Below are positions 1 to 64,000 of a stretch of 64,000 bases of DNA, piece after piece. The stretch's first letter is position 1; each line of letters starts with the position of its first letter. Made by a program: the position numbers and the translations under genes. Origin of the DNA: an uncultured Allomuricauda sp. (GTDB lineage Bacteria > Bacteroidota > Bacteroidia > Flavobacteriales > Flavobacteriaceae); the NCBI RefSeq assembly GCF_947501165.1, contig NZ_CANMUU010000001.1, positions 558,001 through 622,000 on the forward strand. Reading direction: 5' to 3'. The notes below the pieces were generated by a model that saw only the letters and a list, made by a program, of their open reading frames with translations, did no database searches and was not told the origin of the DNA.

Positions 1-506
1 TTCTTGATCTTTATTCATTGGATGTGAACGAAAGCAACAGCTATGTTTCTATAACTTCTGATGCAAAACCAGTTTTTAAAGCTTTCCATAAGGAAAGAGA
101 ACAAAGTGGAAGAAAACGATATTATTATACCGACGATATGTATGAGTTCAACTATGTGCTCTATGTGCCCAAAAATGCCACATTTATGGTAAAAAGTATA
201 AATGGCAGCCTAAATGCTGAGATTATTAATGGGAATTTTACTGCGGATTTGATTAACGGCGATATTGATATCAAAAAGTACCAAGGGGATATGGAGCTCA
301 AGACCATCAATGGAGAAATCGATTTGTCCGTAGGAAAATCCAATTTAATGGCGGAAACCGTTCATGGACAAATCTATGCGGATGAGAAAATAGACTTAAA
401 AGTCACGGACAGACATGTGGGCCAGAAGGTTATGGCTAGTGTTGCTAATGCCACTAACTCACTTCGATTAAACACCGTTAATGGCAATATGTATTTACGA
501 TTGTAA
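1..506 (+). CDS. DUF4097-type putative adhesin (C-terminal part, cut by window edge)
   Basis: The reading frame is open back to base 3, so the gene starts outside the window; the TTG at 18 is an internal Leu codon. The visible part carries a short recurring motif ending in NG or HG: SINGSL, IINGNF, LINGDI, TINGEI, TVHGQI, TVNGNM. This gives a beta-solenoid-like pattern typical of DUF4097/DUF4098 proteins, which are usually secreted or surface associated and of unknown function. The stop overlaps the last 12 bases of the convergent DUF423 gene. Family assignment rests on the repeat pattern; the signal peptide would lie upstream and is not visible. Confidence 0.75.
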   Translation, partial: LDLYSLDVNESNSYVSITSDAKPVFKAFHKEREQSGRKRYYYTDDMYEFNYVLYVPKNATFMVKSINGSLNAEIINGNFTADLINGDIDIKKYQGDMELKTINGEIDLSVGKSNLMAETVHGQIYADEKIDLKVTDRHVGQKVMASVANATNSLRLNTVNGNMYLRL

Positions 507-881
507 GACTTCGAACAAAAGTAAAGCCCAACCAACTACCAATAGTAGGCCTCCCAGCGGGGTTACCGGTCCAAGGAATTTAAGCTTTCTCCCTGTTGAA
601 GAACTTAAAACCAAGCCATAAATACTGAATGAAAACAAGAAAGTTCCCAGAATGAAGCATAGTGCCATATAATTCTGAAGTGTTTCACTAAAGTTTAGAA
701 AAAAACCAAGGGAAACCAACAGAATGGCATGGTACATTTGATATTTGACTCCGGTTTCAAAACTTTGAAGTTGTTCCGGGGTCAATTTCTTTTTTAAGGC
801 ATGAGCGCCAAAGGCGCCAAGAACGACAGCCAAGAGTCCATACAACGCCCCAAAGAATTGAACAAATTCAGCTGAGACCAT
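495..881 (-). CDS. DUF423 family inner-membrane protein (YgdD-like)
   Basis: A 128-aa protein with four predicted membrane helices at about residues 6-29, 48-63, 71-92 and 106-126. The first helix carries GAFGAHAL followed by a conserved K-rich loop (KKKLTPEQ) and a FETGVKYQMYHA segment, which is the hallmark of DUF423 proteins. Length matches the family (about 120-135 aa). Function is not established. It is the last gene of a leftward group: its start at 881 lies two bases beyond the stop of the DUF2141 gene, so co-transcription is likely. Confidence 0.88.
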   Translation of the reverse strand: MVSAEFVQFFGALYGLLAVVLGAFGAHALKKKLTPEQLQSFETGVKYQMYHAILLVSLGFFLNFSETLQNYMALCFILGTFLFSFSIYGLVLSSSTGRKLKFLGPVTPLGGLLLVVGWALLLFEVLQS

Positions 882-883
882 AT

Positions 884-1291
884 TTAAAAATAAACACTGA
901 TTTTTCCATCAGAAGTGACTTCAAAAGTACAATCTTCATACTTTGGTGGGCCAAAGGTTCGCATCTTTGCCTTTGAAAACGCCACCTTCTCTTTGGGGAT
1001 TCCCAGCCAATTCGTGTCAAGTACATCGTTGCCATTCTTATCATGAAAAAGGGCTATCGCATATTCCCCTTCGGGCACATCTTCTAGTGTAAGTACGGTC
1101 ATTCCTTCTTTTGCCGAAGCACTTCCGCTTTTGGCAACTTCATCAAATTTCAGAAAAGAAGAAGCGGAATCATACATGGCCACGCTTACCTTACCCTGAG
1201 AAGAAGGAACATTGTATACCGTAACCGAAAGTGTATGTTGTGAAAGAGCAAAAACAGGAAGCAGTAAGAAAAACAACAAAAGGGTTCTCAT
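884..1291 (-). CDS. DUF2141 domain secreted protein
   Basis: A 135-aa protein beginning with a Sec signal peptide (MRTLLLFFLLLPVFALSQ). I chose the ATG at 1291 because the longer frame upstream adds 21 residues that precede the signal peptide. The mature part shows the DUF2141 signature: a beta-strand-rich start (GKVSVAMYDS) and the conserved loop HDKNGNDVLDTNWLGIPKE, which looks like a metal-binding Asp/Asn-rich loop. It is expected in the periplasm or outside the cell. Function is unknown for the family. It sits between a small membrane protein and the DUF423 gene in the same direction. Confidence 0.88.
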   Translation of the reverse strand: MRTLLLFFLLLPVFALSQHTLSVTVYNVPSSQGKVSVAMYDSASSFLKFDEVAKSGSASAKEGMTVLTLEDVPEGEYAIALFHDKNGNDVLDTNWLGIPKEKVAFSKAKMRTFGPPKYEDCTFEVTSDGKISVYF

Positions 1292-1337
1292 AAATATTGA
1301 ATTACTTGATGGGACAAACACATATACAATGCCAAAA

Positions 1338-1772
1338 TTACTTTTGCTGCTCAAATTTAAGTACTAGTTCTTCATTTAAATCCCCATATACTTTTTGTGT
1401 TAACAAACTATCACTGAAATTCAGGAATACTTTTAGCGAATCATTATGTACCAAGCGTATTTTTTGCTGCCTTAAATCATCTACAAAAACATATACTTTG
1501 GATTGAGTTAGGGAATCCTGAAAGACCCCTTTTTCTTTTTCCATCCAAGAAAAGCCATGTGAGCGCTCCATTTCCGGGATTCTTTCTACCAACGAAATGC
1601 TATCAATCTCTGAAATGGAAATTTTTAAGTGATAAATCCCGGAGGTAATGCTTAGCTCTCCCTCCTCAATGGAATGCCAATTTTTATAATGCACCACAAA
1701 AGCAGATGCACAAAAAACAAGGGTAAGAACAATCAATACGTTCCACAACCAATGTCTTTTCTTTCTACTCAT
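1338..1772 (-). CDS. Hypothetical single-pass membrane protein
   Basis: I do not recognise this 144-aa protein. It has a basic N-terminus (MSRKKRHW), one membrane helix at about residues 9-29, and a soluble C-terminal part of about 110 residues with alternating strands, probably outside the membrane. The ATG at 1772 was chosen over an upstream start at 1808 because the extra 12 residues lie fully inside the S9 peptidase gene and precede the basic n-region. The gene overlaps the end of the S9 peptidase by 8 bases, which suggests translational coupling. Confidence 0.6.
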   Translation of the reverse strand: MSRKKRHWLWNVLIVLTLVFCASAFVVHYKNWHSIEEGELSITSGIYHLKISISEIDSISLVERIPEMERSHGFSWMEKEKGVFQDSLTQSKVYVFVDDLRQQKIRLVHNDSLKVFLNFSDSLLTQKVYGDLNEELVLKFEQQK

Positions 1773-3807
1773 TTTCTTTATCGGTCCTGTATTTGTCAAA
1801 CCAAGCAACCGTGTTCGCTATTTTGGTAATTAAGTTACTTGGCCTGCTGGCTATTCCATGGCTTGCACCTGGAATCTCCACCAAAACTGTTTCAATTTTT
1901 CGCAATTTCAAGGCATGGTACAATTGTTTTGCTTCACTTGGCGGGGTTCGCAAATCGTTCATACCGACCATCACCATGGTAGGTGTCTCTATATTACCAA
2001 CGAGGGATATTGGTGAAAATTTCCAGTACCCTTCAAAATTTTCCCAGGGTTGACCAGGATATCTACTATTGGCATATCCAAAGTAATTATCCGCCACCAA
2101 GGTTTTACTTATCCAATTCATCACCGGCTTTGCCACTACTGCAGCTTCAAAACGATTGTTTTTTCCAATCATCCATGCGCTCATAATTCCCCCAGCACTA
2201 CCTCCGGTAACAAACAACTGATCCTCATGGGCTATACCCATGTTAATACAATGGTCCACTCCGTCCATAACATCATTATAATCCTGACCGGGATAATTAT
2301 TGAGAAGTAAGTTTCCAAATTCTTCACCGTAACTTGTGCTTCCTCTCGGATTTGGATAAAAAACCACATATCCTGCTGAAGCATATAACTGCATCTCAGC
2401 GGAAAAGCGGTCCCCGTAATTCAAAATGGGGCCTCCATGGTTTTCAACCATAAAAGGATATTTTTTGTTTTTATCATAATTGGGAGGGTATACCACCCAT
2501 CCCTGAATATCGCGTCCGTCATAGGAAGATTTATACCAAACCTCCTCGACCTCACCAAGGGTTCTGTATCCCAATAAAGGTTGATTCAATGCAGTAACTT
2601 TCCGAACCGTCTTGCTTTTAACCCCTATGATTGCCAACTCAGCCGGATAGTTTGGCCTAGATTGAGTAAAGGCAATTGTCCCATTTTTGGAAACCGTAAA
2701 AGACCCTCCACCATACGGTCTGCCCAAAGAAGTTCCTCCTAAATTGTCTGCTATTTTAGATACTTCCCCATTCAAGGAAATACGTCCCACTTTCCCATTG
2801 CCTTTATCATCATAGGAAACGTAAAGCCCAGCACTTTTAGCATCCCATTGAATATTAGAGATGGTTCGGTCCAGATTTCCAGAAATCATACGTTTTCCAG
2901 AACCATCTACATTCATAATATGCAACTTCCGGGTTTGGAAGGCTTCAAACTTATCTCCGTACCCAAGATAAGCGACATACTTTCCGTTTGGAGATACTTT
3001 CGGATTGTAATCTGGGCCATCCCTATCTGTCAAGGCTTCAATCTCTCCACTTTCAACTGCGACCGTATAAATCTCGCTATTACGGAAGCGATATTCCCAG
3101 TCTTCCACCCTATTGGCTGAAAAGTATATTTTAGCGCCATCCATGCTCCATGACAAAGCACCTCTATGGTGATAATCTTCTGAGGTGAGTTGTCTTATGG
3201 CACCTCCTTCTGCTGAAACCTTAAAAATATGATTGAACCCTGGCTTGATATAACCCCTACCATCAGCCTCGTGGTATACCCTGTCCGTAATCCTAGGGGC
3301 ATCAGCCCATTTGGCTCCTTTCGGTTTTTTTGGGATTTTGGCACTCACAGGTGGAGCTTTGGGAACATTCATGGAAAAAGCTAGAGATTTTCCATCAGGT
3401 GACCATGTCAACGAACTTGGACTAAAAGGTAGCTGGGTCAATTTGGCCACTTTCCCAGTGGCCACCCAATACATATATATTTCAGAGCCATTCTCTGTAC
3501 TGCTGGAAAAGGCAATCCTATCCCCATTTGGTGACCATCGGGCACTACTTTCATTTACCTCACGGGTTGTTAACTTTTGATGTTGACTCCCATCGCTTTT
3601 CACTAACCAAAGACTCCCAACCGAACGGTCTTTCATAATATCAAAACCCATTCTTCGGTAGACTACCCAATCTCCATTTGGGGATATTTGGGGATCAGAC
3701 ACATATTGGAGTTCAAATACATCCAAATATGAAAAGTTGGGTTTTTGGGCTTTGGTACTTTGAATGGAAATAGCAAGTAAAAAACAAATGAGAATAGTCC
3801 GTGTCAT
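1765..3807 (-). CDS. S9 family serine peptidase (prolyl oligopeptidase type)
   Basis: A 680-aa secreted peptidase that probably removes dipeptides or acyl-amino acids from peptides in the periplasm. The ATG at 3807 starts a clear signal peptide (MTRTILICFLLAISIQSTKAQ); 18 further upstream codons are unlikely to be used. The N-terminal half has TolB/PD40-like propeller blades (WSPNGDRIAF, WSPDGKSLAF, SPNGKYVAY). The C-terminal alpha/beta-hydrolase domain has the nucleophile elbow GGSAGG (Ser537), the acid Asp618 in GMNDLRTPP, and His650 in GASHGIA. The full triad indicates an active enzyme. Specific substrate cannot be told from the sequence. Confidence 0.93.
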   Translation of the reverse strand: MTRTILICFLLAISIQSTKAQKPNFSYLDVFELQYVSDPQISPNGDWVVYRRMGFDIMKDRSVGSLWLVKSDGSQHQKLTTREVNESSARWSPNGDRIAFSSSTENGSEIYMYWVATGKVAKLTQLPFSPSSLTWSPDGKSLAFSMNVPKAPPVSAKIPKKPKGAKWADAPRITDRVYHEADGRGYIKPGFNHIFKVSAEGGAIRQLTSEDYHHRGALSWSMDGAKIYFSANRVEDWEYRFRNSEIYTVAVESGEIEALTDRDGPDYNPKVSPNGKYVAYLGYGDKFEAFQTRKLHIMNVDGSGKRMISGNLDRTISNIQWDAKSAGLYVSYDDKGNGKVGRISLNGEVSKIADNLGGTSLGRPYGGGSFTVSKNGTIAFTQSRPNYPAELAIIGVKSKTVRKVTALNQPLLGYRTLGEVEEVWYKSSYDGRDIQGWVVYPPNYDKNKKYPFMVENHGGPILNYGDRFSAEMQLYASAGYVVFYPNPRGSTSYGEEFGNLLLNNYPGQDYNDVMDGVDHCINMGIAHEDQLFVTGGSAGGIMSAWMIGKNNRFEAAVVAKPVMNWISKTLVADNYFGYANSRYPGQPWENFEGYWKFSPISLVGNIETPTMVMVGMNDLRTPPSEAKQLYHALKLRKIETVLVEIPGASHGIASRPSNLITKIANTVAWFDKYRTDKENE

Positions 3808-3915
3808 ATAAGTCAATTTGATTCCTAAAGGTAGAGCTTCGGCCTCATTTCGCAAAACCATCGTATCTCGGTATTATCCATTATATTTAGTAACCAATAA
3901 TCAACCGTATTTTCT

Positions 3916-4467
3916 ATGGCCTTTAAGAAAATCAGCACAGATAGGCTTTTGGGTATTTCAGCCATGGTAATCAGTATCCTTACCTTGGTTATTTTTATCT
4001 ATCAAACCGATATTATGCGGGTCCAGAGCAAGCTCTCCGTGAAACCCAGATTGGATTTTACTACCAATCAAGGTGGAAACGATTCTTTGGTTACTTTTCA
4101 GGAGGTTCTTGAAAACAAAGGTCTGGGGCCAGCCATAATAGATTCCATTTATTACATCTATCAAGGAAGCCATTTTGCCTTGGATACAGAAACCTTCTTC
4201 CAACAAGAGTTTCCCAAATTATTGGAATACGGATATCTGTCCCAGCACTCAACCCTTGGCAGAGGAACCACCCTAACCCCCAATGAGGAACGCTCACTTT
4301 TTGTATATAAGTTGCCAACTTCCAAAATGGACAGTGTTTTTGAATATTTAAGCATTGAGACCATAGAAGATGTCCCTTTCCTTATGGAGGTTAAATACAC
4401 TTCCATTTATGAAGATGAACTATGGAAAGTAAATAGTAATCAGAGTGTTCCTAAAAAGTTGGATTGA
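3916..4467 (+). CDS. Hypothetical membrane-anchored protein
   Basis: A 183-aa protein with one N-terminal membrane helix (about residues 12-30, ISAMVISILTLVIFIYQ) followed by a soluble domain starting with a positively charged stretch (KLSVKPRLDF). The domain is strand-rich and resembles proteins of flavobacteria that carry no named function. It is transcribed divergently from the S9 peptidase. Its stop shares one base with the ATG of the following DUF6090 gene (TGATG), so the two are very likely one operon and may act together at the membrane. Confidence 0.7.
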   Translation: MAFKKISTDRLLGISAMVISILTLVIFIYQTDIMRVQSKLSVKPRLDFTTNQGGNDSLVTFQEVLENKGLGPAIIDSIYYIYQGSHFALDTETFFQQEFPKLLEYGYLSQHSTLGRGTTLTPNEERSLFVYKLPTSKMDSVFEYLSIETIEDVPFLMEVKYTSIYEDELWKVNSNQSVPKKLD

Positions 4468-5222
4468 TGATTAGATTTTTCCGAAAACTGCGTCAAAACT
4501 TGCTCTCTGAGAACAAATTTTCTCAATATGTTTTATATGCTGTAGGAGAGATTATTTTGGTCGTCATAGGAATTCTAATTGCCCTTCAAATAAATGACTA
4601 TAGTGAACATAACAAGCAAAGAAAGCTAGAGCGACTGCTTTTGTCCAACCTCTCGAAAGACGTGGAATTGGACATTCGCCAAATAGAAAATAATACAAAA
4701 CTGTCTCGCGAAAGGCTTGGACGACTGGACAGTCTTGTTCAGCTTTTAAAAACACCTGAAAGCATTGATAAAGCTAGTTTTATCAGACAGTCTTATGAGT
4801 TTGTTTTTGACCAATACTTTAAAAGCAATAGCGGCATTTTTGATGAAGCCGTATCTTCTGGTAAAATGAGTTTTGTCCAAAATGAGGCATTACGACAGGA
4901 TATTTTCAACTATTACAGAAATGCCAAAGAAACATATACCGATGGAACTACTAGACAAATCACCGATGAGTACATTACCCCTTTGTTGGTAGAGCATGTT
5001 TACTTGAACCAAGAAGGTCTTGCAATGCTTGGACTTAATATGGGAGATATATCTGTCCTTAAAAATCTCGATGCTACCGCGCTTGCCCAAAACAAGGAAT
5101 ATTGGAAAATGGTTCTCCTAAAATTTGGGGGAAACCAAGAGCAGATCATTAGGTGGAGTACCATAAAAAAAAGGGCTGAGGAGTTGAAGCAGCGTATAGA
5201 TTCAGAGCTGGAAAAAATATAG
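4467..5222 (+). CDS. DUF6090 family membrane protein
   Basis: A 251-aa protein with the N-terminal signature of DUF6090: MIRFFRKLRQNLLSENKFSQ followed by YAVGEIILVVIGILIALQIN, a single membrane helix at about residues 20-42. The rest is helical and charged, with likely coiled coil around residues 45-80. The ATG at 4467 is used rather than the TTG at 4464. DUF6090 proteins are abundant and often multicopy in Flavobacteriia; their role is unknown. The tight junction with the preceding membrane-anchored gene points to a functional pair. Confidence 0.87.
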   Translation: MIRFFRKLRQNLLSENKFSQYVLYAVGEIILVVIGILIALQINDYSEHNKQRKLERLLLSNLSKDVELDIRQIENNTKLSRERLGRLDSLVQLLKTPESIDKASFIRQSYEFVFDQYFKSNSGIFDEAVSSGKMSFVQNEALRQDIFNYYRNAKETYTDGTTRQITDEYITPLLVEHVYLNQEGLAMLGLNMGDISVLKNLDATALAQNKEYWKMVLLKFGGNQEQIIRWSTIKKRAEELKQRIDSELEKI

Positions 5223-5293
5223 CTTTATTCGGTTTTTTTGAAAGCGATCCTGTATCTTCAATCACATTTCAAAAATCATCAACACTACAGAAA

Positions 5294-8200
5294 ATGAAAA
5301 GACTTTTCGTAACCCAACTCCTATTCGTTTTTGCCTATTTTCAAATCACCATAGGGCATGCCCAAATCGAAACCAAATTAATGCAACAACCTGCCCTCAG
5401 CAATACGCAAATTGCCTTTGTCTACGCCGAAGACCTTTGGGTTGCAAATCGGGATGGATCCAACCCTAAACGCCTAACCATTGATGAAGGGATAGAATCC
5501 AGTCCAATATTTTCTCCTGATGGCAGCATGATTGCTTTTAATGCCGAATACGATGGTAATGTAGATGTTTACATAGTTCCTTCAACTGGTGGTATTCCTA
5601 AAAGGCTGACATGGCACCCTTATCTTGACTTAATCAGGGATTTTTCTCCCGATGGGAAAAGTATACTTTTCGCATCCCGTAGAAATTCCCATACAAATCG
5701 ATACTTTCAACTATATACTGTTTCAATAGATGGCGGGGCCACTTCCCAATTAGAAATTCCGAATGCATTCTGGGCTTCATATTCAGATGATGGACAGCAT
5801 ATAGCCTACACGACCATTTTTGATGCTTTTGGCCAATGGAAAAATTATCGAGGTGGACGCACCTCTAGAATATGGGTGTACAACACCAATGATCACAAAG
5901 TGGTTGAAGTTCCAAAACCTCAAGGAGGGAGTAATGATACCCAACCACAATGGGCTGGTGATAACGTGGTTTTTAGAAGTGACCGCGATGGAGAGTTCAA
6001 CCTATTTAGTTACGACGTTAAGACCAAAGCTGTAAAAAAACATACGGATTATACTGATTTTCCAGTCATCAATGCCAAGGTTCATAATAACTCGGTAATC
6101 TATGAACATGCTGGCACTTTGCACATTTATGATATCGCTTCTGGAAACGACAAAAAACTGACCATCAATATTGCCACCGACCTATTGGAACTTAGAGAAC
6201 GCTTTGTGTCTGGCTCACAATATGTGAGATCAGGAAACATTTCACCGTCTGGAGCAAGAGTGGTATTGGATTTCCGCGGAGATGTTGTTACTGTGCCTGC
6301 AAAAAAAGGTGATCCCAAAAATATTACCAAGACCCCTGGGGTGCACGAAAAATTTCCTTCTTGGTCACCTGATGGCAAATCCATAGCTTATTTTTCAGAT
6401 GCTTCGGAAGAATATGCTATGCATATTCAGAACACTCTAAGTGGATCAGTAAAAAAAATCACTTTGACAGGAACTGGGTTCTACGGAAATATCCACTGGT
6501 CTCCCGATAGTAAAAAAGTAAGCTATGTGGATAATGGAAGAAATCTTTACGTAACCACTCTAGCTACATCCAAAACAGTAAAAATAGACCAAGATGACCT
6601 ATTTGTTCCAGGTGATTTAAGAGAAAAATTCAGTGATTGGTCCTTTGATTCCAACTGGATTGCCTACACAAGAATTACGGACACAAATTTTGAAAAAGCA
6701 TTTTTGTATTCCCTAAGCGAAAATAAATCCTACGCACTAACTGATGGGTTGTCGGATGTTGTTGAGCCTACCTTTGACCCAAGTGGCAAATACATCTATT
6801 TGATGGCATCCACAGATGCCGGTCCCGTGGTGAATTGGTTTGATCAGTCAAATCAAGATAAGGAATCCTCCTATTCGATATATGCTATTACTTTACAGAA
6901 AAATATAATCTCGCCGTTAAAGAAAGAAAATGACGAGGAAAATAGGGAAGAAAAGAAGGAGGAACCAGCAAAAGAAAATTCTTCCAAAAAAGGTAAAAAA
7001 GATTCACCCACTCCCAAGGTTTTAAAAATTGATTGGGCTGGTATTCAAAATAGAATGATCGCCTTACCCATAAATGCTGGGGATTATAGCGAATTGAATT
7101 CTGTGGATGAAGGAGAACTGTATTATTTATCTTCAGATGATTCAGGATCCCACTTAAAGAAATTCAATTTTGAAGAAAGAAAAGAAAAAGAGCTTTTTGA
7201 AACAGACTATTATGAAATTGCCAGTGGTGGAAAGAAGATGTTCTATAATAATGGAGGGGCCTGGTTCGTATCTGATTTAGGTAAAAAATCGGAAAACGGT
7301 CCTTTGAATCTGGATGCCATATCCATCAAAATAAATCCAAAAGAAGAATGGAAAAATATATTCAATGAAGCGTGGCGGGTAAATCGAGATTACTTCTATG
7401 ATCCAGGAATGCATGGAGCGGACTGGAATGCCATGAAGGCCAAATATGAACCTTTTGTGGAACATGCTTCTTGTAAGGATGACCTTTACCGCATCATGCA
7501 ATGGATGTTCAGTGAATTGGCGGTGGGGCACCACCGTTTTGGCAGTGATGGAGATGCGCTCAACGACCCCAAAGATGTTCCAGGCGGACTTTTAGGGGCT
7601 GATTATGCCATCAACAACAATCGCTATCAAATCAGCAAAGTTTATGGAGGATTGAATTGGACTCCAGATTTAAGGTCTCCATTGACAGAACCAGGAGTTG
7701 GAGTTTCTGAAGGTGACTATATCATTTCTGTAAATGGCAAAAATGTTTCAGGTACCGACAATATTTACAGCTTCTTTGAGAATACGGCCAATACCTTAGT
7801 TGATTTAAAAGTAAGTTCAAACCCAGATGGAAGCAATGCAAAAACCTATCAAGTAACTCCATTACGAACGGAATGGGCCATTCGAAACCGGGATTGGGTA
7901 GAAGGCAACATAAAGAAAGTCCACGAAGCGACCGATGGTCAGGTTGCCTATGTATATGTGCCCAACACTGCCGGTGCAGGTTTTGAGTATTTCAAGCGAT
8001 ATTTTTATCCACAGGCCAATAAAAAGGCTATCATTATTGACGAACGCTATAATGGAGGAGGACAACTTGCCGATTACTACATTGACATCTTAAAGCGGCC
8101 CCTACAGGCGCATTGGAATTTTAGATATGGAAAAGACTTGAAGTCACCCAGTGCATCAATTCAAGGACCCAAGGTTATGATTATTGATGAAACTGCTGGT

Positions 8201-8542
8201 TCCGGTGGGGATTATCTGCCATGGATGTTCCGCCGGTTTGAAATGGGAACTCTGGTAGGTAAGCGTACCTGGGGTGGACTCGTAGGTGTTTTAGGGTATC
8301 CTGAATTCATTGATGGAGGCGTGGTTACCGCACCCAACCTTGCCTTCTATTCCGAAAAAGGATTTAGGGTAGAAAATGAAGGTGTTGCCCCAGATGTTGA
8401 TGTGGAGCAACTTCCAGAATTGGTTATTAAAGGCCATGATCCCCAATTGGAAAAAGCGATTGAAATTGTTATGAAGCAGTTAAAAGAAAATCCGCCTAAA
8501 AAGGTGGTAACTCCTGCTTATCCGATTCGAGTTAAAAAGTAA
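5294..8542 (+). CDS. Tricorn-like protease (S41 family, propeller-PDZ-protease)
   Basis: A 1082-aa secreted homologue of tricorn protease. A signal peptide (about residues 1-24, ending GHAQ) is followed by two sets of propeller repeats (FSPDGSMIAF, FSPDGKSILF, WSPDGKSIAY, WSPDSKKVSY). A very charged linker (about 545-575) precedes a second region, a PDZ domain (about 800-860, GVSEGDYIISVNG), and the S41 catalytic core. His746/His747 (VGHHRF) and Ser970 (TAGSGGD) fit the tricorn catalytic His and Ser, and the length is close to archaeal tricorn (about 1070 aa). It probably degrades oligopeptides in the periplasm. An SDR gene follows after 23 bases. Confidence 0.93.
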   Translation: MKRLFVTQLLFVFAYFQITIGHAQIETKLMQQPALSNTQIAFVYAEDLWVANRDGSNPKRLTIDEGIESSPIFSPDGSMIAFNAEYDGNVDVYIVPSTGGIPKRLTWHPYLDLIRDFSPDGKSILFASRRNSHTNRYFQLYTVSIDGGATSQLEIPNAFWASYSDDGQHIAYTTIFDAFGQWKNYRGGRTSRIWVYNTNDHKVVEVPKPQGGSNDTQPQWAGDNVVFRSDRDGEFNLFSYDVKTKAVKKHTDYTDFPVINAKVHNNSVIYEHAGTLHIYDIASGNDKKLTINIATDLLELRERFVSGSQYVRSGNISPSGARVVLDFRGDVVTVPAKKGDPKNITKTPGVHEKFPSWSPDGKSIAYFSDASEEYAMHIQNTLSGSVKKITLTGTGFYGNIHWSPDSKKVSYVDNGRNLYVTTLATSKTVKIDQDDLFVPGDLREKFSDWSFDSNWIAYTRITDTNFEKAFLYSLSENKSYALTDGLSDVVEPTFDPSGKYIYLMASTDAGPVVNWFDQSNQDKESSYSIYAITLQKNIISPLKKENDEENREEKKEEPAKENSSKKGKKDSPTPKVLKIDWAGIQNRMIALPINAGDYSELNSVDEGELYYLSSDDSGSHLKKFNFEERKEKELFETDYYEIASGGKKMFYNNGGAWFVSDLGKKSENGPLNLDAISIKINPKEEWKNIFNEAWRVNRDYFYDPGMHGADWNAMKAKYEPFVEHASCKDDLYRIMQWMFSELAVGHHRFGSDGDALNDPKDVPGGLLGADYAINNNRYQISKVYGGLNWTPDLRSPLTEPGVGVSEGDYIISVNGKNVSGTDNIYSFFENTANTLVDLKVSSNPDGSNAKTYQVTPLRTEWAIRNRDWVEGNIKKVHEATDGQVAYVYVPNTAGAGFEYFKRYFYPQANKKAIIIDERYNGGGQLADYYIDILKRPLQAHWNFRYGKDLKSPSASIQGPKVMIIDETAGSGGDYLPWMFRRFEMGTLVGKRTWGGLVGVLGYPEFIDGGVVTAPNLAFYSEKGFRVENEGVAPDVDVEQLPELVIKGHDPQLEKAIEIVMKQLKENPPKKVVTPAYPIRVKK

Positions 8543-8565
8543 GTTCAACCTTTACATGTTCGCTA

Positions 8566-9324
8566 ATGGATTTTACGAACAAAACCGTGCTTGTTACCGG
8601 TGGTTCTAGAGGAATTGGAAAGGCCACTGCAATCGCCTTTGCCCAAAAAGGAGCTAAGGTTGGTATCAATTTCAGGAGGAACGTAAAAGAGGCACAAAAA
8701 ACTCTTGTAGAGTTACAGGGTGAAGGTCATCAAATCTTTCAAAAAGACATTTCCCAAAAAGAGAATTGTGAGGAATTGATTGATGATTTTGTTAACGCCT
8801 TTGGACAAATCGACATACTGGTCAACAACGCGGGGATTTCAATTTTTCATGAAATCGATACGGTTGATTTTGACCATTGGACCCATGCGTGGGAGGAAAC
8901 CTTCAAAACCAATCTTTTTGCTGCGTCCAATATGAGTTATTGGGCAGCCCATGCCATGATGAAAAGTGGAGGTGGGCGCATAGTCAATGTCTCTTCCCGA
9001 GGTTCTTTCAGAGGCGAACCTACTAAACCAGCATATGGCGCTAGCAAAGCCGCTTTGAATGCCATGAGCCAATCTTTGGCAAAAAAGTTGGCGCCTTACA
9101 ATATCTATATTGGGGTGGTAGCACCAGGTTTTACAGAAACCGAAATGGCAGCTGTGACCTTAACACCTGCTGAACGGGAAAACTTGCTGCGTGAGTCCCC
9201 TTTTCAACGAATGGCACAACCCGAAGAAGTAGCGCATGCCATTTTGTTTTTGGCTTCAGAAGGTGCCGAATATACTTCGGGTACCATAATAGATGTCAAT
9301 GGAGCTTCTTATCTTCGTCAATAA
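8566..9324 (+). CDS. SDR family NAD(P)-dependent oxidoreductase
   Basis: A 252-aa classical short-chain dehydrogenase/reductase. The cofactor motif TGGSRGIG is at residues 11-18, NNAG at 87-90, the catalytic Ser at 143/144 (VSSRGS), and the YxxxK pair at Tyr157 and Lys161. An Arg-rich segment after the second strand (INFRRN) favours NADP. Family members include 3-oxoacyl-ACP reductases and sugar or alcohol dehydrogenases; the substrate cannot be assigned. It lies 23 bases after the tricorn gene and 9 bases before the VIT/CCC1 transporter, so it is likely part of the same transcript. Confidence 0.9.
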   Translation: MDFTNKTVLVTGGSRGIGKATAIAFAQKGAKVGINFRRNVKEAQKTLVELQGEGHQIFQKDISQKENCEELIDDFVNAFGQIDILVNNAGISIFHEIDTVDFDHWTHAWEETFKTNLFAASNMSYWAAHAMMKSGGGRIVNVSSRGSFRGEPTKPAYGASKAALNAMSQSLAKKLAPYNIYIGVVAPGFTETEMAAVTLTPAERENLLRESPFQRMAQPEEVAHAILFLASEGAEYTSGTIIDVNGASYLRQ

Positions 9325-9333
9325 CCCAGCCAA

Positions 9334-10074
9334 ATGAATACTGTACCATATAGCGAAAATCAGCTCCATCAAAATTCAGGTATATTCAAGCGCTTTGAAA
9401 AATACCTGGGAGAATTCGTTTATGGAGGCATTGATGGATGCGTTACCACTTTTGCCGTAGTTGCAGGTTCTGTGGGGGCAGGATTGGATAGCTCCATCAT
9501 CATTATTCTGGGTTTCGCTAACCTATTGGCAGATGGTTTTGCAATGTCCGTAGGCGCTTACCTCTCCACAAAATCAGAACAGGACAATTACAACAAACAT
9601 AAGCAGGTGGAATATTGGGAAATTGAAAATCTTCCCGATGTTGAAAAAGAGGAAATTAAGGAGATTTATGCCGCCAAAGGATTTGAGGGAGAGTTATTGG
9701 ACAAGGTGGTAGAGGTGATTACCAATGATAGGGAGATTTGGGTAAATACCATGATGAAAGAAGAACTGGAAATGGTAAAAGAAGACCGCTCCCCATTTTG
9801 GATTGGGGCAACGACCTATATTTCCTTCATTCTGATAGGACTAATTCCTCTGGTTATTTACGTGGTGGATTATGTTTCTCCTTTGGACAAAAACTTGTTC
9901 TTGATTGCATCGGTTTTAACCGGCCTTGGATTTATTATTGTTGGTTGGTTAAAGACCTATGTAAATCAAACATCCATTATCAAGGGTATTTTAGAGACTT
10001 TGGTATTGGGCGGAATTGCCGCAGTGGTCTCCTATTTTGTCGGAGACTTTCTAGAACAATTGATAGCTGTCTAA
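9334..10074 (+). CDS. VIT1/CCC1 family iron/manganese transporter
   Basis: A 246-aa protein of the VIT1/CCC1 transporter family, which moves Fe2+ or Mn2+ across membranes. The signature first segment reads FVYGGIDGCVTTFAVVAG (about residues 29-46), followed by ILGFANLLADGFAMSVGAYLS. A cytoplasmic acidic loop (about 90-150, many Glu, EEIKEIY and MMKEELEM) is where metal binds in family members. Three further membrane helices follow at about 155-175, 185-210 and 218-240. Direction of transport is probably out of the cytosol. The gene sits between an SDR and a small unknown gene in one direction. Confidence 0.9.
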   Translation: MNTVPYSENQLHQNSGIFKRFEKYLGEFVYGGIDGCVTTFAVVAGSVGAGLDSSIIIILGFANLLADGFAMSVGAYLSTKSEQDNYNKHKQVEYWEIENLPDVEKEEIKEIYAAKGFEGELLDKVVEVITNDREIWVNTMMKEELEMVKEDRSPFWIGATTYISFILIGLIPLVIYVVDYVSPLDKNLFLIASVLTGLGFIIVGWLKTYVNQTSIIKGILETLVLGGIAAVVSYFVGDFLEQLIAV

Positions 10075-10086
10075 ATATATTCCCAA

Positions 10087-10563
10087 ATGAAAACGGCTAC
10101 GATAGCACAATTAAAAAAAGAACTGCAATACAGGTCAGATGATGAAATTCTTCAGCTCTGCTTGCGTCTAGCCCGATTCAAAAAAGAGAATAAGGAATTG
10201 CTTACCTATCTACTTTTTGAAGCAGACAACGAAGCGGGATATATTGAACATGTAAAATCTGAAATGGATGAACAATTTTCTTTAATCAATACCAACAGTT
10301 TTTTCTACATCAAAAAAAGTGTTCGAAAGATTCTAAGGACACTTAAAAAGTTCATTCGCTATTCTGGTAACAAAGAAACCGAGGTGGAGCTCTTGATGTA
10401 CTTCTGTGAAAAGTTAAAGGACTTTCATCCTTCTATTCGAAGGAATGTCACCTTGATGAATCTCTATGAAAGACAATTGCTTTTTATAGAGAAAAAGATA
10501 GCTGCCCTTCACGAAGACCTGCAATACGATTTTGGCTTGCTGCTTGAAGAGTTACGTACTTAA
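10087..10563 (+). CDS. Hypothetical helical protein
   Basis: A 158-aa soluble, strongly helical, Lys/Glu-rich protein with no signal peptide or membrane helix. I do not recognise the family, although similar short proteins accompany transporters in flavobacteria. The start at 10087 lies 12 bases after the transporter stop, so it probably belongs to the tricorn-SDR-VIT transcript. Its last four bases overlap the convergent NTF2-like gene. Confidence 0.65.
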   Translation: MKTATIAQLKKELQYRSDDEILQLCLRLARFKKENKELLTYLLFEADNEAGYIEHVKSEMDEQFSLINTNSFFYIKKSVRKILRTLKKFIRYSGNKETEVELLMYFCEKLKDFHPSIRRNVTLMNLYERQLLFIEKKIAALHEDLQYDFGLLLEELRT

Positions 10564-11063
10564 AAGCGTATCGGTTCTTTCTTGGCAAAATCCTCTGTGC
10601 CAATCGTTTTCCCGTTAATGGTGGTAGTATCCCAATCTTGGGTAATCTTCCACTCCCCTTTTTGTTTTTGGATTACGATATGAAATTGTCCATAACTATA
10701 GTTGGTCTTGCCAGCTTTATCCGTAAATCCAATGCGGTAAAAGCCTACTTCGTAGGAAGCCGCCCCATTTGTATGGCGACTATCAAACCAGAAATCCAAG
10801 GCAATGGAAACACCATCAGCTTTGTTTTGCTCAAAACGTTTCAGATTTGCAGCTTTAAAGGTATTCTGGGTATCGATTCCTAGAGGAGTTACCCGCAGGA
10901 CTTCTTCAGCATACGTGGCATTTAGCGCTTCACCATCCAAAGCTTCAAAAGCTTGTTGAAAGGGTTTCCAAACAGATGCATCGATTTCTTTTTGAAAATC
11001 AGCTACCGTTTGCGCCTGCAATTGAACTCCACAAACAAGGAGTGCCATAAACAATATTCTCAT
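10560..11063 (-). CDS. Secreted NTF2/SnoaL-like protein
   Basis: A 167-aa protein with a signal peptide (MRILFMALLVCGVQLQAQ) and a cone-shaped NTF2-like fold predicted from its pattern: an N-terminal helix (EIDASVWKPFQQAFEALD), a short strand-helix stretch and a C-terminal sheet (SYGQFHIVIQKQKGEWKITQDWD). The ending WKITQDWD is typical of DUF4440/SnoaL-like proteins. These bind small molecules or act as inert scaffolds; no catalytic residues are evident. It lies 18 bases downstream of the ZIP gene, in the same direction, so it may be co-transcribed with the metal regulator and transporter. Confidence 0.75.
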   Translation of the reverse strand: MRILFMALLVCGVQLQAQTVADFQKEIDASVWKPFQQAFEALDGEALNATYAEEVLRVTPLGIDTQNTFKAANLKRFEQNKADGVSIALDFWFDSRHTNGAASYEVGFYRIGFTDKAGKTNYSYGQFHIVIQKQKGEWKITQDWDTTTINGKTIGTEDFAKKEPIRF

Positions 11064-11081
11064 CTCTAAATAAATTTAATG

Positions 11082-11903
11082 TTATCCCAAACCAACATCC
11101 AACATCATCATAATAATAAATCCGCCAATGAATCCCAAGGTAGCAATGTCGGTATACTTATCCCTTTGTGTTTCTGGAATTACTTCTTCGACCACCACAA
11201 AAATCATGGCACCGGCAGCAAATGAAAGTGCATAGGGCAACAGCGGTTCAAAAGTAAGTACGGCCCAAGCGCCCAACACCCCGGCAATGGGCTCCACAAT
11301 CGCTGACGCTTGTCCATATACCCAACTTTTCCAGCGACTTAATCCATGCCTACGCAAGGGCATGGCCACTGCAAAACCTTCTGGAAAGTTTTGCAACCCT
11401 ATCCCCAATGCCAAAGCCACGGCGCCTCCAATACTAGCTCCATCAAAACCTGCGGCCACTCCACCAAAAAGAACGCCCACGGCCAATCCTTCAGGAATGT
11501 TGTGCAACGTAATGGCCAAAGTAAGCAAAGTGGTTCTACGCCAAGGCGTTTTTACCCCTTCGGCTTCTTCCTCACGAAAGTTAATATGCAAGTGAGGTAA
11601 AATCTTATCCAAACCAAAAATAAAGGCTGCCCCTAATAGAAAACCAACAGCAGCTGGAATTACTTTGGTAAAACCCTCACCTGGGCTCATTTCAATTCCA
11701 GGAGCCAATAAACTCCAAAAGCTGGCAGCCACCATTACCCCTCCAGTGAAACCAAGCATGCCATCCAACAAGGCCCTATTTGCTTTTTTAAAGAAAAAAA
11801 CCAATCCAGCACCAAGCGCTGTCAATCCCCAAGTAAAAAGAGTGGCATACAAAGCTGCCCGAATGGGATTTATACTTTCAAAATAATTGATTATTTGTTC
11901 CAT
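11082..11903 (-). CDS. ZIP family metal transporter
   Basis: A 273-aa transporter with about eight membrane helices. The metal-binding helix 4 has H134-N-I-P-E138-G (LHNIPEGLAVG). Helix 5 has QNFPEG (Gln171, Glu175), where many ZIPs have a His. Glu239/Glu240 follow in the VVVEEVIPE segment. A His-containing loop (PHLHINF, about residues 103-109) and acidic residues form the variable cytoplasmic loop. Family members import Zn2+, Mn2+ or Fe2+. The ATG shares one base with the stop of the DtxR-type regulator (TAATG), which strongly suggests metal-responsive control of this gene. Confidence 0.93.
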   Translation of the reverse strand: MEQIINYFESINPIRAALYATLFTWGLTALGAGLVFFFKKANRALLDGMLGFTGGVMVAASFWSLLAPGIEMSPGEGFTKVIPAAVGFLLGAAFIFGLDKILPHLHINFREEEAEGVKTPWRRTTLLTLAITLHNIPEGLAVGVLFGGVAAGFDGASIGGAVALALGIGLQNFPEGFAVAMPLRRHGLSRWKSWVYGQASAIVEPIAGVLGAWAVLTFEPLLPYALSFAAGAMIFVVVEEVIPETQRDKYTDIATLGFIGGFIIMMMLDVGLG

Positions 11904-12559
11904 TAGTTCTGCTTTTTCACGTAAAGATTGGATGCAATCTGATGTGATATGTTCAATTTTTTATTGTTTACCAAAATGGAAAGTGACTGATCAAAGTCTT
12001 CAATGTCCAGCACTTTTATGGTGTTTCCCAAAGCAATTTGGTTCTTGTCCAAAAATTTTAAAAAAGTGGGTGATGTGTCTTTCACCCCTACACAAACTCC
12101 TAAACTCTGCTTGGGCATATCGCTCAAAAGCTGTTTGTCCCGTTCCAAAAACTCACCATCCTTGCTGGGAATGGGGTCGCCATGAGGGTCGTATTTGGGG
12201 TAACCCAGCAAAGCATCAATTTGGTCAATAAGTTTTTCACTTTTTATATGTTCCAACTGTTCGGCAACTTCATGTACCTCATCCCAAGTAAAATCCAATT
12301 TCTCTACCAAGAACACTTCCCAAAGCCGATGTTTTCGAATTATAGAAAGTGCCGCTTTTACCCCTAGTTTTGTCAAAGTAACCCCTTGATATCTTTTGTA
12401 GTGAACTAGTCCTTTCTCAGCCAACTTCTTGGACATATCTGTAACGGAAGAAGGCTTGGTTTCCATTTGCTCCGCAATTGCATTAGTAGATATCAGCGTA
12501 GTGGTGTTTCCTCCCAAATGGAAAATGGTCTTTATGTAATTCTCTTCAGAACGAGTCAT
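11903..12559 (-). CDS. DtxR/MntR family metal-dependent transcriptional regulator
   Basis: A 218-aa regulator. The ATG at 12559 gives MTRSEENYIKTIFHLG, the standard start of the winged-helix domain (residues 1-65), with recognition helix near SSVTDMSKKLAEKGLV. A dimerisation/metal-binding domain follows (about 70-140, HRLWEVFLVEKLDFTWDEVH with Glu/His ligands), then a FeoA/SH3-like domain (about 150-218, GNTIKVLDIEDFDQSLSI). The longer frame from 12601 adds residues without family support. With the ZIP gene overlapping behind it and a TonB-dependent receptor diverging in front, it most likely represses metal uptake when Mn2+ or Fe2+ is plentiful. Confidence 0.93.
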   Translation of the reverse strand: MTRSEENYIKTIFHLGGNTTTLISTNAIAEQMETKPSSVTDMSKKLAEKGLVHYKRYQGVTLTKLGVKAALSIIRKHRLWEVFLVEKLDFTWDEVHEVAEQLEHIKSEKLIDQIDALLGYPKYDPHGDPIPSKDGEFLERDKQLLSDMPKQSLGVCVGVKDTSPTFLKFLDKNQIALGNTIKVLDIEDFDQSLSILVNNKKLNISHQIASNLYVKKQN

Positions 12560-12601
12560 ATAAGATTTTTCCAAAAATACATTTTTATTTGTCAAAACCA
12601 A

Positions 12602-12621
12602 TTTTTAGATTTGTCTAAAAA
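12602..12621. promoter_or_regulatory. Palindromic operator candidate between regulator and TonB receptor
   Basis: A perfect inverted repeat with 8-base arms, TTTTTAGA and TCTAAAAA, separated by TTTG. It lies in the 143-base divergent gap between the DtxR-type regulator and the TonB-dependent receptor. It sits upstream of both candidate promoters: the receptor promoter at 12646-12676 and a leftward -7-like TATTTTTG (12572-12579). DtxR/MntR proteins bind AT-rich palindromes of this size. Assignment to this regulator is inference. Confidence 0.6.
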
Positions 12622-12645
12622 ATAATTTAATTGACCCTTTTTTTC

Positions 12646-12676
12646 TTTGCGACTTAGTTGCATTTATCTACTTTTG
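12646..12676 (+). promoter_or_regulatory. Promoter of the TonB-dependent receptor gene
   Basis: TTTG at 12646-12649, a 19-base spacer, then TACTTTTG at 12669-12676. This matches the Bacteroidota primary sigma factor consensus TTTG-N19..21-TAnnTTTG exactly. Transcription would begin near 12683, leaving a leader of about 20 bases before the TTG start at 12703. Confidence 0.65.
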
Positions 12677-12702
12677 TTTGGTCTAATTCTAAATAATAAT
12701 CG

Positions 12703-15054
12703 TTGAAGCTTATTTCACTATTCCTTGCTACTCTTTCTTGTTCTTTTTTGTTCGCACAAAACGGAACTGTTTCTGGAACCATAACTTCAGATGGAGAGCC
12801 TGTTCCTTTCGCCAGTGTATTTGTCAAAGGCAAAAATATTGGGACCACATCAGATGTCGATGGCACCTATCAACTTGAAATTCCAACAGGTGAAATTACT
12901 CTGGTGGTCCAATCCCAAGGGTATCGTTCTCAAAACAAAGAACTAACCATTTCCCAAGGCTCATCTTTGACTGTTGATTTCTCACTAATTGAAGATGCTT
13001 TAGGACTAGACGAAGTAGTTATAAGCGCCACGCGAAACCGTGTGGAACGCAGAAGTGCTCCTGTTGTGGTCTCCTCTTTAAAACCGAGATTACTCACGGC
13101 CACCCAATCTATTACCGTAGCTGAAGGACTTAATTTTGCTCCAGGAGTTCGCGTAGAGACCAACTGTCAAAACTGTGGTTTTACACAGGTAAGATTAAAT
13201 GGCTTGGATGGCGCCTACACGCAAATTCTCTTGAATAGTAGACCCATTTTCACTTCTCTTTTGGGTGTGTACGGCCTTGAACAGATTCCCACAAACATTA
13301 TCGAACGTGTAGAGGTGGTTCGTAGTGGCGGTTCTGCACTTTATGGCTCCAACGCCATCGCAGGAACCGTAAATATAATTACAAAAGATCCTGTTTTAAA
13401 TACTTGGGAAATAGGTAGTAATCTCGCCATTATTGACGGTGATGCCCTTGACCGAATCGTTAATTTCAACAGTTCCATTGTTGCTGATGATCTTAATAGT
13501 GGTGTCACTCTTTTTGGTACCTATCGAAACCGGCAAGCGTATGATGCCAATGATGATGGATTTACAGAACTGGTAGAATTACGAAATACCACAGTTGGGG
13601 CCAAGGCCTTTGTGCGACCTACTGAGAGAAGTCGTGTTTCTGTAAACTTAAACGCCATTCGTGAGTACCGAAGAGGAGGAGACCGTTTGGAACTGGCTCC
13701 CCAGTTCACAGATATTACAGAAGAACTGGACCATGATACTTTTATTGGTGGCGCAGATTATGAAATAAACAGTAAAGATGGTACACAACAAACACAGGTT
13801 TATACCTCAGCATCCTACACCAACCGCGATAGTTTTTACGGAGGATTGGGAGGCGGAAGAACCAGACAAGACAGTTTATTGGCCAATAATGCTTTTGGAA
13901 CGACCAAAGATTTGGCATGGGTCAATGGTGTACAAATAACCAAAACGTTTCAAAATAATGATGTGCTCACAGCAGGAGTAGAATTCAATTATAGTACTAC
14001 CGAAGATCAAATACCTGGATATAATCGCCTGGTTGACCAAAACGTAAACACCTTGGGTGGTTATGCCCAATACGAATGGAAACCTTCAGATACATTTTCC
14101 GCCTTATTGGGTGCACGATTGGATAATGTCAACGTTGTAGGAGATTATTCCGTAGGAGGTATTGAAAGGGACTTAGATTTAAACCAAACCGCCCTCTCAC
14201 CCAGAATCACATTGTCCTATAAACTCACGGAGGAGTTGCGTCTTCGAGGTGGTTATGCTAGAGGTTTTCGAGCCCCGCAAACTTTTAATGAAGACCTCCA
14301 TATATCCAGTGTAGGTGGTGAGCCGCAGTTCGTCATCTTATCGGAGGACTTGGATACTGAATTTTCAAATGCATTTACAGGTTCATTGAACTATTCCAAG
14401 ACCAAAAATTTATTACAATTTGATTTCCTTTTGGAAGGATTCTACACGAGTTTGGAAGACCCTTTCACTTTGGTCAGTACCGGTGCTGTTTTAGAAAATG
14501 GCTCCATTTTGGAGGAAGTAAGAAACGGTGAAGGAGCCCGTGTTTATGGTTCTAATTTTGAGTTAGGGCTATCTCCAAATCCAGAATGGCGTTTTCAATT
14601 AGGAGGTACTTTACAACAAACCGAATGGGATGAACCCCAGCTATTATTTGAAAGTGACGGAACACCTGGAGAAACTGATATCGTTATCGACGAATTTGTT
14701 AGGGTGCCCAACTTTTATGGCTATTTAAACACGACTTGGATTCCAAGTGAAAAATTTAATGTAGATGTTACAGGAACATATACCGGTAATATGACTGTTC
14801 CGCGGGTAATCAGTGATAATGGGTTTTTGGAGCTAAACGATTCAGGTTCTTTTTTTGACATGAATATTAAGCTGGAAACCCATTTCGATTTCAGTGACTC
14901 ATTTATGATTACGGTTTCTGGTGGGGTGACCAATATTTTTAATAGCTTTCAGGATGATTTTGATATAGGCCCAGGACGGGATTCTGATTATATCTATGGT
15001 CCTGATGCTCCACGTGCTTTCTTTTTTGGCCTAAAATTTGGAAAGCTTCACTGA
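12703..15054 (+). CDS. TonB-dependent receptor with CarboxypepD_reg-like domain (metal module)
   Basis: A 783-aa outer-membrane receptor. Translation starts at a TTG: no upstream ATG exists in frame, and this start gives a good signal peptide (KLISLFLATLSCSFLFAQ). A carboxypeptidase-regulatory-like domain (about 22-95) precedes the plug (about 105-230), which contains NCQNC (Cys155 and Cys158) and the RVEVVRSGGSALYGSNAIAG plug motif. The beta-barrel fills the rest and ends with an aromatic-rich strand (RAFFFGLKFGKLH). Its position opposite the metal regulator and ZIP gene suggests uptake of a metal or metal complex; the ligand itself is unknown. A thioredoxin-like gene follows after 14 bases. 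Confidence 0.92.
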   Translation: MKLISLFLATLSCSFLFAQNGTVSGTITSDGEPVPFASVFVKGKNIGTTSDVDGTYQLEIPTGEITLVVQSQGYRSQNKELTISQGSSLTVDFSLIEDALGLDEVVISATRNRVERRSAPVVVSSLKPRLLTATQSITVAEGLNFAPGVRVETNCQNCGFTQVRLNGLDGAYTQILLNSRPIFTSLLGVYGLEQIPTNIIERVEVVRSGGSALYGSNAIAGTVNIITKDPVLNTWEIGSNLAIIDGDALDRIVNFNSSIVADDLNSGVTLFGTYRNRQAYDANDDGFTELVELRNTTVGAKAFVRPTERSRVSVNLNAIREYRRGGDRLELAPQFTDITEELDHDTFIGGADYEINSKDGTQQTQVYTSASYTNRDSFYGGLGGGRTRQDSLLANNAFGTTKDLAWVNGVQITKTFQNNDVLTAGVEFNYSTTEDQIPGYNRLVDQNVNTLGGYAQYEWKPSDTFSALLGARLDNVNVVGDYSVGGIERDLDLNQTALSPRITLSYKLTEELRLRGGYARGFRAPQTFNEDLHISSVGGEPQFVILSEDLDTEFSNAFTGSLNYSKTKNLLQFDFLLEGFYTSLEDPFTLVSTGAVLENGSILEEVRNGEGARVYGSNFELGLSPNPEWRFQLGGTLQQTEWDEPQLLFESDGTPGETDIVIDEFVRVPNFYGYLNTTWIPSEKFNVDVTGTYTGNMTVPRVISDNGFLELNDSGSFFDMNIKLETHFDFSDSFMITVSGGVTNIFNSFQDDFDIGPGRDSDYIYGPDAPRAFFFGLKFGKLH

Positions 15055-15068
15055 TAAATACTAGTAGG

Positions 15069-15584
15069 ATGAGAAACACTTCATCATATATGAAAAAAAC
15101 CTTTTTTCCAATTGGGATACTATTTTCTCTGATGACGTTTTTGTCATCAACTGAAGCTTTTGCACAAGAAGATGAAATTCAATGGCTCAGTTTTGAACAG
15201 TTGGAAGATTCCCTTGCTGTAAAACCTAAAAAAGTCTTTATCGATTTCTATGCGGATTGGTGCGCCTATTGCAAGAAAATGGATAAGGCGGCATTTAAGG
15301 ATCCTCCGGTGATTACAACATTGAACACTGAATATTACGCGGTACAAATGAATGCCGAATCTCAAGAAACCATCTCTTTTGGTGGTGATACGTACACAAA
15401 TAAAGAAGTAGGTAAAAAAAGAAATGCAACTCACGAAATCCCCCTACTCCTTGCTTCCCGAGAAAATGGACCTTTTTCACTTCCAGCAATGGTCATTCTC
15501 AATGAAAAGTTTGAAATTACAGCGCGATATTTTGAGTACCTCTCGCCTAAAAAATTGAATAGAATTTTGAATAATCAGCCTTAA
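15069..15584 (+). CDS. Periplasmic thioredoxin-like protein (CAYC active site)
   Basis: A 171-aa protein with an N-terminal signal sequence and a thioredoxin fold. The active site is WCAYC (Cys65 and Cys68), and the cis-proline segment is SLPAMVIL. An insertion of about 35 residues between the active site and the cis-proline (around YTNKEVGKKRNATHEIP) resembles the DUF255/thioredoxin_7-like group. The second Met at 15090 gives a cleaner signal peptide and may be the true start. Being 14 bases behind the TonB receptor, it may keep the cysteines of that receptor's plug, or of a metal chaperone, reduced. That link is inference. Confidence 0.82.
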   Translation: MRNTSSYMKKTFFPIGILFSLMTFLSSTEAFAQEDEIQWLSFEQLEDSLAVKPKKVFIDFYADWCAYCKKMDKAAFKDPPVITTLNTEYYAVQMNAESQETISFGGDTYTNKEVGKKRNATHEIPLLLASRENGPFSLPAMVILNEKFEITARYFEYLSPKKLNRILNNQP

Positions 15585-15656
15585 ATCAGGATTTCAAGAC
15601 TACTTTACTTTCATGTTTTCTTTTCATTTCCAGAAGAAAATCGTAAAAACAATTGA

Positions 15657-15686
15657 TTTGCGCTTGTTTTGCTTTCCGTATTTTTG
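15657..15686 (+). promoter_or_regulatory. Promoter of the lycopene cyclase gene
   Basis: TTTG at 15657-15660, an 18-base spacer and TATTTTTG at 15679-15686 match the Bacteroidota -33/-7 consensus. The ATG lies only 5 bases beyond the -7 element, so the transcript would be leaderless or nearly so. Confidence 0.6.
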
Positions 15687-15690
15687 AACG

Positions 15691-16833
15691 ATGGCCCATT
15701 ACGATTATATCATTATCGGCGCAGGCGCCTCCGGATTGCTTTTGGCAGATTCGTTGGGATCCGATGATTTTTTTGCTTCAAAATCCATTTTACTTATTGA
15801 TAAAGAAGTAAAAACCAAAAATGACCGTACTTGGTGTTTTTGGGAAGTTGGGGAAGGTATTTTTGACCATTTACTTAAAAAAAGTTGGTCCCAAATTTAT
15901 TTTGCAGGCAAAAGTCTGCGTTTATCCACCAAAATAGCGCCCTATTCCTATAAGATGATACGGGCTATGGATTTTTACTCCCATTACAATCATAAAATAG
16001 AAAAGCACAACAACATTACCCGAACTACGGATGAAGTCACCGCTGTAAATGCGTTTCAAAACGGTATGGAGGTATTGGGAAAGGACAAAAATTATACCTG
16101 TGAAAAGGTTTTCAATAGCATTTTCTCTTATGACTCTTTACACGGTCAGGAAAAATATCCCGTGCTTCAACAACATTTTATTGGGTGGTTCATAAAAACT
16201 GAAAAACCGGTTTTTAAGATTGATGAGGCCACTTTCATGGATTTTTCCATTCCACAAAAAGGAAATACCCGTTTTATGTATGTGCTTCCCCTTACTGAAA
16301 CTGAGGCACTGTTTGAATACACCTTGTTTTCTGAACATCTGTTGGAAAAGGAAGAGTATGAAAAAGCCATTGAGGCGTATTTAGATGAACATTTCGAGGA
16401 TGTTCCATATACTATAACTGAAAAAGAAGAGGGAAGTATTCCTATGACGGCTCATCCTTTTCATAAAAGGAATACGGATTCCCATATGTATATTGGCGTA
16501 GCAGGTGGATGGGCCAAACCCAGCACAGGATTCACCTTTTACTCTACTAGTAAAAAAGTAAAAAAACTTACCACTCATTTAAAACAGAACAAACCCTTGT
16601 CCCAGTTTTATAAAAAAGACAAGTTTCTGTTTTATGATATGCTGCTGTTGGATGTTTTAGCCAAAAACAATCACCTGGGGCAATCCATTTTTGAATCGCT
16701 GTTCAAGAAAAGGCCTGCCCATTTAATTCTTAAGTTTCTGGATAATGAAACCAACATTTGGGAAGATATCCGAATAATGGCTGCACCCCAACCTATTCCA
16801 TTTGTAAGAGCCTTATTGGGTCGTCTTTTTTAG
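15691..16833 (+). CDS. crtY: Lycopene beta-cyclase
   Basis: A 380-aa flavoprotein of the CrtY/CrtL family, which cyclises the ends of lycopene to beta-carotene. The N-terminal Rossmann motif IIIGAGASGLLLADSL (about residues 7-22) binds the flavin or NAD(P)H. NDRTWCFW (about 49-56) is the strongly conserved second motif of the family, and GVAGGWAKPSTGF (about 270-282) matches the C-terminal GxxxGxxxPxTG segment. Length fits. It implies a carotenoid (zeaxanthin-type) pigment, common in flavobacteria. It converges with a polyprenyl diphosphate synthase gene by four bases; the remaining crt genes are not in the window. Confidence 0.92.
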   Translation: MAHYDYIIIGAGASGLLLADSLGSDDFFASKSILLIDKEVKTKNDRTWCFWEVGEGIFDHLLKKSWSQIYFAGKSLRLSTKIAPYSYKMIRAMDFYSHYNHKIEKHNNITRTTDEVTAVNAFQNGMEVLGKDKNYTCEKVFNSIFSYDSLHGQEKYPVLQQHFIGWFIKTEKPVFKIDEATFMDFSIPQKGNTRFMYVLPLTETEALFEYTLFSEHLLEKEEYEKAIEAYLDEHFEDVPYTITEKEEGSIPMTAHPFHKRNTDSHMYIGVAGGWAKPSTGFTFYSTSKKVKKLTTHLKQNKPLSQFYKKDKFLFYDMLLLDVLAKNNHLGQSIFESLFKKRPAHLILKFLDNETNIWEDIRIMAAPQPIPFVRALLGRLF

Positions 16834-17813
16834 ATGGTACGTTCCATAAGTTGTTTGCCAAACTGCTTTAATAGTATTTTGTTTTCTTCTGAGGCAGATA
16901 CTTTATCCAAACTCTCAAATGCACTGTCCGTGTAGTTTTCTATTTCCTTTTTTAGAAAGACAACCGAACCTGTTTTTTGAAATAGTTCCTTTGTTCTATT
17001 GATTTTCTCTTCGGGATTTTCCGGTTTTTCTGAAAATAGTTTTTCCAATTCCACCTTATCATCCGACGAAGCAAATTCAAGTGCCTTGAGGTATAAAATG
17101 GTTTTTTTATTCTCTATGATGTCCCCTCCCACTTGCTTTCCAAAGGTTTTAGGATCACCAAAGGCATCCAAATAATCATCCTGTAATTGAAAAGCAATGC
17201 CCAAGCTTCTTCCAAACTCATATATAGCTTCGGCATCAGAATTGGTGGCCCCGGAAATTATAGCACCCATTTTTAAGGAAGCGGCAACCAAGACCGCTGT
17301 TTTATACTCAATCATTTTAAGGTATTCCGGAATGGTAACATCATTTCTCGTTTCAAAATCCACATCGTATTGCTGGCCTTCACAAACCTCTATAGCAGTC
17401 TGGCTGAACAAGGAAACTAATTTTTTGAATATTTCAGGTTCATAAGCTTCAAAGAGTTGATACGATTTTATAAGCATCGCATCACCGGAAAGTATTCCGG
17501 TATTGAGATCCCATTTTTCATGCACGGTGACCTTCCCTCTTCGCAAGGGAGCATCATCCATAATATCGTCATGAACCAAGGAAAAATTATGGAAAACCTC
17601 TATGGCCAATGCTGCATCCAAAGCGTCTTCCATTTTACCATTGAAAACATCCACCGACATCAAAGTCAGTACAGGACGCATTCTTTTTCCTCCCAATCCA
17701 AGAATGTATAAGATGGGATCATAAAGGTTTTTTGGTGCTTTTGAGTTGAATCTCTCATCCAAGTGAGCTAATATTTTATCTCTAAACTCACCTATTTTAT
17801 TTTGCTTCGTCAT
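16830..17813 (-). CDS. Polyprenyl diphosphate synthase (GGPP synthase type)
   Basis: A 325-aa trans-prenyl transferase that condenses isopentenyl diphosphate with allylic diphosphates. The first aspartate-rich motif HDDIMD is at residues 81-86 (Asp82, Asp83, Asp86), and the second, QDDYLD, at 211-216. GGKRMRP near residue 42 is the conserved substrate-binding segment. The ATG at 17813 begins MTKQNKIGEF and fits the family; the longer frame adds 12 residues only. Product length is uncertain; residues before the first Asp motif (Phe77, Ser78) suggest a short chain (C20-like), which would supply carotenoid synthesis alongside the neighbouring lycopene cyclase. Confidence 0.9.
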   Translation of the reverse strand: MTKQNKIGEFRDKILAHLDERFNSKAPKNLYDPILYILGLGGKRMRPVLTLMSVDVFNGKMEDALDAALAIEVFHNFSLVHDDIMDDAPLRRGKVTVHEKWDLNTGILSGDAMLIKSYQLFEAYEPEIFKKLVSLFSQTAIEVCEGQQYDVDFETRNDVTIPEYLKMIEYKTAVLVAASLKMGAIISGATNSDAEAIYEFGRSLGIAFQLQDDYLDAFGDPKTFGKQVGGDIIENKKTILYLKALEFASSDDKVELEKLFSEKPENPEEKINRTKELFQKTGSVVFLKKEIENYTDSAFESLDKVSASEENKILLKQFGKQLMERTI

Positions 17814-17868
17814 ATTCCAAAAATACGTGCTACGGCGTATAAGAAACATAAGAATTGAAAAAAGTTTA

Positions 17869-17892
17869 TCTCAAAACGCAATAGTTTTGAGA
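17869..17892. promoter_or_regulatory. Inverted repeat upstream of the ECF sigma gene
   Basis: TCTCAAAAC (17869-17877) and GTTTTGAGA (17884-17892) form a perfect 9-base inverted repeat around a 6-base loop. It lies in the divergent gap between the prenyl synthase and the sigma factor, 40 bases before the sigma ATG. It could be an operator or an RNA hairpin; no T-run follows on the plus strand. Confidence 0.5.
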
Positions 17893-17932
17893 ACCTTCGT
17901 CTTTATAGATAGAAGATTTGAACAATCAACCA

Positions 17933-18475
17933 ATGTCATCTCCGCAAGAAAGCGATCAAAATAGATTAACCACTTTTTTCAACGAAGAATATCATTCGTT
18001 GAGAGCTTACGTAAGGTCCAGGATTGAAAATTCAACCGAGCGAGATGCTGAGGATGTTGTTCAGGATGTAGCGGTGCGCATATTTTCAAGGCCCGTGGAT
18101 GCAACGCCAATTTCCAACATTACAGGCTTTGTGTACAATGCGGTCAGGAATCGAATAATCGATTTGATGCGGTCCAAGAAAACAAACACCTATACAAGTG
18201 ATGATATGGACCATCGTTGGCAAGAGTTTGCAGAATTGTTCTATGATAAAGCAGACAATTCTTATACACCAGAGCTTGAAAAGGCTTTGCGAGATGCTAT
18301 ACAGAAGCTAAAACCAGAATATAGGGACATTATTATTGCCGTGGACTTTGAAGGTTACACGTATCGGGAGATAACAACGGAAACCAATATTTCTTCAGGC
18401 ACACTTATGTCAAGAAGACATAGGGCCCTGTCCATTCTGGCTAAAATCTTGGAAAAAGAAAAGAATAATTTTTAA
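17933..18475 (+). CDS. ECF-type RNA polymerase sigma factor
   Basis: A 180-aa sigma-70 family protein of the extracytoplasmic-function type. Region 2 is visible as FFNEEYHSLRAYVRSRIEN and DAEDVVQDVAVRIFSRP, with the core-binding and -10 recognition helix RNRIIDLMRSKK. Region 4 includes LKPEYRDIIIAVDFEGYTYREI and the helix-turn-helix SSGTLMSRRHRALS. I chose the ATG at 17933; a TTG five codons upstream is also in frame. The gene is followed after 10 bases by a small membrane protein that may be its partner or anti-sigma factor. No canonical anti-sigma factor with a zinc-binding motif is present. Confidence 0.9.
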   Translation: MSSPQESDQNRLTTFFNEEYHSLRAYVRSRIENSTERDAEDVVQDVAVRIFSRPVDATPISNITGFVYNAVRNRIIDLMRSKKTNTYTSDDMDHRWQEFAELFYDKADNSYTPELEKALRDAIQKLKPEYRDIIIAVDFEGYTYREITTETNISSGTLMSRRHRALSILAKILEKEKNNF

Positions 18476-18485
18476 AAATATTGAA

Positions 18486-18896
18486 ATGGAAGCTGAAACA
18501 AAGTACGAAATGAAAGTCAAAAATTTTGTGACCAAAGGATTCAAGGTATTCTTCATGATACTGATTGGAATTCTGTTTGTCTTTTTAATGGGGTTTGTGG
18601 TTATGTGGCTATGGAATTGGCTAATGCCTACAATATTCGGCCTAACCACAATTGGGTATTGGCAAGCAATAGGCTTGTTGGCCCTGGCAAAAATATTGTT
18701 CGGAATGGGCAACCACTCTTCCAAAGGGAAGGGCATGAAAAAAGAACGAAAGCGTAAAATGGAAGATTGGTGCAAATCCAGAAGATCATTTGCAGATTGG
18801 AAGCATTATGACAGTTTCTGGAAAGAGGAAGGCGAAAAAGCATACAACGCTTATGTTGAGCGAATTGAAAATGAACAGAAAAATGAAGAAGGATAA
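18486..18896 (+). CDS. Two-helix membrane protein linked to the ECF sigma factor
   Basis: A 136-aa protein with two membrane helices (about residues 20-42, MILIGILFVFLMGFVVMWLW, and 55-75, YWQAIGLLALAKILFG), separated by a short Pro-containing turn (MPTIFGL). A highly basic, then mixed-charge cytoplasmic tail follows (KKERKRKMEDW, and SFWKEEGEKAYNAYVER). I know proteins of this shape beside ECF sigma genes, but the family has no established name here. It has no HxxxCxxC zinc motif of typical anti-sigma factors. Ten bases separate it from the sigma gene, so joint expression is likely. A membrane-bound regulator of the sigma factor is a hypothesis. Confidence 0.75.
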   Translation: MEAETKYEMKVKNFVTKGFKVFFMILIGILFVFLMGFVVMWLWNWLMPTIFGLTTIGYWQAIGLLALAKILFGMGNHSSKGKGMKKERKRKMEDWCKSRRSFADWKHYDSFWKEEGEKAYNAYVERIENEQKNEEG

Positions 18897-19029
18897 AAAA
18901 AGTAACATCATTAAAGAGAGATACGGCAGTCGTTCCAGAGCGTTTTTCTGGAATTCAAGATCAAAAAACACAACTCAGTCCAAAAAGGATTTTCTCATTC
19001 GTCATTTTGTAGTTGGTTGGTCTAGATAA
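18883..19029 (+). CDS. Possible small basic protein (uncertain)
   Basis: A 48-aa frame starting at the ATG at 18883, overlapping the end of the sigma-linked membrane protein by 14 bases. It encodes a basic, Ser/Arg-rich peptide (KERYGSRSRAFFWNSRSK). It fills most of the 220-base gap before the TetR gene and is in the right direction to be a third gene of the sigma operon. I see no known family and no ribosome-binding site, so it may be chance. Confidence 0.22.
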   Translation: MKKDKKSNIIKERYGSRSRAFFWNSRSKNTTQSKKDFLIRHFVVGWSR

Positions 19030-19068
19030 AGCAACAAATATCTGGACGTTAAAAAAATGTAAAACTTT

Positions 19069-19108
19069 GGAAACTTTTTTTGTTTTTATAGTTTCCTATT
19101 TACATTTG
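19069..19108 (+). promoter_or_regulatory. Promoter and candidate operator of the TetR-RND operon
   Basis: TTTG (19079-19082), an 18-base spacer, then TACATTTG (19101-19108) match the Bacteroidota consensus. An inverted repeat GGAAACT (19069-19075) and AGTTTCC (19090-19096) with a 14-base spacer overlaps the promoter, as expected for an autoregulating TetR operator. The ATG follows only 10 bases after the -7 element, so the leader is very short. Confidence 0.6.
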
Positions 19109-19117
19109 ACCCCTCAA

Positions 19118-19723
19118 ATGAGAGAAAAAATTTTACATAAGGCGACAGAACTCTTTCTAAATCTAGGATTTAAGAGCGTTACTATGGATGATTTGGCCAA
19201 TGAAATGGGGATATCCAAAAAAACCATATACACCCATTTTGAGAATAAAACCAAATTGGTGGAAGAGACAACGATGGATTTGTTTTGGTTTATCTCAAAT
19301 GGTATCGACGAGATAGTGGCCCTCAAAAAAAACCCAATTAAAGAACTGTACGAGATAAAGCGATTTGCCATGAATCACTTAAAAGGTGAAAAATCTTCAC
19401 CACAATATCAGTTACAGAAATACTATCCAAAACTTCATCATTCACTAAAGAAAAAACAATTTGAAGTGATGCAAGACTGTGTTTTGGACAATATTAAAAG
19501 AGGTGTTGAAATGGGTATTTATCGAGATAACCTAAATGTAGAGTTTGTGGCACGAATTTACTTCAGTGGGGCAATCAGTATAAAAGACAACGATTTGTTC
19601 CCCATGACTATTTTCTCTAACTCCCAGTTAGAGGATGACTTTTTGGAATATCATTTAAGAGGAGTAGTGACTCCCAAAGGAAGAAAAATATTAAACTCAA
19701 TCATCAATTCAAACCAAGAATAA
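19118..19723 (+). CDS. TetR/AcrR family transcriptional regulator
   Basis: A 201-aa regulator. The ATG at 19118 starts MREKILHKATELFLNLGF, the usual opening of the TetR DNA-binding domain, with the recognition helix in MGISKKTIYTHFENK (about residues 33-47). An effector-binding helical domain follows (about 55-200). The longer frame from 19013 is rejected because a promoter lies inside it. It heads the efflux operon: the TolC gene begins at the very next base after its stop. It probably represses its own operon and is released by a pump substrate. Confidence 0.92.
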   Translation: MREKILHKATELFLNLGFKSVTMDDLANEMGISKKTIYTHFENKTKLVEETTMDLFWFISNGIDEIVALKKNPIKELYEIKRFAMNHLKGEKSSPQYQLQKYYPKLHHSLKKKQFEVMQDCVLDNIKRGVEMGIYRDNLNVEFVARIYFSGAISIKDNDLFPMTIFSNSQLEDDFLEYHLRGVVTPKGRKILNSIINSNQE

Positions 19724-21082
19724 ATGCGAACAATCAGTATCAGTCTTATCTTAAGTCTGCCATTGCTTTTATTAAGTCAAGAAAAACCCAATAGCTTTAC
19801 ATTGGATGAAGCCATAGCCTATGCTTTGGAACATAACTATAGCGCCATTAATGCTGACAGGGACATTGTGGACGCTCAAAAACAGAAATGGGAAACCATT
19901 GCGGATGGTCTTCCACAAATTTCAGGTGCTGTTAGCTATCAAAACCAATTGATTCAGCCCATAAACCAGTTTCCCTCAATTCTTGTTCCACCGGAGTTTT
20001 TGCCTCCTGGAGTAGTGCAAGACCCGGATGTTTTTGTTCCCATCATCTTTGGACCACCGCAGACCGCAACAGCTACGGCTACCTTAACGCAACAAATCTT
20101 TGATGGATCATATATAGTTGGAGTACAGGCTACCAAGGCATTTTTGAGTTTTAGTCAGAACAATAAAGAAAAAACCTCCTTGGACGTTAGAAAGTCAGTA
20201 GTAGAAGCCTATGGCAATGTGCTTTTGGCCCAAGAGAGTGTACTGATTTCGGAGCGAAACAAGGCAACTCTGGAAAAGAACTTATATGAAACCAAGCGTA
20301 TTTATGAAAACGGTTTGGGAGACGAAGAAAGTGTTGACCAACTCCAAATTACCCTGTCTTCTGTGGATAATCAGCTTAAAAATGCAAAAAGATTGGAAAA
20401 AATCACACTGCAAATGCTCAATCTGATGATGGGACTGCCCATAGCAAATCCAACAGAGCTTTCAGAAAGTTTGGAAGATTTGACTCAAAAACAGATTACG
20501 CCAACCATTTTGGATACAGAGTTCAATATTGAAAACAACGTGGACTATAAGCTAGCCCTTAATTTGAACGAGCAACGGTATTACGAATTGAAGTTGGCCA
20601 AAAGTAGAGCTCTTCCAACCCTTAATGCCTTTGTAAACTACGGTGCAAATTCCTTTAGTGATAGTTTTAACTTTTTGGACCGAGGACAACAGTGGTTTGA
20701 AACTTCTATACTTGGTTTCGACCTCAGCATCCCAATCTTCAGTTCATTAAAAAGAAGTGCGAGCACCCAACGCGCCAAAATTGCATTTGAAAAGGCAAAA
20801 ACTCAATTAACAGAGGCCGAAGAACAAATTAGGCTTCAACTGGAAAGTGCCAAAAGTGATTATATCCTAGCGATAGAGGAATATGATACCTCCAAGGACA
20901 ATCTAAAGCTGGCCGAACGTATTGAAAATAAAAACCAGATAAAGTATACTGAAGGTCTAGCAACCAGTTTTGAGCTGAGACAAGCCCAAACACAGTTGTA
21001 TTCTACCCAGCAGGAGTTTTTACAATCCATGGTAGATGTAATCAATAGTAAAACCGAATTGGAAACCATAATTAATCAATAA
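19724..21082 (+). CDS. TolC family outer-membrane efflux protein
   Basis: A 452-aa outer-membrane channel of a tripartite efflux pump. A signal peptide (about residues 1-19, ISLILSLPLLLLSQ) precedes two repeats of long coiled-coil helices (for example SAKSDYILAIEEYDTSKDNL near 390 and the equivalent in the first half) that build the periplasmic tunnel. A Pro-rich insertion (about 85-110, PSILVPPEFLPPG) probably belongs to an extracellular loop. The gene starts immediately after the TetR stop and is followed after 23 bases by the adaptor gene, the standard TetR-TolC-adaptor-pump order seen in flavobacteria. Confidence 0.93.
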   Translation: MRTISISLILSLPLLLLSQEKPNSFTLDEAIAYALEHNYSAINADRDIVDAQKQKWETIADGLPQISGAVSYQNQLIQPINQFPSILVPPEFLPPGVVQDPDVFVPIIFGPPQTATATATLTQQIFDGSYIVGVQATKAFLSFSQNNKEKTSLDVRKSVVEAYGNVLLAQESVLISERNKATLEKNLYETKRIYENGLGDEESVDQLQITLSSVDNQLKNAKRLEKITLQMLNLMMGLPIANPTELSESLEDLTQKQITPTILDTEFNIENNVDYKLALNLNEQRYYELKLAKSRALPTLNAFVNYGANSFSDSFNFLDRGQQWFETSILGFDLSIPIFSSLKRSASTQRAKIAFEKAKTQLTEAEEQIRLQLESAKSDYILAIEEYDTSKDNLKLAERIENKNQIKYTEGLATSFELRQAQTQLYSTQQEFLQSMVDVINSKTELETIINQ

Positions 21083-21105
21083 TCAAAGAACAAAACCATA
21101 CAATC

Positions 21106-22281
21106 ATGAAAAGAATATCCCTATTAGTTCTTGCAGCAATCACCCTCTATTCATGTGGCGGTGGTAGCGGAGCAGATTTACAAACTGTACTTGATGGCAA
21201 GGATTTAGCCGCCATTCGCGAAAAAAGAAACGAAATTGCCTCTCAGCAAAAAGAATTGGAAATGGACATCTACAAGCTGGATTCTGTGATTGCCATCTTG
21301 GACGATAGCGCAAAACTGCCGTTGGTAACTACAATTGAAGCTAAAACCGAAAACTTTGACCACTATCTTGAGCTTCAAGGTGATGTTACAACCAAACAGA
21401 ATGTTCTCATCTATCCTGAAATTGCAGGCACCTTGTTTAAGGTGTACGTCAAAGAAGGACAGAAAGTTTCCAAGGGACAGTTGTTGGCCTCGATTGATGA
21501 TGGCGGACTCTCAAGTCAGTTGGCTCAAATGAAAACTCAAGCAGCTTTGGCTAAAACTACATTTGACCGTCAAAAAAGACTTTGGGAACAAAATATAGGT
21601 TCTGAAATTCAATACTTAGAAGCCAAAACAGCTTATGAATCTCAAGAAAGTGCTGTAAGCCAAATGCAAAGTCAAGTGGCTAAATCATCGATAAGAGCTC
21701 CTTTCTCGGGAATTATTGATGATGTAATCAAAGACCAAGGTACCGTGGTGAGTCCAGGGCCTGGTTCTGAGGTTTTCAGAATTGTGAACCTTTCTAACAT
21801 GTACATAGAAGTAGACGTTCCAGAAAGCCATTTGCCCAATGTTACCCCTGGAAAGAACGTTCAAGTATACTTTCCAGTTACTGGTGATAGTGTCACTACC
21901 AAAGTAAGGCAGACGGGTAATTTTATCAATCCCGGCAACCGTTCGTTTACGGCAGAGATTCCAGTACCAAGTCATAATGGCAAGATAAAGCCCAACCTTA
22001 CGGCCAAAGTGATGATAAACGATTATACCAATGAGTCCGCTATATTGATTCCACAAAGCATTGTTTCAGAAAATGCCGAAGGTGAGCAGTACGTATATCT
22101 AGTAGGCTCTGATTCCACTTCTTCGGATGCCATCGCCAAGAAAGCGGTTATCAAAACTGGAAAAACGCAAGGTGATTTGGTCGAGGTGATATCAGGCATT
22201 GAAAATGGAGACGGTGTCATTGATGAAGGTGCACGAAGTGTAAAGGATGGGCAAAAAGTAAAAATTCTAACTGTAGAATAG
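21106..22281 (+). CDS. RND efflux periplasmic adaptor (membrane fusion lipoprotein)
   Basis: A 391-aa adaptor that links pump and outer-membrane channel. The N-terminus ISLLVLAAITLYSC is a lipoprotein signal with Cys17 as the lipidated residue. A helical stretch (about 35-65, EIASQQKELEMDIYKLD) is followed by the lipoyl-like half motif (GTLFKVYVKEGQKVSKGQLLA, about 107-127), the coiled-coil hairpin (about 135-190) and the second lipoyl half (SSIRAPFSGIIDDVIKDQG). A beta-barrel and a membrane-proximal domain finish the protein. It sits between the TolC and permease genes with 23- and 15-base gaps. Confidence 0.94.
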   Translation: MKRISLLVLAAITLYSCGGGSGADLQTVLDGKDLAAIREKRNEIASQQKELEMDIYKLDSVIAILDDSAKLPLVTTIEAKTENFDHYLELQGDVTTKQNVLIYPEIAGTLFKVYVKEGQKVSKGQLLASIDDGGLSSQLAQMKTQAALAKTTFDRQKRLWEQNIGSEIQYLEAKTAYESQESAVSQMQSQVAKSSIRAPFSGIIDDVIKDQGTVVSPGPGSEVFRIVNLSNMYIEVDVPESHLPNVTPGKNVQVYFPVTGDSVTTKVRQTGNFINPGNRSFTAEIPVPSHNGKIKPNLTAKVMINDYTNESAILIPQSIVSENAEGEQYVYLVGSDSTSSDAIAKKAVIKTGKTQGDLVEVISGIENGDGVIDEGARSVKDGQKVKILTVE

Positions 22282-22296
22282 TCAAAACATAGCATT

Positions 22297-25200
22297 ATGG
22301 ACGAGAAAAAGAAAAAAGTAAATAAGGAGTTTCGACTGGCTTCATGGGCTATTGACAATAAAACGACCATGTATGTTTTGATTGCCGTAATCTTATTTTT
22401 AGGAGGTTCGGCCTACTTCAGCATGCCACGTGAGAATTTCCCAGAAATCAAGGAAACAAAAATCTATATTAGTTCGCTATATCCAGGAAACACGGCCGAG
22501 GATATTGAAAAGCTGATTACCGACCCTTTGGAGGATGAATTGAAAACGGTGAGTAACGTCATCGAAATAACTTCTACCTCTCAAGAGGATTATTCCATGA
22601 TCATTGTGGAGTTCGATGAGAGCATTTCCGTTGAAGCTGCCAAGCAAAAGGTTAAAGATGAAGTAGATTCACAAACGGCCGGTGAAGATTGGCCCACTTT
22701 TAACGGTGCCAAAGTAGAGCCAACCGTTTTTGATTTAAGCATGTCTGAGGAGATACCAATCCTCAACATCAATATCTCAGGGGATTATCCCGTAGAAAAA
22801 CTAAAAGAATATGGGGAATATCTGGAGGATGAGATTGAAAGCCTACAGGAAATCAAACAAGTAGATATTCGAGGTGCTCAAGAAAAAGAGGTCGAGGTTG
22901 CTGTTGATATCTATAAAATGATGGCCGCCAAAGTCAGTTTTGACGATGTCATCAACACCATCAGTAGGGAAAACATGACCACTTCAGCAGGAAATCTGAT
23001 TAGCAGTGGACAGCGCAGGACCATTCGTATTGTTGGGGAGATTGATGAGCCCAGTGAGCTCGAAAACTTTGTGGTAAAATCTGAAAACAATGAACCTATT
23101 TATTTGAAGGATATTGCCAAGGTCTCTTTCAAAGAGGAGGACAAGACCACCTACGCCAGAGAATTTGGTCATCCTGTAGTAATGCTGGATGTTAAAAAAC
23201 GAGCTGGTAAAAACATGGTGGCCGCGGCGGAACAGATTCAGGTTATGGTTAAAGATGCCAGAGCGAATGTCTTCCCTCAAGACTTGGAAGTGACCATTGC
23301 GAACGACCAATCCGCAAAAACTATTGGACAGGTGGATGACTTAGTGAACAATATCATCTTCGGAATTATTCTAGTGGTCACGGTATTGATGTTCTTTTTA
23401 GGGTTCAAAAATGCCTTGTTCGTAGGTTTCGCTATCCCTATGTCCATGTTCATGTCCCTCATGATTTTGAGCACTTTGGGTTATACCATGAACACCATGA
23501 TTCTTTTCGGTCTCATTATGGGCTTAGGTATGTTGGTAGATAATGGTATTGTGGTGGTTGAGAACGTATATCGTTTAATGGACCAAGAAGGCATGTCAAG
23601 GATTGAGGCAGCTAAAAAGGGAATTGGTGAAATAGCTTTTCCTATCATCATATCCACATTGACAACCGTCGCGGCATTTGTTCCCCTAGGTCTATGGCCA
23701 GGAGTAATGGGTCAATTTATGATCTACTTCCCGGTAACACTTTCAGTAGTTCTGGGTTCATCCTTGTTCGTTGCCATTTTCTTTAACTCCGTTCTCGTAT
23801 CTCGCTACATGACTACAGAAGACAAGGATATGCCATTGAAGCAGATTATACGAATAACAGCAATAGTTGGTGGAATCGGGTTGCTTATTATGATTGTGGG
23901 TGGTAGTTATAGAGCCTTGGGAACCCTAATGGTTTTGACCTCCATTCTGCTTTGGATATATCGTTTGTTCCTAAGAAATTGGGCAAACGGATTTCAAAAC
24001 AAGATTCTCCCAAGATGGGAAAAGTTCTATGAAAAAACACTACGTAGAGCATTGGCTGGAAGAAGACCCATCTTTATTGCCATAGGAACTTTTGTTTTGT
24101 TGTTCTTGGCATTTATGGGCTTCGGGGCATCTGTTGGAAGTCAGCGTACAAAAGTTGAGTTTTTCCCGGACAATACACCTAATCAGATTATTGTCTATAT
24201 AGAATATCCTGAAGGGACCGATATTAAAAAGACCGATGCCATTACCAAAGATGTTGAAAAGAGAGTGTATGACATCATCAACGAAGAAGCCTATCTAAAT
24301 GGTGATTTCAATTTCTTAACTGAAAGTGCAGTGTCGCAGGTAGGTGAAGGAGCTGGAAATCCTCAAACCGATGGGGGTTCGGCTGCTGAAATGCCACACC
24401 GTGGAAAAATTACCGCCACCATGCGGGAATATAAATTTAGAGAAGGGGCAGACAGCAATGATTTGTTGAAAAAAGTACAGGAAGCTCTTAAAGATATTTA
24501 CCCTGGTGTTGCCATCTCTGTGGAAAAGGATGCTGTTGGCCCTCCTGCTGGTTACCCCATCAATATAGAATTGGAGGGAGATGACTATTCCGAATTGATT
24601 GTTTCCGCTGAAAAGATGAGGAACTATATCAACTCAAAAAACATTCCAGGTATTGATGAACTCAAGATTGATGTGAACAAATCCAAACCCTCCATGCTTG
24701 TTGCCGTAGATCGCAAAAAAGCCGGAGAATTGGGTGTGGCTACAGGCCAGGTAGGTCAGCAACTTCGAAATTCAATTTTTGGAGCTAAGGCCGGTATCTA
24801 TAAAGAAGATGGAGAAGATTATGACATCTATGTAAGATTCAATGAAGAGAACAGATACAATACCAGTGCCCTGTTTAATCAAAGAATCACCTTCAAAGAC
24901 CAAAATTCAGGGCAAACCAAAGAAGTTCCTGTTTCGGCAGTGGCCAAACAAGTGAACAGTTCAGGTTTTAGTGCCATTAAACATAGAGACGTAAAACGTG
25001 TGGTCACCGTTTACTCGGCTCTAGCTCCTGGATATACAGATGCTGGTGCCATTGTCAGTAAAATTCAAGATGAAATGGAAAGCTTTACCGATCTTCCTTC
25101 AAACATTAAGGTGGATTACACGGGACAAATTGAAGAACAGAACAAGCAAATGGCATTCTTGATGGGTGCGTTTTTTACGGGTCTTGGTTTGATTTTCTTT

Positions 25201-25806
25201 ATCCTGATTTTCCAGTTTAACTCCATTTCCAAACCTGGTATCATTATGCTGGCCATATTCTTGAGTCTGATAGGGGTTTTTGGAGGCATAGTTGCTACTG
25301 GAAGTGCATTCGTTATTATGATGACCATGATGGGAATCATTTCTTTGGCGGGTATTGTGGTGAACAATGGGGTGGTGTTGTTGGATTATACCCAACTTTT
25401 GATAGATCGTAAAAAAGTGGAATTGGAATTGGATGAAGACGATTTGTTGGAACCAAATGATTTTATGGAGGCCGTTGTCAAAGGAGGTAAAGCTAGGCTT
25501 CGCCCAGTTTTATTGACGGCTATTACCACCATTTTGGGGCTTATCCCATTGGCTACAGGATTCAACATCAATTTCTTTACACTGTTTAGTGAGTTTAATC
25601 CCAACATTTACTTTGGTGGAGATAACGTAATCTTTTGGGGACCCCTGGCTTGGACCGTAATTTACGGACTGTTTGTAGCCACCTTCCTTACGCTTATTGT
25701 TGTACCAATCTTGTTCAGCATAGTGTATCGCGTTAAGGTTCGCATTAGAAAAAATAGGGTAAAGAAGGAAGAAACCAAAAAAGAGGTATTGGATATAGCA
25801 GCATAA
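22297..25806 (+). CDS. RND superfamily efflux permease
   Basis: A 1169-aa inner-membrane pump of the AcrB/MMPL superfamily with twelve expected membrane helices and two large periplasmic loops. Helix 1 (about 27-45) follows a short basic N-terminus. Helix 4 carries GMLVDNGIVVVEN, with Asp415 and Asn416 at the place of the AcrB Asp407-Asp408 pair. Helix 10 has GIVVNNGVVLLDY, with Asn1023 where AcrB has Lys940. The protein is longer than AcrB (1049), mainly through an insertion after helix 6 and a charged C-terminal tail. Substrates are unknown. A strong terminator follows 19 bases after the stop, ending the operon. Confidence 0.94.
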   Translation: MDEKKKKVNKEFRLASWAIDNKTTMYVLIAVILFLGGSAYFSMPRENFPEIKETKIYISSLYPGNTAEDIEKLITDPLEDELKTVSNVIEITSTSQEDYSMIIVEFDESISVEAAKQKVKDEVDSQTAGEDWPTFNGAKVEPTVFDLSMSEEIPILNINISGDYPVEKLKEYGEYLEDEIESLQEIKQVDIRGAQEKEVEVAVDIYKMMAAKVSFDDVINTISRENMTTSAGNLISSGQRRTIRIVGEIDEPSELENFVVKSENNEPIYLKDIAKVSFKEEDKTTYAREFGHPVVMLDVKKRAGKNMVAAAEQIQVMVKDARANVFPQDLEVTIANDQSAKTIGQVDDLVNNIIFGIILVVTVLMFFLGFKNALFVGFAIPMSMFMSLMILSTLGYTMNTMILFGLIMGLGMLVDNGIVVVENVYRLMDQEGMSRIEAAKKGIGEIAFPIIISTLTTVAAFVPLGLWPGVMGQFMIYFPVTLSVVLGSSLFVAIFFNSVLVSRYMTTEDKDMPLKQIIRITAIVGGIGLLIMIVGGSYRALGTLMVLTSILLWIYRLFLRNWANGFQNKILPRWEKFYEKTLRRALAGRRPIFIAIGTFVLLFLAFMGFGASVGSQRTKVEFFPDNTPNQIIVYIEYPEGTDIKKTDAITKDVEKRVYDIINEEAYLNGDFNFLTESAVSQVGEGAGNPQTDGGSAAEMPHRGKITATMREYKFREGADSNDLLKKVQEALKDIYPGVAISVEKDAVGPPAGYPINIELEGDDYSELIVSAEKMRNYINSKNIPGIDELKIDVNKSKPSMLVAVDRKKAGELGVATGQVGQQLRNSIFGAKAGIYKEDGEDYDIYVRFNEENRYNTSALFNQRITFKDQNSGQTKEVPVSAVAKQVNSSGFSAIKHRDVKRVVTVYSALAPGYTDAGAIVSKIQDEMESFTDLPSNIKVDYTGQIEEQNKQMAFLMGAFFTGLGLIFFILIFQFNSISKPGIIMLAIFLSLIGVFGGIVATGSAFVIMMTMMGIISLAGIVVNNGVVLLDYTQLLIDRKKVELELDEDDLLEPNDFMEAVVKGGKARLRPVLLTAITTILGLIPLATGFNINFFTLFSEFNPNIYFGGDNVIFWGPLAWTVIYGLFVATFLTLIVVPILFSIVYRVKVRIRKNRVKKEETKKEVLDIAA

Positions 25807-25825
25807 AAGTAGGATGTCCTAAAAC

Positions 25826-25858
25826 AAAAAAAGCCCGGCCAATTGGCCGGGCTTTTTT
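25826..25858. terminator. Bidirectional rho-independent terminator
   Basis: A fully palindromic hairpin: AAGCCCGGCC (25831-25840), loop AATT, GGCCGGGCTT (25845-25854), flanked by an A-run on the left and a T-run on the right. It ends the RND operon on the plus strand and the MORN-type gene on the minus strand. Confidence 0.93.
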
Positions 25859-25871
25859 ACAACAGATTAAG

Positions 25872-26222
25872 TTATAAGTCTACTGAAACAATTTCTGACT
25901 TGTTCCAGTTTTTTACACTAACAATACGATTGTCCGCATAATCAACCTCCTTTAAAATCTCTCCTTTCCAAAAGAACCATTTACCAGTTCTTTTTCCTTC
26001 TTCGTACTTACCAGAAGCGATTTTCTGTCCGTTATCGGTATACATAAACCATTGTCCATGCAACTTACCTTTCATCATATAGCCCGTTTGAGCTATATTA
26101 CCATTTTCGTGAAAATATGTAGCCTTAACCAATTTCCCCACTTTTTCCAAAGTCGGTTCTGTGCTTTGGGAGTACATACAGACCGAAAACACCATCATTA
26201 AGAGTAATATTGATTGCTTCAT
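25872..26222 (-). CDS. Secreted MORN-repeat protein (YwqK-like)
   Basis: A 116-aa protein with a signal peptide (MKQSILLLMMVFSVCMYSQS) and three MORN-like repeats of about 22 residues: YFHENGNIAQTGYMMKGKLH, WFMYTDNGQKIASGKYEEGK and the third starting WFFWKGEILKEVDY. Such short 'toxin-antitoxin YwqK family' proteins are widespread in Bacteroidota; despite the database name they are secreted structural proteins of unknown role, and no toxin gene is nearby. It is monocistronic and ends at the shared palindromic terminator. Confidence 0.82.
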   Translation of the reverse strand: MKQSILLLMMVFSVCMYSQSTEPTLEKVGKLVKATYFHENGNIAQTGYMMKGKLHGQWFMYTDNGQKIASGKYEEGKRTGKWFFWKGEILKEVDYADNRIVSVKNWNKSEIVSVDL

Positions 26223-26590
26223 CTATATGGGTTTTAAATTCTTTTCAAGGATTATAACGGTATAAAAGTAATTATTATTTTACATTAAATACACTTTTGA
26301 GTAACATTTTATTTACATTAAATTAACTTTGAACACATAATTAATTGTTTTTCAAATATTTATGTTTTCATTTTTTTAAACATTAGCTAACAATTAAACG
26401 AAGCTTTTGTCCATAGGTCTTGATAATTCATATGTAAAATTTACGTTAATCCATGGTTTATTAATTGTTTATGTCCGGCTTAAAGAATTTGTTGTCCTTT
26501 TTTTTGCCCTGTATATAATCCAATATAAAATCTGTTCAACTGGTAGTAAATCACACCATTCCTTTTAAATTTGCCGTTCATTCTCAGATT
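26223..26590. other. Intergenic region before aspS (no gene seen)
   Basis: This 368-base, very AT-rich gap separates the MORN-type gene from aspS. It contains two copies of TTTACATTAAAT (26279-26290 and 26312-26323) and two of ATTAATTGTTT. A -7 element for aspS lies near its right end. I find no reading frame or RNA gene that I can support. Confidence 0.6.
26566..26573 (+). promoter_or_regulatory. -7 promoter element of aspS
   Basis: TAAATTTG matches TAnnTTTG exactly and lies 17 bases before the aspS ATG. No convincing TTTG -33 element is found at the usual spacing, so the promoter call rests on the -7 box. Confidence 0.45.
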
Positions 26591-28339
26591 ATGTTCAGAA
26601 ATAAGACTTGTGGAGCACTTCGCTCATCAGATATTGACTCCAATGTAACTCTCAGTGGTTGGGTACATAAGGTACGAGACAAAGGATTTGTAGTTTGGGT
26701 AGACCTAAGGGATAGATACGGTATTACTCAATTGGTTTTTGATGAAGATCGTTCTTCCAAGACGCTTTTGCAAAGTGCCCGAGAACTGGGTAGGGAAACC
26801 GTGATTCAAATTAAGGGAACCGTGATTGAACGAGCTTCAAAGAATCCAAATATTCCAACAGGTGATATTGAAGTATTGGTAAACGAGCTTCACATCTTAA
26901 ATCCTTCTGAACTTCCTCCCTTCACCATAGAAGACGATACTGATGGTGGAGAGGATATTCGAATGAAGTATCGCTATCTTGATATTCGAAGAAATCCAGT
27001 AAAAAACAACCTCATCTTTAGACATAAGGTGACCATGGAGGTTCGTAAGTATCTATCTGACCACGGTTTTATCGAAGTAGAAACACCATATCTAATAAAA
27101 TCGACCCCCGAAGGTGCTCGTGATTTTTTGGTCCCTAGCCGCATGAATGAAGGACAGTTTTATGCTTTGCCACAATCCCCTCAGACCTTCAAACAATTAT
27201 TGATGGTTGGTGGAATGGACAAGTACTTTCAGATTGTAAAATGTTTCAGGGACGAGGATTTAAGAGCCGACCGTCAACCTGAGTTTACGCAGATAGACTG
27301 TGAAATGGCCTTTGTGGAACAGGAGGATATTTTGAACACTTTTGAAGGATTGACCAAACATCTCCTCAAAGAAATCCATGGAATAGATTCTGGTGATTTC
27401 CCTAGAATGACTTTTGACGAAGCCATGCGAAAATACGGTAACGACAAACCTGATATTCGCTTCGGGATGGAATTTGGTGAGTTGAATTCAGTGGCACAAC
27501 ACAAAGATTTCAACGTATTCAATTCTGCTGAGCTGGTCGTGGGCATAGCTGTCCCTAGTGCCGCCTCATACACTCGTAAAGAAATTGATAAACTTATTGA
27601 TTGGGTCAAGCGACCCCAAGTAGGTGCCAAAGGCATGGTATATGTCAAATGCAATGAAGACGGTTCTTTCAAATCTTCTGTAGATAAGTTTTACGACCAA
27701 GACGACTTGGCAGAATGGGCCCAGGTTACGGGAGCTAAAGCGGGAGATTTGATTTGTGTTCTTTCCGGAAATGCCAATGAGACCCGTGCTCAACTAAGCG
27801 CATTGCGCATGGAAATGGCAGAACGCTTGGGCTTGAGAAAACCAGATGAGTTTGCACCACTATGGGTTATAGATTTTCCATTGTTGGAATTGGATGAAGA
27901 AACCGGGAATTATCATGCCATGCACCATCCATTTACGTCCCCAAAACCGGGACAATTGGAATTGCTGGACTCAGACCCTGGAGCAGTTCGGGCCAATGCC
28001 TACGATTTGGTATTGAACGGAAATGAAATAGGTGGTGGTTCCATTCGTATCCATGACAAGGAAATTCAATCTACCATGTTCAAGCATCTTGGATTTACCC
28101 CAGAAGAGGCAAGAAATCAATTTGGCTTTTTAATGGATGCCTTCAGATATGGTGCTCCTCCCCACGGAGGTATTGCATTTGGTCTGGATAGATTGGTGGC
28201 CATTCTGGGCGGACAGGAAACTATTCGTGATTTTATTGCTTTCCCAAAAAACAATAGTGGGCGGGACGTAATGATTGATGCCCCATCTCCCATTGATGAT
28301 GAACAGTTAAAGGAGTTGCATATTAAGCTTGATTCATAG
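26591..28339 (+). CDS. aspS: Aspartate--tRNA ligase
   Basis: A 582-aa class II aminoacyl-tRNA synthetase that charges tRNA-Asp with aspartate. The N-terminal OB-fold anticodon-binding domain (about 1-110) starts [20 protein letters not shown]. Class II motif 2 is visible as [20 protein letters not shown] (about 217-236), followed by the bacterial GAD insertion domain (about 290-420). Motif 3 is [15 protein letters not shown] near residue 535. Length matches bacterial AspRS (about 580-590). Whether it is discriminating or non-discriminating for tRNA-Asn cannot be told. It is preceded by its own -7 promoter element. Confidence 0.98.
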
Positions 28340-28434
28340 TTTTTAGTAGTTTTGTATTAAACTATATTACACTTCAACCTCTAAGTTTTACAGTTTTGTA
28401 ACGTTCGACTCTTGGATAGGCGAACACTTAAGTC

Positions 28435-28989
28435 TTGTTAAAATTGAAAAAAGAGGTTAAAATATTTTTTGTTCTACTTGCCTTTCTTTCCCTGGTAGTT
28501 GTTACGGTTCTTCGGAATTCAAATTTTAAGGATACACAAAATACAGTAAAGGGTTTCGAAAAGCATGAACATGTTATCGGATACATAAATCCGGACGAAT
28601 CAAGGTTAAATAATGGGTTTCATGTATGTAACGAATCCCAGATATACCAATATTATAATCCCGAAAAAGCTACCTATAGCCAAGGAAAAAATGGGATACG
28701 AAGGTTTATCTTGGACAATTACGTAAACGAAGACTATAGTAATTCAGGCTACTTAACCTTTCGTTTTGTTATCAATTGCAAAGGTGAAGCTGGGAGATAC
28801 ATCATTCATGAGAACAACCTTGACCTAATTCCAAAAGAGTTTAACCCCAAGTTGACTGAACACTTGTTCAACCTTACTATCCAGTTGAAAGAATGGAATC
28901 CAAACTTTATTCGTGGAGAATATCGAGATTCCTATATGTTTTTAACCTACAAAATTGAAAATGGAGAAATTACAGAAATACTTCCTTAG
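28435..28989 (+). CDS. Membrane-anchored protein with TonB_C-like domain
   Basis: A 184-aa protein with a basic N-terminus (LKLKKEVK), one membrane helix (about residues 9-27) and a soluble C-terminal domain. The domain's order, GYLTFRFVINCKGEAGRY, then a helix (PKLTEHLFNLTIQLKEW), then strand segments ending in NGEITEILP, resembles the TonB C-terminal fold. No TonB Pro-rich spacer is present. The start is a TTG at 28435 or 28444; no ATG is available. It overlaps the next gene by 29 bases, so the two are coupled. A candidate -7 box TAGTTTTG lies at 28347-28354. Confidence 0.6.
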   Translation: MLKLKKEVKIFFVLLAFLSLVVVTVLRNSNFKDTQNTVKGFEKHEHVIGYINPDESRLNNGFHVCNESQIYQYYNPEKATYSQGKNGIRRFILDNYVNEDYSNSGYLTFRFVINCKGEAGRYIIHENNLDLIPKEFNPKLTEHLFNLTIQLKEWNPNFIRGEYRDSYMFLTYKIENGEITEILP

Positions 28990-29788
28990 CCTATTTATTT
29001 TGATGTTTCTTTTTTCATGTTTTGACAAAAAGACCAAATTATCCCAAGAAGAAATAAGGCAAAAAGCTGAAAAAATTTATGCTCAGGCCCTCAAGCATCC
29101 CCAGGGGTCTCCGGAATGTATGAACTTGATTGAACAAGCTATTCTTATTGACTCTACCTATGCCGAGGCAATTCGTGAACTTTCAATTGCCTATCTAAAA
29201 CGGGGAATGCCCCATAAATGGAAAACTTTGATTGACAAAGCGGTTCATTTTGATGCGAAGACTTGGTTGCCAGTAAGAGGAAGTGCGTATCTAATTTCAT
29301 TCAGAAATTACGAAAAAGCGATAATGGACCTGAATGCTGCTGACACTTTAACTCCCAATTTTGTTGACTATACTGGAGGGCACAGTTTTGATTATTGGAG
29401 AGCAATAGCATATTTGGGCCTAAAGGATTATAAAAGGTGTATCCAGGTTTTTGATAAACACATCAACAAAGAAACCGACGACGTTGGAGAGGATTGGGTT
29501 GAAATAAATGCTTTTTTATATCGTGGAATTGCAAAAAAGGAATCTGGTGATCTGGATGGAGCCATGAAGGATTTTAGAAAAATCATACATTACTTCAAAA
29601 CATCTGCAGACGCAAAGTACCAAATGGCAAAAATTCTAGCCTCCAGAAGCCAGAAAGATTCCGCTCGGATAGTATTGAAAGAGGCTCAAGAAGACTTTAA
29701 ATCAGGTTATTTCAACCACGGGGTTTACATGGAAAGACACCATCAAGTCTATCTTGATGAGCTTCAAAGTCTAGAGAAAGAATTGTAG
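28961..29788 (+). CDS. TPR-repeat lipoprotein
   Basis: A 275-aa protein starting with a lipoprotein signal (MEKLQKYFLSLFILMFLFSC, Cys20 lipidated). The rest is helical with tetratricopeptide-like pairs, for example SPECMNLIEQAILIDSTYAE, FRNYEKAIMDLNAADTLTPN and KDYKRCIQVFDKHINKE. The ATG at 28961 is preferred over the TTG at 28955. It overlaps the TonB_C-like gene by 29 bases. A truncated copy of its C-terminal region is present about 300 bases downstream, inside a decayed duplicate. Function is unknown; a periplasmic protein-interaction scaffold is likely. Confidence 0.75.
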   Translation: MEKLQKYFLSLFILMFLFSCFDKKTKLSQEEIRQKAEKIYAQALKHPQGSPECMNLIEQAILIDSTYAEAIRELSIAYLKRGMPHKWKTLIDKAVHFDAKTWLPVRGSAYLISFRNYEKAIMDLNAADTLTPNFVDYTGGHSFDYWRAIAYLGLKDYKRCIQVFDKHINKETDDVGEDWVEINAFLYRGIAKKESGDLDGAMKDFRKIIHYFKTSADAKYQMAKILASRSQKDSARIVLKEAQEDFKSGYFNHGVYMERHHQVYLDELQSLEKEL

Positions 29789-29872
29789 TAAAAATGAAGA
29801 CTTTTGAAATGTTCTTTATCTGGTTCTTAACCAGAAGTATACTTCTTAAATTGTCCCGTCTTCAAATTGAAA

Positions 29873-30260
29873 AATAGGTATTGAAAAACGGGTTAAAGGT
29901 TCATTCCTTTCAGTCTTGGTCGTAACCCTACTAGCTTCCGGATTTCTTGTTTTCAAATAGTATAAATATTAGTGGCCGTTTTCTGTCAATGAATTTAAAT
30001 ACTCTCATAATGTAGAATATATCGCCCCAGATGAAGTATCATTAAGCGAAGGTTAAGGTGTGCAACGAGATCCGTATTGCTCAATATTACATGGCCAAGT
30101 TTTTCTCGAATCGGATGAGTTGCGAAAAGCGAGACTTCTAATTGAAGAAGCAAAAAATGATTTTGAAAAGGAATTCTTTTACAATCGGGTTTATGTTGAA
30201 GCATTGCGTCAAATACATGAGGAAGATTTAGAAGAATTAAGTAAAAGTATTGGCGACTAA
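29873..30260 (+). pseudogene. Decayed, internally deleted copy of the TonB_C-like/TPR gene pair
   Basis: The segment from about 29876 translates in pieces to sequence matching the two preceding genes. IEKRVKGSFLSVLVVTLL mirrors the first gene's anchor. After a stop, YSHNVEYIAPDEVSLSEG matches HEHVIGYINPDESRLNNG. After a frameshift, KVCNEIRIAQYY matches HVCNESQIYQYY. It then joins directly to the end of the TPR gene: ARLLIEEAKNDFEKEFFYN matches ARIVLKEAQEDFKSGYFNH. The middle (about 1 kb) is missing. Stops and frameshifts rule out a functional product. The 66-aa frame at 30060-30260 is only the last fragment of this relic. Confidence 0.8.
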
Positions 30261-30287
30261 ATCAGTACTTTTATTTAATTCAATAAA

Positions 30288-32069
30288 ATGCCAAATACCA
30301 AGAAACTCCTCACCAAGTTTTTAAAATGGAGATATAAGAACATCTCCAACAAGACTTTTGTGCACCTTATGAGTGTATTGGTTGGCTTTACTGCAGGTCT
30401 GGTGGCAGTAACCCTGAAAAACTTTACCTATCTCATCCAATCCTTGCTTAAAGCAGGTATAATTTTCTCTGAAAATCAACTCTATTTTATACTTCCAATT
30501 GTTGGCTTGGCCTTGGTGTTTCTCTATGTCAAGTTTGTCCATCGGGAACCCCTGCAACATGCCGTATCATCCATTATTTTTTCCCTGTCCAAGAAAAGAG
30601 GGTTATTGCCAGTAAAAGATATCTACACGCCCTTGATAGCTGCTCCTCTTACTGTAGGTTTTGGGGGTTCGGTTGGTTTATTGGGGCCCGCCGTAAAATC
30701 CGGTGCCGCTTTGAGTTCCAATCTTGCCCAATTGTTTCATATTGATGCCAAGACAAGGTCTTTATTGGTAGCTTGTGCTTCTGCGGGAGCCATCTCCTCC
30801 ATATTCCAATCTCCTGTGGCAGCTGTTATTTTTGCTATGGAAGTATTTTCACTGGATTTGGCCATGTCTTCCCTTTTACCCTTGTTGTTGGCCTCCATTT
30901 CTGCCGTACTTACCTCCTATTTCTTTTTAGGGAACGAAGTGCTATTTAGTTTCTCATTGACAGAAGGCTTTCAGCTCAGTGACACATTGTTTTACATCCT
31001 TTTGGGAGTGGGTACCGCTTTTGCATCTATCTATTTTACCAAAATGTATTTTCAAATCCTGAAGTGGTTCGAGCCTTTTAGGAGTCCTAAATACCGTCTT
31101 TTGGTAGGTGGGATTGCTATTGGAATCATGCTCTACGCAATTCCACCCTTATATGGGGAAGGCTTTGGCTTCATTAATAATCTTTTGGACGGTAATCACT
31201 TAATGGCTTTGGGCAGCACACCTTTTGATGCCTACACAGAGAACATTTGGGTGGTTATTGCCCTACTTTTTGGTATTACCCTGTTCAAGGCAATCGCCAT
31301 GACCACCACCTTTGCCGCCGGTGGAGCTGGTGGGGTTTTTATTCCAACTATGGTAATGGGCAGTGCTTTGGGGAATGTGGTGGCAAAAATCATCAATAAT
31401 CTGGGACTTGGCTGGCAAGTATCGGAAAGTAACTTCACCCTAATTGGAATGGCCGGATTGATAGCGGGAGTAATTCATGCACCTCTCACGGCGATTTTCC
31501 TTATTGCCGAAATAACGGGTGGATATCAACTCTTTGTGCCGCTAATGATTACCGCTTCTATTTCTTATTTGATGACCAAAAATGCACTGGACTATACCAT
31601 ATATACGAAAGAGTTGGCCAAGATTGGTGCTCTTTTGACACATAACAAGGACCAAATGGTGCTGAACCTCATGGAAATGGATAATGTTATTGAAAAGAAC
31701 TTCAAGACTGTAACTCCCGAAATGTCTCTCGGGGAGATGTTACATCAATCCGTTTCTAAGTCCAAGAGAAACATTTTTCCTGTTTTGGATGAAGAAAAAA
31801 GGCTTATCGGCATTATTCTTTTGGATGATATACGCGAAATCATGTTTGATACCGAACAATACGACAAGATATTCGTTAACAATCTAATGCATGCACCTCC
31901 AGAGCATATTTTTCAGGATAGCGATACCATGAAACAAGTAATGAAAAAATTTCAAGACAGTGGTGCTTGGAACCTCCCCGTAATCAACAATGGAAAATAT
32001 GTGGGTTTCATTTCAAAATCAAAATTACTAACGGCCTATAGAAGAAAACTGATTAACTTTTCCCAATGA
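30288..32069 (+). CDS. ClC family chloride channel/transporter with CBS domains
   Basis: A 593-aa ClC protein with a membrane domain (about 25-440) and two C-terminal CBS domains (about 460-590; NIFPVLDEEKRLIGII and WNLPVINNGKYVGFIS). GGAGGVFIPTMVMGSALG (about 343-360) is the conserved anion-selectivity motif. The gating motif usually written GREGP reads GLLGP (Leu132). The proton-path position after FAME (Glu185) is Val186, so both canonical glutamates seem absent. This argues for a passive anion channel rather than an H+/Cl- exchanger; that conclusion is inference. The start is at 30288. The following small gene overlaps by four bases. Confidence 0.92.
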   Translation: MPNTKKLLTKFLKWRYKNISNKTFVHLMSVLVGFTAGLVAVTLKNFTYLIQSLLKAGIIFSENQLYFILPIVGLALVFLYVKFVHREPLQHAVSSIIFSLSKKRGLLPVKDIYTPLIAAPLTVGFGGSVGLLGPAVKSGAALSSNLAQLFHIDAKTRSLLVACASAGAISSIFQSPVAAVIFAMEVFSLDLAMSSLLPLLLASISAVLTSYFFLGNEVLFSFSLTEGFQLSDTLFYILLGVGTAFASIYFTKMYFQILKWFEPFRSPKYRLLVGGIAIGIMLYAIPPLYGEGFGFINNLLDGNHLMALGSTPFDAYTENIWVVIALLFGITLFKAIAMTTTFAAGGAGGVFIPTMVMGSALGNVVAKIINNLGLGWQVSESNFTLIGMAGLIAGVIHAPLTAIFLIAEITGGYQLFVPLMITASISYLMTKNALDYTIYTKELAKIGALLTHNKDQMVLNLMEMDNVIEKNFKTVTPEMSLGEMLHQSVSKSKRNIFPVLDEEKRLIGIILLDDIREIMFDTEQYDKIFVNNLMHAPPEHIFQDSDTMKQVMKKFQDSGAWNLPVINNGKYVGFISKSKLLTAYRRKLINFSQ

Positions 32070-32329
32070 AGTCGAAAATGAGGTATTTAATACTAGGGAT
32101 TGTGATACTCTCCTTTACATCAATAATCTACGGATTTAACATTAAATCCGAGGATGAGATAAAGGGCAATAAGTTCATTGGAGCAGGTACGGTTGGTCTG
32201 TTTTTAGTGGCCATGCCACTCTTTCTCATCAAAGAAAGTAGGGGCAAAAAAATGAAAGACTATATGCTAAATCATGAAAACATAAAAAAAATGCAAGAAA
32301 ACGAGGCTCGCAATAAGAAAAAGCCATAA
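32066..32329 (+). CDS. Small two-helix membrane protein
   Basis: An 87-aa protein with two membrane helices (about residues 6-24 and 40-56) and a Lys-rich C-terminal tail (KKMKDYMLN, NEARNKKKP). The ATG overlaps the ClC stop by four bases (ATGA), so it is probably translated together with the channel. I do not recognise a family. It may be a ClC accessory protein or a general small membrane protein. Confidence 0.7.
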   Translation: MKSKMRYLILGIVILSFTSIIYGFNIKSEDEIKGNKFIGAGTVGLFLVAMPLFLIKESRGKKMKDYMLNHENIKKMQENEARNKKKP

Positions 32330-32408
32330 TTTCTAAAGATTTAAAGCGTAATAGCATTACTTACCATTTTAATAGCATACCTTCGCGTTTTTAACAATTA
32401 TTTTTAAA

Positions 32409-32603
32409 ATGACTGGTACAGTAAAATTTTTCAATGAATCTAAAGGTTATGGATTCATTACCAACGACGAGACAGGTCGCGACATTTTCGTCCATGTTAC
32501 TGCGTTGAACGGCGTAGAGCTAAAAGACGGGGACAAGGTAGAATATTCAGAAGAAGAAGGAAGAAAAGGTGTGGTTGCCGCACAAGTGCAGGTAATCGGA
32601 TAA
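32409..32603 (+). CDS. Cold-shock domain protein (CspA family)
   Basis: A 64-aa single-domain RNA-binding protein. Both RNA-binding motifs are intact: KGYGFIT (RNP1, about residues 12-18) and DIFVHVTAL (RNP2, about 25-33). Length matches the CspA family. It acts as an RNA chaperone in the cytosol, often during cold or growth shift. A possible -7 element TACCTTCG lies at 32378-32385, leaving a leader of about 20 bases, much shorter than the regulatory leader of E. coli cspA. A clear terminator follows 22 bases after the stop. Confidence 0.95.
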   Translation: MTGTVKFFNESKGYGFITNDETGRDIFVHVTALNGVELKDGDKVEYSEEEGRKGVVAAQVQVIG

Positions 32604-32625
32604 TATATTGTATTCTTGATTAAGT

Positions 32626-32655
32626 AACCCCGATGTTAGCATCGGGGTTTTTTTA
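32626..32655 (+). terminator. Rho-independent terminator after the cold-shock gene
   Basis: AACCCCGATG (32626-32635), loop TTAG, CATCGGGGTT (32640-32649), followed by a run of T. It ends the cold-shock transcript before the next gene at 32683. Confidence 0.92.
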
Positions 32656-32682
32656 TGCCCAGTTTTTAACTATTTTGAGTTT

Positions 32683-33453
32683 ATGTTTGCTTTGTTGCCC
32701 ATATTGGACCAAATGGAATCCCTTTATGAACTACCAAGGGATCGCGGAAGATTTGACGCCTATCTTTCTCTCCTTAAGGGCACCAAAAAAGACGATATAA
32801 GCTTACCCATTGCCGGTTATAATCCAATGGGGAAAGATATGGTGCTTCATAAAATAAGAGCGCTCAAAAAACTGAATGCGGAACAACTCATAGAAGAGGT
32901 TACAAAAGAAGTAAATAAGGAATTGAGTAATGAGCTTCCTTCAGAAATCAAAGTTGCCCTAAACCTAGCAGATGATATAGGAGGGTCATGGTCCAATAAG
33001 GCCCCCGTGGATTTTTCCAGTAAATTCTTAATTGAGCCGCTTGTCAAACGGAATTTTTGTACTCCTTATGTTTGGACCAGCGAAAAAATTACGGCAGACA
33101 CTATACGTCTAAGAACTAAGGAATATTTATTTAGAACCTTTTATTGGATACGATATAAGAGGCCAAAAAGCTTAAAAGACCATTTGGGTCAGGAAACCTT
33201 TGTTGCATGGAAGACAGCCTACAATTCATATAATGTGCCTCTTAAATTAAAAGAGGCAAAAAAGTTTTTTATTAAAAATCAAGACTCACAAGACTATTCA
33301 CTCCTGTTCAATTTCTTTTATGGTGATAAGGCATCAGCAACTTTAAACTATCCCACTTACGGTTTGTCTGAGAATTTAGGTTTTGACTTTTCAAGATATC
33401 TGGCTAAAAACAAAGAATTTCTGGGACTTAATTTAGATTTCTTCGTTGAATAA
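32683..33453 (+). CDS. Hypothetical soluble protein
   Basis: A 256-aa protein that I do not recognise. No signal peptide or membrane helix is evident. It is rich in Lys and aromatic residues, with motifs such as ELPRDRGRFDAYLSLLKG near the start, ALNLADDIGGSWSNK near residue 87-101 and ending YLAKNKEFLGLNLDFF. The ATG at 32683 is used; an internal Met at 32713 (MESLYELPRD) could be the true start. It is isolated by the cold-shock terminator on the left and overlaps the convergent tadA gene by 26 bases. Confidence 0.6.
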   Translation: MFALLPILDQMESLYELPRDRGRFDAYLSLLKGTKKDDISLPIAGYNPMGKDMVLHKIRALKKLNAEQLIEEVTKEVNKELSNELPSEIKVALNLADDIGGSWSNKAPVDFSSKFLIEPLVKRNFCTPYVWTSEKITADTIRLRTKEYLFRTFYWIRYKRPKSLKDHLGQETFVAWKTAYNSYNVPLKLKEAKKFFIKNQDSQDYSLLFNFFYGDKASATLNYPTYGLSENLGFDFSRYLAKNKEFLGLNLDFFVE

Positions 33454-33877
33454 AAAAACGTTTTAGAAGTTCAGATGCTTCTTTTTCCATAACACCGCCA
33501 AAAATCTCTGTTTTGGGATGTAGCTGCGTTCCCATCACATTAAATCCTCGTTCCAAATCCGGAGCACCGTATACCACTTTTGATATCTGACTCCAATATA
33601 AGGCCCCAGCACACATTTGACATGGCTCAAGGGTAACATACAATGTACAGTTATGAAGATACTTTCCACCCAGAAAATTGGACGCTGCGGTTATGGCCTG
33701 CATTTCCGCATGGGCCGTTACATCATTCAATCTCTCAGTAAGATTATGCGCCCTCCCTATTATTCTATTATCGATTGCTATTACCGCACCTACCGGAACC
33801 TCCCCATTTTCAAAAGCAAGTTCAGCTTCCTGTAGTGCTTTTTTCATAAAGTAACCATCGTCAAAAGGATTCTCCAA
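33428..33877 (-). CDS. tadA: tRNA-specific adenosine deaminase-type nucleoside deaminase
   Basis: A 149-aa zinc-dependent deaminase. The catalytic residues are present: His56-Ala-Glu58 (AHAEMQ) and PCQMC with Cys86 and Cys89. Family members convert adenosine 34 to inosine in tRNA-Arg, or deaminate guanine or cytosine. The length and the LHNCTLYVTLEPC segment fit TadA closely. It overlaps the end of the convergent unknown gene by 26 bases and is divergent from dxs. The gene symbol follows family similarity; guanine deaminase cannot be fully excluded. Confidence 0.88.
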   Translation of the reverse strand: MENPFDDGYFMKKALQEAELAFENGEVPVGAVIAIDNRIIGRAHNLTERLNDVTAHAEMQAITAASNFLGGKYLHNCTLYVTLEPCQMCAGALYWSQISKVVYGAPDLERGFNVMGTQLHPKTEIFGGVMEKEASELLKRFFIQRRNLN

Positions 33878-33937
33878 AGTCTAACATTTTTTGTTTCTTC
33901 AAACGAATCTAAAACAAATCAATTTATGGATAATGGG

Positions 33938-33945
33938 TATTTTTG
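33938..33945 (+). promoter_or_regulatory. -7 promoter element of dxs
   Basis: TATTTTTG matches TAnnTTTG exactly. It overlaps the possible TTG start at 33943 and so supports the later TTG at 33958 as the true start of dxs. No strong -33 element is seen at the usual distance. Confidence 0.5.
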
Positions 33946-33957
33946 TTTTTTAACCTA

Positions 33958-35724
33958 TTGGAATCACTTTTAGCACATATCAACTCACCCCAAGACCTAA
34001 AAAAGCTAGGTAAAGAACAGCTCCCCCTTTTAGCCTATGAACTGCGCGATTTTATTATAAAAATTGTGGCCGCCAAAGAAGGGCATCTCGGGGCAAGTTT
34101 AGGTGTGGTGGAATTAACTATTGCCCTACATTATGTGTTCAATACTCCAGAAGATAAATTGATTTGGGATGTGGGTCATCAAGCTTATGGGCACAAAATC
34201 CTAACAGGAAGAAAGCAGATTTTCGAAACCAATCGTCAATTAGGCGGCATCAGTGGTTTTCCGAAACGCAGTGAGAGTGAATTTGATGATTTTGGCACAG
34301 GCCACAGCTCTACGGCAATTTCAGCCATTTTAGGAATGGCCATGGCATCGCAGCTAAAGAACAATCAGGAAAAACAACATATTGCCGTGATAGGAGATGC
34401 TTCTATTGCAAGTGGAATGGCCTTTGAAGGGCTTAATCATTTAGGCGTAACCGACACTAATGTACTTATAGTGTTAAATGATAATGCCATTGGCATTGAC
34501 CCCAGTGTAGGAGCGCTCAAAAAGTATCTGACTAACGTTAAAAAAGGAACGGCAAAAGATGAAAACCTGTTTGAATGCCTGAACCTTGATTATTCTGGTC
34601 CTATTGATGGGCATGATTTGGATTTTCTGGTTACCGAATTGGAAAGACTCAAAGGCATAAAAGGACCCAGACTGCTCCATATTATAACTACAAAAGGCAA
34701 AGGACTCAAGAAAGCTGAAGAAAATCAGGTTACTTACCACGCTCCAGGAAAATTTGATGCTACTACGGGAGAGCGCTTGAAAAATTCGCAGAAAGAACAA
34801 CCTCCTAAGTACCAAGACGTTTTTGGGCATACTCTGGTGGAGCTAGCAAAACAGAATGAACGGATTGTTGGCATCACTCCTGCTATGCCTACTGGAAGTT
34901 CCATGAAATTTATGATGGAGGCCATTCCGAAAAGGGCCTTTGATGTGGGGATAGCAGAACAGCATGCAGTGACCTTGGCAGCTGGTATGGCAGCAGAAGG
35001 GCTTGTTCCCTTTTGCAATGTTTACTCCACCTTTTTACAAAGGGCCTATGACCAAATAATCCACGATGTGGCCCTGCAAAACCTTCCTGTCATTTTTTGT
35101 TTGGACAGAGCTGGGCTTGTCGGCCAAGATGGCCCCACACATCATGGGGTTTTCGATATAGCATACCTAAGATGTATACCTAACCTGATTATTTTCGCCC
35201 CACTTAATGAAAAGGAACTACGAAATATAATGTTCACCGCTCAAAAAGACCTCTCCGGCCCTATTGCCATAAGATATCCAAGAGGAAGAGGGGTAACCAT
35301 GGATTGGCAAACTTCCTTTGAATCCATATCGATTGGAAAAGGGCAATGCCTTCGAAGCGGTTCTAAGGTAGCCGTACTTTCCATTGGGCACATAGGTAAT
35401 TCGATAGTTCAAATTTTAAAAGATATCGATTCCGAAGGAGTTGTAGGTCACTATGATATGAGGTTTGTAAAACCTTTGGATTCTAAAATGCTCCTTACCA
35501 TTTTTGAACAATATGATAGCATTATTACTGTAGAGGACGGTTGTCAAATAGGAGGGTTCGGCTCAGCAATATTGGAATTTGCCAGTGAGCGTGGTTTACA
35601 AAAAACCATCACCAATTTTGGAGTGCCTGATCGTTTTATTGAGCACGGCACCATGATGGAGACCCATGAATTAGCGGGAATTGATATAAATTCGTTACGA
35701 GAAAAAATAAAATCAGCCTTATGA
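33958..35724 (+). CDS. dxs: 1-deoxy-D-xylulose-5-phosphate synthase
   Basis: A 588-aa thiamine-diphosphate enzyme that joins pyruvate and glyceraldehyde 3-phosphate in the first step of the MEP isoprenoid pathway. The TTG at 33958 gives MESLLAHINSPQDLKKL, the normal start; the frame opens five codons earlier at 33943. Family motifs are DVGHQAYGHKILTGRK, GTGHSSTAIS, the ThDP segment GDASIASGMAFEGLN with LNDNAIGID, and the transketolase half YSTFLQRAYDQIIHDV and DRAGLVGQDGPTHHGVFD. It supplies precursors for carotenoids and quinones. Its stop overlaps the DUF3078 start by four bases. Confidence 0.96.
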   Translation: MESLLAHINSPQDLKKLGKEQLPLLAYELRDFIIKIVAAKEGHLGASLGVVELTIALHYVFNTPEDKLIWDVGHQAYGHKILTGRKQIFETNRQLGGISGFPKRSESEFDDFGTGHSSTAISAILGMAMASQLKNNQEKQHIAVIGDASIASGMAFEGLNHLGVTDTNVLIVLNDNAIGIDPSVGALKKYLTNVKKGTAKDENLFECLNLDYSGPIDGHDLDFLVTELERLKGIKGPRLLHIITTKGKGLKKAEENQVTYHAPGKFDATTGERLKNSQKEQPPKYQDVFGHTLVELAKQNERIVGITPAMPTGSSMKFMMEAIPKRAFDVGIAEQHAVTLAAGMAAEGLVPFCNVYSTFLQRAYDQIIHDVALQNLPVIFCLDRAGLVGQDGPTHHGVFDIAYLRCIPNLIIFAPLNEKELRNIMFTAQKDLSGPIAIRYPRGRGVTMDWQTSFESISIGKGQCLRSGSKVAVLSIGHIGNSIVQILKDIDSEGVVGHYDMRFVKPLDSKMLLTIFEQYDSIITVEDGCQIGGFGSAILEFASERGLQKTITNFGVPDRFIEHGTMMETHELAGIDINSLREKIKSAL

Positions 35725-36785
35725 CACGACTTCTGCTTGTTGTTGTCCTATGTTTTTTTTCATTCTATTCTTCCTTTGCCCAGGTTAATCCTCTGCGAGT
35801 TTTTGAAAGGAGTAATGATAGTACCGAAAGCTTTCGACCGATACGAATCAAAGACGTCAAGTTGAAGTATGTGCCAAGGGGTGCAAAATTAACAAGTCCG
35901 GTCACCGTTCTTAACCGTACCAAGACCCTGAATAAAAAATTCAAACGCTTTGTTCCACAATCCTTTTGGGAAAAGGGCAATGAATTTGGGTTGAACATCA
36001 ATGAAGTGGCTTTTGTGAATTGGAATGCAGGGGGTGAAAATTCGGTCTCCGCTTTGGCCAATATGCGATTTACGCGTAATTATAAATTTAGATACCTGGA
36101 TTGGAAAAATGAGCTACGGTTAAGATATGGTCTCAATGCCCAAGAAGGCAGACAACTTAGAAAAACAGACGATCAGATTCGACTTAACTCTACTTTTAGT
36201 TTTCGGAAGGATACCATAACCAATTGGTATTATTCGATTAATGCATCTTTAAATACACAATTTTCAAATGGATTTAATTATCCAGACAGGACAACCCCAA
36301 TCTCCAGATTTATGGCTCCAGGATACCTATTCCTAAGTGCTGGTTCAGCTTATATAGTTGAAGAAGATAAATTCAACCTTTTCATGTCTCCTATTTCCTT
36401 AAAGGCAACCTTCGTTTTGGATGAAGCTTTATCAAACCAAGGAGCTTTTGGAGTGGAAGAAGGTGAAAGAGTTTTCACGGAGGTTGGATTCTTAATCACC
36501 AATACTTGGGAGAAAGAAGTTTTTAAAAATGTGTTTATGAATCATAGACTGAGTTTGTATACAGATTACACGCGACGTTTTGGTAACGTGGATATTGATT
36601 GGGAAGTTAACTTTAACCTAAAAGTGAACAAATATATCAATGCCAATATCGGCACTCATCTTATCTATGATGATGACATTCGATTTGATGAAGAATTGGC
36701 GGATGATGGAACGGTTATCAACCCAGGAGAACCCAGAATTCAGTTTAAACAATTGCTGGGTGTGGGCCTTACCTACGCCTTCTAA
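35721..36785 (+). CDS. DUF3078 secreted protein
   Basis: A 354-aa protein with a signal peptide (about residues 1-21, VVVLCFFSFYSSFAQ). The mature part matches DUF3078: FGLNINEVAFVNWNAGGENS (about 89-108), then repeated amphipathic strands (FRYLDWKNELRLRYG, NWYYSINASLNTQFSNGF) ending in an aromatic strand GVGLTYAF. This pattern suggests an outer-membrane beta-barrel. The role is not known. It overlaps dxs by four bases, a linkage that appears incidental to isoprenoid synthesis. It converges with the dGTPase gene with a four-base overlap. Confidence 0.87.
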   Translation: MTRLLLVVVLCFFSFYSSFAQVNPLRVFERSNDSTESFRPIRIKDVKLKYVPRGAKLTSPVTVLNRTKTLNKKFKRFVPQSFWEKGNEFGLNINEVAFVNWNAGGENSVSALANMRFTRNYKFRYLDWKNELRLRYGLNAQEGRQLRKTDDQIRLNSTFSFRKDTITNWYYSINASLNTQFSNGFNYPDRTTPISRFMAPGYLFLSAGSAYIVEEDKFNLFMSPISLKATFVLDEALSNQGAFGVEEGERVFTEVGFLITNTWEKEVFKNVFMNHRLSLYTDYTRRFGNVDIDWEVNFNLKVNKYINANIGTHLIYDDDIRFDEELADDGTVINPGEPRIQFKQLLGVGLTYAF

Positions 36786-38140
36786 ATATGCTGCCCCATA
36801 ATCTTGTTGTGCAGATGTACCGCGGCACTATCTGAAAGACCTGCTATAAAACTACAGGTATCCAAAAGAATATGGTATACTGAGCCTTCTACACTCCTGT
36901 ACTTTTCTGGTAGACTCTTAACCAACAGATTGTCATAATTGGAGTTAGAACCGTTTTTTGTGTTTACCAAAGCATCTGTAAAGACTTCCAATAGGTCTTG
37001 AAGAATACGGTAACCCGCAATTTCCTTGTCTATAACTTCGGAGGATTGGTATATTTTTTCGATGCTTATTTTGATGATGTCATCCATTTGGGCTTGATAT
37101 TTTCCCTTATCCAAAAGTGCCGAATCAAAAGTACCTTGAAGAATTTCATCCTGATGGTCTTCAAAAACTGAGACAGCATCCGAAATTAGTGTGCTTATTG
37201 CCAAGGCCCTTAAATAACTCAATCTATCACTGGCATGAGGCATCTCATTGTATTTTTTGGTGCTGATGTTTTCCTTTACCAAATTGATTAGATACTCAAG
37301 AGCATACTCCTCAGATATAAGTCCTAAGTTGATTCCATCTTCAAAATCTATGATGGTATAGCAAATATCGTCAGCGGTCTCTACCAAATACGTCAAAGGG
37401 TGCCTGTAAAAACCAACTTCAGGATTGCTTGGGTTCCTAGTCAAGCCAAGTTCTTTCACCACTTCCAAAAAAAACTCTTCATCACTCTGAAAGAACCCAA
37501 ACTTTTTGTCGGCAATATGCTTGGATGGCTTTTTGGGCAGAGAAGCTTTAGGATATTTCATAAAGGCGCCCAAGGTTCCGTAACTCAATCTTAGGCCTCC
37601 ATCAACTCCCCCCTTGGATTCCGTTAATAGCTTAAACCCATTGGCGTTGCCTTCAAAATCCACCAAATCCTGATATTCTTCAGGGCTTAATAGGCTTTTG
37701 TACACTTTCCCTTTTCCGTTTTCAAAAAAATTACCAATGGCCTTTTCACCACTATGTCCAAAGGGCGGGTTACCAATATCATGTGCCAGAGCAGCAGCTG
37801 CCACAATAGCGCCAAAATCATTTATTTGATATCCCAATTGATTGTTCAATTCAGGGTATTTGGCCAATATCTGTTTGCCCGCTGCTCTTCCTAAACTTCG
37901 CCCTACAACGGATACCTCAAGACTATGAGTCAGTCGGGTATGTACGAAGTTTCTTTGGGAACCAACGGAAATAGGAAGAGGAATTACTTGGGTTTTATCC
38001 TGTAAACTACGAAAAGGAGATGAAAAAATGATTCGATCATAATCCACCTCAAACCCCAAACGTGTTTCGTCTTGATTTTTCCGTTCTCGCTTAAAACTAT
38101 CCCCATACCTCTTTAAGGAAAGTAGTTGTTCCCAATCCAT
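36782..38140 (-). CDS. dgt: Deoxyguanosinetriphosphate triphosphohydrolase-like HD protein
   Basis: A 452-aa dNTP triphosphohydrolase that splits dNTP to nucleoside and triphosphate. The HD metal site is His72 (RTRLTHSLEV) and His120-Asp121 (LAHDIGNPPFGHSGE); FSSPFRSLQDKTQV (about residues 39-52) is the typical N-terminal segment. The C-terminal part is helical as in the family. Length fits the type-2 dGTPases (about 450 aa). It probably balances dNTP pools or limits foreign DNA. It ends with a four-base overlap with the convergent DUF3078 gene. Confidence 0.93.
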   Translation of the reverse strand: MDWEQLLSLKRYGDSFKRERKNQDETRLGFEVDYDRIIFSSPFRSLQDKTQVIPLPISVGSQRNFVHTRLTHSLEVSVVGRSLGRAAGKQILAKYPELNNQLGYQINDFGAIVAAAALAHDIGNPPFGHSGEKAIGNFFENGKGKVYKSLLSPEEYQDLVDFEGNANGFKLLTESKGGVDGGLRLSYGTLGAFMKYPKASLPKKPSKHIADKKFGFFQSDEEFFLEVVKELGLTRNPSNPEVGFYRHPLTYLVETADDICYTIIDFEDGINLGLISEEYALEYLINLVKENISTKKYNEMPHASDRLSYLRALAISTLISDAVSVFEDHQDEILQGTFDSALLDKGKYQAQMDDIIKISIEKIYQSSEVIDKEIAGYRILQDLLEVFTDALVNTKNGSNSNYDNLLVKSLPEKYRSVEGSVYHILLDTCSFIAGLSDSAAVHLHNKIMGQHI

Positions 38141-38291
38141 AAATTCCTTGAATTTTGGCGAAGATATATCAAAAGATAAATGTGCTGTGGTTATGGAGAA
38201 ACAAATCCAGGATTTATAAGGCCATTTGGTAACATTTTATTAACCTTGGTCCAGATATATAATGGCATTTTTGCCATATTTCAATTTTAGG

Positions 38292-40571
38292 ATGGGGGAA
38301 AACATCTACATTTTTATGGTAATTGCCCTTGCCATATTGGCCATTACCGATTTAGTTGTGGGAGTAAGCAACGATGCTGTTAATTTTTTGAATTCTGCCA
38401 TTGGCTCTAAAGCCATTTCGTTTCGTACCATCATGATAGTGGCTAGTGTAGGAATTGCCTTTGGGGCAATGTCTTCAAGCGGAATGATGGAGGTAGCCCG
38501 GAAAGGAATTTTTAATCCAGGGGAATTCGTATTTGCCGAAATCATGTTCATCTTTATGGCCGTAATGATAACGGACATATTGCTTCTTGATTTTTTCAAC
38601 ACCCTTGGAATGCCAACCTCAACCACAGTGTCTATTGTTTTTGAATTGCTTGGTGCTTCCGTCGCCATATCTTTAATCAAAATAGTAAACACAGATGGAG
38701 GTTTTTCCGACTTGGGGGCATACATCAATACCGATAAAGCAGCACAGATTATTTTTGGAATACTGCTCTCTGTTTTCATAGCATTTACTATTGGTGCAAT
38801 TGTACAGTTCGTTTCTCGTTTACTCATCTCTTTCGATTATAAAAACAAAACCAAATGGGTGGAGGCCATCTTTGGCGGTTTGGCCATTTCTGCCATTGTG
38901 CATTTTATACTGGTAAAAGGCTTGAAGAGTGCTGATTTGTTTGGGGGCGCCCTAACCGAATTCGCGAACACGCAAACGGAGATTTTTGTACTATCCAACT
39001 TTGTTTTTTGGACCTTGTTGTCTTGGGTACTGGCACAATTCTTTAATAAGAACATATACCGAGTAGTCATTGGACTAGGAACTTTTGCGCTGGCCATGGC
39101 TTTTGCAGGAAATGATTTGGTAAACTTCATTGGTGTTCCTATTGCCGCCCTTCAGTCTTTCCAAGATTGGAGTGTATCCGGTGTAGACCCGTCTCAATTT
39201 GATATGAGTGGATTGTCTGCCGCAGTGCGTACGCCTACCCTACTACTGCTTCTGTCTGGTGCGATTATGGTGGTAACACTTTGGTTCTCGTCAAAAGCAA
39301 AAAGTGTTGTGAAAACAAGTGTAGACTTGGCCAGGCAGGATGAAGGCGAAGAACGGTTCCAACCTAATTTTCTTTCCAGACAAATCGTAAAATTCAGCAT
39401 AGCTGCTTCTGAAAACATCCTAAAGATTATTCCTCCATCCATTAGGAAAGTAACCGATAAACAATTCACCATACCCTACGAGTATGTCCCTAAAAGCAAG
39501 GTTCAGGATATGCCGGCTTTTGATATGGTAAGAGCTTCCGTAAACCTCATGGTGGCCAGTGTGCTTATATCCATTGCAACGTCCATGAAATTACCGCTTT
39601 CCACAACCTATGTAACTTTCATGGTGGCCATGGGAACGTCATTGGCCGATAGGGCCTGGGGCGCTGAAAGTGCAGTATATCGGGTTGCTGGGGTATTGAA
39701 TGTAATTGGTGGTTGGTTTTTTACGGCGCTGTGTGCCTTCACCGCTGCTGCCATTATTGCATACCTACTACATTTGGGGAAACTGGTTTCTTTAATACTT
39801 CTTCTTGTGGCTACTGCATTCATTTTGCTACGAAACTATATGTCGCATAACAGGAAAACCAAGGAAATCAAAGCTGAAGATAGCTTAAGAAGGGCCGAAA
39901 GCAGCTCGATTCAAGGGGTTATTGAAGAAAGTGCCGACAACATTGGCAATATGATAAAGCGTAGCAACAGAATCTACACCAACTCCATAAACGGGCTTGC
40001 CAAGCATGATATAGAAATGCTGAAAAAGAACAGAAAAGGAGTGGAGAAGATGTCTCGAGAAATAGACGACCTAAAGAACAATGTTTTCTATTTCATTAAA
40101 AATTTGGATGAATCAAGCGTTGGTGGAGCGAGTAATTTCTATATAAATCTTTTGGGGCTTTTGCAAGACATATCCCAATCATTAGAATACATCTCTACCC
40201 TGGGACACAAACATGTCCATAACAACCACAAGAAATTAAAGTATACCCAAATCAAAGAATTGAAAGAACTGGATATTACTTTAGAAGATTTATTTAGAAG
40301 CACTCAGGAAATTTTTCAATCTAGAAAGTTCGTACAGATAGAATCTATTTTAAGACAGCGTGAGGAGCTTTTCAATATGGTTTCGGAGAAGTTGGAAAAA
40401 CAAGTGGCTCGCACTCGGACAGAAGAATCCAGCCCTAAAAACACTACCTTATACTTTTCTCTTCTCACGGAGAGCAAAGACTTGATTAAATCGACTTTAA
40501 AGTTGTTAGAGCTTTATTATAGTGAACACGATAGTACAGTAGAGCCTGCAAGAGTCCAAAAGCAAAACTAA
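38292..40571 (+). CDS. PiT family inorganic phosphate transporter with long C-terminal tail
   Basis: A 759-aa transporter. The start at 38292 gives MGENIYIFMVIALAILAI; an ATG ten codons earlier (38262) lies in a small hairpin and is less likely. PiT signatures are VVGVSNDAVNFLNSAIGSKA (about residues 22-41) and AFAGNDLVNFIGVPIAALQSF (about 265-285). The membrane core of about 510 residues is followed by about 245 residues of helical, charged sequence (SADNIGNMIKRSNRI, EDLFRSTQEIFQSRK) resembling PhoU/DUF47 proteins. This suggests that a PhoU-like regulator is fused to the transporter. It moves phosphate with H+ or Na+. Confidence 0.92.
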   Translation: MGENIYIFMVIALAILAITDLVVGVSNDAVNFLNSAIGSKAISFRTIMIVASVGIAFGAMSSSGMMEVARKGIFNPGEFVFAEIMFIFMAVMITDILLLDFFNTLGMPTSTTVSIVFELLGASVAISLIKIVNTDGGFSDLGAYINTDKAAQIIFGILLSVFIAFTIGAIVQFVSRLLISFDYKNKTKWVEAIFGGLAISAIVHFILVKGLKSADLFGGALTEFANTQTEIFVLSNFVFWTLLSWVLAQFFNKNIYRVVIGLGTFALAMAFAGNDLVNFIGVPIAALQSFQDWSVSGVDPSQFDMSGLSAAVRTPTLLLLLSGAIMVVTLWFSSKAKSVVKTSVDLARQDEGEERFQPNFLSRQIVKFSIAASENILKIIPPSIRKVTDKQFTIPYEYVPKSKVQDMPAFDMVRASVNLMVASVLISIATSMKLPLSTTYVTFMVAMGTSLADRAWGAESAVYRVAGVLNVIGGWFFTALCAFTAAAIIAYLLHLGKLVSLILLLVATAFILLRNYMSHNRKTKEIKAEDSLRRAESSSIQGVIEESADNIGNMIKRSNRIYTNSINGLAKHDIEMLKKNRKGVEKMSREIDDLKNNVFYFIKNLDESSVGGASNFYINLLGLLQDISQSLEYISTLGHKHVHNNHKKLKYTQIKELKELDITLEDLFRSTQEIFQSRKFVQIESILRQREELFNMVSEKLEKQVARTRTEESSPKNTTLYFSLLTESKDLIKSTLKLLELYYSEHDSTVEPARVQKQN

Positions 40572-40583
40572 ACCCAAGACCCT

Positions 40584-41294
40584 ATGCGTTACCTAGCGAC
40601 TCTGTTACTTCTTCTTGGAGCGACAAAAACGTATTCACAAAACATTACGGCTACCCAGCTTTTGGATAAGGCAATCAGCTATCATGACCCAAACAACCAA
40701 TGGAAGAGTTTCAATACTACTTTCCTGGTAGTGATGGAGACTCCCAATTCAAGTGATAGAAAAAGCTCCATACATTTGAATATCCCCAAAGAAATTTTTG
40801 AATTGGAAGTAGAAAAAGACAGCATACAATATTCGTATAGTTTTGAAAAAGAAAAGTGCACTACCTCTTTGAACGGAAGCAAGAAGATTTCTGAAAAGGA
40901 TAGAAAAAAATATCGGTTGACCTGTGAACGAGGCGATTTACTGCGAAACTACTATACCTATCTATACGGTTTGCCTATGAAACTGAAAGACCCTGGAACA
41001 AAATTGGACCCTAAAGTGGAAAGAAAGATTTTCAAGGGCAAGGAATATTTTGTTTTAAAAGTAAATTACGACGAAGGTGTAGGTGATGATATATGGTATT
41101 TCTATTTTGACCCAACCACTTTTGCAATGGAGGTCTATCAGTTTTATCATGATGAACAAAAAGGAGATGGTGAATATATTCTATTGAAAGATATAGAAGA
41201 AATCAATGGTATAAAAATTCCTAAGACCAGAGCATGGTATTACAATTCAGACGATAAGTATTTAGGAACAGATATCCTAAATGCCATTCGCTAA
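40584..41294 (+). CDS. DUF6503 family secreted protein
   Basis: A 236-aa protein with a signal peptide (MRYLATLLLLLGATKTYSQ). The mature part has the plan of outer-membrane lipoprotein-sorting-like proteins: a helix (ATQLLDKAISYHDPNNQW), then a long run of antiparallel strands (FKGKEYFVLKVNYDEG, IWYFYFDPTTFAMEVYQFY) ending KIPKTRAWYYNSDDKYLGTD. I assign DUF6503 from that ending and the YHD motif. It lies 12 bases after the phosphate transporter in the same direction. Its precise role is unknown. Confidence 0.72.
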   Translation: MRYLATLLLLLGATKTYSQNITATQLLDKAISYHDPNNQWKSFNTTFLVVMETPNSSDRKSSIHLNIPKEIFELEVEKDSIQYSYSFEKEKCTTSLNGSKKISEKDRKKYRLTCERGDLLRNYYTYLYGLPMKLKDPGTKLDPKVERKIFKGKEYFVLKVNYDEGVGDDIWYFYFDPTTFAMEVYQFYHDEQKGDGEYILLKDIEEINGIKIPKTRAWYYNSDDKYLGTDILNAIR

Positions 41295-41297
41295 CCA

Positions 41298-42758
41298 TCA
41301 ACTAGAAACCATGTCCAAGGTCACTTCATACAGATTACGGTCTTGCATCTTCGCCTTTAACCATGCATAAAAGCTCATCACAAAAATATCTTCTTGCTCC
41401 CTGTCCAACCAAATGAAGGATGCTTCAACCTTATCTTCAAAAGTTTTTGAACGTACAGATTCAGGATTCACATAATATTCCTTCACTAAGTCTATAAAAA
41501 TCAAAACCCGCTCTTCTTCAATTGATTTCAATTTCTTTGTAAACTTTCTTCGAAACCTGTGAAACCGATTCAGTACTATATCCAATTTATCCAGCTCAAT
41601 CAATAAGAGAATCTCTATAATGTTTCGTTTCAACACCCAGGTCCAGCCCATTTTTTTTTCGTACCAATCATCTGAACGCGTTAATTTTTTTAAGTATCCA
41701 TAAGCTTCAGAGAACATATTCTGCTGAAAAAGACACATAATCAGGACTAGCATTTTGTTTAAATCAACCTCAGGAGTGCTCTTCAATAGGTCAATGGCTT
41801 CTAGAGGATTTCCTGTATACACTTCGTTCAGCGCCTTTAAAACCGACAGCTTGTTGGAGAACACTTGCGAGTATTCCTTGCGGCTCCTACTTAAGGCTTC
41901 CTCCATTTCAACGATGAGCAGTCTTGAAGCTTCAAAGCGCTTATTCCTAAATTCGGTACTTGCCATTAAATACAGCATGCTAATATGATAGTACCGATAT
42001 TTTTCAGGTACATCGCCCTTCTGTTTGAGCACCTCAAACACTTCTATTATAAATGGGGTTAACGTGTAAAAATCATTTTGCAGCTTGGCCGAAGTAGCCG
42101 TAATGACCATTAATTGGTACAAGGATTTGTAAGTGAGGTCGTCATTAAGTTTTAAATGAAATTCAGAAAACGTTTGGGTGACAATGTCATGTACTGATTT
42201 TCCTGTGCGCTGTTTGAGTTCCGATTTAATGCTAGTATATGCCATGTTGAGCTGAAAATCCTGATGGGAAAGTCTTCTGTTTCTTTCATATTTATTCATC
42301 AAATCTGAAAGTACCCATGCATCATTTAGGTGCGAATATTGGATTTTGGTGTGGTAGATTTCATTTAAAATGGAATACCCATCAATCTGTTCCGCTTTTG
42401 CCTCTGCTTTATTCAGGGTCTTAAATCCAATTTTGTGAAGTTTTTGCTCAAAAAAAATCCTACTGGCCAATACCAGTTTCAAAATCTCCAACTCTTGGGA
42501 AGATTCCTGTTCAAAACCTTTGCTTGCCACAAAATCAATCAAGACATCTTGAAGTCTTTTACAAAGCGCATGAAAAGCAGCTTTCGCCGGCTTACCATAT
42601 AGCTTAAGGTCCAAATCTTTGGTGCTTCCCGCATCAATAAGCCTTAACAGTTGTAGGTTCTTGGTATCCCCCCGTTGGTTTCTCTTTCTCAAATAGGATT
42701 TGAAATCATTTTTTTCCTTTGGGGACAACACAGCAAGTATATCTAAAATAGTTTGCAT
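41298..42758 (-). CDS. Hypothetical helical-repeat protein
   Basis: A 486-aa, almost fully helical soluble protein without signal or membrane helix. The sequence is organised as helix pairs like TPR or HEAT repeats but lacks clear consensus; an N-terminal region (LSPKEKNDFKSYLRKRNQRG) is basic. Similar proteins occur in other flavobacteria, with no known function that I can name. It stands alone: a phosphate-transport pair ends three bases to its left in the opposite direction, and a 157-base AT-rich gap separates it from the YiaA-like gene on the right. Confidence 0.65.
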   Translation of the reverse strand: MQTILDILAVLSPKEKNDFKSYLRKRNQRGDTKNLQLLRLIDAGSTKDLDLKLYGKPAKAAFHALCKRLQDVLIDFVASKGFEQESSQELEILKLVLASRIFFEQKLHKIGFKTLNKAEAKAEQIDGYSILNEIYHTKIQYSHLNDAWVLSDLMNKYERNRRLSHQDFQLNMAYTSIKSELKQRTGKSVHDIVTQTFSEFHLKLNDDLTYKSLYQLMVITATSAKLQNDFYTLTPFIIEVFEVLKQKGDVPEKYRYYHISMLYLMASTEFRNKRFEASRLLIVEMEEALSRSRKEYSQVFSNKLSVLKALNEVYTGNPLEAIDLLKSTPEVDLNKMLVLIMCLFQQNMFSEAYGYLKKLTRSDDWYEKKMGWTWVLKRNIIEILLLIELDKLDIVLNRFHRFRRKFTKKLKSIEEERVLIFIDLVKEYYVNPESVRSKTFEDKVEASFIWLDREQEDIFVMSFYAWLKAKMQDRNLYEVTLDMVSS

Positions 42759-42853
42759 TGAATCATCATAAATTATATTTCTAATATATTAAAAAACAAT
42801 ATATTATATAAAAAAATCAAAATTTTCAATCATTAGTTTTTAAATAATGATGT

Positions 42854-42886
42854 TTTGATTTCGATGACACACTTCCATCATCTTTG
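42854..42886 (+). promoter_or_regulatory. Promoter of the YiaA-like gene
   Basis: TTTG at 42854-42857, a 21-base spacer, then CATCTTTG at 42879-42886, one mismatch from TAnnTTTG. Transcription would start near 42893, leaving about 22 bases before the ATG. A 7-base inverted repeat (ATCATTA, TAATGAT; 42829-42851) sits just upstream. Confidence 0.45.
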
Positions 42887-42915
42887 CCCCATCATTAATT
42901 CTAAAAATTTCAATT

Positions 42916-43386
42916 ATGGACAATCAATCTTTAAATGAAAAGAATGCATTGAACTTTGAGAAAAAAGAAAAAGAAAGAAAATTTGATTTACGACCAACAT
43001 CCGCCTTTATTTCGGCTTCATGGTCTGCATTGTTTATTGGAATGACTTCGTACTGTATCGGATTATGGAATGCCCATATGTGGCTCAATGAAAAAGGGTA
43101 TTATTTCACTTTACTGCTTTTTGGGCTTTTCTCGGTGGTCTCCGTGCAAAAAAGCGTTAGGGACCGGCAAGAAGGACTGCCTGTTACCGACGCCTATTAT
43201 GGCATTAGCTGGTTTACAACACTAGCATCCATTTTATTATTGATTATCGGGCTGTGGAATGCGGATCTTGAATTAAGTGAAAAAGGGTTTTATGGCATGT
43301 CGTTTGCCCTTAGCTTATTTGCCGCGGTCGCGGTTCAAAAAAATACTAGGGATATCAAGTTTTTAGATGAGAAGGAAGGAAAATAA
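42916..43386 (+). CDS. YiaA/YiaB family inner-membrane protein
   Basis: A 156-aa protein with four membrane helices arranged as two similar halves: SWSALFIGMTSYCIGLWNA with YYFTLLLFGLFSVVSVQK, then SWFTTLASILLLIIGLWNA with FYGMSFALSLFAAVAVQK. The halves share GLWNA, EKG(Y/F)Y and VQK, which shows an internal duplication and matches YiaA of E. coli. A charged N-terminus of about 27 residues precedes helix 1. Function is unknown. A repeat element with inverted ends lies just downstream. Confidence 0.88.
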   Translation: MDNQSLNEKNALNFEKKEKERKFDLRPTSAFISASWSALFIGMTSYCIGLWNAHMWLNEKGYYFTLLLFGLFSVVSVQKSVRDRQEGLPVTDAYYGISWFTTLASILLLIIGLWNADLELSEKGFYGMSFALSLFAAVAVQKNTRDIKFLDEKEGK

Positions 43387-43408
43387 TTCTAAAAGCTAAT
43401 ATTGAAAG

Positions 43409-43536
43409 AGGCTGTCTAAAAAGAGTGAAAGTCGTCATTCTGAATTCATTTCAGAATCTCAATATTAATAAGCACAACCATTTAAGAGAACCTGAAACAA
43501 GTTCAGGTTGACGAATCTATACTTTTTAGACAACCT
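43409..43536. repeat. MITE/REP-like element with nested inverted repeats
   Basis: Imperfect terminal inverted repeats bound the element: AGAGGCTGTCTAAAAAG on the left and CTTTTTAGACAACCTTT on the right, with perfect 10-base cores (43414-43423, 43522-43531). Inside are two hairpins: TTCTGAA/TTCAGAA (43438-43456) and AACCTGAA/TTCAGGTT (43489-43509). No reading frame is present. It fills the gap between the YiaA-like gene and nadD. The ends resemble transposon tips, and the inner palindromes resemble REP sequences of flavobacteria. It may also act as a terminator, because a T-run follows the right arm. Confidence 0.7.
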
Positions 43537-43539
43537 TTT

Positions 43540-44127
43540 TTAGCTTCTATAAAAGTTCATCTCATCCATATACTTCCATACGCGCTCAGGAAGAAGCGGC
43601 CGTATGTTTTTATTCAAGCCATGTTCCTTTCTAATAAAAGAGGATGAAATTTCCATAATGGGGGCATCAACCTGGTGTATCTTGGGATGTTCTAATAATT
43701 TTGGCGTTGTTTTACCATCAGATATTCTGGGGTATACATAAATCTCATGATTTTCCAGAATAACCTCATAATTCTTCCATTTATGGAAACTTTTGAGATT
43801 GTCCTCGCCCATAATCAATGCAAATTGGTTGGAATCTCCATATTCTTCGTATAAATGCGTAAGGGTATTAATGGTATAATTGGGTTGGGGAAGTTCAAAC
43901 TCTATTCTGCTGGGCTTTAGTTTTGGATAGTCTTCAACGGCCTCATACACCATTTGGTAGCGGTGGTGGTTTTCCAGCAAAGATTGATTTGTTTTGAAAG
44001 GGCTTTGTGGAGTGATTACAAACCAGACTTCATCCAAATTGGAAAACTCCACCATATGGTTGGCCAAGACCAAATGACCTATATGAATAGGATTGAAAGT
44101 TCCAAAAAACAATCCAATTCGTTTCAT
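43540..44127 (-). CDS. nadD: Nicotinate-nucleotide adenylyltransferase
   Basis: A 195-aa nucleotidyltransferase that adenylates nicotinate mononucleotide in NAD synthesis. The nucleotide-binding motif GTFNPIHIGHL (about residues 9-19) carries the HxGH-like pair, and the second motif EISSSFIRKE (about 160-169) matches ISSTxIR. Length is typical. It is the last gene of the yicC-gmk-nadD operon, 12 bases after gmk, an arrangement common in Bacteroidota. Confidence 0.95.
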   Translation of the reverse strand: MKRIGLFFGTFNPIHIGHLVLANHMVEFSNLDEVWFVITPQSPFKTNQSLLENHHRYQMVYEAVEDYPKLKPSRIEFELPQPNYTINTLTHLYEEYGDSNQFALIMGEDNLKSFHKWKNYEVILENHEIYVYPRISDGKTTPKLLEHPKIHQVDAPIMEISSSFIRKEHGLNKNIRPLLPERVWKYMDEMNFYRS

Positions 44128-44139
44128 ACCATCTATTAT

Positions 44140-44730
44140 CTATTCTTCTTCGGATTTAGTGTGAACAAAGTTGGCAACTAGTCTATACGACTCTTCCAAA
44201 GCCTTATCCAAATCGTAGTTCTTTATCACTTTGTCAAATTGGGGAGCTGTAGCCAATTCAACAGAAGCTTTTGCCACCCTCATATTGATTTTGTCCTCAC
44301 TTTCCGTACTTCGCTTTTTAAGCCGAATCTTTAGTTCGTCAACACTTGGAGGTTTAACAAAAACCGCTAGTGTTTCTTTGGGAAACTTTTTCTTGATTCG
44401 CAACCCCCCCACCACATCAATATCAAAAATTACATTTTTCCCTTGGGCCCACAAACGTTCCACTTCACTTTTTAAAGTCCCATAAAAGTTGTCTCTATAA
44501 ACTTCTTCCCACTCCAAAAAATCGTCATTCTTGATATGTTGTTTAAACTCTTTGGTGGATATGAAATAGTAATTGACCCCATCTTTCTCCTCTCCTCTTG
44601 GGGGTCTGGAAGTCGCTGAAACCGAAAAAGCCAAATTGAGTTCGGGCTGTTTTAAAAGGTGTCTTACAATGGTAGTTTTTCCACTGCCTGAAGGAGCAGA
44701 GAAAATAATGAGTTTTCCACCCTTGCTCAT
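44140..44730 (-). CDS. gmk: Guanylate kinase
   Basis: A 196-aa kinase that converts GMP to GDP. The P-loop is SAPSGSGKTT (about residues 10-19), and the GMP-binding segment includes SATSRPPRGEEKDGVNYYF (about 38-56). Length is typical (about 190-210). The start overlaps the end of yicC by four bases (ATGA-type), and nadD follows after 12 bases. It is cytosolic and essential for nucleotide synthesis. Confidence 0.97.
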   Translation of the reverse strand: MSKGGKLIIFSAPSGSGKTTIVRHLLKQPELNLAFSVSATSRPPRGEEKDGVNYYFISTKEFKQHIKNDDFLEWEEVYRDNFYGTLKSEVERLWAQGKNVIFDIDVVGGLRIKKKFPKETLAVFVKPPSVDELKIRLKKRSTESEDKINMRVAKASVELATAPQFDKVIKNYDLDKALEESYRLVANFVHTKSEEE

Positions 44731-45584
44731 AGTACATTAAGCATTTGTTCCTTAATCTTTTCAAGCTCGTCTTTCATTTGAACTACCAATTGCTGCATGG
44801 GAGCATAGTTTGCTTTAGACCCTATGGTATTGATTTCCCTTCCAATTTCTTGCGCTATAAATCCCAATTTTTTTCCATTGGAATCTCCAGAGCCCAGGGT
44901 TGAATCAAAATATTCCAAATGATTGGCCAAGCGTACCTTTTCCTCGGTAATATCGTATTTCTCCAGATAGTAAATGAGCTCTTGTTCAAATCGATTGGCA
45001 TCCACTTCAACTTTAAGCTCGGATAATGCCCTGTTCAAACGCTCTCTAATGGTATTCAAGCGTTCAGGGTCAATCTGTTTTACGTCATTGAGAAGATTAC
45101 CCAAGGTCTTAAGCCGAAGCTTAAAATCAGCTTCCAAAACGCTGCCTTCTTTTTCACGAAAGTTTTTTATTTTTAAAAGTGCTTGCCGCATGGCTTCCTT
45201 AATTGAAGCATATTCCTCTTCATCCAAATCTTCCTTATCACTACGAAGGGTATCGGGCATGCGTAAAGCTAATTCCAGGAGTTTAATGGGTTCTCCTTCA
45301 GTAATGGAACCCAACTGTTTCATATACTTTTTTACTGCACCTTGGTTGATTTCTGAAGTAGTTTCTTCACCTGTGATTTCTACATAAAGCCCAAGGTCTA
45401 CCTTTCCTCTTGAAAGGCTGTCCGCGATCATTTTTCTGAGTTCCAGTTCTTTTTCCCTGTACAATTGAGGAATTCTGGCATTTATGTCCAGATTTTTACT
45501 GTTCAGTGATTTTATCTCTACGGTAATTTTTTTTGAAGGAAGCTGCACCACGTGCTTTCCAAAGCCGGTCATGGATTGAATCAT
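44727..45584 (-). CDS. YicC family endoribonuclease-like protein
   Basis: A 285-aa protein of the YicC/YloC family. The N-terminus MIQSMTGFGKH is diagnostic, followed by EIKSLNSKNLDINARIP (about 24-40). The C-terminal DUF1732 domain ends with NGKKLGFIAQEIGREINTIG (about 237-256), matching the family signature. Family members act as RNA endonucleases in E. coli. It is the first gene of the operon and overlaps gmk by four bases. Confidence 0.94.
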   Translation of the reverse strand: MIQSMTGFGKHVVQLPSKKITVEIKSLNSKNLDINARIPQLYREKELELRKMIADSLSRGKVDLGLYVEITGEETTSEINQGAVKKYMKQLGSITEGEPIKLLELALRMPDTLRSDKEDLDEEEYASIKEAMRQALLKIKNFREKEGSVLEADFKLRLKTLGNLLNDVKQIDPERLNTIRERLNRALSELKVEVDANRFEQELIYYLEKYDITEEKVRLANHLEYFDSTLGSGDSNGKKLGFIAQEIGREINTIGSKANYAPMQQLVVQMKDELEKIKEQMLNVL

Positions 45585-45667
45585 GCGGAGTATTAAATTT
45601 TGGCAAAGGTAACCAAAATAGCCAATGGGCTTTTGGTTAGAATAGATGTATGAAAAAGCGTTATGGG

Positions 45668-46426
45668 CTAGTTCAACTCCCTAACCCAGATATTGCGATA
45701 ACTCACCCTACTATTGTCCTTATGGTCTTGAAGCATTAAAGGGGCTTTCCCATGAGCCTCATACTTGGGCCAACCTATGTACTTAATGGTTCCTTCAATT
45801 TCAAAATGGTCTTGGACCAACACCCCATTGTGGATTACGGTTACTGTGGCCGGTTCATCAATATTACCTCCCCTGGTAAACTTGGGTGCATGAAAAACAA
45901 TATCATAACTGTTCCACTCTCCAGTGGGCACGGATGCCATGGCCAATGGAACGCCTTGTTTGTAAACGGATCCTACCTGCCCATTTACGTAGGTCGGATT
46001 ATCATTATTATCCAAAATTTGAACTTCATAACGTTGCTGTATGAACACTCCACTATTCGCCCTATTCTGTCCTTCTCTTTGTATTTCAGCGGGTGACTTC
46101 CATTCTAAATGTAATTGGAAGCTTCCAAAATTTCGTTTGGTTTGAATATTGCCGGTTTTGTCCTTCACGGTCATACTACCATCCTTATTCAAATTCCATT
46201 TGACCGCTGTACTATCTACGGAGCTTATCCATTCGTCAAAGTTACTCCCATCAAAAAGAACTATGGCATCACTTGGAGGTGCACCATTCTTCCCAGGAAT
46301 TACCTTTGGAGGTACCGGTTCATAAAATTCCGTAGCTTCTGGAGTAGTGGGTTCTTTCTCTTGACCGAACACGAAGCATACGGTCAAAACTAATGCAGCA
46401 AAAAAAGCAAGTACTTGTTTGGTCAT
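45668..46426 (-). CDS. Secreted DUF1080 protein (3-keto-disaccharide hydrolase family)
   Basis: A 252-aa protein with a Sec signal peptide (about residues 1-21, ALVLTVCFVFGQ). A DUF1080 concanavalin-like beta-sandwich follows, starting IVLFDGSNFDEW and including the conserved FQLHLEWKSP, RANSGVFIQQRYEVQILDN, and a closing YRNIWVREL strand. Family members cleave oxidised (3-keto) glycosides. It lies one base after another DUF1080 gene; the two differ considerably in sequence, so they may act on different linkages or anomers. Part of the leftward sugar locus. Confidence 0.9.
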   Translation of the reverse strand: MTKQVLAFFAALVLTVCFVFGQEKEPTTPEATEFYEPVPPKVIPGKNGAPPSDAIVLFDGSNFDEWISSVDSTAVKWNLNKDGSMTVKDKTGNIQTKRNFGSFQLHLEWKSPAEIQREGQNRANSGVFIQQRYEVQILDNNDNPTYVNGQVGSVYKQGVPLAMASVPTGEWNSYDIVFHAPKFTRGGNIDEPATVTVIHNGVLVQDHFEIEGTIKYIGWPKYEAHGKAPLMLQDHKDNSRVSYRNIWVRELN

Positions 46427-46427
46427 C

Positions 46428-47180
46428 TTATAACTCTTTAATCTTTATATTTCTGTACCCAATTACAATGGGCTCTCCATGGTCTTGCAATGCAATTTTT
46501 CCGGTTTTGTATTTTCCAAATGCCTCCCAGGTGGCAAACTTTGAATTGGCCACCATAGCATCCCATGCGTCCCCATTTACCGGAAATTCGGTAATTTTTG
46601 TTCCATTCAATACCACACTTCCTTCATTGGTGTCGTGATTTATGGTAATCAAGTAATGATTCCATTCCCCAACAGGTTTTACTACATCTTGAGTTGGAGA
46701 AACCATATCGTAAAGGGCCCCCGCCTGATGGCTTGTACCGTTTTTTGCATCGGGATGCGATACATTATCCAATACTTGTATTTCAGGTCCTGTGATATAT
46801 GGCTCATTGTACTTTTCATCTTCAACCACGCCCCACATGATACCACTATTGGCTCCACTGTTCACCATCCATTCTATAGAAAGTATAAAGTTGGTGTATT
46901 CCTTATCTGTTACCATATTGAAACGCTCTCCATCTTTGCGGGCTTCGGAAATCTTGTTTAGTAACATAGCTCCATCTTGGAGTGACCATGCTTCCTCTAT
47001 TTCACGCCCAGAGTACACATGCCATCCGTTCCAAGAAGTGCCGTCAAATAAGACGGTCCATTCGGATTCTTCCTCTTTAGAAGCTTCAGTTGTTTCCAGC
47101 TGTTCTGTAGATTGTTCTTTTGGCTTTTCTTTACACGAAAAGGTAAGTGCTAAAACAAGGAGCAAGCTTATTTTCTTCAT
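46428..47180 (-). CDS. DUF1080 lipoprotein (3-keto-disaccharide hydrolase family)
   Basis: A 250-aa lipoprotein: the signal MKKISLLLVLALTFSC ends in Cys16. A Glu/Ser-rich linker precedes the DUF1080 domain, which starts TVLFDGTSWNGW and carries NFILSIEWMVNSGANSGIM and GPEIQVLDN, the family's substrate-cleft signature. It ends with a YRNIKIKEL strand. It is one of two tandem DUF1080 genes and overlaps the upstream TIM-barrel gene by four bases. It probably works in the periplasm or on the cell surface on a 3-keto-glycoside. Confidence 0.9.
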   Translation of the reverse strand: MKKISLLLVLALTFSCKEKPKEQSTEQLETTEASKEEESEWTVLFDGTSWNGWHVYSGREIEEAWSLQDGAMLLNKISEARKDGERFNMVTDKEYTNFILSIEWMVNSGANSGIMWGVVEDEKYNEPYITGPEIQVLDNVSHPDAKNGTSHQAGALYDMVSPTQDVVKPVGEWNHYLITINHDTNEGSVVLNGTKITEFPVNGDAWDAMVANSKFATWEAFGKYKTGKIALQDHGEPIVIGYRNIKIKEL

Positions 47181-48229
47181 AATCCCAGTATTCTTTTAAG
47201 TTTGTCAGTATCCGTATCAGAACCAGCAAAATCATCAAAGGTTTTGGTAGTGGCCTCAATGATATGATCAGCGATAAATTTAGCGCCTTCTCGAGCCCCT
47301 TGTTCTGGACTCTTTATACAACACTCCCATTCCATCACGGCCCAAACATCACAGCCATATTGGGTTAATTTGGAAAAAATGGTCTTGAAGTCTATTTGCC
47401 CATCACCCAAAGAACGATAACGTCCAGCTCTGTCTCCCCAATCGTTATACCCACCAAAGGCTCCTTTTTTGCCCGTAGGGTTGAACTCTGAATCCTTCAC
47501 ATGAAACGACTTAATAAATTCATGGTAGTGGTCTATATAAGTGATGTAGTCCAGTTGCTGAAGAACAAAATGGCTGGGGTCATACAATATATTAACCCGT
47601 TTATGATTGCCTGTGGCTTCCAAAAAACGCTCAAAAGTGTCTCCGTCATGCAAATCCTCACCAGGATGGATTTCATAGCAAACATCCACACCTTCTTCAT
47701 CAAAATGATTTAAAATAGGCATCCAACGCTTGGCCAGTTCCTCAAATCCCATTTCAACAAGTCCAGGAGGTCTTTGAGGCCATGGATGTGCTGTATGCCA
47801 AAGCAATGCTCCAGAAAAAGTTGCATGCGCCTTAATTCCCAATCTTCTACTTGCAGTTGCCGCTTTTTTAACCGTTTCAATGGCCCACTGGGTTCTTTCC
47901 TTCGGTTTTCCCTTTAAATGGTCCGGTGCAAAATTGTCGAACATAATATCGTAAGCAGGATGTACGGCCACCAATTGTCCTTGAAGGTGGGTGGAAAGTT
48001 CTGTAATCTCCAACCCGTAGGAATTGATTTTTCCTTTGAGTTCATCGCAATAGTCCTGACTTTCGGCTGCTTTATCCAAATCGATAAGGAACGATTCCCA
48101 AGTAGGAATCTGAATTCCTTTGTATCCTAAATCAGAAGCCCATTTACAAAGACCATCCAAACTGTTGAATGGTGGCTCACTATCCACAAATTGGGCAAGA
48201 AATACGGCAGGTCCTTTTATTGTTTTCAT
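47177..48229 (-). CDS. Cytoplasmic sugar phosphate isomerase/epimerase-like TIM barrel
   Basis: A 350-aa xylose-isomerase-like TIM-barrel protein without signal peptide. The likely metal ligands are visible: Glu in VCYEIHPGEDL, Asp in LYDPSHFV, His in SFHVKDSEF, and Glu in AVMEWECC. The ATG at 48229 is preferred over the TTG at 48238. Family members isomerise or epimerise sugars, or hydrate 2-hydroxy-3-keto-glycals. It overlaps the DUF1080 lipoprotein by four bases, so the three genes form one transcript. The exact reaction is inference. Confidence 0.88.
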   Translation of the reverse strand: MKTIKGPAVFLAQFVDSEPPFNSLDGLCKWASDLGYKGIQIPTWESFLIDLDKAAESQDYCDELKGKINSYGLEITELSTHLQGQLVAVHPAYDIMFDNFAPDHLKGKPKERTQWAIETVKKAATASRRLGIKAHATFSGALLWHTAHPWPQRPPGLVEMGFEELAKRWMPILNHFDEEGVDVCYEIHPGEDLHDGDTFERFLEATGNHKRVNILYDPSHFVLQQLDYITYIDHYHEFIKSFHVKDSEFNPTGKKGAFGGYNDWGDRAGRYRSLGDGQIDFKTIFSKLTQYGCDVWAVMEWECCIKSPEQGAREGAKFIADHIIEATTKTFDDFAGSDTDTDKLKRILGL

Positions 48230-48459
48230 TTTGGTCAAATTAAGATTCAGAGATTTCTTGGATTCTCTGTTGAGGAAATTAGATGGTTCAACAATTCTTT
48301 GTCAAGAAAGATAAATATAGGTATTCAATTAGAATTAAAACAGCCCTTTAGTGGATGAAATTTTGTTTCCCCATTTTCTTTGTTAAAACTTCAATTGTTA
48401 TCTTAGGCCCTTTAACAGAAAGAACCCAAATTTTATCTGCCTTCAAAATTCTAACTCTA

Positions 48460-48924
48460 ATGGAAAATGCTTCTGCCCAAGATTTGTGGACCGACTTTTT
48501 AAATTCAAAGCCAAACCTTGTTTGCGAAGGTGAGCCTAAAGTCATTCACTTTTGCGACAATGAAAAAGATGCCAATGTCTGTTCTGAATTGGTCAACAAG
48601 GAAATAAAACGAGCCACTTCACATTCCCTTTTGGGTTTACAATTGCGAAAAGAAACACTTCCCAAAATAGGAGATTTGGCCATTGTCACGGATTGGAACG
48701 GGAAAGCCAAGACCATTATCCGTACCACTGGGGTTAAACTTATTCCCTATTTTGCGATTCGGGAAGAGCATGCAAGAATGGAAGGTGAAGGGGACAAGAG
48801 CTTGGACTATTGGAAGAAAGTACACTGGGACTATTACACCCGAGAGCTTTCCGAATTTAAACGACTACCTAGAGAAAGTATGATTGTGGTTTTTGAACAG
48901 TTTGAAAAACTGCATTCAAAATAA
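48460..48924 (+). CDS. ASCH domain protein
   Basis: A 154-aa protein of the ASCH superfamily, a beta-barrel fold related to PUA RNA-binding domains. Diagnostic segments are GDLAIVTDWNGKAKTIIRTT (about 70-89) and EGEGDKSLDYWKKVHWDYY (about 107-125). The ATG at 48460 is used because family members start near MENASAQDLWTDF; the 35 extra upstream residues are unlikely. Related proteins are amidohydrolases acting on modified nucleosides. It sits on the plus strand inside the otherwise leftward sugar locus and looks unrelated to it. Confidence 0.85.
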   Translation: MENASAQDLWTDFLNSKPNLVCEGEPKVIHFCDNEKDANVCSELVNKEIKRATSHSLLGLQLRKETLPKIGDLAIVTDWNGKAKTIIRTTGVKLIPYFAIREEHARMEGEGDKSLDYWKKVHWDYYTRELSEFKRLPRESMIVVFEQFEKLHSK

Positions 48925-48974
48925 AAGGCCGAATAAATTGGACCTTTAGACTTTCAATTCTTTAAAATTCGTCT

Positions 48975-50111
48975 TTAATCTAGATTTACCCAGATGTTCC
49001 CCTGTTTGTTAGATTCCACTGTGCTTTCTATAAAATTAAGGCCTCGTACCCCGTCTAACATGGTTGGAAATTCACCATCATTATAGGCTTCTCCTCTAAT
49101 AGCTTTAGCTACTCCCAAATAAATATTGGCCATGGCGTCAAATATTCCTTCCGGGTGTCCAGGAGGCAGTTTGGTGCCATCCAAAGATAATTCGGAATTA
49201 TAGGCATGCCCAGGTTTGTATACCTGCAAAGGCTCTGTATCGCTTAATTTGTAGAGATAATTTGGGTTTTCTTGCTCCCATCTAAAGGCTGCTTTTTCAC
49301 CGTAAATCGCAATTGCCAATCCATTTTCTTCTCCAGTGGCTACTTGACTACTTCGAATCACACCTTTGACATGTTTGTCCATCCGTATCAAAACCGTGCC
49401 ATCCACATCCATCTGATTGTCATCATACAGATAATTGAAATCGCACAAAAGAGATTTGACCTGTAGGCCTGTAGTAAACTCAATCATATTAAAGGCATGA
49501 ACGCCAATATCACCCATGCATGAACTGATTCCAGCTTTTTTGGGGTCTAATCGCCAAACCGTGGAGCGTTTTTCTTTGTCATGGATAATCCCATTGATCC
49601 ATCCTTGGTAATATCTAGCATCCACTTTATGGATTTTCCCTAACTCTCCTGCTTTTATCATTTCCCGCATTTGGCGAACCATTGGATAGCCAGTGTAGGT
49701 ATGAGTCACTGCAAAAACCTTTTTAGCTTTGGCCAAGGTTTCTTGTAGAATCTTCGCCTCTTCATAATTAGTCGTCATTGGCTTTTCACAAATGACATGA
49801 AAACCATTTTCCAATAGTTTTTTTGCCATGGGAAAGTGGAGAAAGTTAGGCGTAAGTACGGAGCAAACCTGAATACGTTCTTCTTCCGGAAGTTTTAGCT
49901 CCGCTTCTATCAGCGCGTCCAAATCGGAATAAACACGATTGGTAGGGATATCAATTTCATTTGCAAAAGCTATACTTTCTTCATGATTGGCATTGAATAC
50001 TCCCCCTGTTATTTCGTAATTATCGTTGATGTAAGCCGCTACCCGGTGTAGCACACCAATTAGGGAATCACCTCCACCTCCAAGTATTCCAAGCTTAATT
50101 TTCTTAGGCAT
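48975..50111 (-). CDS. Gfo/Idh/MocA family sugar dehydrogenase
   Basis: A 378-aa NAD(P)-dependent oxidoreductase. The Rossmann motif is LGILGGGGDSLIG (about residues 7-19). The catalytic Lys is Lys110 in the CEKP motif, and Asp201 and His205 of DIGVHAF give the family's second catalytic site. No export signal is present, so it acts in the cytoplasm. In the presumed pathway it would interconvert a 3-keto sugar and the sugar. It lies five bases before the MFS permease gene in the same transcript direction. Confidence 0.93.
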   Translation of the reverse strand: MPKKIKLGILGGGGDSLIGVLHRVAAYINDNYEITGGVFNANHEESIAFANEIDIPTNRVYSDLDALIEAELKLPEEERIQVCSVLTPNFLHFPMAKKLLENGFHVICEKPMTTNYEEAKILQETLAKAKKVFAVTHTYTGYPMVRQMREMIKAGELGKIHKVDARYYQGWINGIIHDKEKRSTVWRLDPKKAGISSCMGDIGVHAFNMIEFTTGLQVKSLLCDFNYLYDDNQMDVDGTVLIRMDKHVKGVIRSSQVATGEENGLAIAIYGEKAAFRWEQENPNYLYKLSDTEPLQVYKPGHAYNSELSLDGTKLPPGHPEGIFDAMANIYLGVAKAIRGEAYNDGEFPTMLDGVRGLNFIESTVESNKQGNIWVNLD

Positions 50112-50116
50112 ATATT

Positions 50117-51343
50117 TTATTCTTTATATTCTATTTTTTCGTTTTTGAACAGTAGCATGAAAAGTATCAAAACCACAAAAGCAAAAATAGCCGGGAAAGT
50201 CCAAATATTGGTCCATTCATGTACATTTTCAGAAACCAAGTAAGAATCTGTTATTTTTCCAGCGACCCAGAAACCAATCAGCATACCCACACCATAAGTG
50301 GCCAAGGTAATTAAGCCTTGCGCCGCACTCTTGTACTTTTCCCCTGCTTTTGAATCCGTATAAATCTGACCGGACACAAAAAAGAAATCATAGCAGATAC
50401 CATGCAATGCTATTCCCAAAATCAACATAAAGGCCAACTCTCCAGCATCTCCAAAAGCAAAAAGCAGATATCTAATGGTCCATGCCAACATTCCTGCAAG
50501 AATGGTCATTTTGAAGCCAAACTTTTTGAAAAAGAAAGGCAACAACAACATAAAAAGAACTTCAGAAATCTGTCCAATCGTCATTTTCCCAGCTGGATTG
50601 GAAACTCCTATTTCGCCTAAAAACTGACCTGCATGCTGGTAGTAAAATGCCAAAGGAATACAAATCAACACAGAGGCAATGAAAAATATAAGAAAGTTCC
50701 TGTTCTTAAGGAGCTTTAGTGCTTCTAATCCGAGAATATCAGAAATCGTTACTTTTTCATCCTTAGAAGTCTTAGGTGGTGTTTTAGGCAAAGTAAAACT
50801 AAAAACTCCCAATAAGGCTGATGCGCCAGCAACCATTAGAAAGGTGTTTTTCAACAATCCTTCTTGCACTCCAGCTTCGCTATCCCATCCAAAAAAACTA
50901 ATGGCGAGTCCTGCAACAATCCAGCCTATAGTTCCAAAAACACGGACAAAGGCAAACTCCTTTGAAGGGTCTTTCATTTGGTTAAAAGCCACAGAGTTCA
51001 CCAAAGCCAAGGTTGGCATATAGGCAATCATATAGCCGTAGACATATGGGATAAAAACAGAAATATCTGAAGCATTGGCTATTTGATACATTAAAAATGC
51101 CCCTATCAAATGAAGTATTCCCAATACTTTTTCAGCGTTAAAATAGCGATCCGCTATGAGCCCAATAATGAACGGAGCAATTATGGCTCCCCAAGATTGA
51201 CTAGAGTAAGCACTTGCTATTTCAGCCCCACTAGCATCCAAGGTGTTTGGCAAATAAATGCCCATGGTGACAAACCACCCTCCCCAAATGAAAAACTCAA
51301 GAAACATCATAAAGGACAGCTGAAATTTTGCTATTGAATTCAT
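50117..51343 (-). CDS. MFS permease of the nucleoside:H+ symporter family
   Basis: A 408-aa major-facilitator transporter with twelve membrane helices. The N-terminus MNSIAKFQLSFMMFLEFFIWGGWFVTMG and SSQSWGAIIAPFIIGLIADRYF match the NupG/XapB-type nucleoside symporter family. Members found beside DUF1080 and Gfo/Idh/MocA genes are probably sugar rather than nucleoside carriers. It is 24 bases downstream of DinB and five bases upstream of the dehydrogenase, so it likely imports the oxidised sugar for reduction. Confidence 0.9.
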   Translation of the reverse strand: MNSIAKFQLSFMMFLEFFIWGGWFVTMGIYLPNTLDASGAEIASAYSSQSWGAIIAPFIIGLIADRYFNAEKVLGILHLIGAFLMYQIANASDISVFIPYVYGYMIAYMPTLALVNSVAFNQMKDPSKEFAFVRVFGTIGWIVAGLAISFFGWDSEAGVQEGLLKNTFLMVAGASALLGVFSFTLPKTPPKTSKDEKVTISDILGLEALKLLKNRNFLIFFIASVLICIPLAFYYQHAGQFLGEIGVSNPAGKMTIGQISEVLFMLLLPFFFKKFGFKMTILAGMLAWTIRYLLFAFGDAGELAFMLILGIALHGICYDFFFVSGQIYTDSKAGEKYKSAAQGLITLATYGVGMLIGFWVAGKITDSYLVSENVHEWTNIWTFPAIFAFVVLILFMLLFKNEKIEYKE

Positions 51344-51367
51344 ACAAATATTGCGTTAGTTGATTTG

Positions 51368-51811
51368 TTATCTCTTGTAAAAAATGTAGTCCAAGGGTAT
51401 TGGCTCTATTTTGGAAGCCCTCATATCCATTACAATTTGTCCCCGGTGGTGCGTAGCGTGATTTACTATGTGAAAAAGGATATCTTTTAGATCGTTGGAA
51501 TAGGCCCTGCCTTCAGTACTGGTATAATCAATTCGCTTATTAAAATCTTCAGCATTGGTGATAATTTCAAACGAAGAGCGCTGATTGTCATAATGAATAT
51601 CATTCCAATCTTCTACGGCATGTTTTTGCCAAACTTCAAATTCGTGGGTCTTCCCCAGGATTCTTTGATTCCATATATGATGGGAATTTAAAATATGACT
51701 GAACATCTTAATGCTTTTTTTGGGCACCTTGTCCATTTGGCCAAATTGCTCCATCAATTGCTTATTGCAATAGAAATTATAATCAAAAAGCTGTTGTAAA
51801 AATCCCTTCAT
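51368..51811 (-). CDS. DinB family protein
   Basis: A 147-aa four-helix-bundle protein. The conserved His residues that bind metal are visible: HILNSHHIWNQRILGK (about residues 41-56) and FHIVNHATHHRGQI (about 112-125). DinB/YfiT proteins are often thiol transferases or damage-inducible proteins. It sits between the exported TIM barrel and the MFS permease in the same direction, with gaps of 16 and 24 bases. A role in sugar metabolism is not obvious; it may use a thiol cofactor. Confidence 0.85.
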   Translation of the reverse strand: MKGFLQQLFDYNFYCNKQLMEQFGQMDKVPKKSIKMFSHILNSHHIWNQRILGKTHEFEVWQKHAVEDWNDIHYDNQRSSFEIITNAEDFNKRIDYTSTEGRAYSNDLKDILFHIVNHATHHRGQIVMDMRASKIEPIPLDYIFYKR

Positions 51812-51827
51812 ACTTTTTTGGAATGTT

Positions 51828-52823
51828 TCACGCGGATTGTTCCATTACTTTTAAGAGTAGCTCTTTAGTTGCCAAGATACCTTCCTCTTCACCCAAAACA
51901 TCTCCTTCATATTCCACACCAATATACCCTGCATACTCCGCTTCATTGACAATTTTCATCATACGGGCATAATCTGTATGGGTTTCATTACCTTGTTCAT
52001 CAAAATCATGAGATTTTGCACTAACAGCTTTGGCGTAGGGCATTAGCTCTTGTATTCCTTTGTATCTATCATATTCTTCAATACAAGGTGAGGAAAAATA
52101 AGAGCCATCTTCACGTTTTACACAGAAATTTCCAAAATCTGGTAAAGTACCGCAATTGGATAGGCCTACTTGTTTTATGACATCCACCAACATCTGCGCA
52201 TTTGATGAAAAACCACCGTGGTTCTCCACTATTACATTAATGTTTTTGGTGTTGGCGTAATTTGATAATTGGGTGAGCCCATCAACCGAAGCTTGAGTCC
52301 ATTCTTCAGCTACCTTGCTGCCCATCAAGTTAACCCTAACGGAATGACATCCTAGTTCCGCGGCAGCATCAACCCATTTAAAGTGGTTTTGGACAGCCTC
52401 TTTTCTTTCACCGGCATCCGCTGCAGAAAGATCTCCTTCATGATCGATCATAATAATCAAGTTCTCCATACCGTGCTTTTCACTTTCAGCTTTTGATCTT
52501 TGAACAAAGTGCTGCATCGCTTCTTTTGAAAAACCTTTGATATTGGGCTCGTTTTCGTATAATTGATTTACATACTCCAATCCTGTAAAACCCCATTCTT
52601 TTGCTTTTTCAGCAAATAAATAAGGGTCCATACCTTCTTCCTTTATCATTCTATGGATAGACCACTGGGCCAAGGATAGTTTTAGCACCGGTGAAGCATT
52701 ATCCACTTCTTCTATCTCCACAACTTCTTCCTTTTTTTGTTTAGGTTTACAGGAATGTAGCCCAAATACGGATATGGCAACTCCCGCCTGAAGGGTCCCC
52801 TGAACAAAATTTCTTCTCTTCAT
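51828..52823 (-). CDS. Exported TIM-barrel sugar isomerase/epimerase-like lipoprotein
   Basis: A 331-aa xylose-isomerase-like TIM-barrel protein. The N-terminus MKRRNFVQG is twin-arginine-like, and Cys25 in FGLHSC fits a lipobox, so it is probably a Tat-exported lipoprotein. An acidic linker (VVEIEEVDN) follows. Possible metal ligands are Glu in VIVENHGG, Asp in LPDFGNF, His in AKSHDF and Glu in IGVEYEG. It opens the leftward transcript, divergent from the GMC oxidoreductase. It could act in the periplasm on the products of DUF1080 cleavage; this is inference. Confidence 0.88.
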   Translation of the reverse strand: MKRRNFVQGTLQAGVAISVFGLHSCKPKQKKEEVVEIEEVDNASPVLKLSLAQWSIHRMIKEEGMDPYLFAEKAKEWGFTGLEYVNQLYENEPNIKGFSKEAMQHFVQRSKAESEKHGMENLIIMIDHEGDLSAADAGERKEAVQNHFKWVDAAAELGCHSVRVNLMGSKVAEEWTQASVDGLTQLSNYANTKNINVIVENHGGFSSNAQMLVDVIKQVGLSNCGTLPDFGNFCVKREDGSYFSSPCIEEYDRYKGIQELMPYAKAVSAKSHDFDEQGNETHTDYARMMKIVNEAEYAGYIGVEYEGDVLGEEEGILATKELLLKVMEQSA

Positions 52824-52960
52824 ATAGTTAGATTATTGAATCTTTAAAGGAATCTAAAAACTACAACGTTATAGTATCAAATTCTCAATAAACGCAGGGT
52901 TTAAATGTAGAAAATTAATTTAATAATTAATACATTTATGAACTAAACAATTCAGAATAC

Positions 52961-54679
52961 ATGAGTAAGTTTTATTACAATGAAGAACAGGAATCCTATG
53001 ATGCCATTGTCGTAGGAACTGGGATCAGTGGAGGCTGGGCAGCAAAAGAACTCTGCGAAAATGGATTGAAAACCTTGGTATTGGAGCGTGGAAGAATGGT
53101 GAAGCATAGGGAAGATTATCCTACAGCGAACATGGACCCTTGGGATTTTCCAAATGCCGGGGAAGCCACCCAAGAAGATCTTGCAAAGCAGGAAAAACAA
53201 GCAAGAACGGGATATACTGTAAAGAAAGCTTCTCAACATTGGTTTGTAAACGATTTAGAGCATCCCTATAACGAGGTTAAGCGCTTCGATTGGATGCGGG
53301 GGTATCATGTAGGTGGACGTTCCATTATGTGGGGGCGTCATAGTTACCGCTGGAGTGAAATGGATTTTGAAGCAAATGGCAAAGAAGGGATTGCTGTGGA
53401 CTGGCCAGTTCGTTATAAAGACATAGCTCCATGGTATGATAAAGTGGAATCATACATTGGGGTATCTGGGGAATTGCTTGGACTTCCTCAACTTCCTGAT
53501 GGCAAATTTGAACCCATGATGGAGCTGAATTGTGTTGAAGACTTTGTTCGCGGAAAAGTTGCGGAGCATTTTGATGGCCGGGTAATCACGGCAGGAAGGG
53601 TTGCTCATATAAATAGTGACAAACGTTTTGAAGGAGATGGCAGAGTGCGTTGTCAGTTTAGAAACCGTTGTGTGCGTGGATGTCCTTTTGGAGCTTATTT
53701 CAGTAGTGTTTCTTCTACATTGCCCGCTGCAGAAAGAACCGGCAATATGACCTTACGACCTGATTCCATTGTGCACGAAATTATATATGATGCCGATAGT
53801 AAAAAAGCAACTGGAGTCAAAGTAATAGACCGACTAACCAAAGAAGAATTTGAATTTAAGGCCAAGGTGATTTTCTTATGTGCCTCGGCAGTGGCATCCA
53901 CTTCCATACTCATGCAATCCAAATCTGACCGTTTTCCAGATGGTTTAGGAAATGATAGTGGTGAATTGGGACACAACCTTATGGATCATCACTTTAAAGC
54001 CGGTGCTGAAGGAAAAATGGATGGCTTTGATGACAAATACTACAAAGGAAGAAAACCAAATGGCATCTATATTCCTAGGTTCCGAAATTTGGGTGGGTCT
54101 AGTGATATGAAGAATTTTACCAGAGGATACGGTTACCAAGGAGGAGCTGGAAGAGGCAATTATGAAGATCTGGTCGCCGAAGCTTCATTTGGAAAAGAAC
54201 TGAAGGAAGGCATTCTAAAGCCAGGAGGCTGGACCATGAACATGTTGGGCTTTGGAGAAATTCTTCCCTATCATGAGAATAAGATGACCCTCGATTATGA
54301 GAAAAAAGACCAATGGGGCCTACCTACGGTAACCTTCGATGCAGAAATCAAAGAAAATGAGCTTGAAATGCGAAAGGATATGCAGGAGCAAGCTGCCGCC
54401 ATGTTGGAGAAATCGGGGGCAAGAGATATAGAGACCTATGATGAAACTTATGCTCTAGGGCTAGGTATCCATGAAATGGGTACAGCGCGAATGGGTCGCA
54501 ATCCGAAAACCTCGGTACTGAATGGATTTAATCAAGTGCATGCTTGTAAAAATGTATATGTTACGGATGGATCATTTATGACTTCGGCCAGCTGTGTCAA
54601 CCCATCTCTGACCTATATGGCGTTTACCGCAAGAGCAGCAGATCATGCTGTAAAAGAACTTAAAAAAGGAAATATCTGA
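52961..54679 (+). CDS. GMC family FAD-dependent oxidoreductase (sugar dehydrogenase type)
   Basis: A 572-aa flavoprotein. The FAD Rossmann motif is VVGTGISGGW (Gly19, Gly21, Gly24), the second family signature is GGRSIMWGRHSYRW (about 104-117), and a Cys-rich segment RFRNRCVRGCPFG appears near residue 230. His504 (GIHEMGTARMG) and Asn547 (SCVNPSLTYMA) form the catalytic pair. No signal peptide is present, so export would depend on its partner. The next gene, a gluconate 2-dehydrogenase subunit-3-like protein, overlaps by one base. Together they match FAD-linked glucoside 3-dehydrogenases, though the cytochrome c subunit is not in the window. Confidence 0.92.
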   Translation: MSKFYYNEEQESYDAIVVGTGISGGWAAKELCENGLKTLVLERGRMVKHREDYPTANMDPWDFPNAGEATQEDLAKQEKQARTGYTVKKASQHWFVNDLEHPYNEVKRFDWMRGYHVGGRSIMWGRHSYRWSEMDFEANGKEGIAVDWPVRYKDIAPWYDKVESYIGVSGELLGLPQLPDGKFEPMMELNCVEDFVRGKVAEHFDGRVITAGRVAHINSDKRFEGDGRVRCQFRNRCVRGCPFGAYFSSVSSTLPAAERTGNMTLRPDSIVHEIIYDADSKKATGVKVIDRLTKEEFEFKAKVIFLCASAVASTSILMQSKSDRFPDGLGNDSGELGHNLMDHHFKAGAEGKMDGFDDKYYKGRKPNGIYIPRFRNLGGSSDMKNFTRGYGYQGGAGRGNYEDLVAEASFGKELKEGILKPGGWTMNMLGFGEILPYHENKMTLDYEKKDQWGLPTVTFDAEIKENELEMRKDMQEQAAAMLEKSGARDIETYDETYALGLGIHEMGTARMGRNPKTSVLNGFNQVHACKNVYVTDGSFMTSASCVNPSLTYMAFTARAADHAVKELKKGNI

Positions 54680-55329
54680 TGGAAAGAAGAACAGCACTCA
54701 AAAATATGGGAATGGCTTTCGGGTATACCGTGGCTGCTCCCACATTATTAGGATTGGTCCAAAGTTGTAACTCCAAGAAAGTTCTAGACTGGACCCCAGA
54801 TTTTTTAACCAAGGATGAAGGTGTTGCCGTTCATACAATGGTTGATATCATTCTCCCTAAAACAGATACGCCTTCTGCCACTGATGTAAATGTTCATGTA
54901 TTTATAGATCAGTTTGCCAAAGATGTGCTCCCCCAAGAACACAAGGATTTTTTAAAGTTAGGAATGGACAAATTTTTTGGCAAAGTACTGACTGACGCTG
55001 AAAAGGAAACTTTGCCCGAATTAAACGAAGAGGATTTCATTGCAGCTTTGAAAACATATCTAAAAAAGCGTACCAAAGAGGTTGAGGAAGCTCACAATAA
55101 GGCTATAGGGGAATATTTTATGGCCATTGAACAAAATGGCAGTGCCGTATTGGACGATGAGATCGCTCGATATATGTTTGCCAATTCGATTAGAGACATC
55201 TCTGTCTGGTCCTATAAAAGCTCTGAATATGTTGGCGAAGAGGTATTGGCTTATCTGCCCATTCCAGGTCAATATGTGCCCTGTGATACTGCAGAAGCCC
55301 TCACTCAGGGAAAAGCATGGTCCTTATAA
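54679..55329 (+). CDS. Gluconate 2-dehydrogenase subunit 3 family Tat protein
   Basis: A 216-aa small subunit. The N-terminus MERRTALKNMG with AAPTLLGLVQSC is a twin-arginine signal, possibly with lipid attachment at the Cys. The mature part (TKDEGVAVHTMVDIILPKTDTPSA, about 42-65) is the Gluconate_2-dh3 signature, followed by helices ending in YLPIPGQYVPCD. Such subunits carry the folded GMC subunit through the Tat system. It shares one base with the GMC gene (TGATG) and is followed after 21 bases by a terminator. Confidence 0.92.
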   Translation: MERRTALKNMGMAFGYTVAAPTLLGLVQSCNSKKVLDWTPDFLTKDEGVAVHTMVDIILPKTDTPSATDVNVHVFIDQFAKDVLPQEHKDFLKLGMDKFFGKVLTDAEKETLPELNEEDFIAALKTYLKKRTKEVEEAHNKAIGEYFMAIEQNGSAVLDDEIARYMFANSIRDISVWSYKSSEYVGEEVLAYLPIPGQYVPCDTAEALTQGKAWSL

Positions 55330-55350
55330 TAGACTAATATTTTTAAGACA

Positions 55351-55378
55351 AAAAAGTCCTTCTAACGAAGGACTTTTT
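55351..55378 (+). terminator. Terminator of the GMC/subunit-3 transcript
   Basis: AAAAAGTCCTTC (55351-55362), loop TAAC, GAAGGACTTTTT (55367-55378), a perfect 12-base stem including the T-run. Confidence 0.93.
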
Positions 55379-55390
55379 TATGCACAAATA

Positions 55391-55440
55391 AAAACACCTC
55401 GGAAGTTTGTCTCTTGGGGTAAAACTTTCCGAGGCGTTTT
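55391..55440 (-). terminator. Terminator of the nrdA transcript
   Basis: AAAACACCTCGGAA (55391-55404) pairs with TTCCGAGGCGTTTT (55427-55440), with one A/C mismatch and a long loop. It lies just after the nrdA stop on the minus strand, with T-rich sequence beyond. Confidence 0.75.
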
Positions 55441-55481
55441 AGTTAATAAACACTATCACATACTGATAAGTTCAGTATAAA

Positions 55482-57959
55482 CTATGAACCGCACATTAAG
55501 CAATCGTCATCAGCTTGGCCTTCTTTGGCACGTGCAATCATTTCTTTCATTTCTTCAGGTGTCATTGGTTGAATATCTACTTCCTGTTGACTTACAGGAG
55601 TAGTCTCCACCTGAATGGTCTTAGCTCCTTTCGTAGTAGCTGCAATCACTTCTGCTTCCGCTGCCACACTAACCGGAACTTCTTTCTTTTTCGTATTATC
55701 CAAAGTGAATTTAATAGCATCTACAGCTGCTTTGGTTCTCAGGTAATACATTCCCGTCTTCAAGCCACTCTTCCAAGCATAAAAGTGCATGGAAGTCAGT
55801 TTGGCATAGTTGGCATTCTCCATGAACAAGTTCAAAGACTGACTCTGGTCAATGAAATAGCCACGTTGACGACTCATATCTATTATATCTTTCATACTGA
55901 GTTCCCAAACCGTTTGATACAGTTCCTTAATTTCCTCGGGAATCACATCAATATGTTGAATGGAACCGTTGGCACGCATCAGTTCTTGTTTCAGATTCTC
56001 GTTCCATAGACCCAGTTTAACCAAGTCTTCCAAAAGATGCTTGTTTACCACAATAAATTCGCCGGATAGTACTCTTCGCGTGTAAATGTTGGAAGTATAC
56101 GGTTCAAAGCATTCGTTGTTACCCAAAATCTGAGAAGTGGAAGCGGTAGGCATTGGCGCAACCAACAATGAATTTCTCACTCCGTTTTTAAGAACATCTT
56201 TTCTGAGTTTGCCCCAGTCCCATCTTCCAGAAAGTTCTTCATCTTTGATACCCCAAAGATTGTGCTGGAATTCTCCTTTGGATATAGGTGAACCTTCATA
56301 ACTGGAATATGGTCCTTCTTCTTTGGCTTGTTCCATGGAAGCAGTGACGGCTGCAAAGTAAAGAGTCTCAAAAATATCTTGATTCAATTGTTTTGCCTCA
56401 TCACTAGTAAAGGGCAATCTGAGCATTATGAATGCGTCTGCCAGTCCTTGAACTCCCAAACCAATTGGTCTATGCCTCATATTGGAGTTTTCGGCTTCTT
56501 TGACCGGATAATAGTTGCGGTCAATAACCCTGTTCAAGTTTTTAGTAACTCTTTTTGTAACCTTGAAAAGCTCTTTATGGTCGAACTTGCCATTTTTCAC
56601 GAACATGGGCAAAGCGATGGATGCCAAGTTACATACTGCTACCTCATCGGGAGAGGTATATTCCAAAATCTCTGTACATAAGTTGGAAGAGCGAATGGTT
56701 CCCAGATTTTTCTGGTTGCTCTTTCTGTTGGCAGCATCCTTATACAACATATAAGGTGTTCCTGTTTCTATTTGAGATTCGAGGATTTTCTCCCACAATT
56801 CTCTTGCCTTAATGGTCTTTCTTCCTTTTCCTTCCGACTCGTACTTAAGATACAATGCATCAAAATCCTCGCTATGTGTGTTAAAAAGGTCTGGGCACTC
56901 ATTTGGACACATTAGGGTCCATTCTGCATCTGCCTCTACTCTTTTCATAAACAAATCTGGAATCCACATGGCGTAGAATAAGTCCCGCGCCCTCATTTCT
57001 TCCTTTCCGTGATTTTTCTTCAAGTCGAGAAAGTCAAAAATATCGGCATGCCATGGTTCCACATAAATAGCGAAACTTCCTTTTCTTTTTCCTCCACCTT
57101 GGTCAACGTAACGTGCTGTATCATTAAATACCCGTAACATAGGCACTATTCCGTTGGAAGTTCCGTTTGTTCCAGCTATATAAGATCCTGTGGCTCTAAT
57201 ATTATGGATAGATAGCCCAATACCTCCAGCAGATTGGGAAATCTTTGCCGTTTGCTTCAACGTATCGTAAATACCATCAATGCTATCGTCCTTCATGGTC
57301 AATAGAAAGCAGGAAGACATCTGTGGTTTTGGAGTACCTGAATTAAACAACGTAGGAGTAGCGTGGGTAAAGTACTTCTTCGACATAAGCTCATAGGTCT
57401 CTATGGCTGCATCCAAGTCGTTTAAATGAATTCCCACAGCGACACGCATGAGCATATGTTGAGGGCGCTCTGCAATCTTACCATTAAGTTTTAGCAGATA
57501 TGAGCGTTCCAATGTTTTAAAACCGAAGTAATCGTAGCCAAAATCACGGTTATAAATTATAGTGGAATCCAAGGTCTCTGCATTCTCAGAAATTACTTTG
57601 TACACCTCATCTGACAGAAGAGGTGCTTCTTTGCCTGTTCGTGGATTTACATATTCGTATAAATCCTTCATGGTTTCTGAGAAAGATTTTTTGGTATTCT
57701 TATGTAGGTTGGAAACGGAAATACGGGCCGCCAACTTTGCATAATCAGGATGCGTTGTGGTCATTGTTGCTGCTATTTCAGCAGCCAAATTGTCCAATTC
57801 CGACGTGGTCACGCCATCATACAATCCTTCAATGACCCTCATGGCAACCTTTACAGGGTCCACTAGGCCATTGAGACCATAACAAAGTTTTCTAACTCGT
57901 GCCGTGATCTTGTCGAACATCATCGGCTCTTTTCTTCCATCTCTTTTTACTACATACAT
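55482..57959 (-). CDS. nrdA: Ribonucleoside-diphosphate reductase, large subunit (class I)
   Basis: An 825-aa catalytic subunit that reduces ribonucleotides to deoxyribonucleotides. An ATP-cone allosteric domain begins [20 protein letters not shown] (about 1-90). The NLCTE motif with catalytic Cys and Glu follows in the middle ([11 protein letters not shown]), with the redox Cys of VCNLAS. Two C-terminal cysteines (CLMC, four residues from the end) pass electrons from thioredoxin. Its partner nrdB lies upstream on the same strand, separated by a terminator-like hairpin and conserved motifs. Length is slightly above E. coli NrdA (761). Confidence 0.97.
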
Positions 57960-58013
57960 GCGCTACGATTATTTTAATTATGATACTTACTTGGTTCTAC
58001 CAAACAGCGTTTT

Positions 58014-58044
58014 GTGTTAAATTTTTAACACTTGAGGTCAAAGT
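58014..58044. promoter_or_regulatory. Candidate regulatory site upstream of nrdA
   Basis: A perfect palindrome GTGTTAAATTTTTAACAC (58014-58031) is followed by GAGGTCAAAGT (58034-58044). The 11-mer GAGGTCAAAGT and the 10-mer TTTTTAACAC also occur upstream of nrdB (59183-59202). Sharing between the two nrd genes suggests a common regulator. It does not match the NrdR box that I know. Confidence 0.45.
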
Positions 58045-58047
58045 CAT

Positions 58048-58073
58048 AAAAACCCTCGATGGGCGGTCGAGGG
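58048..58073 (-). terminator. Hairpin between nrdB and nrdA
   Basis: CCCTCGA (58053-58059) and TCGAGGG (58067-58073) pair around a 7-base loop. On the minus strand, an uninterrupted T-run follows (58048-58052). It would end or attenuate transcripts from nrdB before nrdA. Confidence 0.7.
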
Positions 58074-58090
58074 CTTTCTTGGTGGGTTAT

Positions 58091-59077
58091 TTAAAAATCA
58101 GCATCAAAGCTTATCTTCTGTGAGTCGGCATCCTTTTCTTTATTAAGAACACCTGCTTTTTGATATTCTGAAACTCTTTTTTCAAAGAAATTAGTTTTTC
58201 CTTGAAGAGAAATCATGTCCATAAAATCAAACGGATTAGTGGCGTTATAGACTTTTTCGCACTGCAATTCCACTAAAAGTCTGTCTGTTACGAATTCTAA
58301 GTATTGCGTCATCAATTTCGAGTTCATACCAATAAGACTAACTGGAAGAGATTCCGTTATGAATTCTCTTTCAATGTTAAGGGCATCAACAATAATTGAA
58401 GTGATGCGCTCTTTAGGAACTTTGTTCACCAAATGATTGTTGTGCAAATGCACAGCATAATCGCAATGCATTCCTTCATCTCTTGAAATCAATTCGTTGG
58501 AAAAGGTCAATCCTGGCATTAGACCTCTCTTCTTCAACCAGAAAATAGAGCAAAAGGCTCCAGAAAAGAAAATTCCTTCGACAGCTGCAAAAGCAATTAG
58601 GCGTTCTGCAAAGCTTGGAGAATCAATCCATTTCAAAGCCCAGTCTGCTTTCTTTTTAATGGCCGGGAAATTTTCAATGGCTTTGAACAAAATACCTTTC
58701 TCTTTTTCATCCTTTACATAAGTGTCTATCAGAAGAGAATATGTTTCAGAATGAATATTTTCCATCATTATCTGAAAACCGTAGAAAAACTTGGCTTCTG
58801 AATACTGCACTTCGTTTACAAAGTTTTCGGCCAGGTTTTCATTTACGATACCATCTGAAGCAGCGAAAAAGGCCAAGATATGTTTGATGAAGTAACGTTC
58901 GTCTTCATTCAGTTTGTTATTCCAATCCGTTAAATCCTGATGAAGGTCAATCTCCTCAGCAGTCCAAAAACAAGCCTCGCACTTTTTGTACCAATCCCAT
59001 AAATCATGGTGTTGTATTGGAAAAATAACAAATCGGTCTTCATTTTCTTGCAAAATAGGTTCTACTGCTGCTGACAT
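58091..59077 (-). CDS. nrdB: Ribonucleoside-diphosphate reductase, small subunit (class I)
   Basis: A 328-aa radical-bearing subunit. The start at 59077 ([16 protein letters not shown]) is used; the longer frame adds 20 residues with no family support. Metal and radical residues are Asp44, Glu106 and His109 with the radical Tyr113 ([12 protein letters not shown]), and the second metal set lies near [22 protein letters not shown] and SRDEGMHCD. The segment [13 protein letters not shown] is shared with eukaryotic-type R2 proteins. The C-terminus has the usual acidic end (FDADF) that docks NrdA. It precedes nrdA on the minus strand. Confidence 0.97.
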
Positions 59078-59292
59078 AATTTCATAATAAGAATTAGTAA
59101 TACTGGACGAAAATTTCCCTGTGAATAGGGCTAACAAAGATTCAAAAATGTGATCAGATTGTAAAGTTTGTTTTAGAAAATAGAGGTCAAAGTTTTTAAC
59201 ACAACTTGTTGAAATCTAGGTTCGCAAGTGATGTTTGTTGGCTTTGCGAAAACCAAAAGCAGTGTACAATTTTTTTAGCACACTTGAACAAT

Positions 59293-59336
59293 AAAAAAAG
59301 ACCAAAGAGTATAAATAGCTATACCGCTTTGGTCTT
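59293..59336 (-). terminator. Minus-strand terminator with no obvious gene upstream
   Basis: AAGACCAAAG (59298-59307) pairs with CTTTGGTCTT (59327-59336), with an inner pair GTATA/TATAC. A run of seven A on the plus strand (59293-59299) gives a T-run on the minus strand. Nothing large is encoded upstream on that strand before 59979, so it may end a small transcript. Confidence 0.72.
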
Positions 59337-59578
59337 ACTTACTTATGAAAATTGCTTGCTTTGTTTACTTATATTATTGGATTACCAAAGTGTACGGCCA
59401 TTCTCAATCCTTCAAGCCTTCTCCATATAGTTTTTAGGTAGTTCCCCCAAAACCTAAAACCAAATTCGAAAATTGAAAAAATCAAGAAATATTTTTTCAA
59501 GCAGTTCCACTTATGAGGTTGGTTGCTCTGGCCGTACGTTTTCTGGTAATGTCAATGATCTTATTTACAATAACAGTT

Positions 59579-59698
59579 CTATTCCTTAACCGCCAATTCC
59601 TTCCATTCCGATTCAATTTTTAACTCCTGCTGTTCCGCTACGGATGCAACAATTAATGCCACAACTAAAATTAAAAAGAGAATTATACACTTTCTCAT
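59579..59698 (-). CDS. Possible 39-aa secreted peptide (below usual size limits)
   Basis: ATG at 59698, TAG at 59581. It encodes a hydrophobic signal-like start (MRKCIILFLILVVALIVASV) followed by a polar tail rich in Glu and Lys (ELKIESEWKELAVKE). A minus-strand terminator lies about 240 bases downstream, which supports a transcript. A frame in another phase continues beyond the stop with IVNKIIDITRKRTARA, so a frameshifted relic is also possible. A plus-strand frame of 36 codons overlaps (59513-59623). Confidence 0.32.
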   Translation of the reverse strand: MRKCIILFLILVVALIVASVAEQQELKIESEWKELAVKE

Positions 59699-59922
59699 AT
59701 CTGTTTGGTGAGGTTACCAAAGCTAAAGTAGAGATACAATTTAAAGTTCCATCAATGGTATGTATGGACGACATGGATTCTTGTATAAATGGCTATGTTT
59801 AGCAATAATAGAATTGAAAACTGAAAAAGAAAACCTTCTAAATTGAAGGAAAAAACCTATGGCTTCCCATTATGCGGCGTTTTGTTCCATTTATAAGCAT
59901 AAAATGTCCATTAGCACATAAT

Positions 59923-59955
59923 TTTAAAATGGTTAAACAGAATATTATACATTTG
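59923..59955 (+). promoter_or_regulatory. Promoter of the LytTR response regulator gene
   Basis: TTTA (59923-59926), a 21-base spacer, then TACATTTG (59948-59955), an exact -7 match. Transcription would begin near 59962, leaving about 17 bases of leader. Confidence 0.5.
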
Positions 59956-59978
59956 ATTATACGTAATAACCCCGACCC

Positions 59979-60713
59979 ATGTTAGAAGCAGTAATTGTAG
60001 ACGATGAAGTCAAAGCGCTCCAAAGTTTAAGCTGGGAGCTGACAAATTTGAGTGATGAGGTAGATATAATCGCTTCTTTTACGGATGCCCATGAGGCACT
60101 AAACTATTTGGAGCACAATTCTCCAGATTGTTTGTTTTTAGATATTGAAATGCCTGCAATGGATGGGTTTCAATTTATTAAAACCCTGAAGAACAAGAGC
60201 TTTCCTGTGGTTATTACTACGGCATACAATCAATATGCGCTTCAGGCCTTAAAAAACGAAGCCATTGATTATTTGTTAAAACCTATTGATTCAGACGATT
60301 TGAAGGTCACGCTATCCAAAATAAAAAAGTTTAATGCCAAGAATTATACGGCGGAAAAACTGGAGAAAATTCTCTTGAATTTCAATGCCGAGTCTCCAAG
60401 CAAAAAAATAACTATCAATACTGACGGTAAATTGGTATTTTTACATAGTGATGATATTCTTTACGCCGAATCTGATGGGAATTATAGCACCATCTATTTA
60501 AGTGATGGCCATAAAATATTGTTGACCAAAAAACTAAAGGAGGTAAATGCCCTTTTACCAGATCACAGCTTTTTTAGGATACACAATTCATACATAATCA
60601 ACCTCAACAAAATAAAGGAATTTCTAAAAACCGATGGGTATGTAGTATTGGAATCCAATCACAAAATACCTGTCTCTCGGCAGAAAAAATCCGATTTTTT
60701 GGATTTGCTGTAA
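59979..60713 (+). CDS. LytTR family response regulator
   Basis: A 244-aa regulator with an N-terminal receiver domain and a C-terminal LytTR DNA-binding domain. The phosphoacceptor is Asp55 in CLFLDIEMPAMDGF, with acidic Asp8-Asp9 and Lys near 105 (LKPID). The LytTR domain (about 140-244) has DDILYAESDGNYSTIY and the RIHNSYIINLNKI signature. It is followed after 24 bases by a TPR histidine kinase, its likely partner. Confidence 0.94.
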   Translation: MLEAVIVDDEVKALQSLSWELTNLSDEVDIIASFTDAHEALNYLEHNSPDCLFLDIEMPAMDGFQFIKTLKNKSFPVVITTAYNQYALQALKNEAIDYLLKPIDSDDLKVTLSKIKKFNAKNYTAEKLEKILLNFNAESPSKKITINTDGKLVFLHSDDILYAESDGNYSTIYLSDGHKILLTKKLKEVNALLPDHSFFRIHNSYIINLNKIKEFLKTDGYVVLESNHKIPVSRQKKSDFLDLL

Positions 60714-60737
60714 AAGCAAGAGGAAACTATTATTTAT

Positions 60738-62693
60738 TTGTTGAACCATACCAAATCATTTAGGCTAACCTTAAAAGCCCTTTTCCTGACCCAAGTTCTT
60801 TTTTGGTCCATCACCCATGTCCGTTCACAATCCGTTCCACAAGATTTTAAAAACAAGACGGAAACTGTAATAAGACTGAGGCCAAAAACCTATTTAAAAC
60901 TGAATTCAGAACTGGAACCAGTTCGCGGGGACACCACTTTAATGCGTTATTTTTCAAATCGTTGCAAGGAAGAAAACTACAAGGAAGGGGAAGCGTATGG
61001 ACTTAATCAATTGGGAGCGAGGTATCGCAATACTTCGCAATTTAAAAAAGCTGCAGACCTTCATCAGGAGGCATTGAAGATATCCGAAGAAATAAACAAT
61101 ACGGAATTCAAAGTACTCAGCCTGAACATGCTTGGGGTAGTATACCGTAGAACCGATGCCATAAAAACCGGTCTAGATCACCATCAACAAGCCCTTGCTT
61201 TGGCAGAAGCCGTTCAAGACCCTTCACATCATATACAAAGACACATAAATATATCCTTGAACTCCATTGGCCACTTGTACAAGAGTCTTGATCAGTATGA
61301 TTTGGCCATCACACAATTCAAAAGGGCATTAAAGCTTGAAGGTGAGTTGGGGAACAAGTTGGGTCTGGCCATTAACCATCAAAACATAGGGGATTGTTTA
61401 GAGTTTAAAGGGGATTTGGAAGGTGCTTTGGAAAACTATAGAAAGTCTCTGGCCTATAATGAAGAGATTGATTCTGACTACGGACGTACCATTTGCAAAA
61501 ATAGTTTGGCCCAAATCTACATGAAACAAAATATGCCCCATGCCGCTCTGGTCCTTTTGGAGCCCCTCCATGAAGCCTCTAAGAACATTGGAGATTACTT
61601 TATTACATCAGCAGTTTTCATAAATACAGGATGGGCCCATACGGTGTTGGGCAACTATGATAAAGCCGAAAAGTTTGTCAAAGAAGGTATTGCTATGGCG
61701 CAAAATCACAACATGCCGAGTAATGTACTCTACGGGTATCAAAAATTATCAGATTTACAGCTGGCAAAAGGCAACTACAAAGAAGCCTATGAGTATTACA
61801 AGCGTGCCGATGATTATGAAACTGAAATTACCAATGCCACCAATATACGCTACATGACCGATATTATTGTCCGTTATGAAGCGGAAAAGAAAACCAACCA
61901 GATTTCTGTTCTCGCTAAAGAGAACGAGATTGTTCGACTACGCCTTAGAAAAAATCAAACCACTTTGTTGGTCAGCTCGCTTATTGTTGGATTGATTTCT
62001 TCCATTCTATACATTTTGTACAGGCAGTATCAAAGTAAAAACGAAAAACGCGTTTTGAGTCTGGAGCAAAACATATTGCGCAGTCAGATGAACCCTCATT
62101 TTTTGTTCAACTCTCTAAACTCCATTAAGCTCTACATTATTAACAACGAGCAAAAAAATGCAGTCCACTACTTGAACAAATTCTCAAAGCTGGTACGAAA
62201 AATTCTTGAAGCTTCATCAGTAAAGGAGATTCCTTTGTCTGAAGAATTGGAGACCGTTGAGCTTTACATGAATATAGAGAACATACGGTTCTCCAACGAA
62301 ATTGATTTCAATATCACAATCGATAAGGATATATGTCCGGATAATATCAAAATTCCTTCACTCACCCTTCAGCCCTTTTTGGAAAACTCATTATGGCATG
62401 GCCTTTCTCCTAAAGAAGGTGAAAAAATGATTCATTTAAACATTAAGAAGAAGGGAGATCACCATATCAACATTGAAATTGTGGATAATGGTATCGGAAG
62501 AACAGCAGCCGAGACCAACAAGGAGAATAGAGTGCTAAAAAGAAAATCCGTGGGCATTCGCATTACCAAAGAGCGTTTGGCGAATTTTGCGAAGGATTAC
62601 CAGAACAAGTTTGATATACATATTGTAGACCTTTTTGATGATGGAGGTCAGCCACAAGGCACCAAGGTTATTTTAGAGATCCCTACAGTTTAG
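60738..62693 (+). CDS. TPR-containing LytS-type sensor histidine kinase
   Basis: A 651-aa membrane kinase. The start is TTG at 60738 (or 60741); no ATG precedes the signal sequence. A signal peptide (about 1-30) is followed by about seven TPR units (about 75-375; for example YDLAITQFKRALKLEGELGN), a membrane helix (about 410-432, LVSSLIVGLISSILYILYR), and a His_kinase domain with His454 in MNPHFLFNSLNSIK. The HATPase part has PSLTLQPFLENSLWHG and VDNGIGR. TPRs are periplasmic and probably sense protein partners. Its response regulator is the LytTR gene upstream. Confidence 0.92.
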   Translation: MLNHTKSFRLTLKALFLTQVLFWSITHVRSQSVPQDFKNKTETVIRLRPKTYLKLNSELEPVRGDTTLMRYFSNRCKEENYKEGEAYGLNQLGARYRNTSQFKKAADLHQEALKISEEINNTEFKVLSLNMLGVVYRRTDAIKTGLDHHQQALALAEAVQDPSHHIQRHINISLNSIGHLYKSLDQYDLAITQFKRALKLEGELGNKLGLAINHQNIGDCLEFKGDLEGALENYRKSLAYNEEIDSDYGRTICKNSLAQIYMKQNMPHAALVLLEPLHEASKNIGDYFITSAVFINTGWAHTVLGNYDKAEKFVKEGIAMAQNHNMPSNVLYGYQKLSDLQLAKGNYKEAYEYYKRADDYETEITNATNIRYMTDIIVRYEAEKKTNQISVLAKENEIVRLRLRKNQTTLLVSSLIVGLISSILYILYRQYQSKNEKRVLSLEQNILRSQMNPHFLFNSLNSIKLYIINNEQKNAVHYLNKFSKLVRKILEASSVKEIPLSEELETVELYMNIENIRFSNEIDFNITIDKDICPDNIKIPSLTLQPFLENSLWHGLSPKEGEKMIHLNIKKKGDHHINIEIVDNGIGRTAAETNKENRVLKRKSVGIRITKERLANFAKDYQNKFDIHIVDLFDDGGQPQGTKVILEIPTV

Positions 62694-63255
62694 CCCGCTC
62701 TTGCGCCACAAGCTCTAGTTCTTGGTACCATTCCTCTCCAAACTTTCTAATCAATGCTTCCTTAACAAACTTATATATGGGAACCCCTAGTTCTTTGCCC
62801 AAACTACAAGCGGGGTCGCAAATTTCCCATTTGTGGTAGTTAACCGCAGTAAACTCCGTGTATTTACGTGTTCGAACGGGGTATAAATGACAAGAAATTG
62901 GCTTTTTCCATTGGGTTGCCCCAGCGTTATAAGCTTCTTCCAGACCGCACTTTGCAATTCCTGTATCCGAGAAAACTACATAGGCACATTCACTTTTATC
63001 AACCAAAGGGGTTTCCCATTCCCCGTCTTCACCTTTTACAAAAGTGCCTTGTTCCTCTATGGTCTTAATTCCCTCAGGTCTTAAAAAGGGCTTGACTTTA
63101 TCAAAAATATTAGACAGAATTTCAGTCTCATCATCCTCCAAAGGAGCGCCATATTCACCATCTACACAACAAGCACCTTTGCATGCATTCAGGTTACATA
63201 CAAAATTGTTGTCCATGATATCTTCAGAAACTATTGTATTGCCAATTTGGAACAT
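62683..63255 (-). CDS. DUF3109 family cysteine-rich protein
   Basis: A 190-aa soluble protein with many conserved cysteines: CNLNACKGACC (about residues 20-30), ECAYVVF, KCGLEEA, SCHLYPVR and ICDPACSL. These resemble the YkgJ-type zinc/iron-cluster protein pattern and match DUF3109. The ATG at 63255 starts MFQIGNTIVSED; an in-frame TTG four codons upstream is less likely. The 3' end overlaps the kinase gene by 11 bases (convergent). Function is unknown. Confidence 0.87.
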   Translation of the reverse strand: MFQIGNTIVSEDIMDNNFVCNLNACKGACCVDGEYGAPLEDDETEILSNIFDKVKPFLRPEGIKTIEEQGTFVKGEDGEWETPLVDKSECAYVVFSDTGIAKCGLEEAYNAGATQWKKPISCHLYPVRTRKYTEFTAVNYHKWEICDPACSLGKELGVPIYKFVKEALIRKFGEEWYQELELVAQERAKL

Positions 63256-63346
63256 AATCAAGCACAAATTTTTTCAAAAATAATCCAAACTGTAAAATTG
63301 ATGTTTTCCATACCTGCATATTACATCCAAAAGTGTTTTTTACTCG

Positions 63347-63354
63347 TAAATTTG
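63347..63354 (+). promoter_or_regulatory. -7 promoter element of the MarC-type gene
   Basis: TAAATTTG matches TAnnTTTG exactly, 20 bases before the ATG at 63375. It lies inside the longer frame that starts at 63333 and so supports the later start. No strong -33 box. Confidence 0.45.
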
Positions 63355-63374
63355 CAGACTTATTTTTTACGACC

Positions 63375-63953
63375 ATGAATTTTGATATCAAACAGATTGT
63401 TACCGCAACTATGGTTCTTTTTGCAGTAATCGATATTTTGGGGAGTATCCCCATTATAATATCCCTAAGGAAAAAGGTTGGCCATATTCAATCGGAAAAA
63501 GCGTCCATTGTTGCAGCCTGTATAATGGTAGCTTTTCTTTTTGTTGGTGAGAGCATCTTGAACTTAATTGGTATTGATGTCAACTCCTTTGCAGTGGCAG
63601 GGGCTTTTGTTATCTTCTTTTTGGCCCTAGAAATGATTTTGGGCATTACCCTTTATCGGGATGATGAACCTGAAAGTGCTTCCATAGTGCCCATTGCCTT
63701 CCCAATTATTGCCGGTGCGGGAACCATGACATCTATTCTCTCATTGAGGGCAGAATATGCAGTAGAAAATATTGTAGTGGCCATACTACTAAACATTATC
63801 TTTGTATACATTGTTTTAAAGTCCAGTTCCAAAATTGAACGCCTTTTGGGAAAAAACGGACTCAACATAATTAGAAAAGTTTTCGGGGTTATTCTATTGG
63901 CCATTTCAGTAAAGCTTTTTGCCACGAACATTAACCTCTTGTTGACGAAATAA
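63375..63953 (+). CDS. MarC family membrane protein
   Basis: A 192-aa membrane protein with about six helices. Family features include DILGSIPIIISLRKK (about residues 20-34), AFVIFFLALEMILGI (about 77-91) and PIAFPIIAGAGTMTSILSL (about 106-124). Start at 63375 (MNFDIKQIV) is favoured. MarC proteins were once thought to be antibiotic-resistance related, but their role is not established. The gene is divergent from DUF3109 and followed after 13 bases by another gene in the same direction. Confidence 0.9.
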   Translation: MNFDIKQIVTATMVLFAVIDILGSIPIIISLRKKVGHIQSEKASIVAACIMVAFLFVGESILNLIGIDVNSFAVAGAFVIFFLALEMILGITLYRDDEPESASIVPIAFPIIAGAGTMTSILSLRAEYAVENIVVAILLNIIFVYIVLKSSSKIERLLGKNGLNIIRKVFGVILLAISVKLFATNINLLLTK

Positions 63954-63966
63954 CAACAGATTCGAA

Positions 63967-64000
63967 ATGAACAAAGTATTGACCGTTTTCTTGATTCTAA
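63967..64000 (+). CDS. Start of a secreted or membrane protein (cut by window edge)
   Basis: Only the first 11 codons are in the window (MNKVLTVFLIL), a basic-then-hydrophobic start typical of a signal peptide or membrane anchor. It lies 13 bases downstream of the MarC-type gene, in the same direction. No function can be assigned. Confidence 0.4.
   Translation, partial: MNKVLTVFLIL

Follow-up and report, generated by a model that had tools for sequence, protein, structure and literature searches.

A probable non-hydrolytic glycoside degradation locus, split across the inner membrane, with an exported TIM barrel of altered metal site in an uncultured Allomuricauda

What would a divergent gene cluster that combines a GMC dehydrogenase, two DUF1080 proteins and two TIM barrels do for the flavobacterium that carries it? 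We assessed this question in a window of 64,000 nucleotides from an uncultured Allomuricauda sp., for which a sequence-only reading had proposed that a glycoside is oxidised at C3, cleaved by elimination, hydrated, imported and reduced. All of the genes named in that reading (two DUF1080, two TIM barrels, Gfo, MFS, GMC and subunit 3) were found intact and with Pfam support (Table 1). The open reading frames of the locus were intact, and Pfam scores of the ten locus proteins scanned were above curated cut-offs, including the 26.8 bits set for PF06439, which both DUF1080 proteins exceeded. The scan of these ten proteins also bore out the claim that neither a glycoside hydrolase nor SusC/SusD is present.

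Table 1 Features of the locus, with coordinates given as positions in the window.
Feature	Coordinates	Strand	Evidence
DUFa, DUF1080/PF06439	45668..46426	-	Pfam 134.6 bits; Sec signal peptide by eye
DUFb, DUF1080/PF06439 lipoprotein	46428..47180	-	Pfam 147.5 bits; LTFSC lipobox by eye
HYD, cytoplasmic PF01261 TIM barrel, 2-hydroxy-3-keto-glucal hydratase type	47177..48229	-	8ro4 homology
ASCH-domain protein	48460..48924	+	Pfam 69.1 bits; opposite strand inside cluster
Gfo/Idh/MocA oxidoreductase	48975..50111	-	Pfam
MFS permease, nucleoside/H+ symporter family PF03825	50117..51343	-	Pfam 388 bits
DinB-family protein	51368..51811	-	Pfam 53.8 bits
TTIM, exported PF01261 TIM barrel	51828..52823	-	Pfam; twin-arginine + lipobox Cys25
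Intergenic region between divergent units	52824..52960	.	137 bp
GMC flavoprotein dehydrogenase	52961..54679	+	Pfam; CX5CX3C at residues 231-241
SUB3, Gluconate_2-dh3 (subunit 3), PF13618	54679..55329	+	Pfam 75.6 bits; twin-arginine signal

Spacing was operon-like between DUFa and DUFb (1 bp), the DUF1080 and HYD genes (4-bp overlap), Gfo and MFS (5-bp gap), and GMC and SUB3 (1-bp overlap). The minus side likely comprises two transcription units, since the plus-strand ASCH gene, which lies between the Gfo and HYD genes, splits one from the other. This gene and the DinB gene, situated between MFS and TTIM, had both been overlooked in the sequence-only reading; by tblastn, ASCH was found in 44 and DinB in 46 of 80 related loci. 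The ASCH open reading frame opens at 48355; started from the ATG at 48460, the protein has 154 aa, in line with relatives of 154-156 aa. An AraC-type gene occurred between TTIM and GMC in seven family loci (one member Pfam-scanned).

There is a strong case from homology that HYD is a 2-hydroxy-3-keto-glucal hydratase, as it was 65% identical over 350 aa (E = 1e-163) to the protein deposited under that name as PDB 8ro4. Its metal-site residues are ExH, D, H and E, and its four motifs were kept in 106, 116, 117 and 116 of 117 relatives, respectively. Signal peptides were absent by eye from 34 HYD copies in 33 family genomes, and hydration by HYD must therefore come after import. The outline of oxidation, elimination, hydration and reduction was retained on the strength of the 8ro4 identity and the GMC linkage, while the proposed order of hydration before import is more likely reversed.

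The GMC protein is without its own signal peptide, and no RR was found within the first 14 residues of any of 159 GMC relatives. CX5CX3C was present in all 159 and aligned with the CX5CX3C of fructose dehydrogenase (FDH). According to PMC6719666, the equally spaced Cys212, 218 and 222 of FAD glucose dehydrogenase bind a 3Fe-4S cluster; the GMC catalytic subunit has the cysteines of the FDH and FAD-GDH complexes and is predicted to hold such a cluster. R3 and R4 were invariant in SUB3 (A3 alignment, 37 sequences), which is probably a hitchhiker subunit that exports the GMC enzyme. Foldseek found nothing resembling the predicted SUB3 structure (pLDDT 83.1) at E ≤ 0.001. Counting against the pathway model, no CxxCH protein was detected among ORFs of ≥60 aa in 44501-60000 of the window; a c-type cytochrome is encoded in the Hymenobacter cluster.

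Among PDB entries, 4qhz was the sole match to DUFa at E ≤ 0.001 (E = 5.9e-73), and DUFb had 14 relatives that included 4jqt, with 8rr2 and 8tda at E of about 4e-28. PMC9007349 names two DUF1080 proteins that have been studied, a 3-ketotrehalose hydrolase and an endo-xanthanase/lichenase. It also reports lactose phenotypes for 0/10 DUF1080 genes of a Pedobacter strain, which counts against the pathway model, although its authors note that this could reflect redundancy. Hydration is a separable activity of a 3-keto-O-glycoside lyase from B. thetaiotaomicron (PMC13273386), and by analogy DUF1080-type lyases may hydrate too. The Gfo enzyme, with 3v5n as its nearest structure, is likely a 3-keto-sugar reductase. 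Against the pathway model, its scores were far below cut-off for the NCBIfam levoglucosan, BT_2158 and BT_2159 dehydrogenase models (33.8 bits for the BT_2158 equivalog, cut-off 750, and 19.1 bits for that of BT_2159, cut-off 650), and the PF03825 permease family is named for nucleosides. The permease itself scored 382.4 bits with TIGR00889, under the cut-off of 446.1.

TTIM was 51% identical to 4ovx, and with its predicted structure (pLDDT 87.7) as a query, Foldseek ranked 12 eliminase chains directly after 4ovx. The fold matched Art22 isomerase (Z 29), epimerases (Z 24-27) and eliminases (Z 26.5 and below). This likeness to eliminases, isomerases and ketose 3-epimerases alike counts against the pathway model, as does the loss of a canonical His from the metal site. 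The metal-site residues are ExH, D, Ser and E: based on sequence alignment and spacing rather than superposed coordinates, Glu200, His202, Asp229, Lys270 and Glu304 are retained, and Ser268 replaces the canonical His in 52/52 aligned homologues (A2 alignment). Neither cluster barrel has the HxH, D, H, E metal site of the OGE type, no OGE-like ORF was found in the cluster, and no OGE-like barrel was detected in the genome at E ≤ 1e-25 using the OGE-like protein of locus L191 as a stand-in for AtOGE. In some other clades, the cluster includes a barrel whose eliminase-type metal site is complete, and TTIM may occupy the slot of their exported OGE-like barrel. The novelty of the cluster lies in TTIM: its active site is altered, and several other versions have a likely splitting enzyme in its place. 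Because this metal site is conserved yet altered, a specific activity test is worthwhile and TTIM is a clear target.

In our view, the locus probably degrades glycosides without hydrolysis, by steps divided between the two sides of the inner membrane. The GMC enzyme would reach the periplasm via Tat on the RR-bearing SUB3 and there oxidise a terminal sugar residue at C3, and its electrons would pass through the predicted 3Fe-4S cluster to a respiratory acceptor whose genes lie outside the locus. The 3-keto-glycoside would then be cleaved by β-elimination, catalysed by the two exported DUF1080 proteins, TTIM or both. After import, cytoplasmic HYD would hydrate the glycal to a 3-keto-sugar, as its homology strongly suggests, and homology and gene context point to the Gfo/Idh/MocA enzyme for reduction to an ordinary sugar.

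It is highly improbable that the two divergent units are functionally unrelated operons that became neighbours by chance, given their distribution across 80 genera of the family and the arrangement of their genes in relatives. HYD was present in 33 of the genera sampled, with HYD and GMC together in 32, HYD only in 1, GMC only in 4 and neither in 43 (Fisher p = 8e-17, uncorrected for relatedness), while HYD and TTIM occurred together in 33, HYD only in 0, TTIM only in 2 and neither in 45. Rare co-occurrence of the two operons in relatives was part of what the sequence-only reading said would refute it; the GMC gene was instead found in all but one of the genomes with HYD, and the exported barrel in every one. 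In copies inspected by eye, TTIM appears exported and HYD cytoplasmic, and this pairing, which had been called an unusual division of labour, is the rule in the family rather than peculiar to the window. The four family genomes with GMC and no HYD are what separate operons would give, as are the opposite strands in the window and most relatives, and these genomes count against the pathway model together with the single HYD genome lacking GMC and the TTIM homologues without HYD in 26/56 phylum genomes. However, seven Aquimarina loci had the one-directional order GMC-SUB3-TTIM-MFS-GFO-HYD, six of them with an adjoining DUF1080 gene, and plasmids of Pseudoalteromonas donghaensis and Hymenobacter volaticus had comparable gene sets in a single run. 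From this one-directional order and the co-occurrence with HYD, the GMC/SUB3 half belongs with the remaining cluster. The six core genes were complete in 57 of the 80 related loci and a DUF1080 gene was present in 65-66/80 (two methods each), and a Gfo gene adjoins HYD in named Alphaproteobacteria. In the gene-order comparison called for earlier, relatives showed the same set with its order conserved, which indicates that the grouping is more than chance.

Degradation of a cyclitol or inositol-like keto-sugar, with GMC oxidising a polyol, the barrels acting as epimerase or dehydratase and Gfo as an inositol-type dehydrogenase, is quite unlikely. The matches to IolE (HYD, 60.9 bits, cut-off 290), IolG (Gfo, 47.8 bits, cut-off 355) and IolO (TTIM, 23.5 bits, cut-off 300) that favour it were weak and, despite the proximity of the TTIM fold to isomerases and ketose 3-epimerases, HYD was far nearer to 8ro4 than to the IolE structure 3cny (E = 2.1e-9), and the frequency of DUF1080 genes at the loci counts against it, as do the 3-ketotrehalose hydrolase and the endo-xanthanase/lichenase among studied DUF1080 proteins. 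Closer to the glycoside pathway is the possibility, somewhat doubtful in our judgement, that DUF1080 proteins alone cleave and hydrate in the periplasm, TTIM being a 3-keto-sugar epimerase or isomerase that broadens the sugar range and HYD scavenging glycal that leaks in. The separable hydration activity of the B. thetaiotaomicron lyase, the serine at the TTIM ligand position and the Z scores of Art22 isomerase and epimerases, which equal or exceed those of eliminases, would agree with this; the constant company of TTIM with HYD, the retained active-site residues, the eliminase chains in the Foldseek ranking, and loci L050 and L071, which lack a window-like DUF1080 gene that may be elsewhere in those genomes, argue against it. 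Conversely, we tentatively suggest that TTIM could be a further kind of 3-keto-glycoside β-eliminase, an envelope lipoprotein with Ser for the metal-binding His, that in marine Flavobacteriaceae stands in for the OGE-like enzyme and passes the reactive 2-hydroxy-3-keto-glycal to the NupG-like permease for cytoplasmic hydration.

Among known systems, the DgpBC/CarBC C-glycoside deglycosidases (CGE/CGD; Mori et al. 2021, PMC8563793) provide the closest solved folds to TTIM after 4ovx in Foldseek. TTIM keeps their Glu-x-His, Asp, Lys and Glu positions, the catalytic His among them, at about 15-22% identity, but has Ser268 for the metal ligand His269 and so lacks their full ligand set. No separate β-sandwich β subunit of the CGE/CGD type (DUF6379) was found among the ten locus proteins by Pfam. 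The B. thetaiotaomicron BT2156-BT2160 pathway (Nasseri 2024, Kastner 2024) reportedly follows an oxidative, non-hydrolytic logic with a DUF1080 3-keto-glycoside lyase, and its C3-oxidising enzymes are reported to be Gfo/Idh/MocA members of the BT_2158 and BT_2159 families. This pathway shares DUF1080 and its logic with the window, which differs in having a GMC enzyme and a Gfo protein far below the BT_2158/BT_2159 models; those studies may already cover part of the joined-pathway finding.

In the A. tumefaciens GlycDH-OGE-HYD-Gfo operon, the four steps are shown or proposed, with HYD on preliminary evidence, in Bitter et al. 2023 (PMC10628242). Common to both are a flavin-dependent dehydrogenase (GMC type here, a family-level comparison), a HYD-type barrel, a Gfo reductase, and the order of oxidation, elimination, hydration and reduction; the cluster has a predicted hydratase of this type in HYD, and a Gfo gene for the predicted reductase. 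The window differs in lacking an OGE-like barrel, in having an exported barrel with an altered metal site, and in adding the Tat subunit 3 to GMC, DUF1080 proteins and an MFS permease. Since no OGE-type eliminase barrel was found, we regard the cluster as working like this pathway rather than as a member of it, and the HYD identity to 8ro4 suggests that it works like the oxidation-elimination-hydration-reduction pathway joined to a GMC/subunit-3/DUF1080 module. In the latter, LacABC dehydrogenases have an electron-transfer subunit as third component; no such partner turned up at the locus, where CxxCH motifs were sought in ORFs of ≥60 aa. According to Price et al. 2022 (PMC9007349), LacABC-type GMC dehydrogenases have DUF1080 as a neighbour in C. 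crescentus, where mutants show phenotypes, in Indibacter and elsewhere, and a membrane-bound, periplasm-facing dehydrogenase beside DUF1080, also in Bacteroidota, is common to both. By families, not LacABC sequence comparison, the locus has a GMC enzyme with a Gluconate_2-dh3-type partner beside DUF1080, and it differs in having HYD, Gfo and MFS, which could carry the 3-keto sugar through the remaining steps. The locus joins halves described separately in these sources, GMC/LacABC with DUF1080 in Bacteroidota and Caulobacter and OGE-HYD-Gfo in Rhizobiales, and is a candidate answer to the fate of the 3-keto sugar that PMC9007349 leaves open.

By ORF and Pfam reading, every gene named in the sequence-only reading is present and intact at the locus, and a DinB-family gene and an ASCH-domain gene that it had omitted lie among them. 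The minus-strand genes are, in order of transcription, an exported PF01261 TIM barrel (TTIM), the DinB-family gene, an MFS permease of the nucleoside/H+ symporter family, a Gfo/Idh/MocA oxidoreductase (GFO) and, beyond a 0.7-kb gap in which the ASCH gene interrupts the cluster on the opposite strand, a cytoplasmic TIM barrel (HYD) and two exported DUF1080 proteins (DUFa and DUFb). On the plus strand, a GMC flavoprotein is followed by a subunit-3 protein (SUB3) with a twin-arginine signal. The DinB-family gene recurs in 46/80 related loci (the best 80 of 587 TTIM-query matches). At these places relatives carry further genes that the window lacks. One is a second GMC gene (~65% identity), which adjoins the ASCH gene and is divergent from HYD (L046, L047, L049, L053, L056 and many of L082-L161). 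The space separating TTIM from GMC is occupied in seven loci (L066, L069, L070, L072, L074, L075, L076) by an AraC-type regulator of cluster c6, which in L068 adjoins GMC only. Another TIM barrel that looks exported (cluster c0; PF01261 by Pfam scan of one member) is encoded downstream of SUB3 in 11 of 36 family loci (L046-L050, L054, L057, L063, L064, L066, L072), immediately after it in nine. A Bacteroidetes-type promoter pattern matched six times across the whole window (mean 4.9 in shuffles) and nowhere in the divergent region.

Positions of the locus and of individual features in the window and in compared loci
Feature	Sequence	Position	Strand
Locus under study	window	45668-55329	
HYD	window	47177-48229	-
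ASCH-domain gene	window	48460-48924	+
DinB-family gene	window	51368-51811	-
TTIM	window	51828-52823	-
Second GMC pair (GMC gene and small RR-signal protein) of the window's genome	L204	7438-9875	
GH2 beta-galactosidase	L053	9543-12755	
GH29 alpha-L-fucosidase	L050	15137-16462	

We consider it probable that the locus encodes a pathway of glycoside oxidation, elimination, hydration and reduction. The strongest single evidence is the match of HYD to PDB 8ro4, named 2-hydroxy-3-keto-glucal hydratase (E 1e-163, 65% identity over 350 residues), by which an earlier inference from family names becomes one specific, predicted step. The four HYD motifs are kept in 106, 116, 117 and 116 of 117 relatives (at least 60% identity and at least 330 aa). 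The corresponding operon of Agrobacterium tumefaciens comprises a glycoside 3-dehydrogenase, the eliminase OGE, HYD (a hydratase by preliminary evidence) and a reductase of the Gfo type (Bitter et al., PMC10628242, partial text).

The closest PDB relatives of the GMC protein are fructose dehydrogenase and FAD glucose dehydrogenase. Its CX5CX3C motif aligns with the fructose dehydrogenase cysteines and was found in 159/159 counted relatives (at least 45% identity and longer than 540 aa), none of which has RR within its first 14 residues; the RR of SUB3 is invariant across 37 aligned copies. The 3Fe-4S cluster of FAD glucose dehydrogenase is bound by cysteines 212, 218 and 222, and export of its catalytic subunit requires a small twin-arginine hitchhiker subunit (PMC6719666, partial text). 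Given this precedent and the distribution of RR motifs, the GMC/SUB3 complex is most likely a periplasmic dehydrogenase. Among the ORFs examined at the locus, none encodes a CxxCH protein, and a Foldseek search with the SUB3 model gave no match at E <= 0.001.

DUFb has 14 relatives with solved structures, including 8rr2, a molecule named 3-keto-disaccharide hydrolase domain-containing protein; 4qhz is the sole PDB match of DUFa at E <= 0.001. We take the 3-keto-O-glycoside lyase of Bacteroides thetaiotaomicron to be the DUF1080 protein BT2157. Elimination and hydration by this lyase are described as separable activities (PMC13273386, partial text). DUF1080 proteins have been linked to 3-keto-disaccharide cleavage, and ten DUF1080 genes of a Pedobacter strain were without a lactose phenotype, with redundancy possible (PMC9007349, partial text). 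The window's genome holds a third DUF1080 gene (L203; all but the two weakest PF06439 matches, L004 and L005, were considered) and a second GMC pair (L204), neither clustered with other pathway genes. In that pair a GMC gene of ~30% identity precedes a small protein with an RR signal, and the neighbours resemble efflux genes by eye.

Conservation was assessed in 80 genomes of Flavobacteriaceae, each from a separate genus, of which 33 encode HYD, 36 GMC (at least 46% identity) and 35 TTIM. HYD and GMC occurred together in 32 genomes (HYD only 1, GMC only 4, neither 43) and HYD and TTIM in 33 (HYD only 0, TTIM only 2, neither 45), on separate contigs in three of these 33 (G004, G035, G064). Among 36 fetched family loci, several of which are cut by contig ends or have another MFS type (cluster c2), HYD was present in 33, TTIM in 30, GMC in 31 and all six core genes in 19. 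The usual order is DUF1080 - HYD - GFO - MFS - TTIM, divergent from GMC - SUB3, often at the same chromosomal site between YicC-GMK-NAD genes and ribonucleotide reductase. Named-record loci from Allomuricauda, Eudoraea, Maribacter, Zobellia, Aquimarina, Gelidibacter and others, chosen as the best 80 of 587 confirmed TTIM-query matches and including 16 shorter than 18 kb, held all six core genes in 57/80 cases and a DUF1080 gene in 65-66/80. In seven Aquimarina loci (L139, L140, L145, L147, L151, L153, L157), GMC-SUB3-TTIM-MFS-GFO-HYD run in a single direction. The sequence-only reading had named differing regulation together with rare co-occurrence of the two operons as grounds for rejecting its pathway; their co-occurrence across the family and the co-directional Aquimarina loci answer in favour of one system. 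Two glycoside hydrolase genes, a GH2 beta-galactosidase within one locus and a GH29 alpha-L-fucosidase beside another, are possible substrate hints, each from a single relative.

In 31 TTIM copies, the window's included, signal peptides and lipoboxes were assessed by visual inspection; L065, whose TTIM is truncated at a contig end, was left out of the signal-peptide reading. An RR motif lies near the N terminus in 13/30 copies, most others resemble Sec lipoproteins, and a lipobox-like cysteine occurs in all but one or two copies. Conservation of Cys25 across 52 homologues is 90% or higher. To the eye, 34 HYD copies start at or near M-x-TIKGP without a signal peptide. These readings make the split between compartments, previously called unusual, the rule among the copies read.

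The nearest structure to TTIM, 4ovx (51% identity), has an entry title that gives no function, and 12 C-glycoside deglycosidase chains rank right behind it in a Foldseek search with the TTIM model (pLDDT 87.7). VIA-align Z scores mix isomerase, epimerase-like and eliminase structures (4ovx 41.5, isomerase Art22 29, tagatose-epimerase-like protein 26.6, eliminase chains at most 26.5), so the fold does not decide the reaction; the absence of 8ro4 from the best 50 VIA-align matches listed excludes nothing. In the deglycosidase AgCGD2, the metal site is Glu147, Asp179, His269, Lys271 and Glu305, with His149 catalytic (Mori et al., PMC8563793, partial text). Alignments to one deglycosidase and to HYD/OGE-like barrels, together with residue spacing, place Glu200, Asp229, Ser268, Lys270, Glu304 and His202 of TTIM at this site, and none of the six varies among 52 aligned homologues. 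TTIM thus appears to retain the catalytic-type histidine and four of five ligands, but to carry a fixed serine in place of AgCGD2 His269. The pattern suggests kinship with the eliminase/hydratase/epimerase group, with a changed metal site, rather than membership of the C-glycoside deglycosidase family. We regard it as rather doubtful that TTIM is itself an eliminase. Across 247 Bacteroidota genomes, TTIM was found in 56, HYD in 49 and both in 30, a looser pairing than in the family. TTIM occurred without HYD in 26/56 genomes; outside the family, TTIM-like genes (L162-L173) are frequently found apart from HYD, so further roles are probable for this group of barrels.

We also asked whether TTIM stands in for OGE, using an OGE-like motif class built on residues named in PMC10628242 (partial text) and not on the A. 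tumefaciens OGE sequence. OGE-like barrels occur in 17 of the 80 family genomes, and none was found at E 1e-25 in 17/33 family genomes with HYD, the window's among them. Genome-wide replacement was rejected, as the contrast among the 49 Bacteroidota genomes with HYD (TTIM and OGE-like 26, TTIM only 4, OGE-like only 19, neither 0) was not significant (Fisher p 0.15). At the level of loci, an OGE-like gene accompanied HYD in 2/98 loci with TTIM vs 6/20 without (p 2.6e-4, ignoring kinship), and 14 of those 20 had neither gene. The 98 loci are a biased sample, with 67 from the TTIM-query search (best 80 of 587), many close relatives and some short loci; the locus-level contrast from this kinship-ignoring sample agrees with replacement.

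Comparable clusters occur beyond the family as single gene runs: Gfo-HYD-MFS-DUF1080-GMC-SUB3-TIM in Pseudoalteromonas donghaensis, GMC-SUB3-nucleoside permease-Gfo-HYD-cytochrome c-TIM-TIM-DUF1080 in Hymenobacter volaticus, with SusC/D and GH65 adjoining, and HYD-Gfo-GMC-SUB3-TIM in Ketogulonicigenium. Each includes one barrel with an OGE-like His-Asn-His, Asp, His-x-Lys, Glu site and, by eye, an N-terminal signal. P. donghaensis and the window share only 31% identity in GMC, and the P. donghaensis MFS is nearer the c2 type. The Rhizobium and Sphingobium regions examined have no subunit-3 gene. A search of open-access PMC papers for this gene combination found none that contained three of its six terms. 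The type of pathway is already known, and the window holds a well-conserved variant of it that is divided between two compartments and whose exported barrel is uncharacterised.
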